Positions 1 to 64,000 of a DNA stretch of 64,000 bases are shown piece after piece. The first letter of the stretch is position 1, and every line of letters starts with the position of its first letter. The notes beneath the pieces are model-generated. The model worked only from the letters and a program-made list of their open reading frames with translations. It was not told the origin of the DNA and did not search any database. The DNA is from Paramacrobiotus metropolitanus (Eukaryota; Tardigrada; Eutardigrada; Parachela; Macrobiotidae). The translations under genes and the position numbers were made by a program. The stretch spans positions 248,001-312,000 of the forward strand of contig NW_026570266.1 of assembly GCF_019649055.1 (NCBI RefSeq), in the 5' to 3' direction.

Positions 1-289
1 TACCGGCACCCTTGGTTGTTCTTTTACCTGACTTTGGAAATCACGCATTTGCCGTCTGCAAACGTACTGTTTATGTGACGCGGTAGTTTCTAGTGGACGG
101 AGCCTAAACCATGTGAAATCTAAAATTCCCTAAAGGCACATTCTTAGGGTAGTAACGGTACCGACTTGCTTACTTTGAGCAGCGAAAAATTTCGTGTATG
201 TCCAAATACGAGAAAATGCGTGCTACCATTTCGATGGGCAAAGTGTGAAACGGGCACAGGGAGTGGCTTTCCTTGATGAGTGCTTGCAT
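1..289 (-). CDS. F-box family gene, 5' part, cut by window edge
   Basis: Exon 1 runs from the ATG at 289 down to 174, 116 nt ending in phase 2, followed by a GTAAGC donor. It encodes MQALIKESHSL and then CPFHTLPIEMVARIF...SYLDI, the first half of an F-box, a substrate-adaptor domain that binds Skp1 in SCF ubiquitin ligases. About 105 nt further, at 63, an AG-like acceptor context is followed by codons for VCRR, which is where every paralog in the cluster begins exon 2 (VCKRW). Beyond VCRR the similarity fades, so exon 2 may be decayed. The start MQAL is shared with the broken copy at 58,475. It is the only family member on the minus strand and is divergently arranged with the gene at 1,099. 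Exon 1 is a firm call; intactness of the gene cannot be judged from this window. Confidence 0.6.
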
Positions 290-734
290 TATGCGAACTT
301 GATGGCAAACCCGGTCATACAAATAATCGATTCGATCTTTGGCTAAAATGGGATCGAGATAATCTCAGGCGAACCGCAACAGCCTTAGTGTTGCAAAACC
401 TTGAAAATAATATCTGTTGCCAACAAAATTTTGCTCTTCGTACATGTTAAACTACTGGACGAGTGGCAGAACTACCGGTAATTTAGCAAGGCTGTAGTAA
501 ACAGTGCAAGAATGCAAGTGCACAAAACATGTATTAATTTTGTTTGTTGTACGGTCCAATGCAATCGGTGTTGGGTACGTACCGTACAACGAGCAATACT
601 GAGACAACGCAGTGATATTAAACGTCGCCGTTAAGTTTAACATCGTCGTCAAAGCCGACAGCTGCAGGGCAGGCATAACAGCAGAAGTTTAGAGCATGTA
701 CGTTAGCTAAATATACGCGCTCCTAACAACATGT

Positions 735-773
735 TGATCACGCAACGTTCACGATATAAATGCCGTGATCTGC
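735..773. promoter_or_regulatory. Palindromic ATCACG/CGTGAT motif, copy 1
   Basis: A 39-bp block starts TGATCACGCAACGTTCACG and ends TGCCGTGATCTGC, so outer ATCACG and CGTGAT half-sites form an imperfect palindrome. It lies between the divergent F-box genes whose start codons are at 289 (minus) and 1,099 (plus). Four related copies precede other genes of the family, which suggests a shared promoter element. The factor that binds it is unknown. Confidence 0.5.
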
Positions 774-963
774 TTGCAAAACTATTAATAGTCAGGAAGC
801 AGCACTTTTAAACAGATACCCTTACCTTAATCTGCCGCAGCCAACTGGAAAAAGCGCAGCACTACGCAGGTATTGTAAGATTGCATGATCTGCATGTACG
901 GTAAATTGTCGTTTGTATGGTTGATAGATGTAATTGTTCTTTCTTTTTGCGTATTTTGCACTG

Positions 964-969
964 TATAAA
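964..969 (+). promoter_or_regulatory. TATA box candidate, F-box gene A
   Basis: TATAAA lies 135 bp before the chosen start codon at 1,099. The paralog at 6,272 has the same TATAAATG context at 6,144, at the same relative distance. The position relative to the true transcription start is not known. Confidence 0.4.
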
Positions 970-1098
970 TGCAATCGGGTAGCAAGTGAGGGTCACACTC
1001 GCACTGTTTATAGGTTTCCCTCAACACCCAAACAGGATTTCTTGTCAGCAAGTTCCTGTGAGTCGTGGAGCAACGCTGTGTACGCCTTGGGTCCGATA

Positions 1099-2367
1099 AT
1101 GCAGGACTCTTGCGAATCCGCAGACAACCAGCGCCTGTGCCCAGCCCACACTTTACCGATTGAACTCGTAGCCCGCATTTTTTCTTTCCTGGATATATTT
1201 GACATCTCACTTTGCTCTGCGTAAGTCAGCCGAGTGTGACCGAGTAAAAATTCCGGCTCAACAATTAATTTCGATTATTTATAATGCAAGCACCATATCC
1301 GTTGTTATTGTATCACAGAGTATGCAGGCGATGGGAAGTTATCGCTAAGAATTCTCCATTGGTCGGCAAAATTGTCATCGTCGATCTCAAGAAATGGCGT
1401 AATAACCGCTGTGATGAATATACGTGTCCAGAATGGCGGATAACCGGAAACAAAGAACTGAGAGGAGAACGTCTGCTGAAGCATTTCATCACACTAGCCA
1501 CACGCCACGTGGTTTTACGCTGGCCTCTGGACTCTTCCCTACCAGAACCGAAGTTATGCATAAGTCATCCGGATCAAAACCCTGATATGTTCAGCACACA
1601 CTATCACTGCAATTACAGCGGTTCGATCGATCTGGACGTCATCACGGAGATTCTTCAGCGGCTACAGCGCAGTCTTGGCAACGTGATCGTATCGCTAACG
1701 TTGCAAAATGTAAAGCTCTGCACAAATGATATGGCTCTGGTTCCCCATAGTTTTCCCATGGTGCACTACAGTCATGTCCAGGTTTACTGCCATATCAAAC
1801 CCAGCGACTATGGACACTATCCCAAGCCGATTGTTCTGCGCGTTGAGATTGATCGGAAAACTCTGAAGGGAGACGACCTTGAGCCCCTCAAGGATGCATG
1901 TATGAACTACATATGTTTTCGTTACTTTAATCTTTTTTTGCCTGCGTTGTCACCAGAGGAACAAACTTGCATGGATAGAGTGCTGCGGTCACATCAGAAA
2001 TTCGATGTTTTAACCAACTGGAACGGGTAAACTACCAAGTGTTTTCCAGACAGAACCCCATAGAAACTTCAAACGGTTCTGCTATTTTAGATATTTCGGT
2101 CGGCATATGAGATGGGAAAATACCCTAGCGGATATGCAGTTAACCATGAATGAAATCCGCACCTATCCCTTGTGGCAGCAGTACCTTGCTCGCGACCTCT
2201 TGCAGTACCATCCACTTGACAGCAGCGAAACTCCAGCGAACGCACAGTCCGGTCGCAGTGCTGTGCAAAGAGTGCTGGGACCATTTAAGCGGGAGTATAC
2301 TGAGAGCACGTGGATGTCTTGTAATTTTACGGAAGGAACCACGAGCGTGCCACCGCCGTTTTGGTGA
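1099..2367 (+). CDS. F-box family protein A, three exons, intact
   Basis: Exons are 1,099-1,220, 1,319-2,026 and 2,091-2,367, with both introns in phase 2 and GT-AG ends, giving about 368 residues. Exon 1 encodes CPAHTLPIELVARIFSFLDIFDIS and exon 2 opens with VCRRWEVIAKNSPLV, which together make a complete F-box. F-box proteins recruit substrates to SCF ubiquitin ligases through Skp1; that role is inferred from the domain. The rest of exon 2 has the family body (LRWPLD, VSLTLQNVKL) and exon 3 has the conserved RTYPLWQQYLARDLLQYHP block, ending in a tryptophan just before the stop. The conserved C-terminal half is presumably a substrate-binding region, but I do not recognise it. The ATG at 1,099 was chosen because the paralogs start in the same place; an open frame does continue upstream to 934. 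Confidence 0.85.
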
Positions 2368-2615
2368 GCATAATTACGGACACTAGAAGAAAGTGGAGAC
2401 ATGTTTCGTTTTGGAGTAGCAAGCGAATAGATGGGTGCACGCGTACCTTTTTACCGTATATCTGGAAGTATCTGTATGTGCAGACAGACACTGGCAGAGT
2501 AGCCTGTTCTACAATAATATCGTAGTCTACGGTTAACACCGGTTATAGTCCGGGCGTATTTATTTTCCAGATGTATTTATTTACGAAACACATATAGTGA
2601 CAGTTTTTACTATAG

Positions 2616-2909
2616 CAGAACCCAGTATTTGCCTTGTTCAAAGCTGAGGACTTTTCAAAAGACAGACTGGTGAAAGACAACTTGGAGCTCGACAGCTTTG
2701 AGTTTTGGAAGCAAAGACGCAATATTTTCCCAGAATTGCACAAGGTGGCAATGTGTATCGCCAGCGCACCGGCAACCAGCACACCAGTGGAAAGGGTATT
2801 TTCCACCGCCGGAATAGCAACATCGGGAAAAAGGAACAGGCTAAGCGGACTGCGGCTCGAAATGGAGGTTTTACTGCAGCGAAATTACAAGTTATTGGAG
2901 ATCGACTGA
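2616..2909 (+). mobile_element. hAT transposase C-terminal fragment
   Basis: A 97-codon open stretch encodes FWKQRRNIFPELHKVAMCIAS, then PATSTPVERVFSTAG, then KRNRLSG. This is the dimerisation motif found at the C-terminus of hAT-family DNA transposases. An in-frame stop lies just upstream at 2,613-2,615, and no catalytic part, TIR or 8-bp duplication was found nearby. It is therefore a decayed fragment left downstream of gene A. The protein-level match is strong for its length. Confidence 0.8.
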
Positions 2910-3314
2910 TTTTCCTGCCTGTTTTCTATTTTCCATTTTTATGTTTCATTTTTTCACTTTCTTAAATTTGTTCTCTTTCTGAGTATTTCATTCTTTGCTG
3001 TTTCGTTTTTTTCTTAGCACGGGAGTTTCACCCGGGGTCTCCATGTAGCCAACGGTTCTCCTGATCTTGTAATGATAATAAATAACGCTGCTCTGTTCTC
3101 TCATGACGTGTTACATGACGTTCCTGTGCTTTCGCAAGGCTTTCTTAAAAAATTTGTGTAATAAAAAAGGTCTACAAGTATATAGCTTAACAGTTTTTTT
3201 GTAAAATGGGAAGAGTATTGGACCGTGGGTAGTAGCTGCACCATTTAGCAGCATTTCCTCCTACCAGTCAAATAAATTTTAATTATAAATTTGCTTAAGC
3301 AAAATAATATCAAA
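2910..3314. other. No gene seen; low-complexity, AT-rich
   Basis: T-rich and AT-rich sequence between the hAT remnant and the hairpin region. AATAAA-like strings occur near 3,077, but nothing links them firmly to a gene. Confidence 0.4.
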
Positions 3315-3378
3315 TTTTAATTAAGCTGGAGCATAATTAAAATTGAGCAATTTTAATTATGCTCCAGCTTAATTAAAA
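3315..3378. repeat. Perfect 31-bp AT-rich inverted repeat
   Basis: The arm 3,315-3,345 is exactly the reverse complement of 3,348-3,378, with two bases between them. The shared core is AAGCTGGAGCATAATTA. The arms can form a long cruciform or hairpin. It may be the centre of a palindromic MITE. Confidence 0.85.
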
Positions 3379-3401
3379 CTATCCTAATTTTAATTTTGCT
3401 G

Positions 3402-3436
3402 ATCATAATTCAAATTGGTTGATTTTGAATTATGAT
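3402..3436. repeat. Second AT-rich inverted repeat, 13-bp arms
   Basis: ATCATAATTCAAA at 3,402-3,414 is inverted at 3,424-3,436 across a 9-nt loop. Further related AT-rich words continue to about 3,480. It adjoins the 31-bp palindrome and is probably part of the same element. Confidence 0.7.
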
Positions 3437-3489
3437 GAGCTTAATTCAAATTATAAGCAAAATAATTATGATCAGTTTAATTATCACTA

Positions 3490-4380
3490 CAAGCGATGAT
3501 TTGCTGTTAAAATCTTAACCGACCTAACACACTTTTGCAACTACTGTAAGCTTTACATATTTGTTCAAGTGGAAAACGCTTTATGACATGTCATTAACTT
3601 GCTTTGTCATGTTTGTTAGACACAGAAACGTTGTGCAGCATCAAATTAAATTTATTTCTGGAATGATTGATTCGTTAAATCAATGAACAGCCAGCGTTCT
3701 GACCTGTACCTTCTGTGGCGATTTTTCGCTTTCCATACCGACATTAACATTACAGGTTTAATATAATATCAGAATAGTGCTTCCTTTTTAGCTTTAGCTT
3801 CAAGGCGCGACTTCCGTTCATTTCGCTTTAGAAATACAAAGTGTGTACGTGAACCTGGTTTTCCTTCAAAGCAGCTGGAGGTAAAAGCAAGTGCAGTCTT
3901 GTAATACGCTACTAGCCACTAGCTGAGGGCATAGCGTAGTGTGCCGTCAACGCTGAGGCCATTCGAGGGGGAATTCCTGTTTAGGTACCGGTGAGTATGT
4001 CGCACGAAACTCGATCAGTATGCCGCCACCACCCTGATAACCTGCTATTGACGACTCTCGGTGCCACATCTGGTGTCACTTTCAAGTTTCTCCCGTTGCC
4101 GATCAAATGGTTAAGTAGTCTTTGTAGCAATGGATATTCATTAAAAGAACTGCGCAGCTTAGATGGTTTGTTTTCGTTTTATAAGTATTGCTGTGTTTTC
4201 GTCCTAGAATTAACGATGCTAGTTTGTTGAAATTGTATAATACCAATTTTAAGTGCATTTGGGAATTTACCGTAAGCCTATTAAAACATATTCTCTTGAC
4301 CGTGAGCAATCAATACAGTAAGTATTTGCAACTTACTGTTTTACTGCAGAATAGAAAGGATGCGCAGAGTCAAAACGCGG
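3490..4380. other. No gene seen
   Basis: Unique-looking sequence. Short open frames, such as 3,991-4,230, have no recognisable domain, conserved start context or splice partner, so none is called. Confidence 0.3.
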
Positions 4381-4385
4381 ACTTA

Positions 4386-4476
4386 CATCGAGCAACAGCG
4401 ACTTACATCGAAGCTCGAAATAGGCGTACCAAGTTCCAATTGGCTGGGCTTCGATGTAAGTCGCTTTTTGCTCGAT
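4386..4476. repeat. Long hairpin with about 28-bp arms
   Basis: AGCGACTTACATCGAAGC at 4,397-4,414 is perfectly inverted at 4,448-4,465. The pairing extends outward with small mismatches through CATCGAGCAA and TTGCTCGATG. The loop is about 33 nt. GACTTACATCGA also occurs directly repeated just upstream. It is likely a small MITE or palindromic repeat. Confidence 0.75.
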
Positions 4477-4479
4477 GAA

Positions 4480-5850
4480 CATGGGCGTACCTTGTAACGG
4501 GTCTAAGCGACGCCCAGGTACTTACAAACTTCGCTTTTCCGCGATTTTTATTGGTGGGTCAGCATTATGAGTTAGATCGAGGCTGCCCACCGCCAATAGC
4601 AAAATTCAAAAGCACGTGATTGTTTCTCCATGCTTTGGGCTGACATCGACGGTTAAACAGTAAAACGACAGGGTTTTCCGTCCTTTTTTAAGTTTTTTTT
4701 AAATCATGCCTTTTCGTTTGTTATTGAAATTAGAAGTAGAAAACTGATATACATATATAGTGCAGGGAAGCCTGTGTCTGGGAATCCAGATTAGACTATG
4801 CGGTATCAGTGTTTGGCCAGGTGCGCCTCTGTTACAAATTGTTTGTTTTCTGATTATCTTTTAATTTAATTTCAAATCCCATTGCAGCTGACTGGCGTAC
4901 TACAATTGATTCGGAGCTTGCCAAAAGGTTCGCGAATCCCTGTGGCTGTCTCTAACAATTTGTGGTGTAGCTTGTCGTGTATAGCTGCCGTCGTATCGCA
5001 GGGACCCCTGCGCGCTGGCTACCCAGCTGTTGGTGCTATTTACAGTTTACTGTGTACTGTGCTTGAGTTTTTAACCTGGTTCCATACCCGACTACAATTT
5101 ATGCTGCTAGACAGCCTTCCATGGTAAGCCAGAATTTATTTTTATTATCATGTCAATTCATCATTTTTGATGTTTCGTCCGGATTTATGACAGCACATTG
5201 TATACGTACTTTGCTTAACCGCGTGGCTGGTTCTCGCTTTGTTCTGGCTACCCAGAAATATTGTTTTACCGTATTTCTTTTATATATTTTAGCTTAAAAT
5301 AATAGTGCGTAGATATTCCCAATCCACCTTGTTTTGGTGCTTTCCAACAGATTATATGGCATTATTTAACTTTTAGAAATGTGATGTTACAATTTTACGA
5401 ATTTAGTAGCATAATGTCAGCACGCATAATGTCAGTCTGTATGTCATGACTGTTGTGCGCATGCGGTCGCGTTTAGCCCGTACACACATACATGCAAGAC
5501 GTGTAAACGGGCGCGGTTTTGCGTTCGATGTCTGTATGTCAAGGGTGAAAAACGTTGTAAGTAAGTCCGCGTTTGAACTCTGCGCATTTAATATAATATA
5601 AATCCGTATGCACATTGTGTGAGCCAACGAAAAATACAAAAATTTTAATTCCTAAGCGGAAAGAGCTAATTCGACTTTTCCGTGTCCTCCATTGTTTCCT
5701 AAATCGATGCCGGGTTTTTCCGCTGTTTGTTTACAACAGCAGCCATTGTTGTTTTCGGCCATGGGTGATTCGCACTCTGCTCGAAATACTGTGCATATCG
5801 TACAACATAGAGTAATTTTAGTAAGCAGCGCACTGTATCACACATTATTG
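4480..5850. other. No gene recognised
   Basis: Short open frames, such as 4,882-5,127 and the minus-strand 5,403-5,639, have no domain or family match and no splice signals tying them to neighbours. I see no repeat structure of note here. Confidence 0.3.
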
Positions 5851-6271
5851 TAAGCGCTCTACGAGCAATACTAGGGCAACGCAGTGATAAGTCGCTGTAG
5901 TTATAACGTAGTCGCCGTAGCAGTAGTTATAACTAAGCGCATCTAACAACATGATGATCACGCAACGTTCACGACATAACTGGCGTGATCTGCTGACAAA
6001 ACTAATAGCAGGGGGCAAGCAGCACGCCTGCACACAACCGTAAAAACGTGCAGCATAATGCAGGTATTGTAGAGCTCCTTGTGAACTGCCGTTTGTGAAA
6101 CTTTAATACATTTTCTTATTCTTGATTTGCGCAGTGTCCACTATATAAATGTATTTGGGCAACAAGCCAGGGTCACGCTCGATCAGTTTATAGATTTCCC
6201 TTACCTAGCAGGATTTCTTGTCAGCCAGTTCTGTGAGCTGTACAGCACGTTGTGTGCGCACTGTATCCGAT
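5850..6271 (+). repeat. Duplicated upstream region of F-box gene B
   Basis: This stretch is similar to about 580-1,098 upstream of gene A. Shared blocks include ACGAGCAATACT, AACGCAGTGATA, CTAACAACATG, the palindromic motif, the TATA box and the GGGTCAC leader. It shows that genes A and B arose by a segmental duplication that included promoter DNA. Confidence 0.65.
5955..5993. promoter_or_regulatory. Palindromic ATCACG/CGTGAT motif, copy 2
   Basis: Begins TGATCACGCAACGTTCACG and ends TGGCGTGATCTGC. It lies about 280 bp before the exon 1 of gene B and is nearly identical to copy 1, as expected from the local duplication. Confidence 0.5.
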
Positions 6272-6624
6272 ACGCAGAATTTTTGCGAAATCGCTGACCA
6301 CCAGCGCCTGCGCCCAGCCCACACATTACCGATGGAACTCGTAGCCCTCATCTTCCTTTTCCTCGATATATTTGCCATTTCATACAGCTCAGAGTAAGTC
6401 AATCGGTCTAATCAAATAAAATTTCCAGTTCAACACTCAGTTTTTACTTTTTGCGAAAATACAAGCACCATAAACCGGTATTATCGTATCGTAGATACTG
6501 CAGCCAATGGGAAGTCATGGCTGAAAATTCCCCGTTAGTTCACAAAGTTGTCGTCGTCGATCTCAAGAAATGGTATAATCGACCGAAGCGTAGCGAAGGT
6601 CCTCTATGTTCAGCGTTCATGAAA

Positions 6625-6900
6625 AATGTGGTGTCTGTCGGTCACCGCCATCTGTTGCACGTGTGCGCGGCGTATTTACTGTGAAATGCACGTATGCGCG
6701 CTGGCCGTATATACTCAAGGCGAGTGCAAACGGTGGTGTCTGTCGGTCACCGCCATCTAATGCACATATGCGCGGTCTTTGCGCTGTCAAATGCACGTAG
6801 GCGCGCTGGCCGTATACACTCATGCAAGGCGAGTGCAAACGGTGGTGTCTGTCGGTCACCGCCATCTGGTGAACATATGCGCGGTATTCCTACTATTAAA
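6625..6900. repeat. Minisatellite of about 107-bp units
   Basis: The word GTGTCTGTCGGTCACCGCCA starts at 6,631, 6,736 and 6,845, giving periods of 105 and 109 bp. Units also share GCACATATGCGCGG and GCGCGCTGGCCGTATA. More degenerate copies of GGTCACCGCCA continue to about 7,260. The open frames seen across it on both strands are by-products of the repeat. Confidence 0.8.
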
Positions 6901-7269
6901 CTGCATACATACACGGTCACCCACCGCCATCCAATGCATATTTTTTACGGTCACCACATACTGTGAAACGGACACATGCACGGACCCAATACTATCAAAA
7001 ACCAGAAATGCTGGCTGGTCGTATATGCTAGGGCCGCGTGTAAAATGCGGTGTCTGCTGGTCACCATCTCTCTATATAAGGTGTCCAGAGGCGCGGTAGC
7101 CGTATAAAAATTCTGTGCTGCCTACTGGCGTTTAGAAGAATGACATATTTATCTCTTTGATAATTCAAGGTAAGCATTAATTTCTGTATTCCTATCTTAA
7201 CACAACACATACTTTGCAGTTTGCATTGTGTTTGTCCATCGGTCACCGCCACCCTACTTAAAAGGGCAA

Positions 7270-8045
7270 AAGGCGCAGTGTCCATTTGTTCTCGAGGCTT
7301 GTGGCTACCGTAAAGTGGTTTTTCGGTAACCGATACAACGGTACTCTCTTGCCTTTGCACTATTTGCTGCTTAAAATCATTACCTTCTGAATAATGTAAC
7401 CGCTCCACGAAACTGGGACACAAAGTCTGGAAGTCCGGAAATAGTCATATACTCATAGCTGCTTGGTTTGACTAGCGCACTGCCGGCATGCCCAAGCTGC
7501 ATCCTGATCTGACCGTAGGTAGTGCAATTTCATGGAGTGCCGCAGCAGTTTAACGTGCAAATAATCCTAAAATCGCATCTTACAGCTACTTCATCTGGAA
7601 AATATTTTGGTATTTCGCCGGAAAAGTAACCGCCATCTATTCGAATGGCGACCGAGCAAAACAAACAAGAAACTGAAAATTGAAGAAAAGAAAGAAATTT
7701 GGAATTTCCATTAAATATTGTCCAGAAACACGTCTAGAGCCGGCCGGTTAGACCATGCATCCGCCGCCCCAGAAGGACGTTCATCGTAACTGAGACCGTT
7801 AATACGAGTACATGTCCCTCCAAGTAGGCTTTAGTTTTGCACAATGTTTTTCAATATGACCGGCAAAAATATCCAACTCAAAACTTTTGCCATATTCCGA
7901 GAACACCGGAATATTGATCTGCCTGGAAGACCTCACCGGTCTCATGGTTGTAATCTACAGACACGGTACATAGTATATACTTTAAAATTGTAACATTCAT
8001 TTTACAAATTTTTGATACCAAGTAGATAAAAAATATTTATAAATT
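7270..8045. other. Interior of the insert, no gene seen
   Basis: No open frame with a recognisable domain and no repeat beyond the degenerate minisatellite tail. The minus-strand frame at 7,061-7,423 has no family match. Confidence 0.3.
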
Positions 8046-9070
8046 TACTCCTACGCTTCGGTCATACAGTGCCCGCCGAAAGCGAGTGCACTTTCCTAGT
8101 AACAATTGTTCGGCGCCCATTGAACGGCAGACAACCGGAAGTAAGGAGCGGAAAGGCGAACGTCTGCTGAAACGCCTCATCACACTAGCCACACGCCACG
8201 TGGTATTGCGCTGGCCACTGGACTCTTGTCCACCGGAAGTGTCATTTGTCATAGACGAGCCCGACCGAAATCCGGATATGTTCGACACCACCTATCACTG
8301 CGACTACAGCGGTGATCCGGTGGGTCTGGAAGACATCATAGAGATTCTTCAGCGGCTGCAGAGCAGTTTTGGCAACACCATCTTAGCGCTGACGGTGCAG
8401 AATGTAAAGTTCTACACAAATTACATGCGCGTAGTTCCCCATGGTTTTCCTACCGTGCATTACGAGAATGTCCAAATTTACTGCCATATCGAACCCAGCA
8501 GCTCTGGACACGATCCCAAGCCGATTGTTTTTCGTATTAAGATCGATCGGAAAACTCTCACGGGGAACGACCTTGAGCCGCTTAAGAATTTACCTCCCTA
8601 CGACATCAGTTTTCGTTACTTTAATCTTTTCTTGCCCGCGTTGTCGCCAGAGGAAGAAAGGTGCATGGACAGAGTGCTGCAGTCACATCAGAAAATCTAT
8701 CCGTTTATAAACTATTGGAATGGGTAACCAACTACTTGTTTTCCAGACAGCAAAACCGAAGAAACTTTAGATTAATGGGTTTGTTTTTAGGTATTTCGGT
8801 CGGCACTTGGAATGGGAAAGTACTATACCGGAAATGCAACTAACCATGGATGAAATGCACACTCATCCCTTGTGGCAGCAGTATCTTGCTCGCGACCTCT
8901 TGCAGTATTATCCCCTTGAAAATATCAGCGAGACTTCGGAAAATGCGCTTTGCGGTCGCAGTGCAATAAAAAGAGTGCTAGGACCATTTAAGCGGAAGTA
9001 TACAGAGTGCTCTTACACGACTTGTAGTTTTGCGGAAGAAACGACGAGCGTGCCGCCACCGCTCTGGTGA

Positions 9071-10086
9071 TATATTAGGCAAATATTGCCGACGCTATGG
9101 AAAGTGGAAACCTGTTTCTGATGGGAGTTTCAGTCTTTTCTCGCTGACCAACGCATTTTTTGCAGCTGAGGATGCAAAACGTTTTAAAAAATTTATTTCG
9201 CTTTATTTCAGCTTGTTTATTATACTGTATGATACTAAATTGTTGTTGTATGATACGAAATCAGAGATTTGAATGGATTGAATAGTAAAAACGAAAAATC
9301 AATGAACAACATTCGCGCTTTTCCTTTCCATGCCGCCATCAGTTTCCAGTTCGGCATTAATATTATTGGATCTAACAGTTCGGAACAGCGCTCATTAAAT
9401 AGCTTGAGCTCTTACAAACATGTCCGCGACCCGCGCAGCTTCATATCAGCAGCACTACATGTACGTGAACCTCCGTGTGCATAAAGCACTAAAGCAGATG
9501 TGAGGTGACCGCAAAGACGTGGACAATATTTGTTCAAGCCGAGAACAACGTGCAGTGTGTCGCAACGCTGACCCTATTACAAAATTATTGTAAGTTATTG
9601 GTTCGTTCGAAACAAATTTATATACTCGTATACGCTGTAGCAAACATAATTATTACTTCGTGAATGAAGTACCACTGGTGTGTTGACCTAATAATTCTTC
9701 TTTACTAGATTTCCATGCTGACAAGTCAAATTTTAATTACGTAATGTCTTCCACAATTTGACATGATTCGTTTTCATTAAAAACTCTGCGATACATTGTT
9801 GACAAATTAAACCGTATGGTACAGCGGTCATAGGTTGAACAAAATGAATACGAATTTGTACAGCTGTTTTAAAACACGCATCTGATAGAAATCATTTCCT
9901 ATTTTGAGGAAAACCGCCAGCATGTAAGCCAATAATTATGTAGATGGAAGCTGTACGGTAAAATTTGCCGCACGTACTGCTAATGCAAAGGCAATAATTA
10001 TGACTCATACACGCCGGCATGCCATCCCAGCTTAATAGCATGTAAGTTATACAGTATGCACCACTTATCCTGGGTGCATCATACCT
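9071..10086. other. No gene recognised
   Basis: Intergenic sequence between F-box genes B and C. Short frames on both strands show no domain or link to neighbours. Confidence 0.3.
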
Positions 10087-10125
10087 TGATCACGCAACCT
10101 GCACGACATAGCTGCCGTGATATGC
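10087..10125. promoter_or_regulatory. Palindromic ATCACG/CGTGAT motif, copy 3
   Basis: Begins TGATCACGCAAC, continues GCACGACATAGC and ends TGCCGTGATATGC. It lies 455 bp before the start codon of gene C. The flanks are not similar to copies 1 and 2, so conservation here suggests selection rather than recent duplication. Confidence 0.5.
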
Positions 10126-10579
10126 CAACCAGTAAGCAAAGATACCGACGATCATTCTTCAAGGACGTTGTACAGGGTAAAAAGCAGTAGGCTCACCAAG
10201 GCGGAAACCAGTCAGTGGCTCAGTGGTAATAAACATGCCATATATTCCCTTAAAAATTACACATTTTAATCCTTTCAGTCTCCATTGGTTTTGTTTCCGC
10301 AAATCTTCGTGTTGATTGCGTGAAGGCGACACCGTACCTCTTGCATTTACTGTATGAAAATCGAGTAAAGCTGAGTATTGTGATGAGTTAAAGTGCATCT
10401 GTTTCGTCCTGAGCATCGACTTCACCGTAAAAAATTCGATAGAGGCGACACCTTTTTATCGCACTGCTGCGAACAAGAGCCAAAACTGCATCGCTTTGGT
10501 GTAATCGTAGGAAACGTACGCGTCATCAAGATCTTTTAAAAACTCAGCCGGTACCTTGAATTTTATAAACTGGCTGTAG

Positions 10580-12311
10580 ATGGAGCCATCTTTGAAAAAG
10601 GTCAAACTAGAAGATGCCGATCCTATATGTCCGTTCCATACCTTGCCTATCGAAGTCGTGGCGCATGTATTCTCCTGTCTGGATATATTCGACATTTCGC
10701 AATGTTCAACGTAAGTTCCCCAGGGTAACGAAATAATAATAACCGTCTTGAATGTTTTCAATCCACTGTAAATAGAAAATTTAGCAAGCGCTATTAGAGG
10801 CGTGCCTTCGTCGCGGGAAACCTCGCTGCTCTGCATTGTATATAAAATCATATGGCGAAATGTGTGGTTATGGGCACCAAATCCAGTGTAGTGCAGTAAC
10901 AGCCAAGCGGTTCCCTGCGTTGCCTAACTGCTCTCTAGGTTTTGTAATAAAGAACTATTAATATTGCACACCGGAAGTGAATTGTTTTCTTATTAACACA
11001 TTGCAGAGTCTGCAAACGTTGGAAAGTCATCGCTTTTGAATCATATTTGGTTCAGAAAAGTGTCATCGTCGATATTCAAAAGTGGAACAAATACGAGCTC
11101 ACTAAAACTGATACCGTGTGGCGAAAATCAATGAACACCACTGTAACGGTTTATAAAGGGGAACCTCTGCTGAAGCGTTTCGTAACGTCATACACGCGTC
11201 ACGTGATACTACGGTGGCCGCTGGGTACTTGTCCCCCGGAAGCGGAACTTGTCTTGAGTTCTCCTAACGACTGTCCGGATATGTACGAAACAAACTATGG
11301 CTACGACTACTCGGGTCCGGTTTCGCGCTGCCTCGACAACATTATAAAGATTACCAGCAACATCCAGCGCGACGTTGGCCATACCATTTCAGCGCTGACC
11401 CTACAGAATTTAAAGTTGTACACAAATCACTGGAACGAGATACGCGATAATTTCCCGGAAGTACATTACGACCGCGTCCAGATTAACTGCCACTTTGAAC
11501 CAACCGCAAGGGAAGTAGAACCACAGCCGTTTGTTCTTCGAGTGGAGCTCGATAAGAAGACTCTGAAGAAAGCCGACATTCATCCGGACTGCAACGATTA
11601 CCGTGAAAATCGGTACTACGAACGCTTTGGTCTCTTTATACCAGCTCCACTTTCCGTAGAAGAAGAAAGTTGTATGAGCACAGTACTGCGGTCGCCGGTG
11701 AAAACTGGTTGGAAATATGAGCACTTTTGGAACAGGTACAGATACTCTGCCGGCAATTCAATCCGACGCCGTTAATTCTGAATGTGCGCCGTAGGTTTTG
11801 CTGTAAAAAAGTTAAAAAAAAGTTTTTGCCGTTCGCCGTTCCATGAGACCACATAGATTAAACAGCAACCTGTTCTTGAATTACAATATATACATGATTT
11901 TCGATGCACTTTTGGTATTTACTTACACAGCTAAATCAATGTGAACGTTTTATCGTTTCTTTCATTGAAAACACGAAATAAATTATTAGAAAATAAAAAT
12001 TGGTACTAAATCGTGAATGACTGCTCCTTAGGGTTTTCGGCAGGCAAGTTCGTCATAACCAGAGTTTGGCGGAAATGGAGTTAACAATGGATGAGATCCA
12101 TACGTATCCCTTGTGGAAGCAGTATCTCGTGCGTGATCTATTGCAGTACTATCCACTGAACGCCAGCGAAATCACATCTAATAATTCGCCCGGCGTCCGA
12201 AGTGCGGTGCAAAGAGTGCTTGGGCCCTTTAGATGGTACGGGTTTAGTGGCTACGGAACTTATCTGACCACTTTAAGGAGCACAAGCAACGTGCCATTGC
12301 CACTATGGTAG
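10580..12311 (+). CDS. F-box family protein C, three exons, intact
   Basis: Exons are 10,580-10,710, 11,007-11,735 and 12,032-12,311, all joined in phase 2 with GT-AG introns of 296 nt each, giving about 379 residues. Exon 1 encodes MEPSLKKVKLEDADPI followed by CPFHTLPIEVVAHVF; the basic KKVK is a possible nuclear signal. Exon 2 completes the F-box (VCKRWKVIAF) and carries RHVILRWPLG, CPPEAELVLSS, ALTLQNLKLYTNHW and the long C-terminal body. Exon 3 has MDEIHTYPLWKQYLVRDLLQYYP and ends LPLW-stop. The likely role is as an SCF ubiquitin-ligase adaptor with an unrecognised substrate-binding half. Confidence 0.85.
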
Positions 12312-13228
12312 CGGTTTCTGATAAAATTCCAACCTTACTGATGCAAACGAGTTGTTCGAATTTTCCATACTTCGTTCGTTTGCCGGGTTCATCCGTCCTG
12401 CTGTTGCCACTTAAATGTTACTTGAATTTTAAAGTAGTGTCACTAGTGTGTTTATTGCTAAACTGTCTAGTGTGTACGGCATTCCTGACAATCCGCATTT
12501 CGGCGGCCACAGAATTTTAGCTGCTTTATGGTGCTAATTTTTCTGACCGGGGCTCTTGGAATTCTCAGCGCGCTTTTCTTTCAGCTCAGCATTTCCGGCG
12601 TAAAGGTGCGCTCATCTGCTGTAGTTGATGGCGGTACGATATCATATAATGATTATAATCCAACGTTTGCACTTCTTGTTACGCTCCGTCAAGGTAATTA
12701 CGTGACGAACGCGGGTTTGTCGGCCGTTAATGTCAGTCACGCCGCCAGTTTTGCGCGAGCTGATCGATTGCAATCATTGCACCAATATTTTGGGCCAACA
12801 AGCCAGTGGGTGCTGACACACTGCTGCTCCGCCTGAAATAGCGCAAGCATAGCACAATCAACAAGCACCATACAGCCTGAAGCAGTCAATAGGCTAATGT
12901 AATTATCCAACATGCAACGGTACTGTTGTCGGCCTCCATGAGAAATTATTACAGGTATCTATCTACTCTACTCGTTAGTCATTCAACATTCTATGTTAAG
13001 ACGCGCGATAATTTTGACTTTTCCAACTCTTGTTTTTCTTCTGGCAGAATGCTGCAGTGACTATGTTAAGCTTTTACAAACAACGACATCAAAAACAAAA
13101 CCAATCAAAAGGCTATTGGAACAGCATGATAGTTACTGTATTGAACGACGTGCGCCAATTTGGATTTGATGAACAGAAATTCACATTATTATTTTACCGA
13201 TTGAGAAGCATTACTTTGAAGACAAATT
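12312..13228. other. Upstream region of F-box gene D
   Basis: No separate gene is supported; the open frame at 12,528-12,836 is not conserved in the paralogous upstream regions. The stretch 12,660-12,860 is similar to 60,640-60,770 and to the DNA on both sides of the LTR element (19,100-19,183 and 48,066-48,190). It contains AGTCACGCC at 12,735, matching the unoccupied form of the LTR insertion site. Confidence 0.45.
12807..12850 (+). promoter_or_regulatory. Class 2 upstream block, gene D copy
   Basis: GTGCTGACACACTGCTGC, then TCCG and GAAATAGCGCA, lies about 420 bp before the exon 0 ATG at 13,229. The same block precedes the two other family members that have an exon 0, so it may be a shared promoter or 5' UTR element. 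Confidence 0.4.
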
Positions 13229-14980
13229 ATGGCTGGCAGTAAGTGAAAACATCCTTCGATCGCTCTACAGGTTATGTTTATGTCAGCAAGCTCATTTCTT
13301 GACAGATCGGAAATGGGATTTGCCGCCAAAATATTCCACGGCAGACAGTGAAGCTGCCCCGTGCTACTGCCCGTTTCATACGTTGCCCATCGAGCTCGTA
13401 GCGCGCGTCTTTTCTTATCTGGATATATTTGAAATTTCCTGGTGTTCCATGTAAGTCACCTAGCGACCGCTCACTGCTCTTGTAATTATTTTTTTGTTAA
13501 CAAAACAATGAAAGTCTGTTTTAACTGTCAAAATTAGAAGCCACACCGCGGTGGTTTTACCAGCCACAGTTATACTGAACAGTAATAACTTAATTTTGTC
13601 AACTGAAAGCTGACGTTAATGGGTCATTTTAACTGTAGGGTCTGCAAGCGATGGGAAGTCATCGCGAATCATTCCCCTTTGGTTCGAAAGAGTGTCATTA
13701 TCGATATTCACCAATGGTACACAAACCAGCTGGATGGATTCCATTTCGAGGATGAGGATAGCTGTTTTGCGGTAAATCAAGGCGAGTCCCTGCTGAGGCG
13801 TTTCATGACCCGCTCCACTGGCCTCGTAATTCTTCGCTGGCCTCTGGATTATTACGCGCCGGAAGCGGAGCTTGTCATCCGAGCGCCTGATGAATGCCGG
13901 TTTGTCTCGAAAAACCACTATTCTTCCGACTACTCGGGTCCAGTGACGACCAGCATTGACAACATCCTCATCATTGTGAAGAATATTCAGCGACACCTGG
14001 GCAATACATCCTTAGCGTTAACGTTGCAAAATGTAAAGCTCTACACAAATCATTGGCACGCGATTCGCGACCGCTTTTCCACGGTGCACTATGACAATGT
14101 CCAGATTAACTGCCATTTCGAACCCATCGGTCGGGGTCGGCATTCACGTCCGAAACCGGTTGTTCTACGCATTGAGCTGGACAGGAAGACTTTCACTCAA
14201 GCCGATATTCGTCCGGGTTGCAATGACTATGAGCGGTTTGGTAGTTTCATACCGGCTCCGTTGTCAGATGAGGAAGAACGCTGTATGGGCAAGGTGCTGC
14301 GGTCGCCGAGAAAAATTGGTCACAATTATCCTGACTACTGGAAAAGGTAACTGTCCGATGCTAGATAAACAAAAATTCCAATTTCAATGGTAAACTCGAG
14401 TGCTGTGGAGTGTGGATCACTGATCCGCCCTTCTTGTTGACAACCAACTCACGTACTCTAGTGCTTGGAGGACAGTTTTCATGATTGTGGTTAAGTTATT
14501 GTGCAATTTACTTTACAGGAGCAGACAGATCGCTCCTGTTAATCTTTGTGATTTGTTTGCTTCCGGTTAATATAATGCAGACCGTCACACGGACGCCGTC
14601 TGTACGAGTTAGCGGTACAATGCGGAATTCATCTTAACTCTTGTATACCTATTAGCAGACAGAGATAATTTGATATTTAATTATGACTGACTGCTTCCAG
14701 GTACTTTGGCAGAGATGTAAATGCTGACCGGAGTCTGTGCGAAATGGAATTGACAGTGGATGAGATCCTTACATACCCTTTGTGGAAACAGTACTTCGCG
14801 CGCGACCTGTTGCAGCAGTATCCAGTTGATACCTATGGAATCTGCGCTGATAGTCACAGTGGCGTTAGTGCGGTACAGAGATCTTTGGGACCATTCGAGT
14901 GGCTGGGTTCATCTAGCTTTCTCGCCAACGCTATCGCTTACCATCGTTTTCGCACCACTGTGTCGAAGCCACTATGGTGA
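13229..14980 (+). CDS. F-box family protein D, four exons, intact
   Basis: A tiny first coding exon, 13,229-13,238 (ATG GCT GGC A, then GTAAGT), joins exon 13,306-13,450, followed by 13,639-14,346 and 14,701-14,980, for about 380 residues. The micro-exon start is supported by the same layout in two paralogs. The second exon encodes RKWDLPPKYSTADSEAAP then CPFHTLPIELVARVFSYLDIF; the third completes the F-box (VCKRWEVIANHSPLVRK) and carries LVILRWPLDYY, ALTLQNVKLYTNHW and CHFEPIGRGRHSRPKP. The last exon has ILTYPLWKQYFARDLLQQYP and ends KPLW-stop. It is closest to the copies at 48,568 and 61,010. The predicted role is SCF adaptor; the substrate is unknown. Confidence 0.85.
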
Positions 14981-15525
14981 AAGTTTCTTCGACTCATATG
15001 CGACTTTACAATGTCGTAGTCATGCAATACTTTATCAATTTACACTTTCACTGGGAACAGCTACGTTGTTCTTGATAAAACAAACGCCTTTCTTGAGAGT
15101 CACTACTGGAATGCGTCGTAGAAAATGGTTTCATAAGTTAAAGATTGGGATTTTATTTAATCGATGTACAGATATGTCTCAGGACAAATTATGTGTGACA
15201 AATTGAAGACCTGATTACTTCTATTTTTGCGGCTAAGATAGTATAGATTTTCATCTATAACAAAGAAAAACACCTTGTATAAAATTCGAAAGTAATACAA
15301 CAAAATACTATAGTATCTTGGAAATTGAACATTTTTCCATTCTCGCGTCTGTTCATTCCGCTTCCATTGTCGCAATGTAGATCGTTTTTTCGCTTCAACA
15401 ATTAGCTAATGTTAGCTGATTAGTCAACGTTGAGTCATGCAGATACCGGTGAAAACAAAAAAAAACAGAAATTTTGATGGACAATGCATTTGCATCTGAG
15501 CAAATAAAAATAATATGGAGCACCT
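14981..15525. other. No gene seen
   Basis: 3' flank of F-box gene D. An AATAAA-like string occurs near 15,502. No open frame with a recognisable product. Confidence 0.3.
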
Positions 15526-15529
15526 GTTG

Positions 15530-15904
15530 ACTGTTGGAACCGCTTCATATACATATCGTCAAATGCCTGTTACGCTTTACAAGAATACGCTATCGCCCGT
15601 TGCCCTGAATTCCTTCAATATGGGTTCCTTGAAGAGACGTTTTCGCAGAAAAATGCCGCTACCACAACACATATTTCGTACTAGAATATACGGGCAACAT
15701 GAAAACTAGAATATACGGGCAACATGAGGCTGTTGTAACCGCTTCATATAATAATCGTCAAATGCCTGTTACGCTTTACAAGAATACGCTATCGCCCGTT
15801 GTCCTGAATTCCTTCAATATGGGTTCCTTGAAGAGACGTTTTCGCAGAAAAATGCCGCTACCACAACACATATTTCGTACTAGAATATACGGGCAACATG
15901 AAAA
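15530..15904. repeat. Tandem duplication, period 199 bp
   Basis: Two nearly identical copies begin with CGCTTCATAT at 15,541 and 15,740. They share CAAATGCCTGTTACG, GACGTTTTCGCAG and end TATACGGGCAACATGAAAA. The last 20 or so bases are present a third time at the junction. The open frames across each copy are not otherwise supported as coding. Confidence 0.85.
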
Positions 15905-16378
15905 ACACTTGTAACAAACTGCGTGTATCAAGATTCTTGTCATGCTAAGTCTGCATCTGGGCATACAGAGCGTACATATTAAGCGTAGACCGCTAACTAA
16001 AGTGAAATGATACGAGTGTCTGGTTTCGGAACTGCAGGAAAGCAAGTGCCTCTGTTTTGTACTGCGAATGTTTCTTATGTTTAACTCAATCTCACCTTAT
16101 ATAACTGCATACCAGTCGGATATAAAATGCTTTGGCAAATTTTTGGATGTCTGCCTGTTGAATTTTATAGTATTGCATTCCTCTACAACACACTTTCTTG
16201 GAACACTGATGGAGCTCACACTTCGACCATTACTGCTTGCGCAGTAATGCGCAGTTATCTGTGCGTAGCCGTTAAACGCCATCATGAGGGGCAAAGAAAA
16301 GAATGTCATACCACCTCTCGCCTTCCACGACTACGCACAAAACCAACGTACTATGTACACACTGTGAATCCATCACCC

Positions 16379-16417
16379 TGATCACGCAACGATCACGGCA
16401 TTAATGCCGTGATCTGT
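16379..16417. promoter_or_regulatory. Palindromic ATCACG/CGTGAT motif, copy 4
   Basis: Begins TGATCACGCAACGATCACG and ends TGCCGTGATCTGT; the inner part GATCACGGCATTAATGCCGT is itself palindromic. It lies 168 bp before the start codon of F-box gene E. Confidence 0.5.
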
Positions 16418-16584
16418 CGATAAACCGGCATTCAACCGGTAAGTCAAGCAGTCGGCTTACCCTACCGCTTTAAGCCCGTGGAAGCGATGGAAATAATTAT
16501 AGTAGAACTACTACTGTGTTTGCCAGAGGCTGCTGCTTTTTTAATATACATGTGTGCAAGCCAGATTTCTCCCCCCAATTACCG

Positions 16585-17133
16585 ATGGAGAGACCATCCA
16601 AAATAGCCAAAAAGGAAGATGCTCATGGCCCTTGCCCGTTCCATACTCTGCCTATTGAGCTCGTGGCACATGTCTACTCTTATTTGGATATATTTGAAAT
16701 TTCCCGCTGCTCAACGTACGCTATTTAGTTTACCGGAATTAAATCTTCAACTTTGTGATTCTTTTGATCAATTTGCCAGCTCCTAGAACACGAAGCTAAA
16801 AGTGGGTGCATAGGTTTGGTTGCTTTGTAGGGTATGCAAGCGTTTCGAGCTCGTTGCGAATAATTCCCCGCTCGTCCAGAAAACCGTCATCGTTGATGTC
16901 CGCAAATGGGACAAGAATGATTGTAATAAGGACGATGAACGGGTATGGAAAAAGACCGGAATTCGCGACTCCAGAGGAAAAATACTGCTGAAACGTTTCG
17001 TGACACGATCCACGCGCCTCCTGATCCTACGTTGGCCACTTGATCGCTGTCCACCCGAGGCGGAACTCTCCATACACATTCCTGACCCCAATCCGGACAT
17101 GTTTGACAGCAGCTATCGTTGCCATTATTCAGT
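16585..17133 (+). pseudogene. F-box family gene E, 3' half deleted
   Basis: Exon 1, 16,585-16,715, encodes MERPSKIAKKEDAHGP then CPFHTLPIELVAHVYSYLDIF and ends at a GTACGC donor. Exon 2 starts at 16,831 (VCKRFELVANNSPLVQK) and matches the family through CPPEAELSIHIPDPNPDMF and SSYRCHYS. Similarity stops abruptly near 17,133. The remainder of exon 2 and all of exon 3 are missing. The DNA from about 17,285 is similar to the 3' flank of the intact gene at 54,976, so an internal deletion rather than an insertion removed the rest. The frame stays open to a stop at 17,291, so a truncated F-box-only product is possible. Confidence 0.7.
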
Positions 17134-17284
17134 AGTCAATAGGAGAGGAGCTTGCAGCTTCCCAGTCCATTGGCTCGTACGTTCAATTCGTCATTCAGAA
17201 CGACTAACTTGTAAATCTGATGAGCAGTTCGTGCAATGTAAAAATATTGTAAAGTGCAATGTAAAAATATTCACTAAAAATGTG

Positions 17285-17640
17285 CGCTACTGAACGTTAA
17301 TGTAGAATCAACGATATTTTTAAATACTTATTTGAGCAGAGTCTTCTTTTGTCAGAAAATAAAACAAAGACTCGTTTCTCAATTTTTCAGAGTCGTATGG
17401 CAAAGTATGTGTATGAAAGTACAAATCATTTTCCGCTTATATCTGTCACGTTTGTGGATTGTGTCTGTGAAGTTGATATTTCGGCTCCGATGTGGTGAGT
17501 GCCACGTGTTATATTCATTAATTGTTTGTTATCACATTGTGATAATTTGTTAACAATGCGGTAGGTATTAAAACTTCACAGATAGTCGTAATCAGGCAAC
17601 ATATTGTACAATACGTTCTGTTAATACTCTCCGCTAATGC
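17285..17640 (+). repeat. Paralog of the 3' flank of F-box gene G
   Basis: Similar in order to about 56,795-57,115: GAACGTTAATGTA, CTTTTGTCAG, ACTCGTTTC, TCCGCTTATATCTG, AACAATGCGG, AACTTCACAGATA and CTCCGCTAA. In gene G this sequence follows exon 3, whereas here it follows a truncated exon 2. Confidence 0.6.
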
Positions 17641-17649
17641 TCAATAACC

Positions 17650-17673
17650 CAACTACGTACATGTACGTAGTTG
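17650..17673. repeat. Perfect 24-bp palindrome
   Basis: CAACTACGTACA is immediately followed by its reverse complement TGTACGTAGTTG. Imperfect palindromic words with GTACATT and AATGTACA continue to about 17,730. Function unknown. Confidence 0.8.
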
Positions 17674-18265
17674 AGTTAATGAGCAAATGTACATTAGCGA
17701 ATGTACATTTCACAAATGTGCATTTGCGAATGCTAAGCAATCAGGCTTCAAGCGCCCGGATGTGCAGTGCCGAATTAATGGGCATCGCTCGCTTTGATCC
17801 AGGAAGCCGGTACCAGAAGTAATGCGAATCCAGATCTGAAAACTTTAAAGCATTCAAGGGAAGTGGCCCGGTACAATGCATGGTACCCAAATCGTGTATG
17901 TCCGCGAAAACTTTCATTTTCGCGCACTATTAAACACTTTTTTGCTTTGTTTTATGACAGTCCGTTGGCAGATGGTTTGTACACACTGAAGTGAAAACCG
18001 TTTGAGAGCGCAACATCCGGTTCGGGGAGTATTGGTTGTAAAAATTTCAAAAAGTTCAAATACATTCAGGTGTGCCAAAAGTCTCATTATGGGCAGATCT
18101 TTTTTAACTATTGCATATAAATGCACGTAAGTACATATAAAGATATCATGTACTGCGCTATAGCGTTTGGAGAGCTTGTAGCTCGAATAAACATCGCGAG
18201 TTTCCCAGGGCGATGTAAGCGACGGCGCTTTGGTGTATCAAATCTTCAGCATTATTCTGGTGATG

Positions 18266-18340
18266 CCTAACGTGGTCTAGCTGTGAGCTCTTTGCGGTAA
18301 AAGATAGTAGACCGGGTTCGATTCCCGACTTTTCGGGATA
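18266..18340 (+). ncRNA. tRNA-like sequence with A and B boxes
   Basis: TGGTCTAGCTG at 18,273-18,283 fits the Pol III A-box consensus, and GGTTCGATTCC at 18,315-18,325 fits the B box 42 nt later. CGGG-TTCGATT-CCCG forms a perfect T-arm. The 7 nt before the A box do not pair with the 7 nt after the T-arm, and no convincing anticodon arm is seen. It is therefore a tRNA pseudogene or the head of a tRNA-derived SINE rather than a working tRNA. Confidence 0.4.
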
Positions 18341-18869
18341 ATGCCACGATTTTTAACCCTACTGCAGCTTTTTATAGGCGTTTCAGGCTCAACTGCCGCT
18401 GTGGGGCGTACTTCCCTTACAAAGTTGTCTGCAGATGGACGGTTTAGCCTATTTTAGCTCGATACAGAAGCAGTTGGTACCTTCCACCGTCACTTCAAAG
18501 TCTATTTGGTGGTAACAGAAGCACGTATCCTGGTAGACTTTGCGAACTGATGCTTGATTTTAAAATAAACCAGCCCTTCGCACAGCTGCTAAGCCGGTGA
18601 GTCCATTTTACCTAGATAAAACCTGTTTCTAAATACTCACAATTCCAATTATTCATTGCTGTGTTTGTTTCTGCGGATGGTAGTTATCAGGTCACCACGT
18701 GAAAACAAATATCTGTATGTCGTTTTGATTATCGCAGCGGCACGATTATGTGCAAAAATCAAGCAACTGACTCCACTGCCGCTCTTTGGGCCTATAACCA
18801 TGGCCGGTGATAGTCTTGCAATCGCGGCTCACTGATTAAATATTTAATGTTTAATTGTTTAACGTCCGC

Positions 18870-19179
18870 ACACAATCTACGAGTAGGTACACACCCGATC
18901 GGAGGCAGCATACATAAAAACGGCAATAAAATAACCTCGTTGTTCATTGCAGAAGATCGTTGGCTTTCATGACGGGTGATAATTTCATTAACTAATTATT
19001 GCTTGACCGGCGATTAATGTTGATACATATAGTTAAGCATTTTTAAACGCCTGTCCGCTTCGATTGCAGGCCCAATGACGCGGTACATGTCTAATGTCCA
19101 TCGCTTTTCGCTTCATTACGGCTCTTTTCAAGCGGTGATTATATAGCAGTTGCCAGCTATTCCGTAGATCATGCCAGTC
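18870..19179. repeat. Upstream block shared within the F-box cluster
   Basis: Similar to 57,130-57,300: GACGCGGTACAT, CTTTTCGCTTCATTACGG and TCAAGCGGTGATTA. The last part resembles 60,660-60,710 (GTTGCCAG, GATCATGCCAG). The LTR element has inserted at the end of this block, separating it from its continuation at 48,066. Confidence 0.5.
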
Positions 19180-19183
19180 ACGC
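19180..19183 (+). repeat. Target site duplication, left (ACGC)
   Basis: ACGC directly precedes the 5' LTR and is repeated directly after the 3' LTR at 48,062-48,065. A 4-bp duplication is within the range usual for Gypsy elements. Confidence 0.85.
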
Positions 19184-20165
19184 TGACGTGTACTGGCGTC
19201 CCTTAGTACACATCGGTACTACTTTACTACTTCTACCCTTACAACTAAGGCTTAGGCTTTACTACATCTTCTACGCGAGTCCTGACCCCGAGTCTCTACT
19301 TCGACTTCTCAGAAATCCCCAGCAGAGAACTTTGACCGCGACTTGCCATTTCGACGTGACCGCGCTTCGATGACGTAGCTCAACCTATTGTTCTAGTGTA
19401 TTAGCTGACCTCTTGTTCTCATTTGTCCACGTGTAGTTGTGCAGCGGTGTGATTAGTCCACGTGTCCTCAGATGTCTCTTATTGGTTAGATCCTAAATCC
19501 CTATTGTTCTCAGACCCGTACCTGCGCGTACGAAGAGCCAGCACTTGCGGTGCCCAGGGCTATATAAGGCGCTCGTCGCCCACACAAATGTCAAGAGTTG
19601 TAATCCCAACAAAAGTAGAGTCTTGTTACTCGATCTGATTAACTTCAGGCTTTTGCTCTGGTCTTCTCTTTCCAAGTGAGGCTGTTCAAACTGACCTCTG
19701 GGTGACCTTTCACCTATTGTCAGGGGTCATTCCTCTACTTCGTCGACGTGCATTATCATCTTCGGATAGTCTCGTGACGTAACAGGCTACCCACTTGATC
19801 CCACTTGTTTGCCTTGACCTTTCGGTCCCTTCGATCTTCATGCCCTGTAGCGCCAGGTTGATGGATTTGTCATACTCATACGCTTCGGCTACCATCTAGC
19901 GTCGGACAGGAAACGTATAACATCACGCATCCCTTGTGTTTCCTTTCGTGTCTTCTCTTTCAGCAGGCTTTCGAGTTCCGGATCCTCTTCATCCTTGCAT
20001 ATCATCTCATACTTGTACATCAACATCCTTAACCTTTCGCTCCATGAAATACATAAGAAGTTGAGATTAAGAGTAGCTCTATTCCCCCGACTGGTCGTGG
20101 TCCGGGAAGTGCATATTTCCATCGCACACAACACGTCTTTCATTCTATTTCTATATTGCACGACA
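19184..20165 (+). repeat. 5' LTR
   Basis: 982 bp, starting TGACGTGTACTGG and ending TATTGCACGACA. It has a TATATAA box at 19,561. It is identical, as far as I can read, to the 3' LTR except for one fewer CTT unit near 19,985. Open frames inside it are mirrored in the 3' LTR and are not called as genes. Confidence 0.92.
19561..19567 (+). promoter_or_regulatory. LTR TATA box
   Basis: CTATATAAGGCGC in the middle of the LTR fits the U3/R core promoter of the element. The counterpart in the 3' LTR is at 47,454. Confidence 0.55.
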
Positions 20166-20183
20166 TGGCGCCCACCGTGGTTC
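20166..20183 (+). other. Primer binding site, tRNA-Lys type
   Basis: TGGCGCCCACCGTGGTTC begins immediately after the 5' LTR. It matches most of the sequence complementary to the 3' end of animal tRNA-Lys (TGGCGCCCAACGTGGGGC, as used by lysine-primed retroelements), with the first nine bases identical. Confidence 0.75.
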
Positions 20184-21210
20184 AAACTTTCCCGATGGAG
20201 CAGAAAGTTTAATTTAAATTGATAGTACAATTAAATTGATGGTGCAGGATGGTTGGTGGTCAACTCGAGAGAGCCCACATTTAAGAAAGTCCGTTAGGAG
20301 CCACTAGTGTGGTGCAGGAGGTCTGCGTTCCAGTTCTGACCTAGGGTAACCGAGTCCCCCGGTTTGATTCATGTATAGATTGATTCGCACTTAGCGATAT
20401 ATATTTTGGGTGACAATACGGGCTGAGAACAGTATAGGCACTTGAAAACTGTTCGTGTATGCGGCACTTTACGTGTCTATGATTGAAAAAGCACCGTAAG
20501 ACCATTCGAGGTCAAAATTTCCTTTCATTTTATTTTCTTTTCTGAACCGGGCAAGCCAGAAAGACTACGTGAATTCGAACGGCAGAACCAGCAGGATTAG
20601 TTGAGTGAAATTGTAAGTCAAACGCGCGAAAATTCGCAGTGTATTTTTAGCCGTTCTTTAATATTGAATCTTCGTAAAAATGTTGAATTTTTGTAAATAT
20701 GGCGTATCCGAGTTAGCGGAGTAGCCATCGTACTACGATTTTTGAAAATTTTCGGTAATCAACAGAGCAGATATAGCTGTCTCTTGTTGTGTAACGCAGT
20801 GTCACTGTTAACTGGAAATTAGTCACAGTGTTGTAACTAGCGGGTAAAATACGAAATAGCAGTTGAAACCTTAAAGGTCAACTGTAAATACGAGTTGTTT
20901 ACACATGCTTAAGTGCGTGTTGTAACAACGAGATTCATACGAGTTGGTTACGCATGCTTGAGTGCGTGCTGTAACAACGAGATTTTCGGACGTGTTGTTT
21001 CGGTACCGCGGAAGTTGTTATTGAGTCAGCGTCGTCCTAACGAAACGGTGTTGTCAGGAGTCACAGCTTTGAGTAGCGTACGTGTACCTCTGTCAAGAGC
21101 CGTGGGTCATACGAGTTGGTTGATTCGTCAATCAACGGGAACAGTGTAACTTTCACTTTCTGAATCCAGTTGTAATTGGTAAGGTCAGTCGCGGTTGCAT
21201 TGCAAACAAA
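20184..21210 (+). other. 5' leader of the LTR element
   Basis: About 1 kb of untranslated leader. It contains a tandem pair of 49-bp units at 20,890-20,985 (ACGAGTTG, CATGCTT, AGTGCGTG, TGTAACAACGAGATT) and a partial third at 21,110. The repeated, possibly structured units are candidates for an RNA packaging or dimer signal, which is inference. Confidence 0.5.
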
Positions 21211-22287
21211 ATGTCAGAATTAGCAGAATTAACTGTGAAGCGAGATGGCTTTTGGCCATTGAGAAAAGTTGAATCAGATAGATTGCAGTCGAAAGCGGTT
21301 GAAAGCGGGTTCGATACTCGTTTTCAGTTTCCGAAGAAAGTTCCCCTTGGCTTAATGTATAGGGCAGTAGGGTTAGAACCTCCGGAGAAAAAGAGCGCGT
21401 ATTGCAGTCAACAATGGGTTGACTGGGAAGACAAAAATTCAACGTTGGTAAGAGCTCCGAGTTACTATAGCACTTGGTTCTCGCACGAACGGTCTATCCC
21501 GTCAGCTTATTTGAATATGTCAGAAGCAGAGTTTAAAGCAGCGAAAGAATGGGCGACTTTGAATGTCACTGCGTACGAGGCAGAAGTGCAGCAAAGAAAG
21601 GAGTCAGGTACTGGTAAGAAATCTCGGGATACCATAGTTATGTCAGATGGGCAGTTAAACGCCTCGGTAATTATTGAGAATTCTGGGAATGCGGTAAGTG
21701 AGTCGTTGTTGGACTTGGAAGATAGTTCGGCTTCGAGTGCACAGAAAAATGGCATGACTCTGTCCAGTATGCAGTTGATGTCAAGTCAGTCAGTTGGTGC
21801 GGTTAATCCTGGGAAACAGGTAACTCCGTCAGTGGTAAATCCAGATCAAGTGGTGGATCCGAGGAGATCGGTGATGTCGCAACTGGTATTTCCACACTCA
21901 GTAGGACAGTCAGTAAATGTGCAGAATGCAGAAATAGTTGGAAATGCAGTTGAAAATTTGAATTCGGTAGCGGTAGGGAATTTCGTGACTCCGTCCAATA
22001 TGGCGAGAGAACGTAGTGCAGCGGCTCAAGTGAGCGATGAACGCGGGTTTACTATGAGCAATGATCAGAATAATAATACGGTTGGCGGTAATTTCCTTGG
22101 TAATATTACGATGAGAGAAGGAACTCCTTTTTCTGAAAATTCAGATGATGAAAATAATACGGCGTTTAATTGTGAAAAGTCATTATTGGATGAAGACATT
22201 CCTTTCGATGAAAATGTGATAATCTGTTGCATCCTCTTCAGTCAGATTTGCGGCATTTCATTTTTGAAAATGATTTTGATCCTTTAA
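21211..22287 (+). CDS. LTR element ORF, N-terminal gag-like part
   Basis: 358 residues from an ATG in good context (AAAATG) after the leader. The N-terminus (FWPLRKVESDRLQ, PKKVPLGLMYRAVG) has no family I recognise; the rest is Ser/Asn-rich and low in complexity, with SESLLDLEDSSASS and a Met/Gln/Ser-rich stretch. The position as first ORF after the leader fits the matrix-like start of a gag region. It overlaps the following coding part. Confidence 0.6.
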   Translation: MSELAELTVKRDGFWPLRKVESDRLQSKAVESGFDTRFQFPKKVPLGLMYRAVGLEPPEKKSAYCSQQWVDWEDKNSTLVRAPSYYSTWFSHERSIPSAYLNMSEAEFKAAKEWATLNVTAYEAEVQQRKESGTGKKSRDTIVMSDGQLNASVIIENSGNAVSESLLDLEDSSASSAQKNGMTLSSMQLMSSQSVGAVNPGKQVTPSVVNPDQVVDPRRSVMSQLVFPHSVGQSVNVQNAEIVGNAVENLNSVAVGNFVTPSNMARERSAAAQVSDERGFTMSNDQNNNTVGGNFLGNITMREGTPFSENSDDENNTAFNCEKSLLDEDIPFDENVIICCILFSQICGISFLKMILIL

Positions 22288-23861
22288 ATCAGGAATTTGC
22301 GCAAGAAGTAAGTGAGGTTGACGCTAAGTTGAAAGCTTCAAAATCGGAGCAGGAGGCATTAGCAGTCACTCGTGACTCATTGGGTACTATGATCCGGTGT
22401 ACGAAAAACTATGTTGCATTGTGTCTTAGGCAATTGCAAAATAGCGATGAGATTAATCGGTTGAATGAAATTTTGTCTAAAGACGATAAATTGAAAAATA
22501 AATTACACGGTGATATTTCGGCTTTAAGGCAGCAGTTATTGGCAGTGCAGGCAAGTAATGCAGAACATGAGAAAAATGTTCGTGCACTTTCGAGTAAGTG
22601 TCAGGTGAATGAAAAACGTATTTGCGATCTTGAGGAGGAAGATTCTCAGTCGTCGAAATTAATTTTGGAGAATCAGGAGCTTAGTGCTCAGTTGCGGTCA
22701 GTAAATGAACAGTTGCAGAAAATCAAGGCAGAAGCCTCGAAATCGCTTGGTTCGAGTAATTTGCAGGCCTTAGCTGTTTTCAAAGAAAATGAGAAGAAAT
22801 TGCTTTTGGAAATTGAGCAGTTAAAAGTTAATTGTAAATTGGAATGTAATGCGAAAATTGTGGCGGAAAAAGATTTGAAATCAGCTTTGAGTAGGGAACG
22901 CAAGCTTAATGCAACGCTTGAAGAGAAAGAGAAATTAATTCATTCAGTTGGTGTCAGAATTGACGGTAAAGATTCCGAAATTCTTGATTTAATGCAGCGT
23001 ATGGAAAAATTGCGAGTTGAAGCAGAAGAATTGAAAGGTAATCAGATTTCGCATGAAAGGGAATGGAATTTTGAACCTGAAGTTCGTGTAGGTACGGGTA
23101 ATCAGCCACCGGCTCACATTAATATTGCTCAGATGTCAGGTCATTCTCAGGGTTTTGTACTGAGCAGTAACGTGAATAATTATGCTAGCGGAAGTAGTCA
23201 GTTTCACGCAGGAAATTTAGGCGGTAGCAGCAGCAATCAAGTTTGCGGGGGTGAAAATTCTCTCCGAGTTCCCTCAGTTTCGCGTAATGTCAGTGGTCAG
23301 TTAAACGAACCCAGATCAGATCAGCCTCGTTCGGCAGCGTCTCGTGTTAGGCATCAGTCGCAAGATAGGCGGCATACGCAGGCGGTTAACGTAGGGCATG
23401 TTCCCTTGATTAATGTTGAAATACCGGTAAATAACGGTATCGATGATGACGGTAATGTCGACATGGAAGACGTGAATGCAGCGCCGGTCGGTGGTTTTGC
23501 TGCACAGCAGAATGCGAATCCAGATTGGCTTGGTGTGATCAAAATTATGGCGGAGGCGATGAAGAATGCAAACTCCAGCAAGCCGAGTAATGTGATGAAA
23601 TTACAACCGTACGAAGGTAAGCGGAAGTCAGGTTCGATTGAACATTGGCTCACGCAAGTTGATCAGTGTCGATTGTCGAATGGATGGAGTGACAATGATA
23701 CGTGCAGACAAGTTGTTGGTGCATTGAAAGGTAACGCAGTATTATGGTTCCAAGGTTTACTTCGCGATAAACCAAATCGCGATTTGGAAATTTTTATAAG
23801 AAAGAAATTCTTGAACATTTTAATATTGCGACGTCTCCGGCAGATATACGTAGGGAAATGA
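22227..23861 (+). CDS. LTR element ORF, coiled coil and capsid-like gag part
   Basis: About 544 residues. Residues 20-290 form a long heptad-rich coiled coil (EINRLNEILSKDDKLKNKL, LLLEIEQLKVNCKLE). Near the C-terminus (nt 23,595-23,830) the pattern MKLQPYEGKRKSGSIEHWL...VVGALKGNAVLWFQGL matches the capsid-like retrotransposon gag domain of Gypsy elements. The first copy of the internal polypurine-like motif, encoding QVCGG, lies at 23,238. Such long coiled coils are unusual in Gypsy gag and may drive particle assembly. Confidence 0.7.
   Translation: MHPLQSDLRHFIFENDFDPLNQEFAQEVSEVDAKLKASKSEQEALAVTRDSLGTMIRCTKNYVALCLRQLQNSDEINRLNEILSKDDKLKNKLHGDISALRQQLLAVQASNAEHEKNVRALSSKCQVNEKRICDLEEEDSQSSKLILENQELSAQLRSVNEQLQKIKAEASKSLGSSNLQALAVFKENEKKLLLEIEQLKVNCKLECNAKIVAEKDLKSALSRERKLNATLEEKEKLIHSVGVRIDGKDSEILDLMQRMEKLRVEAEELKGNQISHEREWNFEPEVRVGTGNQPPAHINIAQMSGHSQGFVLSSNVNNYASGSSQFHAGNLGGSSSNQVCGGENSLRVPSVSRNVSGQLNEPRSDQPRSAASRVRHQSQDRRHTQAVNVGHVPLINVEIPVNNGIDDDGNVDMEDVNAAPVGGFAAQQNANPDWLGVIKIMAEAMKNANSSKPSNVMKLQPYEGKRKSGSIEHWLTQVDQCRLSNGWSDNDTCRQVVGALKGNAVLWFQGLLRDKPNRDLEIFIRKKFLNILILRRLRQIYVGK
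23238..23253 (+). repeat. Internal polypurine-tract-like motif 1
   Basis: CAAGTTTGCGGGGGTG, the same G-run context (GTTTGCGGGGGTG) as the tract abutting the 3' LTR at 47,066. Confidence 0.7.
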
Positions 23862-26800
23862 CGGCAAGAATTTTTAGAGACGAAGATACAGTCGATAATT
23901 ATGCGGATAGTTTTATTAAGTGGATTAACGATTTGGAATTAGGCGATATCGAGAAAACTAGCATTTTGCTTGAAGGATTGAAAAGTAATAAGCCAGATTG
24001 GTATAGGCATTTATTTATCATGAATATTACTGATCCGTACGAATTAATTAAGCACATGAGAGAGTTGGAAAAACTTCAGAATATTCTCGGTGGTGAGAAA
24101 AAGTCTCCTGAAACTCAGCGTATAAGTTCAGGCGGTAACAATGGTTTCAGCGGATTTAGCGGCACTTTCAGAGGTGGCCGTGGTAATTATGGAAGTCGCG
24201 GTAATTATTCAGCGAGAGGTAATTCCTTCCGTGGTCAGTATTCAGGGCGTGGTAATTATACACGTCAGTATAGTAATTTCGGTAATAATAATGGCGGTAA
24301 CTGGAGTGGTCAGCCTGTTCAGATGGTCCCACCAGTTTATCAGAATCCGGTAGTTTTGCAGCAGCCTGTGTTGTCTTCAGTACAGCAACCAGTATATGCT
24401 CCAGTTCAGATGTCGAATCCAGTGCAGATCTCAGATCAGCAGTCTTTCGTTCAGATGACGCAACAGCCAGGTAGTATGGCGATGGCTCCGGTAAACAGCG
24501 GTCAGCCAGTCCAAAATTTTCAGCCTTTGCAGAATAATCAGAATATGATGAATTCGCAGAATTTTCAGAATCAGGGTAATTTTAGGCAAATGGCGCCTAT
24601 GAATAATTTTCGCGGACAGAATAATTTTAGACCGAGATTTCAGAACGGTAATAATTTTAATCGCGGCGGTTTTAATGGAAATAATGGTAATGGAAATTTT
24701 CGTCCTCGGTTTAACGGTAATAATAATTTCGGAAATGGTGGTAATAATTTTGGAAATAACGGCGGAAATTTTTCGAATGATATTCGAAATGATCAGCAGC
24801 AGAATAATGGTCAGTTTAATGAGAGTCAAATTCAGAGAGACAAGTGGAGATTGTCGAATGGTAGGGAAATCTGCTATAAGTGTCATGATTTACATGCAGC
24901 GTCAGCCTGTCAGCGACCCTTAGCGTTTCCTCGTCTGATTGAGCCTACCCTAGAAATGTTGCGACGTTATGGTGCGCAGGTAAATGTGATTGAGTTCGAG
25001 TATATATGGCAGAAGAAACCAGCGCAGTGTAACACCACAGAAGTTATTGACATGTCGAAGTATCCAGCGTCAGAATTGGTAATTCATAAGCCGACGTTAG
25101 ACGCGCAGGCGTGGTACTGTACGATTGACGTGAATTACAAACAGGTTAAGGTCATGATCGATACAGGTTCGAGTATTTCGATAATTCCTTTTCGGTTAGC
25201 GAAGAAGTTAGATTTGCATATTTTTCAATGTCCGAGTCATGTTAAGGGTATCTTGGTAAATACGGCGTATAATGGTCAGCATGCAGTTGAACCTTTGTCG
25301 ACTCTGATTACTATTCATGAATTTGATACGGCATTTGAGCATACGTGTTTAGTAAGCACAAATTGCGATCGTGATCATATTATTTTGGGAATGGACTTTT
25401 TCGTTACGAAACCTTTCATTTTGGATTTCAGTTCGATGACTTGGCGAATGATTCGTCAGAATTCGTTAGCCAAATTACATGAGAATGCGTTGAGGAAAAC
25501 TTGCGATATGGATAAGATTGTCAGAGAGCATAATTTCGTAGAGTTAGCTCCAGTGCATACGTATTATGGTAAGTCGATTCCGGCTTTAATGCAGGCGAAC
25601 ATGTTGGGTTTCGCGCCGTATGCGGAATTTCTTCCGTATAAGACAGCGCATAATGTGTACATCGGTGCACCAGTCGATATTTGTCAGATGGAGATGGATT
25701 ACGCGGTGAGAAAATGGCAGAGAGTTTCAGATTCGATCTGTTATGCAGACGTAGATAATTCGGAATCTCAGTTGAGTGATAATCAGCAAGCAGGTGGCGG
25801 TAAGCAAGTTTGCGGGGGTGTATCTCAATCCACCGCCCAGCAGAGAGAAGTTACGGATAATTCGGCGATAAATCGTAGTGTAAGGGATTCAGAATTAGCG
25901 GATGTTCGTAAGCGATATGATAAATTACATGATGAACCGATAATGGTGAATAATCAGAACTTTCGCGGACAAAATAACGGCAGAATTTTTGAGGAAGAAG
26001 TTTTCAGTATTACGAATTCAGGTGAACAGCAAGTTTGCGGGGGTGTGTCTCAGCAAGTTTGCGGGGGTAATTCTTTCCCAGCTGATAGCAGTATTAAGCA
26101 AGTTTGCGGGGGTGAAAATAAGCGTGAGAACGTACGCGGTAATGTTGAGAATGTGCGTAGTTATGCGGTCCCACCCGCCCAAACCCTTCAGAATAATTCT
26201 CAGAATAAGAGTATTGTGCAGCGACGTACTTTTCCTGATTCGGATACAGTTAAGCGTAATCAGCATTTGATGGAGAAAGGTATTAATCAGCCAGCAGTTA
26301 ATGGCGATAAAGCGGTTAATAACGGTAAGTCCTTGACGATTGCGGGTAAGAAATTGAACGTAGTTCCGGTTGAACAGAATAATGGTAAGAGAGTGCCTGT
26401 TAAAAGTGCACAGTATAAAGTTGACTCTGATTGGAAACGTTGGATGATTCCGAGACTTGATCCGGAAACGCGTGAGATGAAACCAAGTCTTGCGGATTTC
26501 AATAAGGTCACGTTTTGGCGAGCACAGCAGCGAGCGCAGGGTGACGCTAAGTGTTGGTATCATTTGTACTTAAATCCTCATAAGGCAGATACAAATTTCA
26601 TTAAGGAAGAAATTAACTGGTTTACGATTTACGATGGAGTTTTGTGTCATAAGAATGAGGCGCGAGGCGCCAAACCACGTATTTTTGTACCGTATCATTG
26701 GCGTGTTAAACTAATTTTGGCAGTACATGCGGCAGTTAAACATGAGAAAATTTTGAAAGATACTACGACTTATCGTCTTTTGGTTGAAAAATTCTATTGG

Positions 26801-29758
26801 CCGAACATGCTAATTGAAATTGATCATGTCGAGTCTAATTGCAAGTTCTGTTATCCTGAGCATCGGGATACACGTCCTCCGAGACATCCAGATCCGGCAA
26901 GTAATGAGTACTTGCAGTCAGATATGTCGAAAGATGAAGTGGCAACTTGGGTCGATCCGAAATATACGAATAAGTTCGCGGTATTGCAAGGAGAAACTGG
27001 AGATTTTGTCAATGGAAAATTTGTACCGGCTGAAGGCAATTACGATGTTGACCTTGGTAAGGCACCTGTCTCAGCGGAAGACCAGCGTGCTATGGCGAGA
27101 GCTATTTCTCGGGTGGATTTTGACGGTCCTATTCAGGTAAACAAACCAGGAGTAATACGTGATCCGTTACCGAGTAGTTTTACGGATACGATCCAGCGGA
27201 ATAGAGTAGATGCGGCGTATAAGAAGAGCGATAAGCCGTCGAAGACTAAGAAAAAGGGTAAGAAAGTGACATTTTCAGGAATAGCACCGGCAGATGATGA
27301 TGAGTGGTCAGTTCCACCTGTTCAGTCGAATGTTAAGCAAAACGTTAGACAGTCGAATGTTGAGAAGAGAAATCTTCGGAATGGGTCTGTTCCTCGGAAT
27401 GAGTCTGCTTTTCGGAATGAGCCTATCTTTGAGTTGAACAAAACGGTACCGGCGGTGAGCGGTGAAACGGCACGTCTTGTGAATGAAGCAGCAACGAAGC
27501 AGAATAAACCGGCAGTTGATTTTTGCACTATGGAAGTTTTTCCTCAATTTGCAGTTGATATTAAACCTCGGTCCAAAGGTGTGATTCGCGCTCGTATAAA
27601 TAAGTCTGAATCTGAAATTGCCGAATTGGTGAGAAATGGTCTGGTTGAGCAAAATTTTGAGTATGAAGGTAAACGGTTTGGCAATTTGCTTCTGTTTGAC
27701 GGTGTGATTGATGTTAATGAAAATGGGTGTTTGCGTATTCCTGTGATGAATCTGTCGGATAAAACTGTGCAAATTGGCTGTAATCTATTTCTGGGTGAAT
27801 TAGATCCTATTGACGAAATTTATGCAGTTGGTTCGGATAAATTCAACAATAATTTTCATGATGCAGTTTGTACTATTACCAAAAATTGCGAGTGTTGGGC
27901 GAGAAAACTCGTTAATAGGAAAATAGGTGTCGATAATATTGACCGAGATACGGAGGAAATGGTCAGTAAACTCGAGTCTAAACACTTAGTCTCCGATTCC
28001 ACTTTTGGAACTCCAGCGGTGATTGTGCAGAGGAGTAACGGGTCAGTAAGTCTAACTGACGATTGGCGGAAATTATCGCATAGGATAAAAGACTTACCGA
28101 AGCGAGAGTGTCAGGTAGCCACTATGGAAACAAGGAAGGTCGTTAGTTCTGAAGCAGTGAAGGTTAGTAGTGGACCGCAGATGCAGAGCAGTATGCAGGA
28201 AATCGATATTAGTATTGAAGGCATGTTCGAGAGTGTGCCCGAGTCAGAACTAAATATAGTAGTTTTAGGAAAGCAAAAGGTCGTGGAAACTGTGCCGATC
28301 CCGGCAGTTCAGGCAGCTAAGGAAGTTGTTTCAGTACCGGCAATACAAAGTCAGAAATCAGTAGAAATTAATACGGCAACTATGAAGCGTTTAGCAGATT
28401 TTAGTAAATTAGGGTTAGTACCTCAATATCCGATCGAAATTCAGCCGAGAAATAGGGGAGTTATACGTGCTCGTATTAATAAATTCGGAAGTGAATTAGC
28501 AGAATTAATTAAGGGCGGATTACTAGAGCAGAATTTCGAGTATGAAGGTAAAAATTGCGGTCTATTATTGTTTTGTGACGGTATTGTTAAGTTTGATGAA
28601 AATGGTTTTTGTGGTATAATTGTTGTGAATAATTCGGACGAATCAGTAGATTTATCTGAAAATTTTTATTTGGGAAATGTTGTTCCGGTTGAAGAAATTT
28701 ATTCAGAAGGTGAAAACTATTATGAAGATGATTTTCACGATGTTGTTTGTAAAAAGTTACAGGCATGTGAGTGTAACGCAGTTAATATTTTTAATGAAAG
28801 AAATGGTGCTAATAGTATCTGCATTAAAACGTCAAATGCTTTTTGTAATAATGGGAAGTCAGTTTGTATTGTTAGAGATAGTAAGGGAATACATAAAGTA
28901 GCGGATGACATTAGGAAATTAACTTATGAGGATTTTTATTGTTATTTGCCGAAGCAAGCAGTTGCAGTTAATGCGAGTCCAGAAATTATTTGTCACGGTG
29001 TAGTTAGTAGCGGTAGCCAAGTACAGCATGGGGATGCTTGTACAGTTGAGAAGCCGGCGGTAGTACATAAGCAGGTTGAATCGGAAGTCAATCTCATGGC
29101 AGTGCAACACAACGTTGTTGAAGAGTCTGTAGTACCAGTAAATATAACGGGTTATGCGGAAGTACCAGTAGAGTTGCGTGGTAAATACGTAACACCGCAA
29201 GAAGTACCTAAGAAAGCGGAAGCACAGTGTACAGAAGTTGTTAAAAATGACGAATCTAAAGTGAAAAGTAAGCGGTCAGGAAAATCTGATAGTTTGCCTA
29301 AATGGACTAGACCGAAGACGAATGATGGTGACGAATTTTACTTTCCGTCTAATGCGGAATGGGACAGTAAAGCTTTTTGGTTGGAACAACAACAGAGGTG
29401 TGTAGATATTCAGTCATGGCGTAATTTTTATAAGAATCCGAAGAAGGTAGATTCTGAGGCAGTACGTGCGGAAATTAATTTGCTGTTAGTGGAAAACAAT
29501 GAACTTGTACGTCATAAAACGCCAGGTAGTGAGCGGCATAATTCGCATATTTTTATTCCTTTTCAGTGGCGCGAGAAGCTTATGTTAGCTACGAATAAAC
29601 GGGTTAATTATGAGAAAGAATTTGGTCCAGATATGACGATATTTAAATGTTTATATGAAGTTAAGAGATATTATTGGCCTAATATGAGAGAGGAAATTGA
29701 AAAGTTTGAAAGCAAACTCCCTGGACATATTTTTAAGCAAAAATGGGGTACGAGTTGA
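23858..29758 (+). CDS. LTR element long ORF: nucleocapsid-like, protease, duplicated modules
   Basis: 1,966 residues. In order: remaining gag helices; an RGG/FRG-rich stretch (about residues 95-150) and Asn-rich linker; a CCHC-like knuckle near residue 339 (CYKCHDLHAASAC); a retropepsin-type aspartic protease with DTGSS near residue 435 and ILGMDFF near 509. A first integrase H2C2-like zinc module follows at about residues 938-998 (FYWPNMLIEIDHVESNCKFC), then two copies of a post-protease beta domain (PRSKGVIRARIN and PRNRGVIRARIN; about 1,223-1,322 and 1,511-1,615), then a second module resembling the first near the C-terminus. No reverse transcriptase or integrase core was recognised. Four internal copies of the polypurine-like motif encode QVCGG. 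Confidence 0.75.
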   Translation: MTARIFRDEDTVDNYADSFIKWINDLELGDIEKTSILLEGLKSNKPDWYRHLFIMNITDPYELIKHMRELEKLQNILGGEKKSPETQRISSGGNNGFSGFSGTFRGGRGNYGSRGNYSARGNSFRGQYSGRGNYTRQYSNFGNNNGGNWSGQPVQMVPPVYQNPVVLQQPVLSSVQQPVYAPVQMSNPVQISDQQSFVQMTQQPGSMAMAPVNSGQPVQNFQPLQNNQNMMNSQNFQNQGNFRQMAPMNNFRGQNNFRPRFQNGNNFNRGGFNGNNGNGNFRPRFNGNNNFGNGGNNFGNNGGNFSNDIRNDQQQNNGQFNESQIQRDKWRLSNGREICYKCHDLHAASACQRPLAFPRLIEPTLEMLRRYGAQVNVIEFEYIWQKKPAQCNTTEVIDMSKYPASELVIHKPTLDAQAWYCTIDVNYKQVKVMIDTGSSISIIPFRLAKKLDLHIFQCPSHVKGILVNTAYNGQHAVEPLSTLITIHEFDTAFEHTCLVSTNCDRDHIILGMDFFVTKPFILDFSSMTWRMIRQNSLAKLHENALRKTCDMDKIVREHNFVELAPVHTYYGKSIPALMQANMLGFAPYAEFLPYKTAHNVYIGAPVDICQMEMDYAVRKWQRVSDSICYADVDNSESQLSDNQQAGGGKQVCGGVSQSTAQQREVTDNSAINRSVRDSELADVRKRYDKLHDEPIMVNNQNFRGQNNGRIFEEEVFSITNSGEQQVCGGVSQQVCGGNSFPADSSIKQVCGGENKRENVRGNVENVRSYAVPPAQTLQNNSQNKSIVQRRTFPDSDTVKRNQHLMEKGINQPAVNGDKAVNNGKSLTIAGKKLNVVPVEQNNGKRVPVKSAQYKVDSDWKRWMIPRLDPETREMKPSLADFNKVTFWRAQQRAQGDAKCWYHLYLNPHKADTNFIKEEINWFTIYDGVLCHKNEARGAKPRIFVPYHWRVKLILAVHAAVKHEKILKDTTTYRLLVEKFYWPNMLIEIDHVESNCKFCYPEHRDTRPPRHPDPASNEYLQSDMSKDEVATWVDPKYTNKFAVLQGETGDFVNGKFVPAEGNYDVDLGKAPVSAEDQRAMARAISRVDFDGPIQVNKPGVIRDPLPSSFTDTIQRNRVDAAYKKSDKPSKTKKKGKKVTFSGIAPADDDEWSVPPVQSNVKQNVRQSNVEKRNLRNGSVPRNESAFRNEPIFELNKTVPAVSGETARLVNEAATKQNKPAVDFCTMEVFPQFAVDIKPRSKGVIRARINKSESEIAELVRNGLVEQNFEYEGKRFGNLLLFDGVIDVNENGCLRIPVMNLSDKTVQIGCNLFLGELDPIDEIYAVGSDKFNNNFHDAVCTITKNCECWARKLVNRKIGVDNIDRDTEEMVSKLESKHLVSDSTFGTPAVIVQRSNGSVSLTDDWRKLSHRIKDLPKRECQVATMETRKVVSSEAVKVSSGPQMQSSMQEIDISIEGMFESVPESELNIVVLGKQKVVETVPIPAVQAAKEVVSVPAIQSQKSVEINTATMKRLADFSKLGLVPQYPIEIQPRNRGVIRARINKFGSELAELIKGGLLEQNFEYEGKNCGLLLFCDGIVKFDENGFCGIIVVNNSDESVDLSENFYLGNVVPVEEIYSEGENYYEDDFHDVVCKKLQACECNAVNIFNERNGANSICIKTSNAFCNNGKSVCIVRDSKGIHKVADDIRKLTYEDFYCYLPKQAVAVNASPEIICHGVVSSGSQVQHGDACTVEKPAVVHKQVESEVNLMAVQHNVVEESVVPVNITGYAEVPVELRGKYVTPQEVPKKAEAQCTEVVKNDESKVKSKRSGKSDSLPKWTRPKTNDGDEFYFPSNAEWDSKAFWLEQQQRCVDIQSWRNFYKNPKKVDSEAVRAEINLLLVENNELVRHKTPGSERHNSHIFIPFQWREKLMLATNKRVNYEKEFGPDMTIFKCLYEVKRYYWPNMREEIEKFESKLPGHIFKQKWGTS
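25805..25820 (+). repeat. Internal polypurine-tract-like motif 2
   Basis: CAAGTTTGCGGGGGTG, encoding QVCGG within the long ORF. Confidence 0.7.
26030..26068 (+). repeat. Internal polypurine-tract-like motifs 3 and 4
   Basis: Two copies 24 bp apart: CAAGTTTGCGGGGGTG at 26,030-26,045 and CAAGTTTGCGGGGGT at 26,054-26,068. Confidence 0.7.
26099..26114 (+). repeat. Internal polypurine-tract-like motif 5
   Basis: CAAGTTTGCGGGGGTG, followed by AAAATA as the first copy is followed by AAAATT. Confidence 0.7.
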
Positions 29759-32109
29759 GGAAACTGTACATTGCAGTATAAGTGTTGTTAATTTTAGTAG
29801 ACATGAAATGATGTAATGAAGCGGCGTGTACGTAGGAGCTGCAATAAGCGTCTATAGTTGCATAATCAGTAGGCAGTGCTTAATAATGAGAATTCGTGTT
29901 GAAATTAGCGATGTGAAAATTTTTATTGTGGAAATCAGTAATCGCATGTAGTGTATTGGCTTAAGTGCACTCCCATAAATGCCGTCAGCATCATGTTTAA
30001 TTAAAGATTAATAGAGCTGTATGAAGTCAGAGCAATGGTGAATTTTGCAATAAATTTTTGTTGAATATTGTAGTGCATAGGCAAATACATAGGGACAGTT
30101 GGCTTGAGCTCACTGACAAAGTCCAGTCAATTTAAGAGACACAGTGGTTAATTGAAGTCTTACGCCCCATTTAAATGGAAACTTTAAACTTTCCCTTTTT
30201 ACTTAGAAACATATGGTACAATATACTTGTAAGCAGAGGAAATTAGGTCGTACGAGTTATTATTGTTTTGCGGTATGTAGAAATCAGAGTTTGGTGTTGT
30301 GAAAAAATTGTAGCGTAAAGGCTAACGAAGTACTGCATGTCGTTCAGAATGCTCATTATAGGCAATATAAGAACGGTAGTGGTCAGCAGCGGGCTGGCTA
30401 AGATAATCTTCTTTTACTGAAATTTCGTAGTATATTGGTCCAGTGTGGACGGTGATAGATGCAAAGTACGGACAAAGAATATCCCGGTTGTTCGCGTATG
30501 AATTTGCAAATTTAAACAATTTTTTTTTTTTAAATTATGGCATAGTTTTTATGAAATTGTTACAGCATAACTGGGTTGCAGTATGATTTTAAATAATAGG
30601 AGTAAATATGAAAGTTGTAGTGAAATGGTTATAAGCATTTCAAATCCATTCGAGTAATGTTCTCACAGCTCATGTAAACTTGAATGACAGATTGAGTCGG
30701 CGTTTCGGCGACTTAAAATTTTATTTTTGCGTATAAACGTAGTGAAATGAGTGTTTGGCAGATTCCCGTTGAACATAGCGTTAGCTTAACAAAGAAAGCA
30801 GCGATTAATGAAAATTCAGGATTTATCCTTTCCTTTTGTGAAATATCGAAATCAGGAATAATGTAGGATAGTTTTTCCATAAAACAGCGGACATGCTATT
30901 TTGCAGTATGATTCCGATTTTGAGTGCAGATGTGGTGAGTCGTAGTGTTATGGCTAAAACGCAGGAAATTCCATATATTGTTTGAATCAGACATTTTGGT
31001 ACAAATATGGATTTAACCGGTGCAAGCGGTTAAGAAATTTAAGTTTTTATGCACAAAATAGTTTTTGCACAAAAGATGTCGGTAAATTTTTGAATTAGTA
31101 AGAGAATCGGAGATTATGAATCGGTATCTGCTAGAAGTATAGCAAGTATTTGAATATTGCAACATCATGATTTCGAGTAAAGTTAGAAACAGTAGCGAAT
31201 CGTAGTTCAGGGGTTGAAACCCAGACCGATATCCGTTTAAAGAACCAGATCAGTTAGTATAGTAGCGGATTTAGACAGCGCTAAGGTGGCTTGAAATTTA
31301 AGTTTTTGCGGATTTACGTAGTATTAAGGCTTGGAGAGCAGCAAGCCATCCACGGCACTAAGTCTTTAAAAGTACGCGTCAATGTGTAAACCTCACTAAT
31401 AAAAATCAAATTTTAGAATTCAAACTTTTTGCCTCAGAAATCATGTTTTTGCAGAGGAAGAGTGTTATGAATTCGAAAAGCAATGAATGAGACTGTGTAG
31501 GAATAATTTTTGATCCGGTTATGAGAACTGTATATTGCGGCATGTGTAGTTTATTTGTTGTAAATATGAAATTTCGTAGAATACTGGCGTTAAGGTTCAG
31601 TATCTGCTGGTCTCGAAACGGTACGCATTCTTCACTTTGAAATTCGAGCAAACGATTATTGAAATTTATTTTTATCGCGAGTTTGTAGAATTGCGGCAGA
31701 GCGCGGAGTGGCCGTCTCAAGCCAATGCAGTTTGTGAAAATTTGTGTTAGCAAATGTGGGAAAGTGTAGTGTAATGACAGCTGCAGTTCTTCTATGCTAT
31801 TGTTGTCAATAAGCAGCTAGTAAAATAAAGGGAAAAGTTCGTATTTATTTTTCGAGATAATAATAAGAGAAGATTAAGTTTTTCGTAAAAAATGCAGATA
31901 ATGTAAGAAAATCGAAATACTTATGGAGTATGTGTATTTTTGAAAGAAACGGGTTGCGAGTCACGCGAAAACAGTTTTGATGACGTAATGCTCAGCACGT
32001 GCCAGATGAGCGGTCAGCAGTGGCGTGCTTTGTGGGTCGCGGAATTTTGTGTTCAAACAGTGTAGTTTTGCGCGGTGTAGAACTTGTCCATTAATTTTGA
32101 TGATGGATT
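29759..32109 (+). repeat. Degenerate tRNA-like repeat array, block 1
   Basis: No gene was seen. Units carry CGTAGTG-type words in an A-box-like frame (TAGTGTATTGG and similar) at 29,947, 30,069, 30,309, 30,426, 30,616, 30,739, 30,951, 31,201, 31,317, 31,575 and 31,684. Spacing is often 109-123 bp or about twice that. A T-run commonly precedes the motif by about 10 nt. TTGCRGTATG is a second recurring word. The unit at 31,575 has a partial B-box-like sequence (GGTCTCGAAAC). Confidence 0.55.
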
Positions 32110-32412
32110 ATGAATCCCTCTCGTGTTGGAAGACTGGATATTTTAGCTCAGCACTTTGATAAGTTTAGTTCAGAGAAATCTGTCGAAATGCCAGCGTTGA
32201 TTAAACCTGATGCGGAAGGTTTGATTCGCAGCGGTACGAAGACGATCTTCGTCCGCCAGTATAATCGTGAAAATGGCGAGAAAAGTGTGTTTGTGACCAC
32301 GGTCGAGGACGGACCGGAGGCGGAGAACTCGGAGTTTTGGGTGAAAGTTCACAGTCTGGTGGACGAGCAGTTGCAGAAAACTGCGCAGCAAGAGAATGAG
32401 GGTCAGAACTGA
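32110..32412 (+). CDS. LTR element cargo ORF 1, 100 aa
   Basis: Starts at an ATG with A at -3 and encodes a soluble acidic protein: MNPSRVGRLDILAQHFDKF, then a compact middle (KTIFVRQYNRENGEKSVFVTT) and an acidic, Gln-rich tail. Codon use is regular, unlike the repeat DNA around it, which supports coding. I recognise no domain. It may be an accessory protein of the element. Confidence 0.5.
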   Translation: MNPSRVGRLDILAQHFDKFSSEKSVEMPALIKPDAEGLIRSGTKTIFVRQYNRENGEKSVFVTTVEDGPEAENSEFWVKVHSLVDEQLQKTAQQENEGQN

Positions 32413-33377
32413 CCAGTGAAATGTATGGAGGAAGTGTGTGGAATTGTCTTTTCGGTATTCTGTTATTTGAGCTTTCAGTGAAAGCCTGCCTATTTTGAAA
32501 TCTTTATTTTTGTGAGATTTACGGATTTAAAGCTTTAATTTTGTGATGTTACACGGTTGGGAGAACTCAATGGTGTAAGCGCAGTAAAATAGCGGATTGA
32601 TTGCGATTTTGCGGTATTTGTTTGCAGAAATTACCTATTGCGTTGATGGATTGCGAATTTATGAATTTTATCAGAGAATTTGTCCTTCTTCTGTTTTGAA
32701 CACTTCCGAATTGAAAGTGTTCGGTATTTGCAATAAACGTGACGTCGACGGTGTATTTCCGGTTGTTGTACAGTATAACGTACTGAATGTATCCCAGCTA
32801 GGATATTAGCGGCAAAACTTATAGAAGAGTTTAAATGTATGGAAATGCATTGTAAAAACGCAAATCTGGGTGTTAAATAAACGTGTATACTTCCGAATCG
32901 TAAATTCTAAGTATTTGGGAAGAAAAAGGACTTCCGAGCACTATTGTGTAGTATGACACAGCAAAATACAGAATCCTGTATTGTAGCGTAACGAAGAGTA
33001 TTGTAGGGTGTAAATGTACTGTGAAGAACCCAGCAGTTGGGGATACATTTTGGAAATTCCAGACGGGTGTTTTCATCTGTCAGTTATAAATGTAAGGTAG
33101 AGAACTTAATTCTCTATCATTCTAAATAAAAAGGAAGGAAAGATTGGAGGTTTTTAAGGGAAAAGGAGTTGTTTTGCAGAAGTCAGTGGGGTAGCGAGCT
33201 GAGGCCCTGGAAATCAGCTGTGTGGCGATGGCACAATCGCAATGTTGTGGTTTTCGGACTTCGAAATTTTTGAATTCGAACACTTTTATTCCTTAAGATG
33301 TTCGTCGTGTTTTGAGCAGTCCGCTCGTCTGATCTTTGAAATTTCGCACCTTAGGAGTGCATTGGTAGTGATTTTCA
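32413..33377 (+). other. LTR element spacer, no gene recognised
   Basis: AT-rich sequence with short frames only (for example 32,597-32,809). AATAAA-like words occur at about 32,732. No well-formed tRNA-like unit was seen here. Confidence 0.35.
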
Positions 33378-33944
33378 ATGATGGCAGCAGCTTTTCGTGC
33401 GGATAAGAGTGGACAGGAGTTGATTGCTCCTATTCCTCGTCGTGTCGCACGTGTTGAGCCAGTAGAGAGTTCCGATGCGGAGAACATTGTGGTTTTGCGA
33501 GCGGATGGCGAACCTGTTGATTCGCAGCGACCTGTGGCATGTCGCCCGTGTGATTTGAAACGACGACCTGATATTAGTGGTCTGGAAAGAGCGTTGGAAA
33601 AGCTCGATCTCAACGAGGAAAAGAAAGCAGCGAAGAAGCGCGAAGCAGTCACTGGAATTTCAGTTAAGTTTGGTGTGAAACGTTCGGGATTTACGGTATT
33701 CCGTCGAACCGAAGTCGCGATCGAGAATACGACCATGCATTTGAAAGGAGAAACAGCCCTGGTGAACGAGCTGGTGCGGAAACTAAACGAGCACAGATTG
33801 AAGATTCGTCGCGTTTGGCAGAATGGTCGGATTGTGCGGATTTTGGGTCCCTCTTACACGGTTCCGTGGCGATGGTCGGCAAAAGTGAGAAATCGTCCGA
33901 TGCAGCACTTTCGGTGGTATACGTTTCCTAAAAATCGTCAATAA
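33378..33944 (+). CDS. LTR element cargo ORF 2, 188 aa, basic
   Basis: Starts MMAAAFRADKSGQEL and is rich in Arg and Lys. The middle has a charged helix (LERALEKLDLNEEKKAAKKR) and the C-terminal half looks like a small folded domain (FTVFRRTEVAIENTTMHLKG, LKIRRVWQNGRIVRILG) ending in a basic tail. The stop overlaps an AATAAAAC string that may serve as its polyadenylation signal. Nucleic-acid binding is plausible from charge only; no family is recognised. Confidence 0.55.
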   Translation: MMAAAFRADKSGQELIAPIPRRVARVEPVESSDAENIVVLRADGEPVDSQRPVACRPCDLKRRPDISGLERALEKLDLNEEKKAAKKREAVTGISVKFGVKRSGFTVFRRTEVAIENTTMHLKGETALVNELVRKLNEHRLKIRRVWQNGRIVRILGPSYTVPWRWSAKVRNRPMQHFRWYTFPKNRQ

Positions 33945-34249
33945 AACAGTTTTGTAACTGTGGTGGATTATGGTGTTTGTTTTTGGAAGAAGCCGTCTGA
34001 GAAATGAGCATTTCGACGTGTACGGTAATGATCCCGGTATGATTGTCGTATTTTGTTGGATTTGTATAGTGATCTCTTTTGTTATGTGTGTCGACGCGGC
34101 ATTACTTTGAATAAATAGTTGGTGGAAATTGTACAGCGTGTTAATAAATTGTGGTCTAATTATCGATGCGGTAGTTGGTAGAGCCAGTGTATAAACACAG
34201 TTTCCGTAAATTATCAGGGTAATGCGGTAAAATAAATAAAATTTATAGG

Positions 34250-34354
34250 AAATTCGTAGTGGCCGAGTGGTTAGCGAATGCCTCTGGGTGAATCACCTGT
34301 TAAAATTAACAATTGAGCGTTACGAGTTCGAGGCCAGTGTAGGGTAATATTTTT
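34250..34354 (+). ncRNA. tRNA-like unit, Ser/Leu-like
   Basis: TGGCCGAGTGG at 34,260-34,270 is a perfect A box and is the D-arm sequence typical of tRNA-Ser/Leu. GTTCGAGGC at 34,326-34,334 is a perfect B box, and T5 at 34,350 would terminate Pol III. The long A-to-B spacing fits a type II tRNA with a variable arm. Stems are too poor for a working tRNA. Confidence 0.45.
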
Positions 34355-34440
34355 GGGACTTATTTTTGTCAGAAGCGATGAATGAAGTAGCAGTTATGAG
34401 TAAAATTTATTAGCGGTGTAGGAAAATAAGAAATTATAGG

Positions 34441-34535
34441 AATTGGTAGATAGCGTGGTGGTTACGATCTTCAGTGAAGTCGAGTGTTTAAAACCACAGT
34501 CACGGGTATCAATCCCAAACGATTATTTTTTTTTG
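34441..34535 (+). ncRNA. tRNA-like unit
   Basis: TAGCGTGGTGG at 34,451-34,461 fits the A box at 10 of 11 positions. GGGTATCAATCCC near 34,504 resembles a T-arm and B box with one mismatch. A run of nine or more T follows at about 34,525. Confidence 0.35.
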
Positions 34536-34560
34536 CAGTTTATTTTGTGAATTATCGGTA

Positions 34561-34643
34561 GTTTAGTGCAAAGATCTATGGTGACGCCGTAATCAGTAAA
34601 ACTCTGTGTAACGGGGATCGAGTCCCTGGTAAAAATTTTATTT
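34561..34643 (+). ncRNA. tRNA-like unit with good T-arm
   Basis: GATCGAGTC at 34,616-34,624 is a perfect B box inside GGGG-ATCGAGT-CCCT, a plausible T-arm. An A-box-like TAGTGCAAAGA lies at 34,564. T-runs follow at 34,635-34,645. Confidence 0.4.
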
Positions 34644-36053
34644 TTAGTATTTATTCGGAAGTAGCAGTATGATGCAGCACGTGAATGGAAATTACAAATT
34701 ACATCAGAAATCGTAGTGTAAGGGCTTCAGCAGACAATTCTACAAGGACCCGAAGTGAAAACAACAAAAAACGATAACAGATGTTAAGAGCGGTAAATGA
34801 TAGGAAAAAACTTCACTTTTTGTAAATTCTTGCTGGTATATGTATTTTTCACTTCTAGCAGTATGAATTTCTGTAATTTTTAGTAAAGCCTCATTAGCGT
34901 AGTGGTTGAAGCCACGGACAACACTAAGTTTAGTCCTTTTGAGAAGTTGATATCCTGTCGGCATACAAAGGTTGATCCTTCAGAAATCAGGATAGCGCTT
35001 GTAGGCAACTTTTTATCCTTATTGAAATCGCAGTGTTTTATGGGTAGTAACCTTATAGACGCAGAACATGAGAAGCCTTCAAAAGCAGCATTTGTTCATG
35101 TGTTCCGGAGTTCGGTACTCAGCACAATCATAATTTTTGGTAATTTTCACCTGAATTTTAGTAGGATTTATATTTGTAAATATACGGCAGTATTTATCGT
35201 TAAGTATCAGCGGTATTTGGAATTGTTCTTTTAGTAACTGTGTAGTTGGCGCAGTGAGTGCGACCTTCGTGATATTTTCGCATTGCATACCAAGAGAAAC
35301 CGGTATCAACTCTTCAAAATAATTATAGGCGTGTATTATTTTTCGGTGGATGAACCTTGCAATTTCTAAGTCGCTGAAAAGTCAGAATGTTATTATTTAG
35401 CAGAAATTATAGTAATTTATAGGAAATCAGTTTTTGTATTGGCGGTGTATGTAAACTTCGATTTTAGCGGTATGTAAAAGTTGTAGAGCAGTGGCTCTAT
35501 TGAACGAACGCATCAGGAGTGCGCTGAGAAATCCTATGTATAGCAGAGCGGAAATTGCAGTAAAAATTCCTTTTTCCCTCGTAAAGCAATTTTTGAGTGT
35601 TTTATGATATTTTTGCGAATAACAGTTTGTGTATAATTAATTATGAGTATAAGAAATTTATCTTACTGATGGCGGAATATGTAAATTCTAGTAATTATTT
35701 TAGGCGAAAGCAGTAGTTTAGTGGCTATTCAATAAATCTGTACAGCAGCGTTATAATGTATGTTCAAGTGTAAAAATCTATGCAGTATGATTTGGAAATT
35801 CCTTTTTATTGGAAAATTAGTAGGAATTATTTTTGGGATGAAAATGCGGATTTCAGAATTTATCAAAATTGTGTTGTAATTGAGTAGCGGTAGTTATGAC
35901 GTTTATGTGCTTCAGTATGGTCAGCAGTTTGAGTCAGTATTGCGCGTTTTGAGCGGCAGAATTTTTCAGTGTTTCCGTTCGAGAGTGTGCGAGAATTTCA
36001 GTGGCAGAAATTTGATTTGAATTATTCTTAATTGTTGAGAATTTCGCATTATC

Positions 36054-36440
36054 ATGTCAAAGCGTGGTGAGATTATTAAGCAGCACAGCGGTGCTCGAGC
36101 TCTTTTGTTTCCTGAGAATGCATTTGATGATCGCGTGAAAATGGCAGACAGTGTGAGAGAGCGTGTGATGGAAGATCTCTCTTCCAAGGTTCTCGATTGG
36201 CATGTGAAAGACGACCTGAAGAACGAACCTAATGCGGCGAAAGTGGTGGAGAAAGCGAATGTTGAGACTCCAGTGCAGTCTCGTGAAGTTCCGAAAGAAG
36301 CAGAGAAGACGATGACCAGCGGGTCCCAGCAGTCAGCTAAGAGTAAGGAAGAAGCGGACAAAGAGTTCTTTCGCAAGTATTATCGTCCCTATAATCTTCC
36401 TCAGCCGAGAATTGATCCTCATTTTCCTCATGGTTGGTAA
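36054..36440 (+). CDS. LTR element cargo ORF 3, 128 aa
   Basis: Starts MSKRGEIIKQHSGARALLF from an ATG with A at -3. The middle is a charged, probably helical region (DSVRERVMEDLSSKVLDW, KEEADKEFFRKYYRPYNLPQ). The C-terminus is Pro/His-rich (RIDPHFPHGW). No domain is recognised. Regular codon use against the repeat background supports it as coding. Confidence 0.5.
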   Translation: MSKRGEIIKQHSGARALLFPENAFDDRVKMADSVRERVMEDLSSKVLDWHVKDDLKNEPNAAKVVEKANVETPVQSREVPKEAEKTMTSGSQQSAKSKEEADKEFFRKYYRPYNLPQPRIDPHFPHGW

Positions 36441-36762
36441 TGGACATGTTTTCGATTCTATGGAATTGTTCTCACTTAGTACCTTGATTTATCGGTGATT
36501 ATAGCTTTTATTCAGAGATTTTAGAGAGATTTCCTTGTGTTTGTGGAGCAGTATTTCAGCAGCATTTTAGATATTTTATTTGCGGATGTATCGGTGTTTT
36601 TGTTCAGTATTTAGTTGTAGATTTATTCAGAGGATTTAGTAAAGCTTTATTTCGGGTCTCTTATTGTTGGTTGGCAGATTAAAGCGGTGATTTTGCAGTG
36701 ATGTTGTTTGCTTGTCAGTTTATAGCAGTGTGTCATCATAATAACAGCGGCAGTAGTGGTGT

Positions 36763-36780
36763 TGGCGCCCCCCGGTACCA
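36763..36780 (+). other. Primer-binding-site-like sequence inside the element
   Basis: TGGCGCCCCCCGG matches the start of the element's own primer binding site (TGGCGCCCACCG) at all but one of its first 12 bases. It follows CATCATAATAACA, as does the similar site at 45,253. Confidence 0.45.
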
Positions 36781-37087
36781 TCACTCCTCACCATTCACTT
36801 GTCGTCTGTAAACTCACATTTAGGAAATAAGGTGTAAATAGGTAGTAGAAAATGACACGACAGGTACATTGCACGACAATGGCGCGTAACCATTTGTTCC
36901 TAGTAAATTCGGATGTAGGAAATGTGTATTGCGGTATGAAGAAGCAGTAATTTTGTAGTAGTGAAATTTGTAGTGTAGTGGCGTGAGATACTATCTCCAT
37001 GCCTCGGTTTAGCCCTACCTTTAATAACGAGTAGTAGTGGAAACTTTGACTTTTGCAGTGAGTGTTGGTATTTTTACCCTTGTGAAT

Positions 37088-37188
37088 TTCGTAGTAGTCG
37101 AGTGGTTATGAAGTGGCGCTACAGATCTGGATATTGTCATCGGTAGCAGTATAGCCATAGTTCGAAACCCGAGCAAGTTGTAATTTTT
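37088..37188 (+). ncRNA. tRNA-like unit with A box, B box and terminator
   Basis: TAGTCGAGTGG at 37,095-37,105 is a perfect A box, GTTCGAAAC at 37,160-37,168 a perfect B box, and T5 sits at 37,184-37,188. The A-to-B distance is 65 nt, as in tRNAs with a long variable arm or intron. Confidence 0.5.
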
Positions 37189-37324
37189 GTATTTCGGAGT
37201 ATGCATTTTTGCGGAATTATCTTTTTGGAAATTCAAGAAGTATTGCAGTAAAATTTAGAATGGTGTTAGTAACAGTAATTTTTCGGTATTAGCGGTGTGG
37301 TAGTGTTGTAATTTTAGTAATTTG

Positions 37325-37430
37325 CGTAGTGGCGCAGGGTACATGCTTTACAGATCATAGTAGTAATTCTGTCAAATAGTAGGACAAGCAGGTTTCGAGT
37401 TCAACCCGTGCTAGCAGTAGAATTTTCTTT
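37325..37430 (+). ncRNA. tRNA-like unit
   Basis: CGTAGTGGCGCAGGG begins the unit (near-match to the A box), GTTCAACCC at 37,399-37,407 is a perfect B box, and TTTTCTTTT follows at about 37,423. Confidence 0.45.
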
Positions 37431-37626
37431 TCCATTCAGTTTTGAGCAAACGAATGACTTTTTATTTTTAGTAAATCGTAGGAATAGTATTATGAATCAT
37501 GACATAAGCGGAGATTAGATTTGTAAAAATTAAGAACTGTTGTGGTAATACTTACCGGAATTGTTATAGGCAGTTATACAGCAGCAGTTTAGGGCATAAT
37601 AATTTACGGCATTTGTTGTGAAAATT

Positions 37627-37734
37627 CGTAGTAGTGCAGCGGGTCTATTGATTAGCATATGTTAAGCTAAGTCAGATTTTAAACGGCTTTACTTCCGTAG
37701 CACTTGTTCGATTCCCCTTAAGGGCGAACTTTTT
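37627..37734 (+). ncRNA. tRNA-like unit with A box, B box and terminator
   Basis: TAGTGCAGCGG at 37,632-37,642 is a perfect A box, GTTCGATTC at 37,706-37,714 a perfect B box, and T5 lies at 37,730-37,734. The A-to-B distance is 74 nt, longer than in a plain tRNA. Confidence 0.5.
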
Positions 37735-38189
37735 GTAAAACTTTGGTTTTGTTTTTGTGTTGTCAGTATTCAGTAATTATTTTGCATTAGTATTTACGGT
37801 GAAATCACTTGAGAAATTATGAATCTTATATTTATGATGATTAAGCGGATAACCTTATTACTCAGTGAATTATTAGCGGCTTTAGCAGTAGCAACATTGT
37901 CAGTAGTTTTACTTCGTATTTTTATTGGATTTCGTAAAACACAGAAATTGTACTTCGTATTGAACATTGCGGCAGTATCAGAGTACGCCAGAAAAATAAA
38001 ATCAAAATAGAACTTTATCACCAGTGTTCATCGTAGTTGAACAGTATTCACTCGGTAATTTGTGCAGAATATACAGAATAAAATCGCAAAAGGCGATCGG
38101 AATAAAATTGAACGCAAATATACAAGAGGTAAGAGAAAAGATAAAAGAAATAAAATCAATACAGCAGACACAGTAAAAGACTTCGTAAT

Positions 38190-38579
38190 TCAGTTCTTCT
38201 TGAAACGCTTGGCAGCAGGAGTTTTCAAATGCAGAGATCCATCAGGTTTGCGTGAGAAAACCATAGCAACCGATTTAGGCATGTCTCCACGTGTGTCAGT
38301 TCCTGGTGCGTTAGGACGCTCAGCAATCACAGTAGTTGGATCGCGTAGCAGAGATAGTGTGTCCTCAGCAGTCTCAGTTTTCGGCAGTAGCGGAATAGGA
38401 TTTGCGGCCAAGAGTCCACACAGAGGCATCGGTCCGTGCATCGCAGCAGCATCGATTTTCATGGCAGTTTGACGCAGAATACTTTGTGCCTCAGTTCCGA
38501 GATAGGGAATTCGTACTTCGATAGTAGTTCCTTCACGAGCACAGCGATCACAGCCACGATTATGCTCTTGAACCAGCAT
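38190..38579 (-). CDS. LTR element cargo ORF 4, antisense, 129 aa
   Basis: The minus-strand frame starts MLVQEHNRGCDRCAREGT and ends in a basic tail (TPAAKRFKKN). The CDRC pair and basic end are the only notable features. The competing plus-strand frame (38,062-38,472) looks less protein-like. It lies just downstream of the larger antisense ORF. Splice-donor-like and acceptor-like sequences face each other across the gap, so both could belong to one antisense transcription unit; I keep them separate. Confidence 0.45.
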   Translation of the reverse strand: MLVQEHNRGCDRCAREGTTIEVRIPYLGTEAQSILRQTAMKIDAAAMHGPMPLCGLLAANPIPLLPKTETAEDTLSLLRDPTTVIAERPNAPGTDTRGDMPKSVAMVFSRKPDGSLHLKTPAAKRFKKN

Positions 38580-38828
38580 TCCTGTAATGATAGTAAATCA
38601 GTAGGGAAATTTATACAGAAGTTGTAGTCGTAAAAATTCAGTATTTATAGTCACTAACTGCAGATAATTAGCGGAAATATATAGGAATTAATTTTGTTAA
38701 TATTTAGGCGGAAACGAAGAGTATGCAGATTTGTTGTGGTAATTAGTAGGGAAATACTCGCAGTAAAATATAGGGTAATTATGCAGTAATTATTGATGCG
38801 GAAATAAGAGATTTAGTAAGCGGTGAAC

Positions 38829-39485
38829 CTAGCGGTGTTTGATCTTACCGACTCCTCGTGCTAATTCGTCCGACAGTCCTTGAGTTCGTCGATCAGTCAT
38901 TTCGCGGTATACGATCGCACTCACGAACTTGTCTCCTCCGACAGACGTTAGGCATCCGATCTCCAGTAAGAAGTTTCTTTCCTTGTGGTAGTACTTGATC
39001 CAGTTGTGTAAGCAGACAGTGTATGTTGTTCGGATGACGCGTTGAATTTCAAATTTCGTCATTGCGTACCCTCCTTCCTCCAGCACAGTCAGAATAGCGT
39101 TTCGCAGTTGCAGTCGCGTGGTGATTTCCTCGTTACGATCTCGCTGAATTCGTGACGATACTTCCAGGAAACAACGTCCTTCTTTCACTCTTTTGCGTAG
39201 GAACCCAGAAGTTACAGCAGTCTCGATGTACTTGTCGATGTTCAGCACGGTGAATTCATGGTGTGCGTTGTTCAATGTAGCCTTTAGATAATCAACATCC
39301 ACGTAAAATCCAGAATCGGTGTGATATCCTATGATAGTTCGGACAGCGAACCGGAAAGCCTCATACAGTCGCATTTTTCGCGTGTAAAAACTCGTAGTGT
39401 CACGATCGAAAATCTGCTCGATACCAACATGCAGTCCAGGAGGCGCAGTAGATAAGGAAGTAATAGGGTTTAGCATAGCGGACAT
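38829..39485 (-). CDS. LTR element cargo ORF 5, antisense, 218 aa
   Basis: Starts MSAMLNPITSLSTAPPGLH from an ATG with A at -3. The body seems to hold two related segments of about 70 residues: AFRFAVRTIIGYHTDSGFYVD to SGFLRKRVKEGRCFLEV, and LRNAILTVLEEGGYAMTKFE to GCLTSVGGDKFVSA. Each has a helix-helix-strand rhythm that recalls winged-helix DNA-binding folds, though that is only inference. It is the largest antisense gene in the element and would need its own promoter. Confidence 0.55.
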   Translation of the reverse strand: MSAMLNPITSLSTAPPGLHVGIEQIFDRDTTSFYTRKMRLYEAFRFAVRTIIGYHTDSGFYVDVDYLKATLNNAHHEFTVLNIDKYIETAVTSGFLRKRVKEGRCFLEVSSRIQRDRNEEITTRLQLRNAILTVLEEGGYAMTKFEIQRVIRTTYTVCLHNWIKYYHKERNFLLEIGCLTSVGGDKFVSAIVYREMTDRRTQGLSDELARGVGKIKHR

Positions 39486-39840
39486 TTCGGTAATTATAGG
39501 TCACGCTTTAAGGAAATATAACGTCTCAGTAATAATCTCGGTGAGAAAAACATATGAGGAAACAGAACTGAAAATTTTTCGGAAGCGGTGATGACTTTTA
39601 TAGGCTTATAGCAAGAAATTGTGCAGTTGTATGTGTCTATGTGTGTATCGCCCTTGTACGGCAGTGTGTCAGTGCAACCCGTAGTACGTATGTTCTTCTC
39701 ATGTATTGTACGCCTCAGTACTTTAGCGCGTATTTCAGTGCAGATGTACAGTCTTACTTCTTAGAATTATGGAATTGTTAGTTTTTGCGGTCAGATTTTC
39801 AGATTATCAGATTTTAAATAGTAGGATATCTTTTTCCTTA

Positions 39841-39871
39841 TTGCATGACTTGCGCCCAAACGTGGTTCAAA
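39841..39871 (+). repeat. LTR-end/primer-binding-site relic inside the element
   Basis: TTGCATGACTTGCGCCCAAA then CGTGGTTCAAA parallels the 5' LTR end and primer site at 20,157-20,186 (TTGCACGACATGGCGCCCAC, then CGTGGTTCAAA). The similarity spans the LTR/leader boundary, so it looks like the leader of a second, related element fused into this one. Confidence 0.5.
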
Positions 39872-40108
39872 TATGCGGAAATAACCTTCAGTTGGGGAAA
39901 AGTCAACTTTACAGTAAATTGTCGGTGTAATTAGTAGTGTACGATTAACCCTCGTGGTATGGCAGTTTGGTGTATAGTATGTTGAGAGCGATGACAGTGC
40001 AGATTTGTTGTGGTTTTTAATTCAAAGAGATACCGACAGTGTTGTGATTTCGTCAGAGCAGTGAACTCTTTTGTTGTGGTTTTTCGATTTTGATATTTTT
40101 CGGTAATC

Positions 40109-41104
40109 ATGCCTCCTAAAGCGATTAAACGCAAGCGGGAAGAGAGTTCTTCATCTTCTTCTCCCAGTAATAGCAGTTCGAGTAGTAGTGTTAACTTTGC
40201 TGATGAATCGGAAGTGTCTTTCATTTCGATCTCCAGTATTCCTTCGAATGAGTCAGATGTGACGGAAACTCAGAGATTTTTGGCAGATGTCGATCCTTAC
40301 GCAGTTGATTATATTGTGAGAGAACCTGATCCTGAAATTGGTAATCGCAGTGACGTAGCAGATGTTGAGAGTGTGCACAGCGGCAACTCCAGTGCAGGTC
40401 TTGATAAATCAGCGGAAATGTTCGATTGTTTTCAAGAAGACGGGAAACGTTATAAGGTGATCTCTACGACCGATACTGAAAGTTTTACGACATTGATATC
40501 TACTCCCAGCGAAACGTATGATGACGAAGATGAATTTGCGTCGTGTTCAACTGGTCCTTTACCTAACACTGCGGAGAGATTAGCTAATTTGGCGGATGTG
40601 AATGTTGAAGTAGAGTCAGATCGCAGTTCGGAGTTTGAGGAACAACCTATGGTGTATCACGAGAAAACCCCTCCGAAACGTGATGATAAAGGTAACATAG
40701 TCCTTCATCCTGGAACTCGTTTGTTTTTGAATGGCAAGTTGTACCATGCCGGAAAACTTATCAGTGTGAAGAAGTTTAACCATTTTGTGCGTAATATGTC
40801 CAAAGAACGGAATCTATATCTTAAAACCCAGTATTTATTTGCTCATCCTGATTCGATTGAGAGTCTAAACTTGATTGCGCAGTTGCATCGGAGAAATGAC
40901 AGCGTCGTCGACTTTCCCACGCGGATGATGTTCAATGGCGGGTTATTGCATTCGCAGCATGTTGATAAACCTTCCCCAGCAGCAGTGCGGAAGAGACAGC
41001 GGGAAATGAGTCCTGAAATCGTTGAAATCCCTTCAGTTGTGTTGTCGCGTGAATCTTCTCCTGAAATCCCTGTTCAGTCGCGTAAGAAGCAACGAACTTT
41101 TTGA
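40109..41104 (+). CDS. LTR element cargo ORF 6, 331 aa, acidic with basic ends
   Basis: Starts MPPKAIKRKREESSSSSSP, a likely nuclear signal followed by a serine run. The first half is acidic and disordered. A compact region around residues 190-290 (LHPGTRLFLNGKLYHAGKL, FVRNMSKERNLYLKTQYLF) may be folded. The C-terminus is basic again (VQSRKKQRTF). It lies 240 bp after the primer-binding-site relic. No family is recognised; a nuclear or chromatin-linked role is only suggested by the basic ends. Confidence 0.6.
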   Translation: MPPKAIKRKREESSSSSSPSNSSSSSSVNFADESEVSFISISSIPSNESDVTETQRFLADVDPYAVDYIVREPDPEIGNRSDVADVESVHSGNSSAGLDKSAEMFDCFQEDGKRYKVISTTDTESFTTLISTPSETYDDEDEFASCSTGPLPNTAERLANLADVNVEVESDRSSEFEEQPMVYHEKTPPKRDDKGNIVLHPGTRLFLNGKLYHAGKLISVKKFNHFVRNMSKERNLYLKTQYLFAHPDSIESLNLIAQLHRRNDSVVDFPTRMMFNGGLLHSQHVDKPSPAAVRKRQREMSPEIVEIPSVVLSRESSPEIPVQSRKKQRTF

Positions 41105-41524
41105 TCTTTTGTTGTCAGTCAGTGTTGTTGTGTTTTTACTTGGAATGGTGTGTAGTATTACGGTAACTACGCGGAAATTGTCTTTTGTTACTTGCAGTCG
41201 TTGTACAGGAACGGTAGTATTTTTGTGTCAGTGCTTATCGCGGTATTTTCTAGTTTTTACTCTGGTCGTACGGATCGGTGTACTATGACGTATTTCACTT
41301 TTTTATTCGTTGATCAGTATAATCGGTGTGGTGCAAGTACGAATTGCGGATGTATGGTCGTTCAGTCATTAAAATTCGTGAGCGTGTTAGCGCTAATGCG
41401 GTTGAAGTTTTGCAGTCAGATTTCAGTGTGTGGTTTGAGAACTTTGAATTCACTTTTCATTTTTATTTGGAGATTTTATTGCGACCTTTTTCATTTATTT
41501 CCTGGTCATTTTTGCTTGGTAGTT

Positions 41525-42448
41525 ATGGATCTTAACGCAGCTTTTAATTACATGGTAGATGCTTTGTGTAGTAACGGTCATCAGTATGGTAATCGCGGAA
41601 ATTATTGTGGTCGTGGCAATAATCGGCGTATGAATTACTATCGTCCTTATTCTCGTGGTGGTTATCGTGGAAGAGGTTATAACGGATATCAGAATAATGC
41701 GCAGCAGTGGCAGCGCAATCCTCAGTATCCTTTGGCAAATAATGGCGGAAACGGTGTTAACGGTGTTCAGTTGGTCGTATCGGAGAATGTACCTATTGTT
41801 GGAGCGGTTATGCCTGTTGTGAATAATCCTGGTTGGCAAGCTCAGAACGCGGAAGTTGTCCAGCAGAACATGGCGGCTTTGCAGTTGAATCAGCCTATGG
41901 CGAATGAGGAAATGGATATTAACGAAGAGAACATTGTTCCTCAGCAGCAAGGTCAGAATGTCGGTAATGCTAACGGTGTTGTTGTTGCGAACGATCAGAA
42001 TCCTCTGGCGGTTGGCAATGTGGTGAATCCTGAAGTTGTAGTTCAAGTTGCGAACAACGTCCAGAATGCGATGAATGGCGGAAATGTTGCGGCAGAACCT
42101 TCTCAGAATGTTGTGGTGAATGAACCTTCAGTTGTGGTTCCTGGTATTGCGTATGTTCCTATGAATGGTGACGGAAGACCTCAATATCCTTCAATCAATC
42201 CCTCGGATATTTTTCAGCGTAACGCAGATGAAGAGCGTCGAAAACAGTCAGCAGAGCGAGCTCGTATGGCGGCGGATGCTAAACGAAATGATTTGTCCGG
42301 TTTGCAGTCGCGTTCCTCATATCCTGATGTGCAGCGCAGTCGTCTTCGCGTTCAGTCTTCAGATAACCTCGTCGCTCCTGATCCTAGAGCCCATCGCCGT
42401 AATAATTCTGTTGATAATTCTTTGCAGTCAGCCTGTAAACCTCAGTGA
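41525..42448 (+). CDS. LTR element cargo ORF 7, RG-rich, 307 aa
   Basis: The ATG at 41,525 was chosen as the first ATG of the protein-like part; the open frame extends upstream to 41,192 without ATG support. The N-terminus is rich in RG and Tyr (NRGNYCGRGNNRRMNYYRPY, RGGYRGRGYNGYQNN), like the RGG stretch of the element's gag at 24,130-24,330. The middle is Asn/Gln/Val-rich and low in complexity, and the C-terminal part has a charged helix (NADEERRKQSAERARMAADA). AATAAA lies about 150 bp after the stop. RNA binding is plausible. Confidence 0.6.
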   Translation: MDLNAAFNYMVDALCSNGHQYGNRGNYCGRGNNRRMNYYRPYSRGGYRGRGYNGYQNNAQQWQRNPQYPLANNGGNGVNGVQLVVSENVPIVGAVMPVVNNPGWQAQNAEVVQQNMAALQLNQPMANEEMDINEENIVPQQQGQNVGNANGVVVANDQNPLAVGNVVNPEVVVQVANNVQNAMNGGNVAAEPSQNVVVNEPSVVVPGIAYVPMNGDGRPQYPSINPSDIFQRNADEERRKQSAERARMAADAKRNDLSGLQSRSSYPDVQRSRLRVQSSDNLVAPDPRAHRRNNSVDNSLQSACKPQ

Positions 42449-45400
42449 TGTCATGGTCTATAACTTTGTGCATTGGCATTTTTGTCATGATTTTGCGGTG
42501 CATTGTGAATTTCTTTTCGCGTTTCTATGTTCTCAATTTTTGCTGTATATACGTTCGCGAAAGTCAGTCAAGTTCTCAGTTCAGTCGTGTGTTGAATAAA
42601 CGTTCGGTGTATGGATGATGTATGAAGTATGGAAGTGCGAAGATGGAAGTAGCGGAAGTAATTGGAGCAGTAATTTTGGAGTTATAGGACATTTTCCATC
42701 GTATTTTAGCTGTGCAGTATGATGCGGTAAGATTTTAGGTAATATAGAATTTCGTAGTGCATTGGCTCAGTGATCACAGTTTATGGGCAATGTTAGCGGT
42801 ATTAACGGGTGCTATTACTCAGTATTGCTATAGCTTGTGAAATATGATTTTGCAGTATGTAGTTCGAAATTTTATTTTTCGTATCACTTCGTAGTGAATG
42901 GGCTGTTGAGTAATAGTATGAGTTCGTGTAGCCTAGCAGTGCAAATACGTCAGCGTGTTGAAGTATTACAGTACTATTTCAGAAATTTGATTTTGCGGTA
43001 TGTCCTTTGAACTTCAATTTTTTGTGGATTTTCGTAGAATTACGGCTAGTAAGACTAAGAATGTTTCGGTAGCAATCGGCATTTACTCTCTTCTGTCAAT
43101 TTTGGGTGTGCTATAGATTTATTAACATCGCGGTATGAGAATTTGAGTTTTATTTTTTGCGGAATTTCGTAGTGTGAAGGCCTTGTAGTATTTTCGGCAG
43201 ATGCAGTAGCGGCATTCTAGCTCTGTAGTTCATCAATTGACTCATTCTAGCTAAGAGATTACTTAACAATAATATGCGATATGCGGTTTCGAAATTAAAT
43301 TTTTGTTACATCATGTAGTATCATAGCTGTAGGGATTTTAACTGTAATTTGGCAGATGAAAACCAGTTAGCAATAACGGATTACAGATTAGTCTTTCGGG
43401 AATAGCTTTTTGCATTATGAATTTATCTAGTATTTGTTTGCGGTTTGAGATTTGGAATTTGTATTTTAGTGGCGATTTGTAGTGTTGCGGCTTATAAAAA
43501 TACTGGTTTAATAACACCTCAGTATATTGCCGAATAGTGGACAGATACGGCGTAAATAACCTTGTATTCAGATTTATGCAATATTCCTAGAACTTAACTT
43601 TTTCAGTTTTTGCGTACTTACCTCATCATACTGGGTTATTTGTAATCAATTGACTCGTAAAATTTGACGCTAGTATTATCGGACTTATCTTTCAGCAGTA
43701 CAGTATTAGTGTATTTGTTCAACAGCGGCATGTTTACGTTGCAGTGTGAATACCGAATATCGTAGTGTTATGGCGTGTACTTCGTACGAAATGTTCATCC
43801 TGTGTTTGTAGCACGCTTTGATAAATTAAGGCTTATGCCAGTGAAACTTTCCTTTTTGTTGAATTATGTATGGGTTAGTAATTTTTGCATAGATATTAGC
43901 TTTTGTAATGGGTGTTGGCATATTTGTCAGAAGCAGCTTATAGTCGTGGTACAGTAGTATGTGGATTTTCGTAGTGTGACCGATAGCTTATAACACACAA
44001 GTGGTCATTTTGAGTAAATCAAGCAGTAGTAATACTAGTTGCAGCATTTTCGGTAAAACTTCGGTTTTTAGTGATTTCGGTAGTAAAACGTATTTTGAGC
44101 TGTTAAGCACTTCTCAGTAGTCAGATTTGCAGTTTTCGTGCAAATAAAACGAAGCATAAGATCATAAGCAGTAATATTTTTGTTGTTGTAAGAATGGTGT
44201 ATTACTTTTCAGTAGGTGCAGTATTATTATGTGTCTGTGTAGAAATTCGTAGTGTGGTGTCCAGCTCGAATGCTGTATGGAAGTTGATCTTGAACGTAGG
44301 TGATTTTGACCAATGAATTTGTTCCAGCTTTGTGAATAATATCAGTAAGCAGTTGAATTTTCCTTTTTTCTCGGAAATTGATAGCGGTGTAGTATTTTTG
44401 TGCGTTCCCACCCTCCCAATCCCGTTTCAGAAATAATTATGGATGCAGCCTGAAATTGGTAGTAGTAATTTTCGTGATTGTTTGTAGTAGAATGGCTCTA
44501 TGAGAACGGTGCTCCTCCGGTTGCAGCGGTTTAAATCAACAGTTGTTTCCAGTATTACGCGCTTGTTGCTAATAAGCTCAAAAATAGAGTTTTGTCAGTA
44601 GAATTTTGAAATAACTTTTTGCGGTAATAGTGTTAACGCTTATCGGTGTCACCATTCCACACTATTTGGTTGCATCCCAATAACCCAATTATTAATCAGT
44701 GTAACTTAGCAGTAATTCGCAGAATATGCAGTAATTTTTATCTCAGTATAGGTAACTCGTAGTCCAGTGTTTCAAATGGAATATCAACCAGTTTGGTCAA
44801 GGAAGCGTTATTAGCAGTGCAGCATATGATTTTCTGTATTAATTTTTGTTGAACTTCGTAGTGTAATGGTTTTATATCACTGTATCGGCGGTCATTAAAA
44901 GCTTACTCCAACATATGTGATATTCGCTTTAATATTTATAAATGCAGAATTTTCAGTACCTTTTTACCTTTTGCGGCATGTTAGCAGTAACTTTTAGCAG
45001 TATCGGAGTATCGTAGAGTAGTGTTCGTGTATGCAAGGATATCGTACCAGAACCTTTCCTAATAACTTTGTGCGGTGTGTGAACTTCGATTTAACTTTTT
45101 GCAGTCGTTAGTAGTAGTTCGGCTTGTGGGTGTAGATAAAATTGAGCATTGAACAAGATTCCTTAAATGTTAATATGCAGTAGTGCAAATTTCCTTTTTG
45201 TAACATCATAATAACAACTTTTAACATCTTATCATCATCTTGATAACATCTTGGCGCCCCCGTTGGCCCTTAAAACTTTTAACACCTTCAGATAATTATA
45301 GATGCGGTATGTGTATGGTTAATATTTTCGGTATCGGTAGTTTGTAGTTGATCGGCTTTGTGTTGTCTATACAGATGGATGTGTGGAAAGTCTTATATAA

Positions 45401-46760
45401 ATCCTTACTTGCGGTATTTAGAGTCTCGGTAGTAGTTTTAGTAATTCTCGTAGTTTATCGGCATGTTGAGTCAGCGCGACGTGTAACGGTTTTCTTTAAC
45501 CAACAGTGCGTTAGAGCTAATGCAGATGGCCAGTTTCGTAGGAATTATTTTTTTGTCGAGAATTCGTAGTGTAGAGCTTTATGACGGCAATGTAGCTGGA
45601 TTAATTAATGATTCTCTCAAATTCAGTCGGTGCGGTATGTAGTCAAATTTCTGTCTTTTTGTCGAATGTCGTAGGCTAGCGGTCTTTATATCCATATCGA
45701 TGTCTTCTTAATCTTCTGTAGCAGTTAAAACCAGTGCACTTGTAGTATGTTGCGGTAGAACTTTATTTTTGTGAATCAGCGTAGGATATCGGCTTTAGTG
45801 TGTGTTTCTCATCATCCAGTTATAAGCTTACAGGATTTCGATTATTGGTGTTTGTAGCGGTAAAACTTCTTTTTCGTTCAATGTTCGTAGTTAGACGGCT
45901 TAAGATCCAGCAAATCCTTTATATCGTCTATATCTCAGTAATAATATTGTTGTGTTTAAATTCTGAACTTTTTGCCTTGTTAAGTTGATATTGCCTTTGC
46001 AGTATGATTTTTAATAGCGCTAACTTTGTGGCTTATCGTAGTGTCTCGGCTTTAATCGCTTGTAGATCTTTTATCATTGCATCTTAAGTGCAGATTTACT
46101 CTTCATTTTCAGTAGCAGTATAGCAGTTGGCTTCAGTTTTTGTTAATTTTCGTAGTATTATGACTTTCAGTCCATCAATCAGCTCTGCTTTCACGTACAG
46201 ACAGCATTGAATTAGCAGATAAGCTTTCGCAGCATGTGCAGTAGAACTTGTATTTTTATTAACATACGTAGTGTAGTGTCTTTTAGTCCATTTATGCAGT
46301 ATTGCAGTTGAGCGCTTTGTAGAATAGAATGATGCACAGATCCTACATTTTATCACAGTCAGCAACTTTAGAATTCTCAGTTTTTGTTAATTTTCGTAGT
46401 ATGTTGTCAGTTTAAGCGTTTTGCATTGCGTATCGTCTGAACTTAGTCTAAACTAGTATTTCTTATCAGTGCAGTATGATTTATAGAATTTCTTCTTAAC
46501 TAGCTTTCGTAGTATAATGTCTGATGGTTCGCTTCCTACCACGTTTCGTGACTTAGTGCAGATATAACCTTCCTTGTTGCAGTTAGGCTTTTAATCCTTT
46601 AATTTTTATTAGTTGTTCGTAGTGCAGTGGTTTTAGTAGACGAATACTTTCGTGCTGTTGCCAGTCGGATAATACGGAATAACATCTAAATGATCAGTCT
46701 TAAAGCACTTAATGCTAAAACAACATCTTTTTCAACATCTTTTTAAATACGATAACACCT
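42449..46760 (+). repeat. Degenerate tRNA-like repeat array, block 3
   Basis: No gene was seen. About 25 units carry TTCGTAGTGTANTGGCTT-like words at 42,751, 42,887, 43,031, 43,166, 43,312, 43,476, 43,761, 43,967, 44,246, 44,482, 44,757, 44,855, 45,011, 45,562, 45,669, 45,779, 45,884, 46,036, 46,150, 46,266, 46,393, 46,506 and 46,616. The spacing is 135-165 bp at the left and tightens to 105-127 bp at the right. A TTTTTG run usually lies 8-15 nt before each motif. B boxes are mostly eroded. Confidence 0.6.
45253..45270 (+). other. Primer-binding-site-like sequence inside the element
   Basis: TGGCGCCCCCGTTGG resembles the element's own primer site TGGCGCCCACCGTGG. It is again preceded within about 70 bp by CATCATAATAACA. 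Confidence 0.4.
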
Positions 46761-47065
46761 TGGATCTCATGGACGTTCCTGCCTTCCGCCTTTCCACCTC
46801 CTTGGACTTCCGGATTGCCAGTTACGCTCCAGGATCCGATGACCTATAACTCAAACTCACTTACAACTTACCGGATCAAGCGATGTTACTTACTTTTGAT
46901 GGCACCGGATAGTCGGGATGGAATTTGGCGATAGTGCTAGATGTTGCACGCACTATGCGGATGGAGCAGATGTTATTTTTTCCTATGTCCCTATGTTCCT
47001 TCCTCTTCGTTCCACGTCGTTCCGCAGAGCTTCACTTTTGTTCCACTACGATCCAGAGAAATCTC
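46761..47065 (+). other. LTR element 3' untranslated region
   Basis: Composition changes sharply to C/T-rich DNA without the tRNA-like words. No ORF of note. It probably represents the conserved 3' end needed for reverse transcription. Confidence 0.4.
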
Positions 47066-47076
47066 GTTTGCGGGGG
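47066..47076 (+). other. 3' polypurine tract
   Basis: GTTTGCGGGGG directly abuts the TG of the 3' LTR, where plus-strand DNA synthesis is primed in LTR elements. The same word is repeated five times inside the gag-pol region. Confidence 0.75.
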
Positions 47077-48061
47077 TGACGTGTACTGGCGTCCCTTAGT
47101 ACACATCGGTACTACTTTACTACTTCTACCCTTACAACTAAGGCTTAGGCTTTACTACATCTTCTACGCGAGTCCTGACCCCGAGTCTCTACTTCGACTT
47201 CTCAGAAATCCCCAGCAGAGAACTTTGACCGCGACTTGCCATTTCGACGTGACCGCGCTTCGATGACGTAGCTCAACCTATTGTTCTAGTGTATTAGCTG
47301 ACCTCTTGTTCTCATTTGTCCACGTGTAGTTGTGCAGCGGTGTGATTAGTCCACGTGTCCTCAGATGTCTCTTATTGGTTAGATCCTAAATCCCTATTGT
47401 TCTCAGACCCGTACCTGCGCGTACGAAGAGCCAGCACTTGCGGTGCCCAGGGCTATATAAGGCGCTCGTCGCCCACACAAATGTCAAGAGTTGTAATCCC
47501 AACAAAAGTAGAGTCTTGTTACTCGATCTGATTAACTTCAGGCTTTTGCTCTGGTCTTCTCTTTCCAAGTGAGGCTGTTCAAACTGACCTCTGGGTGACC
47601 TTTCACCTATTGTCAGGGGTCATTCCTCTACTTCGTCGACGTGCATTATCATCTTCGGATAGTCTCGTGACGTAACAGGCTACCCACTTGATCCCACTTG
47701 TTTGCCTTGACCTTTCGGTCCCTTCGATCTTCATGCCCTGTAGCGCCAGGTTGATGGATTTGTCATACTCATACGCTTCGGCTACCATCTAGCGTCGGAC
47801 AGGAAACGTATAACATCACGCATCCCTTGTGTTTCCTTTCGTGTCTTCTCTTTCAGCAGGCTTTCGAGTTCCGGATCCTCTTCTTCATCCTTGCATATCA
47901 TCTCATACTTGTACATCAACATCCTTAACCTTTCGCTCCATGAAATACATAAGAAGTTGAGATTAAGAGTAGCTCTATTCCCCCGACTGGTCGTGGTCCG
48001 GGAAGTGCATATTTCCATCGCACACAACACGTCTTTCATTCTATTTCTATATTGCACGACA
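47077..48061 (+). repeat. 3' LTR
   Basis: 985 bp, TGACGTGTACTGG to TATTGCACGACA, with TATATAA at 47,454. It differs from the 5' LTR by one additional 3-bp unit near 47,882 and no substitutions that I found. Confidence 0.92.
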
Positions 48062-48065
48062 ACGC
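48062..48065 (+). repeat. Target site duplication, right (ACGC)
   Basis: Copy of the ACGC that precedes the 5' LTR. Confidence 0.85.
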
Positions 48066-48149
48066 CATGAACATTGGACGATTAAACGGTGCTGATCTGC
48101 TACGCCAATAGTTGAACGACATTACGATGGACCGATATGCCGGCGTGCT

Positions 48150-48190
48150 GACACACGACTGCTTCGCGTAAAATAGCGCATATGCAGCAG
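48150..48190 (+). promoter_or_regulatory. Class 2 upstream block, gene F copy
   Basis: GTGCTGACACACGACTGCTT, then CG and AAATAGCGCA, about 420 bp before the exon 0 ATG at 48,568. It lies just outside the 3' LTR, so the element inserted directly upstream of this block. Confidence 0.4.
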
Positions 48191-48567
48191 CAAGCTGCAA
48201 ATATCAAACAGTTTCAAGCAATCAGTACGCTACCGCATTTACTAGTACCTCCATTATGCGCGCGACCATAATGTTATCGGCCTTCCTGACAAATTATTAC
48301 AGGTGCTCACCGTGAACGTTAGTCATCCCGCACTCCTTGTTGAAATACATAATACTATAACTTTCGACTTTTTCAGGTGCTGTTCTCCTTCTGGCAGTTC
48401 GAAGCAGTGAGTGCGCTAAGTTACCAAACACTACTAGTGTTAACCTGTGAACGAACGAGTAGACCACTATGCTAACTTTACTGCAAGATGTGCAGCTGCG
48501 CCGATATTGTCCTTAAAAAGTCACAAAGTCACTAGCCTGACTCTTGCGCTTACCTTTTGGAGGAACT

Positions 48568-50700
48568 ATGGCTGAACGTAAGTACTGATCAAAATTCAAC
48601 CGCTGCACGAATTTTTTGTGCTGATCGGTTTTAAATGCACAGATCGCAGATGGAAATTTCTTCCAAAGTACTCCAAGGCCGACATCGAAGCGGCCGAGCG
48701 CAACTGCCCGTTCCATACGCTCCCCATCGAGCTCGTTGCGCGCACCTTTTTATTTCTAGATATATTCGACATTTCCCGGTGTTCCATGTAAGCTAAATAT
48801 TTTGATCGCTAAGCACATCAGCGTTACGTAATTTCACCGCAGTCGCAGAACTGATTTAAGTTGCATTAATTGTGCATTGGTTAGCTTCATAATGCGCACA
48901 AATTTAGCTTTAAGTCATAAGCACATTTGAAATGGGTTTCTTAATTTGCTCTCATTTTTGTTATCAACATCTTGCAAGCGTAATCACTGCTGGACAAGAA
49001 ATCTTAAATCAAAATAACGAAACTTTCGAAATTAAGACTAAGCCCAGCTGCAACATGGGGCGGTTCTGATTTCTAACTACGTCTCGGGCCGGATATCGCT
49101 GAAGTTCGCTCGATTATATTGTTACGTTCAATTCCAATGTTTTGCTGTAGTAAAAATTGTGATGTTTCAAGCTTTTGCATAACAAGTTGTACGAGTACCA
49201 TAGGTAAGTAAATGATAGAGATAAGCTTCGATGTACCTGTACCTTTTCGTCAAAGTTCTTGTGAAAATATTTTCGCAGTATGAGTAATGCGCACACACCT
49301 TGAGAAATCTGAGATTAGTCCGTTAATATACTAGCTAATGACTTCCATGCAAGGGAAATTCTGCAAGTGTTCTGGAATTTTCTGTATTTTTCAACACCCC
49401 TTGCAACTTTCGATTCGATAACAGTTTAGTTAAGTCATTGTGTTGCAGGGTTTGCAAGCGGTGGAAATCATCGCCAATGAATCCCCGCTGGTGCGAAAGA
49501 GTGTCATTGTTGATATCCACAAATGGTATACGAACGGGCTGAATGAACAGCAATTCCTGGATGAAGATTCGGGGGATTTCCACATCGCGGTAAATGCAGG
49601 CGAGTCCCTCCTGAGACGTTTCGTAACACGCTTCACCTGCCTAGTAATTCTTCGCTGGCCACTGGATTATCACCCACCGGAAGCGGAACTTGTCATACAA
49701 GCACCTGATGAATGCCGGTTCGTGTCGCAAAATGACTATTCTTACGACTACTCGACTACTCGGGTCTAGTTGCGAACAGCATTGACAGCATAATCATCCT
49801 GGTGAGGAATATTCAGCAGAACCTGGGCAGTACGGGCGTAGCGTTAACGTTTCAAAATTTGAAGCTCTACACAAACCATTGGCATGAGATTCGCGATCGC
49901 TTTCCCGCGGTGCATTATGACAATGTCCAAATTAACTGCCATTTCGAACCTATCGGTCGGGGTCGGCTTGCGCGCCCGAAACCGTTTGTTCTCCGCGTTG
50001 AGCTCAACAAGAAGACTATCGCCCATACCGACATTGATCCAAATTGGAGCGACTATGAGCGGTTTGGTAGTTTTATACCGGTTCCGCTGTCGGAAGAGGA
50101 AGAAAGCTGTATGGACAAAGTGCTGCTATCGCCGACAAAAATTGGTCATAGTTATCTGGAATACAGGGAAAGGTAACTGCCCGATACCGGAAAGGCGACA
50201 ATTCTGTATATTGTTAGTGCTACATTTTATGGCCACAGGTCGCTGTCATTCTTGCAGCAAACTGGCCCTTCTGGGTGGCGAGCCACCGATAACGCAACCT
50301 TTTGCATGGACTTTGGTTTACTATTTCTGAGAGACTAATGATATACATATTGTGAATAAGTTAGATAAATAAGTTACCTTGGTAATCGTTACCGACATTT
50401 ACTGATTCACCTTTTGTTAGGTACTTTGGAAGGGAAGTAGACGCTAATCAGAGTCTGTCCGAAATGGAATTAACTATGGAGGAGATCCGTACGTATCCTT
50501 TATGGAAACAATATTTCACGCGCGACCTGTTGCAGCAATACCCCGTTGGCACCTATGGAATGTGCGCCGATAGTCACAGTGGCCTCAGTGCGGTACAGAG
50601 GTCTTTGGGGCCATTAGAGTGGTTAGGCTCATCTAGCTTTCTGGCCAACGCTACCGCTTACCACCGGTTTCGCACCAGTGTGTCAAAGCCGCTCTGGTGA
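48568..50700 (+). pseudogene. F-box family gene F, four exons, two frameshifts
   Basis: Exon 0 is 48,568-48,577 (ATG GCT GAA C, then GTAAGT), exon 1 48,643-48,787 (RRWKFLPKYSKADIEAAERN, then CPFHTLPIELVARTF), exon 2 49,449-50,172 and exon 3 50,421-50,700. All splice sites are conserved. Exon 2 has lost one base just after CAAGCGGTGG and carries an 8-bp tandem duplication (GACTACTC) near 49,745, so the frame is broken twice. The rest is clearly family sequence (LVILRWPLDYH, FQNLKLYTNHWHEI, CHFEPIGRGRLARPKP) and exon 3 is open to KPLW-stop. It is the immediate right-hand neighbour of the giant LTR element, and intron 1 is unusually long (661 nt). Confidence 0.8.
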
Positions 50701-51154
50701 CTTATTTTAACAGTTACAGATTTACCTAATTAAGGGGCATTTCCAGTCGCCAGTTTTGGCTTTGTTGGACTGTGGCCGTACATTAGTTACTAGTAGTAAG
50801 ATAAATTTGTGCCTTTGTAGGAACAGTTTTACTTCTTGGCTAAGGTCTTGGGAAGAGCCACAGGATTGTCTGACAATATTGCTTCATGTGAAATCATACA
50901 TTCCCGTTAAATCTTAAACCGAAAGTCTACTGCATTACTGACTGCTGAACAGCAATTTCAGTTTTGTATAAATTTTTTAAAGTGACTTTGAAGTTTGAAA
51001 TACTGTATGAAAGAAATCATTAAAGTTTAGTGCGACATAAAGCGATCTTGATGTTTTTTACACATTGTGCGTGTAATTCTGAACATATGTACATATTATA
51101 ATTCCATGATGAGACTGTTGGTGCAGTGACGAATAATGGAATTTCCCAAAAGTA
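50701..51154. other. No gene seen
   Basis: 3' flank of gene F up to the Tc1-like element. AT-rich with no open frame of note. Confidence 0.3.
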
Positions 51155-51156
51155 TA

Positions 51157-51395
51157 CAGTGGACGTCAAAATTTTGTTACACTTATGAAATCACAAAACG
51201 CGCGCAAGCAGGCACTTTTCTCAGTTTTCTCTACTCGAGCAGCCAAATCTGGAACTGGCCATCGGCCTACTGACATTAACACTTGCACCTTGCGCAGTCC
51301 CCAACGAAAACCATCGACCGATATTTCAAACGAATGAAATAAAAATTTCAAGAATTTTGATACCAAACAAGTTGTTCTTTATGAGATCTAAGAGA
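51157..51395 (+). repeat. Left terminal inverted repeat
   Basis: About 239 bp, matching the inverse of 53,778-53,963 with indels. It ends at the shared word ATGAGATCTAAGAGA. Confidence 0.75.
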
Positions 51396-51443
51396 AAATC
51401 GACGCATCTAAAGTTTCTGGTAGACATAGCAAAGGAATGTGTT

Positions 51444-52859
51444 TTATTTAATCGAAGCCAAAAAGGCTGGAAGAGCTAATTCCTCCGCCCGACGTATGCC
51501 AATGCCACCCCTGCTGACCGGGAGACTAGCTTGTCGCCAGCATGGGTAATCGTCATGGGTTGTTCGAACATTACACAGGGTCTGGAAACAGGAGCGCACC
51601 ATCTCGTCCATTTCGTACAGTTTTTCGGGGTACCTCCATGCGTTGCAGCAACGAAGCATATACAGTATATGACTTTCGGCGCGCCAAGGCAGTGTTTCAG
51701 GAGGTACAGCGCAATATGACGTGGTAGCAACTGAAGCCGTTCGCAAATTCTGATCAGTGACGCACCTTTCTCAGTGAGCGATGAGTCAATCGCATCGTCC
51801 AACACCGGGGCTTCTAACAACATAAGGGTGGAACTCGATATGACGCGGAGCTGAGGATGGCGGGCAACGAAGTCGGCAATCACATCCTGTTGAGCGCTTT
51901 GCGACCCACCAAAGACAAATAGTTCGCACTTTGCAACGTTGATGTCTAGCCCAATAAAACGTGCGCCGTCAACAATTCGGGCAAAGTTTTCCAACACGCT
52001 TGCAGGGGATCCGCCCAAGGTTCCATCATCAAGAAACCAGGCATTGAGCTCGGTGGTCAAGGTAATGACCAAAAGATGAAGAACAAGACAAAATAGTAAT
52101 AGGCCCAAAGGATCTCCCTGTTGCACCCCACATTCCGATGTTAAAATGTGCTCGTCCAGGTAAAGCGAAGAATGTTGTGCATAAGCTGACTGCAGGAACG
52201 CGCGGTATTCCGGAAAATGTGTGTGCACGGCTTTCAACACAGCTTCTTTCGACACAGTATTAAAGGCGTTCCTGAAATCAATTTCAAGATAGCTTTTACG
52301 GTCTCAGGGCTGGATTCAATGTATTTTCTGGTTCCGTGGACTATGGCTTCAGCTCCACCGCGTATCTTAAATCCTAGCTGCAATGGGCACACGGTGGCAG
52401 TTACGCGGTCAGCCACTTTGCAGCAAACGATCTTCGCGATTATACGGCAAAATGTCAGTCCAACCACAATCGGGCGCAATCCACCGTCTTTTTTTCCTAA
52501 TGCCAATAATTTTCCCCCGAAAATATCGGACGGATGTCGGACGGGATTTTTCCGTTCACCACTATGTTTAGGACGGATGCCAGCGCCTCGCAGAACTGGC
52601 TGCTGTGCTCATCCATTTTCGGGCCTGTGATGTCCAGAAGATGTTGTGGCCGCAAACCATCTGGTCCGGCAGCAGAGCCCCGTGGAAAACTATGGATCGC
52701 TGCAAAAACGTCCGCAGCGGTTATAGGTGGCGCTGCGGATGCGGGGTCGAGCGGAGGTATTACAGGGGGAGGGCTCTTCGGGGGCTTCATCCTGAGCTCC
52801 TCCAACACGTCTGCGGTTATAGATGCGACTGAATCTGTCGACGAAATGACACGCATTGC
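51444..52859 (-). pseudogene. LINE-type reverse transcriptase, frameshifted
   Basis: Read on the minus strand, the pieces are SFPRGSAAGPDGLRPQHLLD (RT N-terminus), KKDGGLRPIVVGLTFCRIIAK, LGFKIRGGAEAIVHGTRKY, an EIDFRNAFN motif A near 52,275, CGVQQGDPLGLLLFCLVLH, the catalytic NAWFLDDGTLGG (FLDD), and a C-terminal SLPVSRGGIGIRRAEELALP. They lie in at least three frames, so about three frameshifts have accumulated. The stop overlaps an AATAAA-type signal at about 51,446. Motif order and sequence fit non-LTR retrotransposon reverse transcriptases; the clade is not certain. No endonuclease domain was recognised downstream. Confidence 0.75.
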
Positions 52860-52949
52860 GCCGGAGACGGACCCATCGTCAATTTTGAGGCCGACTTGAC
52901 GAACGAGATCGTGCTGACTGCTCCGCTTCTTCTTGGGGTTCGTAGGGGG

Positions 52950-53381
52950 TTATAGTGTAGGTGCAATCCCAATGTCACGGTCGTAGAGACCCAGGTTCTT
53001 CTTCACTACGGCTGCCAGGGAGCCAACGCGCTCAGATTTCGTTTTTGCTGGAAGCCGAAGAGCATTAGGAGCGAAGGCAAACAGCTTGAGCCATGATCTG
53101 CTGTCATTCTGGCTCGCCACGTGTAGGAGAGTCTTTTGCAGTGAATCTCTGGCGGTCGGTCTTGCGCCGTGCGAGATGCGTCGCATGATCTTCTCTTTGG
53201 TAGAACAAAAATCTGGAGCGGGTGTGGGCGTTGTAGGCGCAGCTCCATTAGAGTTATTGCGTAAGGTGGATGGAGCAGTCCCAGCTGGTCGTGATTTGCA
53301 CGCTCGCATGTGACTCGCCAGGCCAGCCCCCCTACAATACAATTTCTGACAGAAGGTGCATGGTTCCTTATCTCCGGCCAT
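52950..53381 (-). CDS. Zinc-finger ORF upstream of the RT gene
   Basis: 143 codons starting MAGDKEPCTFCQKLYCRGAG. The N-terminus has a C-x2-C...H-x4-C finger (CTFCQKLYCRG...SHMRAC), followed by a Pro/Thr-rich linker and a basic helical region (TKEKIMRRISHGARPTARDS). An N-terminal zinc finger before an RT is typical of R2/NeSL-type LINEs, where it binds target DNA. It is in the same frame as the first RT segment, with a stop between them, so it may be the N-terminus of that decayed protein. Confidence 0.55.
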   Translation of the reverse strand: MAGDKEPCTFCQKLYCRGAGLASHMRACKSRPAGTAPSTLRNNSNGAAPTTPTPAPDFCSTKEKIMRRISHGARPTARDSLQKTLLHVASQNDSRSWLKLFAFAPNALRLPAKTKSERVGSLAAVVKKNLGLYDRDIGIAPTL

Positions 53382-53777
53382 GGGAAATTGAGGTCCTAAA
53401 GGAAAGCGACTGACCTAGAGGGTTTGTGTAGGTGCTGGCTGCCTAGGAAGATCAGGCCCGCCGGACCCATAATGTAGCACGGTCTCGTCAGTGAGAATCC
53501 GCAGTACCGCACCACGTTTAGATCCTCCTGGCCACCCTTTTAACCAAGAGGGATCAATCCCCGATTTGGTGAACTGGGAAATTTAGTTCATTCGGAATCA
53601 GGGCGATACTTTAAAATCGGAACTTTGCTACTACACAAAGGAAAATTGTCAGACGTCGCCCTTAGACTTGACAAAAATCTGTTAACAATTAAACAGGAAT
53701 TGAATCCACGGTTTGGATTCAGTTTTCACACCAAAATCGTAGCTTTTGTCTACGACAAACTAAAAATGGTTCTGTTT
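53382..53777. other. 5' region of the RT gene, no ORF
   Basis: Leader-like sequence between the zinc-finger start codon and the right inverted repeat. No gene was seen. Confidence 0.35.
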
Positions 53778-53963
53778 TCTCTTAGATCTCATAAAGGATG
53801 ACCTGTTTGGTATCGAAATTCTTGAAATTGTTTTCTCTTTCGACTGAGATATCAGTCAGTTAACTGTTTTCGTTGGGAAATGCGCAAGGTGCAAGTACTC
53901 AAAGGCTTGCGCGTCTCCTGTTTTGTTGGTCATCCGAATGTGACAAAATTTTGAAGTCCACTA
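53778..53963 (-). repeat. Right terminal inverted repeat
   Basis: Inverse of the left arm over about 186 bp. The outermost base is changed relative to the left CAGT end. Confidence 0.75.
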
Positions 53964-54114
53964 CAGTTGCCACATAGAAGTTTCGTCCGCTTATAACAGA
54001 AACATCGATAAGTTCAGCTTGTGAATACGGTTACATTGTGGATGTAAGTGATCTTAAAATGAACATAATAAACCTTACACCGATTAATTACAATGCTAGA
54101 ATGGGCACACTATT

Positions 54115-54215
54115 TAAAAGTAAATAAAAAAGTAAAAAAAGTAAAAAAGTAAAAAACCGTAATAGGAAGTAAAAAATCGAATAGTAAAAAAGTTAAAAAT
54201 CGTAATAGGAAGCTA
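54115..54215. repeat. Degenerate AAAAAGTAAA repeat
   Basis: Repeated AAAAAGTAAAAA units interspersed with CGTAATAGGAAG at about 54,160 and 54,200. It is simple-sequence DNA; the minus-strand frame across it is a by-product. Confidence 0.6.
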
Positions 54216-54655
54216 TAATGGAAAGTGGGTAAGATGTCCGAGGGCTCAAAAAGCTCAGCCTGAAAGCTTGATTCTTGTGGCAATTTTATTATGTCCTGCT
54301 TACACTTCATCAACTTATAATTAATATGATAATATGTTACCATACTTTTCCTTATTTCAACAGATACCTGGTGCATAACTAAAGAATTACTGTGCGCCGA
54401 GACGGTTGATTCAAATTCGTACTAAAACTAATTGTTAACTGTTAGAGCACAATTTCAAGAATCCATCTGATTTGCTTTCCGATATGGATGTTAGTAAAAG
54501 GGTTGATATGTTATTCCTAATACAAGTACTATTCAATTAGACAGCTATTAGCTACGGTCTTCCGTGTGTAGACCGAAAAGACTTGCTCAACGTAAATTTT
54601 GCGAAAACCGGTTCCAGTACACTTGAGAAACATGCAATATTCATGCTAAAATAGT
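54216..54655. other. No gene seen
   Basis: Intergenic sequence between the inverted-repeat element and F-box gene G. Confidence 0.3.
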
Positions 54656-54661
54656 GCTATA

Positions 54662-54675
54662 TCACGCGTGATCTC
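54662..54675. promoter_or_regulatory. ATCACGCGTGAT palindrome upstream of gene G
   Basis: A compact palindrome made of the same ATCACG and CGTGAT half-sites found in the longer motif before other family genes. It lies about 300 bp before the start codon at 54,976. Confidence 0.35.
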
Positions 54676-54975
54676 TGCTAAACGGCAACCTGCACAAGTT
54701 GGATGAAAACCCCAACCGAACGAAAACAGTCGATTAAGAGCCAATCTTTACCTTAAACGGCAGACAATTACGGTAGTTATGACTCACGACTTACGAATAA
54801 CTGCAGTGGTCACGATTAAATTCTCTGTGGCTTACCTCTACTTGGTTATTGGTGACGATAATAAAAGTACTGTAAGTTTTCACTCATTTTACTCATTAAT
54901 TTATTTGTTACCTTCTGCATCGCTACGGATCTTGAGGCTGATTTCATCCAGATATCTACTCGGTAGCTTGATTCA

Positions 54976-56659
54976 ATGGAATATGGTGCTGATGAGCTTA
55001 CTGATCCTGCGGTAGAGTATCAGCTGCCACTTTTAGGCTTCAGGCAGTACGTAATCATTCGGTACATTGCTCTTCCGGAAGACTGCGAGGAAATCAAGGC
55101 TGCAATAGAGCAGTGCTTAAATGCTCCATCGGAATTCTTACCAACACAGCAAGATACGCAGGAAGTAACACCGGAAGCAGAACAAGGCGCTACACAGGAA
55201 GCGACACATCCAGCAGCCTGCTTCGAAAATGTGCAGGCTAATCGCTTTTGCCCGTTTCATACTGTGCCCATCGAACTCGTAGCACATGTTTTCTCGTACC
55301 TGGATATATTTGACCTATCCCAGTGTTCGACGTAAGTACCAAGTTAGTGAATTTGATAATTTTTCATTAATTTTTATTCGGCTTACATTCAAGTCCAAAC
55401 GCGATGCGTGCTTATTTTGTTGCAGAGTTTGCAGGCGCTGGGAAGTTATCGTCAATGATTCCCCGTTGGTCCGAAAGAGTATCATCGTGGACATCCAAAA
55501 ATGGGGGCAGACCGGTGCTGATAAACCTGCCGGCGAAACGCTGTTGAAACATTTCGTTGTCCAATCCACTCGCTATGTCATTCTGCGTTGGCCATTGGGC
55601 AGTTGTCCGCCGGAAGCGGAACTCTTGCTAAAATATCGTAGTGCAGGACTGCAACACTATGTTTTCTTTTACGATCCTGACGATCACGGCTGTACCTATG
55701 ACTACGAGGGTCCAGTTTCTTCAAACCTCAAGCGCATCGCAAACATGGTTAAAAAACTTTGGAGCCGCTGTGGTAATGCCACTCTCACGCTAACGCTGCA
55801 GAATTTAAACCTATACATCGATCACATTGTTGGGATTCACGTACAATTTCTAGTTGTGCACTATGATAACGTTCAGATTTACCGTCATTTTGAGCCATGT
55901 AATAAGGACGTATGTGCGATACCGGTGGTTCTTCGCATTGAGCTAAGCAAGAAAACTGTCAGAAGTGACGACATTTCTCCTGCCTATGGACATTTTAATG
56001 GAAGCCCGGATGAACTGTTTGATTGCTTCATAACGTCTCCACTGTCTTCCGAAGAGGAACGTTGTATGGACGCGGTACTGCGGTCGCATGCGAAAATTGG
56101 CTACCAGTATACCGAGTACTGGAAAAGGTACATAACGTGCAACTACTGAATCGACTAAGGTGAAAGTCGTTTATAAAATTAACACATATATTTCAGTATC
56201 TTGTACGATGCAAGAAACATCACAACAGTTTGCCAAAAATCAAAACAAACTCTTATTAAACAGATTATTAACGTTTGCTGATGGCGATTGGTACTGATTA
56301 CCGGTCACCCACAACCGGTTTCTGCCCAAAGCAGTACTTTTACTAACAATAAAGTCTTGGTTCATAACCATGATTTTTTAAGGTATTTTGGCCGGGAAGT
56401 GCACGACAGCCAAAATCTGTCCAGTATGGATTTAAATATGAACCAGATACGCGAATATCCAATGTGGCAGCAGTATCTCGCTCGTGACCTGTTGCAGTAT
56501 TATCCGCTTGACAACAACGAAATTACCTCAGTTGCGTCGACTGTGCGCAGTAGAGTACATCGAGCGCTGGGGCCATTTAAGTGGGAGAGTTTGTCTGCGG
56601 ACTGGAACAACAATATTATTTCACGACACTGTGAAAACGTATCTCAGCCGCTCTGGTGA
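54976..56659 (+). CDS. F-box family protein G, long N-terminus, intact
   Basis: Exons are 54,976-55,331, 55,426-56,127 and 56,383-56,659, phase 2 throughout, for about 444 residues. Exon 1 is almost three times the usual length and adds about 75 residues (MEYGADELTDPAVEYQLPLL, a Gln/Thr/Glu-rich tract EVTPEAEQGATQEATHPA) before CPFHTVPIELVAHVF. Exon 2 completes the F-box (VCRRWEVIVNDSPLVRKS) and has RYVILRWPLGSCPPEAELL and LTLTLQNLNLYI. Exon 3 has REYPMWQQYLARDLLQYYP and ends QPLW-stop. The extended N-terminus is not seen in the paralogs. The role is inferred as SCF ubiquitin-ligase adaptor. Confidence 0.85.
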
Positions 56660-56794
56660 CAGCTGCCGGTGTAAGTAATATAGTCACAATTATTAGTTCG
56701 TAGTCTTTTAGTGTGCTGCGCTAGTCGTTTAACTTGTCTGCCAGCTTGTCTACCTGAGTATCTGTCCTTACTATCTCTATGCGCTAGTGAACAT

Positions 56795-57300
56795 GTGGCG
56801 CTAGTGAACGTTAATGTACTTGTAATGTTGTACATAGATATGTATTTGATCTGAGGTGTCTTTTGTCAGGAAATGAAAGTCAAACTCGTTTCCCAGTTTT
56901 ACGGACTCATATTGAGAAGCACTATTTACTCTAACTCTCTTTCCGGTTATATCTGCCACATTTGGGGATTCTGCCTATTCAGTTGATACTTCTGCTTATC
57001 GCATTGCGATAATTCCGCGTTGTTCGTTAACGATGCGGCAGGGATTGAAATTTCACAGATACCGTAGTCGTAATCACGCAAAATACACTCTGTTAACAGC
57101 TCCGCTAACGTTCACGTTATTTGACTTTCATGACCGGTGATAGTTTTGCTACCACGGCGCGCACTTTTGATAGTAAAGCGTTTTGCAAGACCTGTCCTCT
57201 ATAACTGCAAGCGCAACGACGCAGTACATATCTGTGCTTTTTGCTCCGTTACGGTTCCTTTTAAGCGGTGATTAAATGGCGGTTCCAGTCTCTGCGATGG
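56795..57300 (+). other. 3' flank of gene G, repeated elsewhere in the cluster
   Basis: No gene was seen. The first 320 bp are similar to 17,285-17,640 after truncated gene E, and 57,130-57,300 to 18,870-19,179, showing that the cluster duplicated with its flanks. Confidence 0.5.
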
Positions 57301-58277
57301 GTGCACTTGCGCCCACGCTGCCTTTGACGAACCACACAAAAACACCCCGGAAGATGAAGCTTCAGTACTTAAACTGAATGGTCATTAACAAAGAACTAAA
57401 CGTCTGGCGCATTTCTTAATTTTAAATCCTGTTTCAAAAATCTACCCATTTTCAGGTTTCTCCTGCCGCATTGGTGAATAATGTTTTGAGTAATCTCTGT
57501 TGCAAGGTTGTTGCTGCTACGTGGTATGTCCGTTATCACGCTGACACTACATCGCGATAAGAAAGTGTTGTTCAGCTTGTTAACGATGCGGCACCGGTGG
57601 AAACTCAGGAGATAGCCGTAATCAGGTAGCGCGTTTCTGTTAGTTAATATATAATTCCGATAATGTTTACCAACCCAGATATGTGCATGTTGCAGTCAGA
57701 TGTGAAAACGGGCGTTTGTGAGCGTCAGTACAGAGTACAGTGCACAGCAAAATCAGCTTGTTTTTCCTCGATTCCAATTTAAGGAAACCTAAAAGCGGTT
57801 GGCGGCACTCTGAAGGCCTCTCGAAAATCAGTTTTCGGCGTCCACTGTAAAAAAAATTTCGTGCTGCATACATCTGCGTCCCTCCTCTAGCATTTTTGCC
57901 GGTCACAGACGTTAACATTCACTTCGCAGTACGACAAGATTCAAGCATGATTATGGCATTACTATTCTGTGCATTCTGTTAGGCACCTACTGGACTGCAG
58001 CCATGTGCAGTTTTAGGTCTGGTCGAGCTCAAAAGTCAAACTCAGATGAAATTGCCAGTAAACAGTACACCCAGCAATACCGCAAGAGTCAACGGTTATT
58101 CCATTACAGTTCTTGTGATAATTTGACTGTTACTTGATTGTGTTCCCTGCTTAAACTTTACGCAGTGAATCTGACTACATATATGACGCCTGGCTGCGGA
58201 ATACATCTAGCGCTTTGCGGTTTGTGTAATGAATGTTTATGCAAAGCGTAAGCAATTACCAGTTCGGTAATTTGCCA
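57301..58277. other. No gene recognised
   Basis: Only short frames without domains, such as the minus-strand 57,667-57,918. Confidence 0.3.
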
Positions 58278-58316
58278 GCAGATCACGGCAATTATGCCGT
58301 GAACGCTGCGTGATCA
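58278..58316. promoter_or_regulatory. Palindromic ATCACG/CGTGAT motif, copy 5, inverted
   Basis: Starts GCAGATCACGGCA and ends CTGCGTGATCA, the reverse orientation of copies 1-4, 159 bp before the start codon at 58,475. Tolerance of either orientation fits a symmetric binding site. Confidence 0.5.
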
Positions 58317-58474
58317 GAACGCTCGATCGTTTCATTATCTAATGTGCGTGCTGACGTGCATACAGCTGTAACTACACAGAGCAGCTGTATGGCGAAGTCA
58401 ATAGTTGCTGGGCGGGTAAGCCGGAATTAACAGCTGAGATTATAATTGTGGCTTGTGGTGCGGTTTCTGGCATT

Positions 58475-59802
58475 ATGGCTATGCAGGCACTTCAAGCGGA
58501 GCCACTTCCGCAGGGAAGCAGTCCCGATCCGCTGTGTTGGTTTCACAGTTTGCCCATAGAGCTGTTAGCACACATCTTCTCGTATTTGGACATCTTCGAC
58601 ATCTCCCATTGCTGCACGTAAGTCGCTTGGATTATTAGAGTAAGATATCTATTCCGTAAATCCCGCACCTATTAAAATAAGAAATCTATCCCGTATTCCA
58701 TTCTTTTTGGTCCCGCATACCGAAATGCGAACTATGTTAATCGGAAGCAGACTGCGTTGTCCTGTAGGGTCTGCAAGCGTTGGAACCTCGTCGCTACTTA
58801 TTCTATTTGGCTCCGATTTCCCAGAGGAACGTCATCGTCGATATCCAGAAATGGTTGAGATACGAGCTCATTAAATTCGACTTTGTGTCTCAGGAACCAT
58901 AAACCAATAATTATCTTATGGTCTATAAAGGCGAGCCGGTGTTAAAACGGTTCATTACACGGTTTACTCGCCATGTTATCCTTCGCTGGCCATTGGACAC
59001 CTGTCCACCGGAAGCGGAACTTATCATAAGTAGTAACACGTACGGCAGCCACTATCAGTACAACTACTGGGGTCCGATTTCCAGAAGTCTCGACAACATC
59101 ATAAGAATCGTGGAAATACTGCAGCGCAGCCTTGGCAACACCATTTCAACGCTGACCTTACAGAATTTAAAGCTCTACGTAAATCACTGGGATGAAAATC
59201 GGAAAACACCGGTGATTCGCGATGCCTTTCCAGTGATGCATTACGATTGTGTCCAGATCAATTGCCATTTCGAACCCCTAGATTCGGCGATACCTCCGAG
59301 GCCGCTTATCCTATGCACTGAGGTCGACAAAATAGATCTTATCAGCGAGAAGGATCCACCGCAGCGTAGTCATCACATTGCAGTTGGGGAACGATTTGGT
59401 CGCTTCTTATCAAGACCGCTGTCTCTAAACGATGAAGTGAGGATGGACAGGGCACTGCGGTCGCCAACGACAATTGGGTGGAAACTGGACAACTATTGGA
59501 AAATGTAATGGCTCCTCCGCATACTCGGTACATACTGTATCAGTAAAAAAAACAGTTTTAAATATTATTGGTAAAGAAACATGCAGTATACGAAATAGGC
59601 AGACGTTTTACCAGTCGCGAAAAAAGTTTATGCCATGTTTTCTAGATACTTTGGCAGTCAAGCCCCTTCTTACCAGAGCCTAGCCGAAATGGAATTAACT
59701 CTAGCTCAGATTCGATCGTATCCCTTGTGGAAACAGTATCTCGCGCGCAACCTATTGCAATGCTACATAGATGACGCCAACGAAAAATCTGGAAGTGCCT
59801 AG
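58475..59802 (+). pseudogene. F-box family gene H, decayed
   Basis: Exon 1, 58,475-58,617, is open (MQALQAEPLPQGSSPDPL after an initial MA, then LPIELLAHIFSYLDIF). Exon 2, 58,768-59,504, starts VCKRWNLVATYSIWL, but a small indel near 58,824 shifts the frame before the VIVDIQKW segment, and a TAA follows at about 58,901. From 58,918 the frame is open again with family sequence (KGEPVLKRFITRFTRHVILR, STLTLQNLKLYVNHW). Exon 3, 59,646-59,802, matches IRSYPLWKQYLARNLLQCY but stops about 40 residues early. Splice sites are kept. It is a recently inactivated copy. Confidence 0.75.
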
Positions 59803-59854
59803 GAGCAGACGATTAGAATCGCCATACAAATTGCGCCAGGCCCTTCGGGTGTGT

Positions 59855-59948
59855 CCTTGCTGCGAACCGTTATTATTAAACTGTAGACCTTGCTGCGAAC
59901 CGTTATTATTAAACTGTAGACCTTGCTGCGAACCGTTATTATTAAACT
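59855..59948. repeat. Triplicated 33-bp tandem repeat
   Basis: Nearly three copies of a 33-bp unit starting CCTTGCTGCGAACCG and containing TTATTATTAAACTG, at 59,855, 59,888 and 59,921. It lies directly downstream of gene H. Confidence 0.9.
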
Positions 59949-59949
59949 G

Positions 59950-60640
59950 GCTTAAGTATTTTATATATGTATACTATGAACCATTTTGTTTTATAATATT
60001 TAAAAGGGATTGCTTCGATGATTCGGTTGGCGCTTCGTCAAAGACGCATTGCATAGCCTGGATACTGGAAAAGTGCCACATATGTACGGTCGTAGTTCGC
60101 ATGGATGTGGAAGCTTAGTCCCATTCACCTTTGCTCTGTCAATGTCTGGAAGTTTCAGTTTTATTTATGCCGTATAAGCCGATTTTATGTGGGAAAAAAC
60201 GTGGGAAGTTTTTTATCAGTCGACATCGATCCCATACTTCGCTCAATCGAAGTATATGACCTGTTATCACAAAATAAACTCTCACCTTTCGCTTTTTTCA
60301 AATACATCAATAACACAACGTGAAGTACAATAACGACCCACCATTGCCGGCAAACAATATGGAGCGGAGTGTCCTATCGACGGCAAAGACCATTCAGATT
60401 GGTTAACTGGTTATCCGCTTGTGACTACTTGGTTTTATTGTGAAAATAAATATCGATTATAGCTTGCTTTGATTATCGCTACGAAACGATTATGTGCGAA
60501 AATCAAACAGCTGAGCTGACCACATAGTCGCCCTTTCGGCTTATCCTGGCCGATCATAGTCATGCAAGCACGGCACACTTATGCATTTCCCAGCGCAAGA
60601 ACACGCGTCCTTGCTATGATAGTACGATGGTGTTGAACGT
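59950..60640. other. No gene recognised
   Basis: Spacer between F-box genes H and I with no domain-bearing frame. Parts near 60,440-60,560 resemble 18,700-18,830 (CGATTATGTGC, AAATCAA, GCTGA), another sign of duplicated flanks. Confidence 0.35.
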
Positions 60641-60712
60641 TTTGCGCTTCGTATAACGCTCCGTCAGGCCCGCAATTACCGGCGGTTGCCAGTTTGTCGG
60701 CCGATCCTGCCA

Positions 60713-60760
60713 AGTGTGCTGACACACTGCTGCTTCGACGGAAATAGAATATTCACAGTA
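60713..60760 (+). promoter_or_regulatory. Class 2 upstream block, gene I copy
   Basis: GTGTGCTGACACACTGCTGC, then TTCG and GAAATAG, about 297 bp before the exon 0 ATG at 61,010. It is shared with genes D and F. Confidence 0.4.
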
Positions 60761-61009
60761 CAATCTGCCAGCTCATAGAGTTTTAAGCAGTCGTGTGATA
60801 AACGTTGACTATCCCAGCAGCTGCTCTCTTTCCGGCATATTGCTGTAGTGACAGCGTTAAAGTTTTAAGCATTTAAAGCCAGAAATAACATAGCTAACAT
60901 AAGGGTTCAACTGTCATGATAGTTTTATTGTACAAAACGCGTGGATTTCATGATTAATAATAATTCAAACAACTTATTCCGACACACGGCGCTTTCTTCG
61001 TGATAAACT

Positions 61010-63045
61010 ATGGCTGACCAACTTGACCGTAAGTCGAATCTTAATTTGCTGGACTTGGAGCAAATTAGGATGCGTATTTGCGCTAACAGATTTTATGTTT
61101 GTGCGCAGATTACAGACGGAAATTTGTTCCAAACCATTCAAAGGCAGACTTCGAAGCAGCCCAGCGCTACTGCCCGTTTCACAGAGTACCTATCGAGCTC
61201 GTGGCACGCGTCTTTTCTTATCTGGATATATTTGACATTTCCCAGTGTTCCATGTAAGTCTTATACCTAGTTTGCTTACCTGACAGTGGACACTCACGTA
61301 CTTATATGTTTGATTCGCGTTGCATTTTTCTGGACATCGGCTTTGCAGTGTCACATAAAAAATTTCCAGCGGCGCATTATTTTGCTGACTGAAATGATTC
61401 TCGTAATTTATTACAATTTTTATCTTCCTATCAAAATTTTGCTTATGACAATACTCTGTGAGACAGAAAATCGGAAATAAAATTAGAACTTTTTAAAGCT
61501 TAGCAGTAGTTTAATTAACCTCTTCAATTTATTTCTGTATAACGTTAAGCTCTGAGATTGTCACAAAATTTCAAAGCAATCGTAAGAAAAAAACTTTTCA
61601 CAGGAATACAGTGCATTTTAGGGGAGATTACTCATGCAGAATTTAAGATACTTGTATCCGTTCGACTGTAGGCCGCATTAAGCCAGAGAAAAAGTTGTAA
61701 TGCCGGGGAATTTTTAGTAGCGTTTTATCGACATCGCGTCTTGTGTCCAGAGCATAGCACAAAGAAGTACACACTGATCGTTGTATTGTAGGGTGTGCAA
61801 GCGGTGGCACCTAATCGCAAGTAATTCCCCTTTGGTCCAGATGAATATCATCGTCGACATCCACACATGGTATATAAACAAACTGAATCAATTCGAATTC
61901 GTGGATGGTGACTACAAGGACACCAGTATCGCGGGAAATAAAGGCGAATGCCTACTCAGACGATTCGTAACGGGATCAACTCGCCACCTGATTCTTCGTT
62001 GGCCATTGGAATATAATCCTGCAGAAGCAGAACTTGTTATAAAAGCGCCGGATGAGTGTCGTTTCGTGTCGAAAAACGACTATTCCTCCAATTACGCTGG
62101 TCCAGTGGCGACCACCATCGACAACATCCTCATCATCGTGAAGAGTATTTGGGAGGCCTTTGCGGATACGGCGGTAACTTTGACGTTGCAAAATTTGAAG
62201 CTCTACACAAATTACTGGCACGTGATTCGCGATGGATTTTCCATGGTACACTATGACAATGTCCAGATTAACTGCCATTTCGAACCCATCGGCCGGGGTC
62301 GGTTGGCACGTCCAAAACCGTTTGTTCTCCGTATTCAGCTCGACAGGAAGACCTTTACCCAAGCCGATATTCAGCCGGGTTGCAGTGCTTATGAGCGGTT
62401 CGGTGGCTTTATACCGGCTCCGCTATCTGAAGAGGATGAAAGCTGCATGGACAAGGTGCTGCGATCGCCGACAAAATTTGGATGGAGCTATCTGGACTAC
62501 TGGGAATGGTAACCGCTTGATACAGGATAGGCAAAATAATTTTTAGTGGTACATTTCGGTATCATAGGTCCTGCGATACTTGCAGCAGGGTTGCCCATCT
62601 TGGTGGCGGGCAACCTCTCATGCATTCTAAAGTTTGGAGGCGAGGAAGTTACATAATTTGCAATATTTGGCCGTGCTTTCTAGCTAATTGTAATTGTAAG
62701 GCGCTGCTTTACAGCAGTAATGTGTAAGTTTGTTAATCGGTGCCGACTGATGACTGCTTTGTTAGGTACTTGGGCAGGGAAGTTGATGCTGACGAGAGTC
62801 TGTTCGAAATGGAACTGACAATGGATGAGATACGCACATACCCTTTGTGGAAACAGTACTTCGCGCGCGACCTCTTGCAGCAATATCCAGTCGACATCCA
62901 TGGAGTCTGCGCCGATAGTCACAGTGGTCTTAGTGCGGTGCAGAGAGCTCTGGGGCCATTCGAATGGATGGGTTCATCCAGCCTTCTCGCGAATGCTACC
63001 GCTTACCATTGGTTTCACACTAGTGTGTCGAAGCCTCTCTGGTGA
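61010..63045 (+). CDS. F-box family protein I, four exons, intact
   Basis: Exon 0, 61,010-61,028 (MADQLD plus one base, then GTAAGT), joins 61,109-61,253, 61,792-62,508 and 62,766-63,045, giving about 386 residues. Exon 1 encodes RRKFVPNHSKADFEAAQRY then CPFHRVPIELVARVFSYLDIF; exon 2 completes the F-box (VCKRWHLIASNSPLVQMN) and has RHLILRWPLEYNPAEAELVI, TLTLQNLKLYTNYW and CHFEPIGRGRLARPKP. Exon 3 has IRTYPLWKQYFARDLLQQYP and ends KPLW-stop. It is most like genes D and F, with which it shares exon 0 and the upstream block. The predicted role is SCF ubiquitin-ligase adaptor. Confidence 0.85.
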
Positions 63046-64000
63046 CACTTTATTTTGCTGATTTATTTAGGGGCACCTTTCGGCCCAAATCCGGCTTCGT
63101 TATGCCATGGCTGTATAGATAGATACCTGAAATGCAACGGTCTGTTTAAAAGGATTATCATATGGTTTTAGGAATAACAGTGTTATGGTTTTTGGTCGAA
63201 GACACCGTTCATTGCTTTTGCTGTTTCTTATCGAAAATTCTCTGTTAAACTCCCCATTAAGTTGAAAGTTTGTGGTGCCGGAACTGGCTTTGTAATTTTG
63301 GTGACCGTTACTTGAGATAACGCAAAACCAGTACATTAGCAAGAAACTACTGTATTTCGATCTTGGATAAAGTTATCTCTTGTGAGGAGCTACAGAAATG
63401 TACCATCGGACATTGGTTTATATGAAACCTTGAATTCTTTAAGCCAAGAACTTTCCTCACGACTGATTGCAAAGTTAGGCAGTTATAGTTAGACGCTCTG
63501 TTTAAATCTTTATTGCACAAGCAAATAGGAAAAGCATGCATACAATTTATAGTTTATAAGCAAGCAACTGATTTGAGTTACTGGTAGAAGCCGGACAGCA
63601 AAGTATTAGTCGCTTATTCGTGAACTCGGAATTAAATACGTTTTAATCGCTGAAGTATTCAGTGTCAAGTTTCGGAATATACAATGCTTCACATATGCAC
63701 AAACTGTATGTGAAGAATGCATTAACAAGTTTTGCACTAAATTAAAGCAAGTATTAAAATTATTTGTGCCTTTTCAATTTTTAATTTTGCTGTCTTCATA
63801 AAGAAGAATTTTCTGACATAAGCCACTGCCGAAATATGTATGTTGTACGTATTTTCACAATAATGCTGTAAAAACCTGCATACTTTGAACTTGACGTCTT
63901 GACCAGTTCGAAAAAGGCGGGCCCCGTAGAAATTAAGCCGCTCGTCGCATATACACAAAAATGCCGCTTCTCAGTAAATGGTGCATAACTGCTGCCTTGA
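63046..64000. other. No gene seen
   Basis: 3' flank of gene I to the window end. Short frames on the minus strand have no recognisable domain, and no F-box exon is present. Confidence 0.3.

Follow-up and report, generated by a model that had tools for sequence, protein, structure and literature searches.

A one-way array of a host-wide 22-bp word, a putative cluster of host-factor binding sites, in a giant LTR retrotransposon of Paramacrobiotus metropolitanus

A giant, probably gypsy-like LTR retrotransposon of the tardigrade Paramacrobiotus metropolitanus carries 36 direct copies of a 22-bp word, arranged in three noncoding blocks between pol and the 3' LTR. The element lies in a 64,000-nucleotide stretch of contig NW_026570266.1 (positions 248,001 to 312,000), hereafter called the window. 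The core of the word (GTAG and GGC) is near-invariant over 13 other copies of the element while the spacers diverge. As the word is also scattered through the host genome, the array looks closer to a landing-site cluster for a host protein than to a row of tRNA-like genes. The best explanation, to which we give about an even chance, is that some 36 degenerate sites are clustered here to be bound by a host factor, much as Su(Hw) sites are in the Drosophila element gypsy, a classic example of a retroelement with clustered host-protein sites, though the two arrays are unrelated in sequence.

The two LTRs, 99.7% alike over 985 aligned positions, confirm the retroelement identity proposed in the first-pass annotation (Table 1), and the paired LTRs, the target-site duplication ACGC, the primer-binding site and the polypurine tract are Ty3/gypsy-like hallmarks. 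The gag frames overlap in the window copy; other copies have the full match in a single open frame. The 1966-aa ORF lacks RVT_1 and rve (Pfam, E ≤ 1) and returned zero matches at E ≤ 0.001 as a protein-search query. It holds two integrase zinc-binding stretches (Pfam) and, by eye, two stretches resembling the N-terminus of reverse transcriptase (RT), the pol of the window copy being an RT-less, partly duplicated, long open frame. RVT_1 is present inside at least two other element copies (150 of 1953 candidates scored). Four ORFs 3' of pol (188, 331 and 418 aa on the + strand, 218 aa on the − strand) have no Pfam family over the cut-off; the minus-strand one is possibly a captured gene. The + strand GC skew runs from +0.19 to +0.36 in the element interior (21000-38000), is about 0 in the flanks and is negative in the LTR bins. 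The element is flanked by paralogous ORF-bearing repeats of 75-81% DNA identity (1431-2367, 8122-9070, 13634-14359, 49444-50185 and 61787-62513), and the flanking ORF repeat at 13619-14350 has neither a PDB match nor a Pfam match over the cut-off.

Table 1. Features of the retrotransposon and its array, in window coordinates.
Feature	Position	Strand	Remarks
LTR retrotransposon	19184..48061	+	28,878 bp; ACGC flanking both ends; ends read from sequence
5' LTR	19184..20165	+	LTR self-match
Primer-binding-site-like TGGCGCCCACCGTGG	20166..20180	+	Abuts 5' LTR; read from sequence
gag match	23595..24088	+	Split over two reading frames in window copy; C46:271595-271816 and 271783-272088
1966-aa ORF (pol)	23858..29758	+	Protease and integrase zinc-binding matches (Pfam, E ≤ 1)
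Array block 1	29946..31781	+	10 sites at ≥8 bits
Array block 2	34711..36985	+	4 sites at 8 bits
218-aa ORF	38829..39485	−	Opposite to element direction; no Pfam family over cut-off
331-aa ORF	40109..41104	+	No Pfam family over cut-off
418-aa ORF	41192..42448	+	RG-rich stretch; no Pfam match at E ≤ 1
Array block 3	42752..46634	+	22 sites at 8 bits; right end most regular
Last unit TCGTAGTGCAGTGGTTT	46617..46633	+	Example of 17-bp core word
GCGGGGG, polypurine-tract-like	47070..47076	+	Abuts 3' LTR; read from sequence
3' LTR	47077..48061	+	LTR self-match

The array, with consensus GAATTTCGTAGTGTAGTGGCTT, was scored with a site matrix trained on 44 sites outside the LTR family of the element (consensus GGGTTTCGTAGTGTAGTGGCTT). 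Element, repeated or gag-near loci (L052-L054, L061-L063, L066, L073 and L074) were left out of the training; some of the kept loci (L029 and L072, which are one place, and L043) have a gag match less than 7 kb away, and 'outside the family' therefore still allows for other transposons. Between positions 29759 and 46760 the matrix found 36, 29 and 22 sites on the + strand at 8, 10 and 12 bits and none on the − strand at any of these thresholds, whereas 20 shuffles gave on average 0.8, 0.2 and 0.15 sites and never more than 3. Elsewhere in the window, at 8 bits, it found 0 and 1 sites in the flanks, and two on the + and one on the − strand of gag-pol. The first-pass annotation had described an array in three blocks inside an LTR element, which is borne out, and the array is strand-specific; the 18-mer of that annotation gives 37 matches with up to five mismatches in a + strand scan of the same span. 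Counting both strands, the window has 61 occurrences of TCGTAG, where 23.8 are expected, and none of 100 shuffles reached 61. The earlier claim that the spacing converges to about 105-127 bp was correct for the right-end positions (46036, 46150, 46266, 46394, 46507 and 46617, spaced by 114, 116, 128, 113 and 110 bp), but the whole array is aperiodic, only 13 of 35 spacings falling within 100-145 bp; in block 3 the sites at 43459 and 43477 overlap. A tandem satellite or minisatellite does not fit: the units share short parts only, and Tandem Repeats Finder gives a single row in the array span, with a 24-bp period (38739-38793). AACATC words are repeated near the array end (45205-45255 and 46680-46760), with nine in the region against 2.3 expected.

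The genome (169.8 Mb, 533 contigs) has 41 matches to the 5' LTR, from which 13 further pairs of LTRs, spaced by 20-28 kb, were assembled. The pair on C240 (L021) shows no similarity to the element within the 10 kb taken and was left out of the pile-up, which consists of 13 aligned other copies and the window. The 14 regions of 10 kb lying 5' of other 3' LTRs contain 20, 7, 18, 16, 20, 4, 5, 15, 18, 22, 17, 14, 0 (L021) and 19 sites on the + strand, compared to 22 in the window; − strand sites occur only in L015 (five; the stretch is largely inverted) and L022 (one). Judged from inverted ORFs, L015 (C17:553659-563658) has a long inverted segment with LTR-like sequence inside the element. In the pile-up the core columns have a mean majority identity of 0.989, compared to 0.935 when the motifs are placed at random (2000 draws, none above 0.969). 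Variable columns make up 7 of 88 in GTAG words within motifs and 73 of 272 in those elsewhere; for GGC the figures are 2 of 36 and 25 of 123. The sites for this footprint were picked on the window sequence, which favours the letters of the window, and the same words elsewhere serve as the control. Leave-one-out frequencies are 1.00, 0.94, 1.00 and 0.90 along GTAG and 0.90, 0.69 and 0.67 along GGC, where the last position is T in 0.24. The GTAG and GGC letters are kept owing to their place in the motif.

The array units also share features outside the word. A GCRGTW box lies 10-50 bp upstream of 21 of the 36 array sites but of only 3 of 40 other sites; 14 of the 36, compared to 3 of 40, have a T5 run in the 30 bp before them, whereas downstream of the array sites no T5 run was found (0/36 in each of two windows). 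The earlier statement that many units are preceded by TTTTTG, as by a Pol III terminator, therefore holds for a minority. This composite unit of GCRGTW box, T-tract and word is specific to the array and, as array units often carry two parts missing at other sites, suggests descent of the units from one composite unit.

Genome-wide, with element copies included and the reversed word as control, the word was counted 421 times against 41 (18 letters, two mismatches), 174 against 4 (17 letters, one mismatch) and 1811 against 192 (14-mer core, one mismatch). A matrix trained on the array was passed by 20 of 20 one-kb loci outside the element family, and by eye twenty 1-kb loci had nothing in common beyond the word. 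The 52 sites outside the family are preceded by a weak G-R-R-W-T and have in common a single isolated column at +56, which is not conserved in the element copies. Recent transposon remnants were rejected as the source of the dispersed sites on the basis of one locus, whose matches were its own sequence, a nearby duplicate and three fragments of some 50 bp on C117; old remnants are still a conceivable source. Where gag relatives sharing about 60% identity occur, the word is found some 3 kb upstream of gag and points the opposite way (C12:71555-71614, C13:1316033-1316092, C22:1343845-1343904 and C6:3134609), and at three of the four places it is paired 43 bp apart. The genes near the dispersed sites are animal-like. 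Those with sites in their introns or alongside are taken by us to encode a BTB-BACK protein, a cyclic-nucleotide phosphodiesterase, an insulin-receptor-like kinase, a cadherin, a Kv-like channel and a 7tm receptor.

According to the preferred explanation, a sequence-specific host factor, most likely a DNA-binding protein, would read about 20 bp, and the dispersed copies of the word in unrelated host sequence would be its host sites. The element may have acquired the composite unit and multiplied it via exchange between units, with selection keeping GTAG and GGC while the spacers drift. Loading many copies of the factor could then create an insulator or boundary, or allow the element to control its own chromatin state and expression, in the manner of gypsy and Su(Hw). 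We infer that the target is DNA rather than RNA, and the orientation of the dispersed sites bears on this point. To orient sites relative to genes, 20 ORFs at 14 loci were picked by reading frame and GC3, with a usable Pfam hit at 10 loci, where the main sites are sense to the nearest Pfam-hit gene in six cases and antisense in four, as expected for a DNA site. At least two of the antisense main sites lie between exons of their own gene (L026 and L064); the antisense kinase locus also holds a sense site. Against a DNA site stand the single direction of all array sites, for which tandem duplication may account, the GCRGTW box and T-tract, which are equally readable in RNA, and the same-direction neighbours within 1.5 kb, which a plain DNA site does not need. 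Weaker neighbours at this distance from sites outside the family tend to face the same direction, doing so in 26, 23 and 16 cases and the opposite one in 9, 6 and 6 at 6, 7 and 8 bits, compared to 17+12, 9+7 and 7+5 in the reversed-sequence control (20 of 30 loci from the 17-letter list). Long-range co-orientation, apparently complete in the 17-letter list, failed in the 14-mer list (six same, seven opposite, among neighbours about 9-50 kb apart, tallied by eye over 100 listed places), and only the short-range effect stands.

Given the co-oriented neighbours at other loci, the function might be directional or act through RNA. The strongest competing reading, which we regard as unlikely, is an RNA-level role: a sense transcript would present about 36 sites to a host RNA-binding protein, whether for export, for packaging, or to shield a very long RNA against splicing or early polyadenylation. 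Such a role would fit the 36-to-0 orientation, the position of the array in the noncoding part of the transcript, the T-tract and GCRGTW box upstream of many units and the co-oriented neighbours, but it is at variance with the four of ten main sites that are antisense to their gene, including those between exons. The fold tests likewise gave no consistent structure, although an unstructured RNA site would fit them too. Nine of ten units fold no better than shuffles, while 42746-42880 folds well (z −3.45), and 120-base windows have mean z values of −0.48 (+ strand) and −0.12 (− strand) in block 1 and +0.57 and +0.37 in block 3; a structured RNA unit was rejected on these values and on the nine units.

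Considerably more doubtful is that the units are promoter-like, either A-box (TFIIIC) sites or promoters of small-RNA genes, one per unit. The word is A-box-like, as had been claimed, TAGTGTANTGG fitting the A-box pattern, and we take it to resemble the 5' part of tRNA-Val. In the openly available part of the literature GTTTCCGTAGTGTAGTGGTT turns up in papers several of which concern tRNA fragments, and a search with the 14-letter word TCGTAGTGTAGTGG matched only a paper on wheat tRNA fragments. A host tRNA match (C63:345425-345497) overlaps TGTGGTGTAGTGGTTATCAC and has G at a column where all 31 array sites, scored with this column left out, have A. The tRNA-Val likeness is real as letters but short, and we take it to be a shared short word. 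The dispersed single sites are also reminiscent of motif-driven nematode piRNA loci, as far as the partial accounts of these go. However, the tRNA-like units that the first-pass annotation had proposed found no support: ARAGORN found no tRNA, and the covariance-model scan gave nothing at the Rfam gathering cut-off and one chance-like, non-tRNA match at E ≤ 10. B-box-like sequences (at least 7 of 9 letters) show no clear excess, lying downstream of 6 of 52 sites outside the family (L066 and L073 kept), compared to 2 of 52 both upstream and in the reverse complement, and at 5 of 36 array sites as in the control (5 of 36). Nor is conservation centred on the A-box letters, the G before TAG (0.986) and the C after GG (0.990) being as firm as TAG and GG themselves, and A14 is A in just 61% of the units. 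A tRNA gene or tRNA-derived SINE is thus rejected, with no clear sign of paired A and B boxes at tRNA spacing and no cloverleaf match. A U1 promoter element, tried in one orientation, gave one match against none in the control, about the chance expectation. A link of the word to TFIIIC is still conceivable.

Block 3 has six large deletions across the copies, and at five of their junctions two sites meet in register (random rate 0.013), or at four of five when two that are the same junction are counted once. Same-direction core pairs 86-116 bp apart number 12 genome-wide and none in the control, 11 of them by position in the element family and one elsewhere. That the word is a passive repeat, kept without function by recombination or conversion between units, would agree with these in-register joins and with the L014 copy, which has lost block 3 almost wholly, but is very unlikely because unrelated sequence is also enriched in this core and GTAG and GGC alone are held amid variable letters between and beside them, a retention too patchy for conversion tracts.

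Compared to the gypsy element of Drosophila, which according to the available text has 12 Su(Hw) sites within 340 bp of its 5' UTR (PMC2374998), the array shows a similar general design: both are LTR elements, that of Drosophila of Gypsy type and the present one probably so, in which a degenerate, host-wide motif of about 20 bp is clustered in AT-rich surroundings. A clustered motif that the host carries elsewhere too, as in an insulator cluster, is indeed present. However, the published gypsy consensus YRYTGCATAYYY (PMC2374998) is by eye unrelated to the matrix consensus, and the roughly 36 sites of the array are spread over 17 kb on the 3' side of pol rather than in the 5' UTR, spaced by at least 106 bp bar one overlapping pair. 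Endogenous Su(Hw) sites, with a 20-bp in vivo consensus, are isolated in that account (PMC2374998), whereas the dispersed sites of the word are loosely clustered. As motif, place and spacing differ and binding at the array is putative, the element is not filed with gypsy/Su(Hw). Giant gypsy-like elements are already known from the Burro elements of planarians (PMC6431247), which are likewise near 30 kb and have extra ORFs, as compared by description; the part of that description available to us shows tandem repeats in a figure and mentions no motif array. Extra-TFIIIC (ETC) sites, as partly described in PMC4226948, resemble the present sites in an A-box-like, dispersed word with a possible boundary role, but differ from them in the B-box result and in the A-box conservation given above. 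A CENP-B box was rejected, its TTC part not being specially conserved in the array.

No such array is described in the mainly open-access literature covered on retroelement insulator clusters and giant LTR elements, most subscription papers lying outside this search. Tentatively, the abundant 22-bp host word may mark an architectural or genome-regulating factor, and the giant retroelement may have gathered the sites of this factor, along with two extra boxes, into an unusually large cluster in order to commandeer it. If true, this would be a second, unrelated and larger case beside gypsy and Su(Hw), which would suggest that such clusters evolve repeatedly. The 22-bp word would provide a concrete bait for the host factor and for what its dispersed sites do in the genome.
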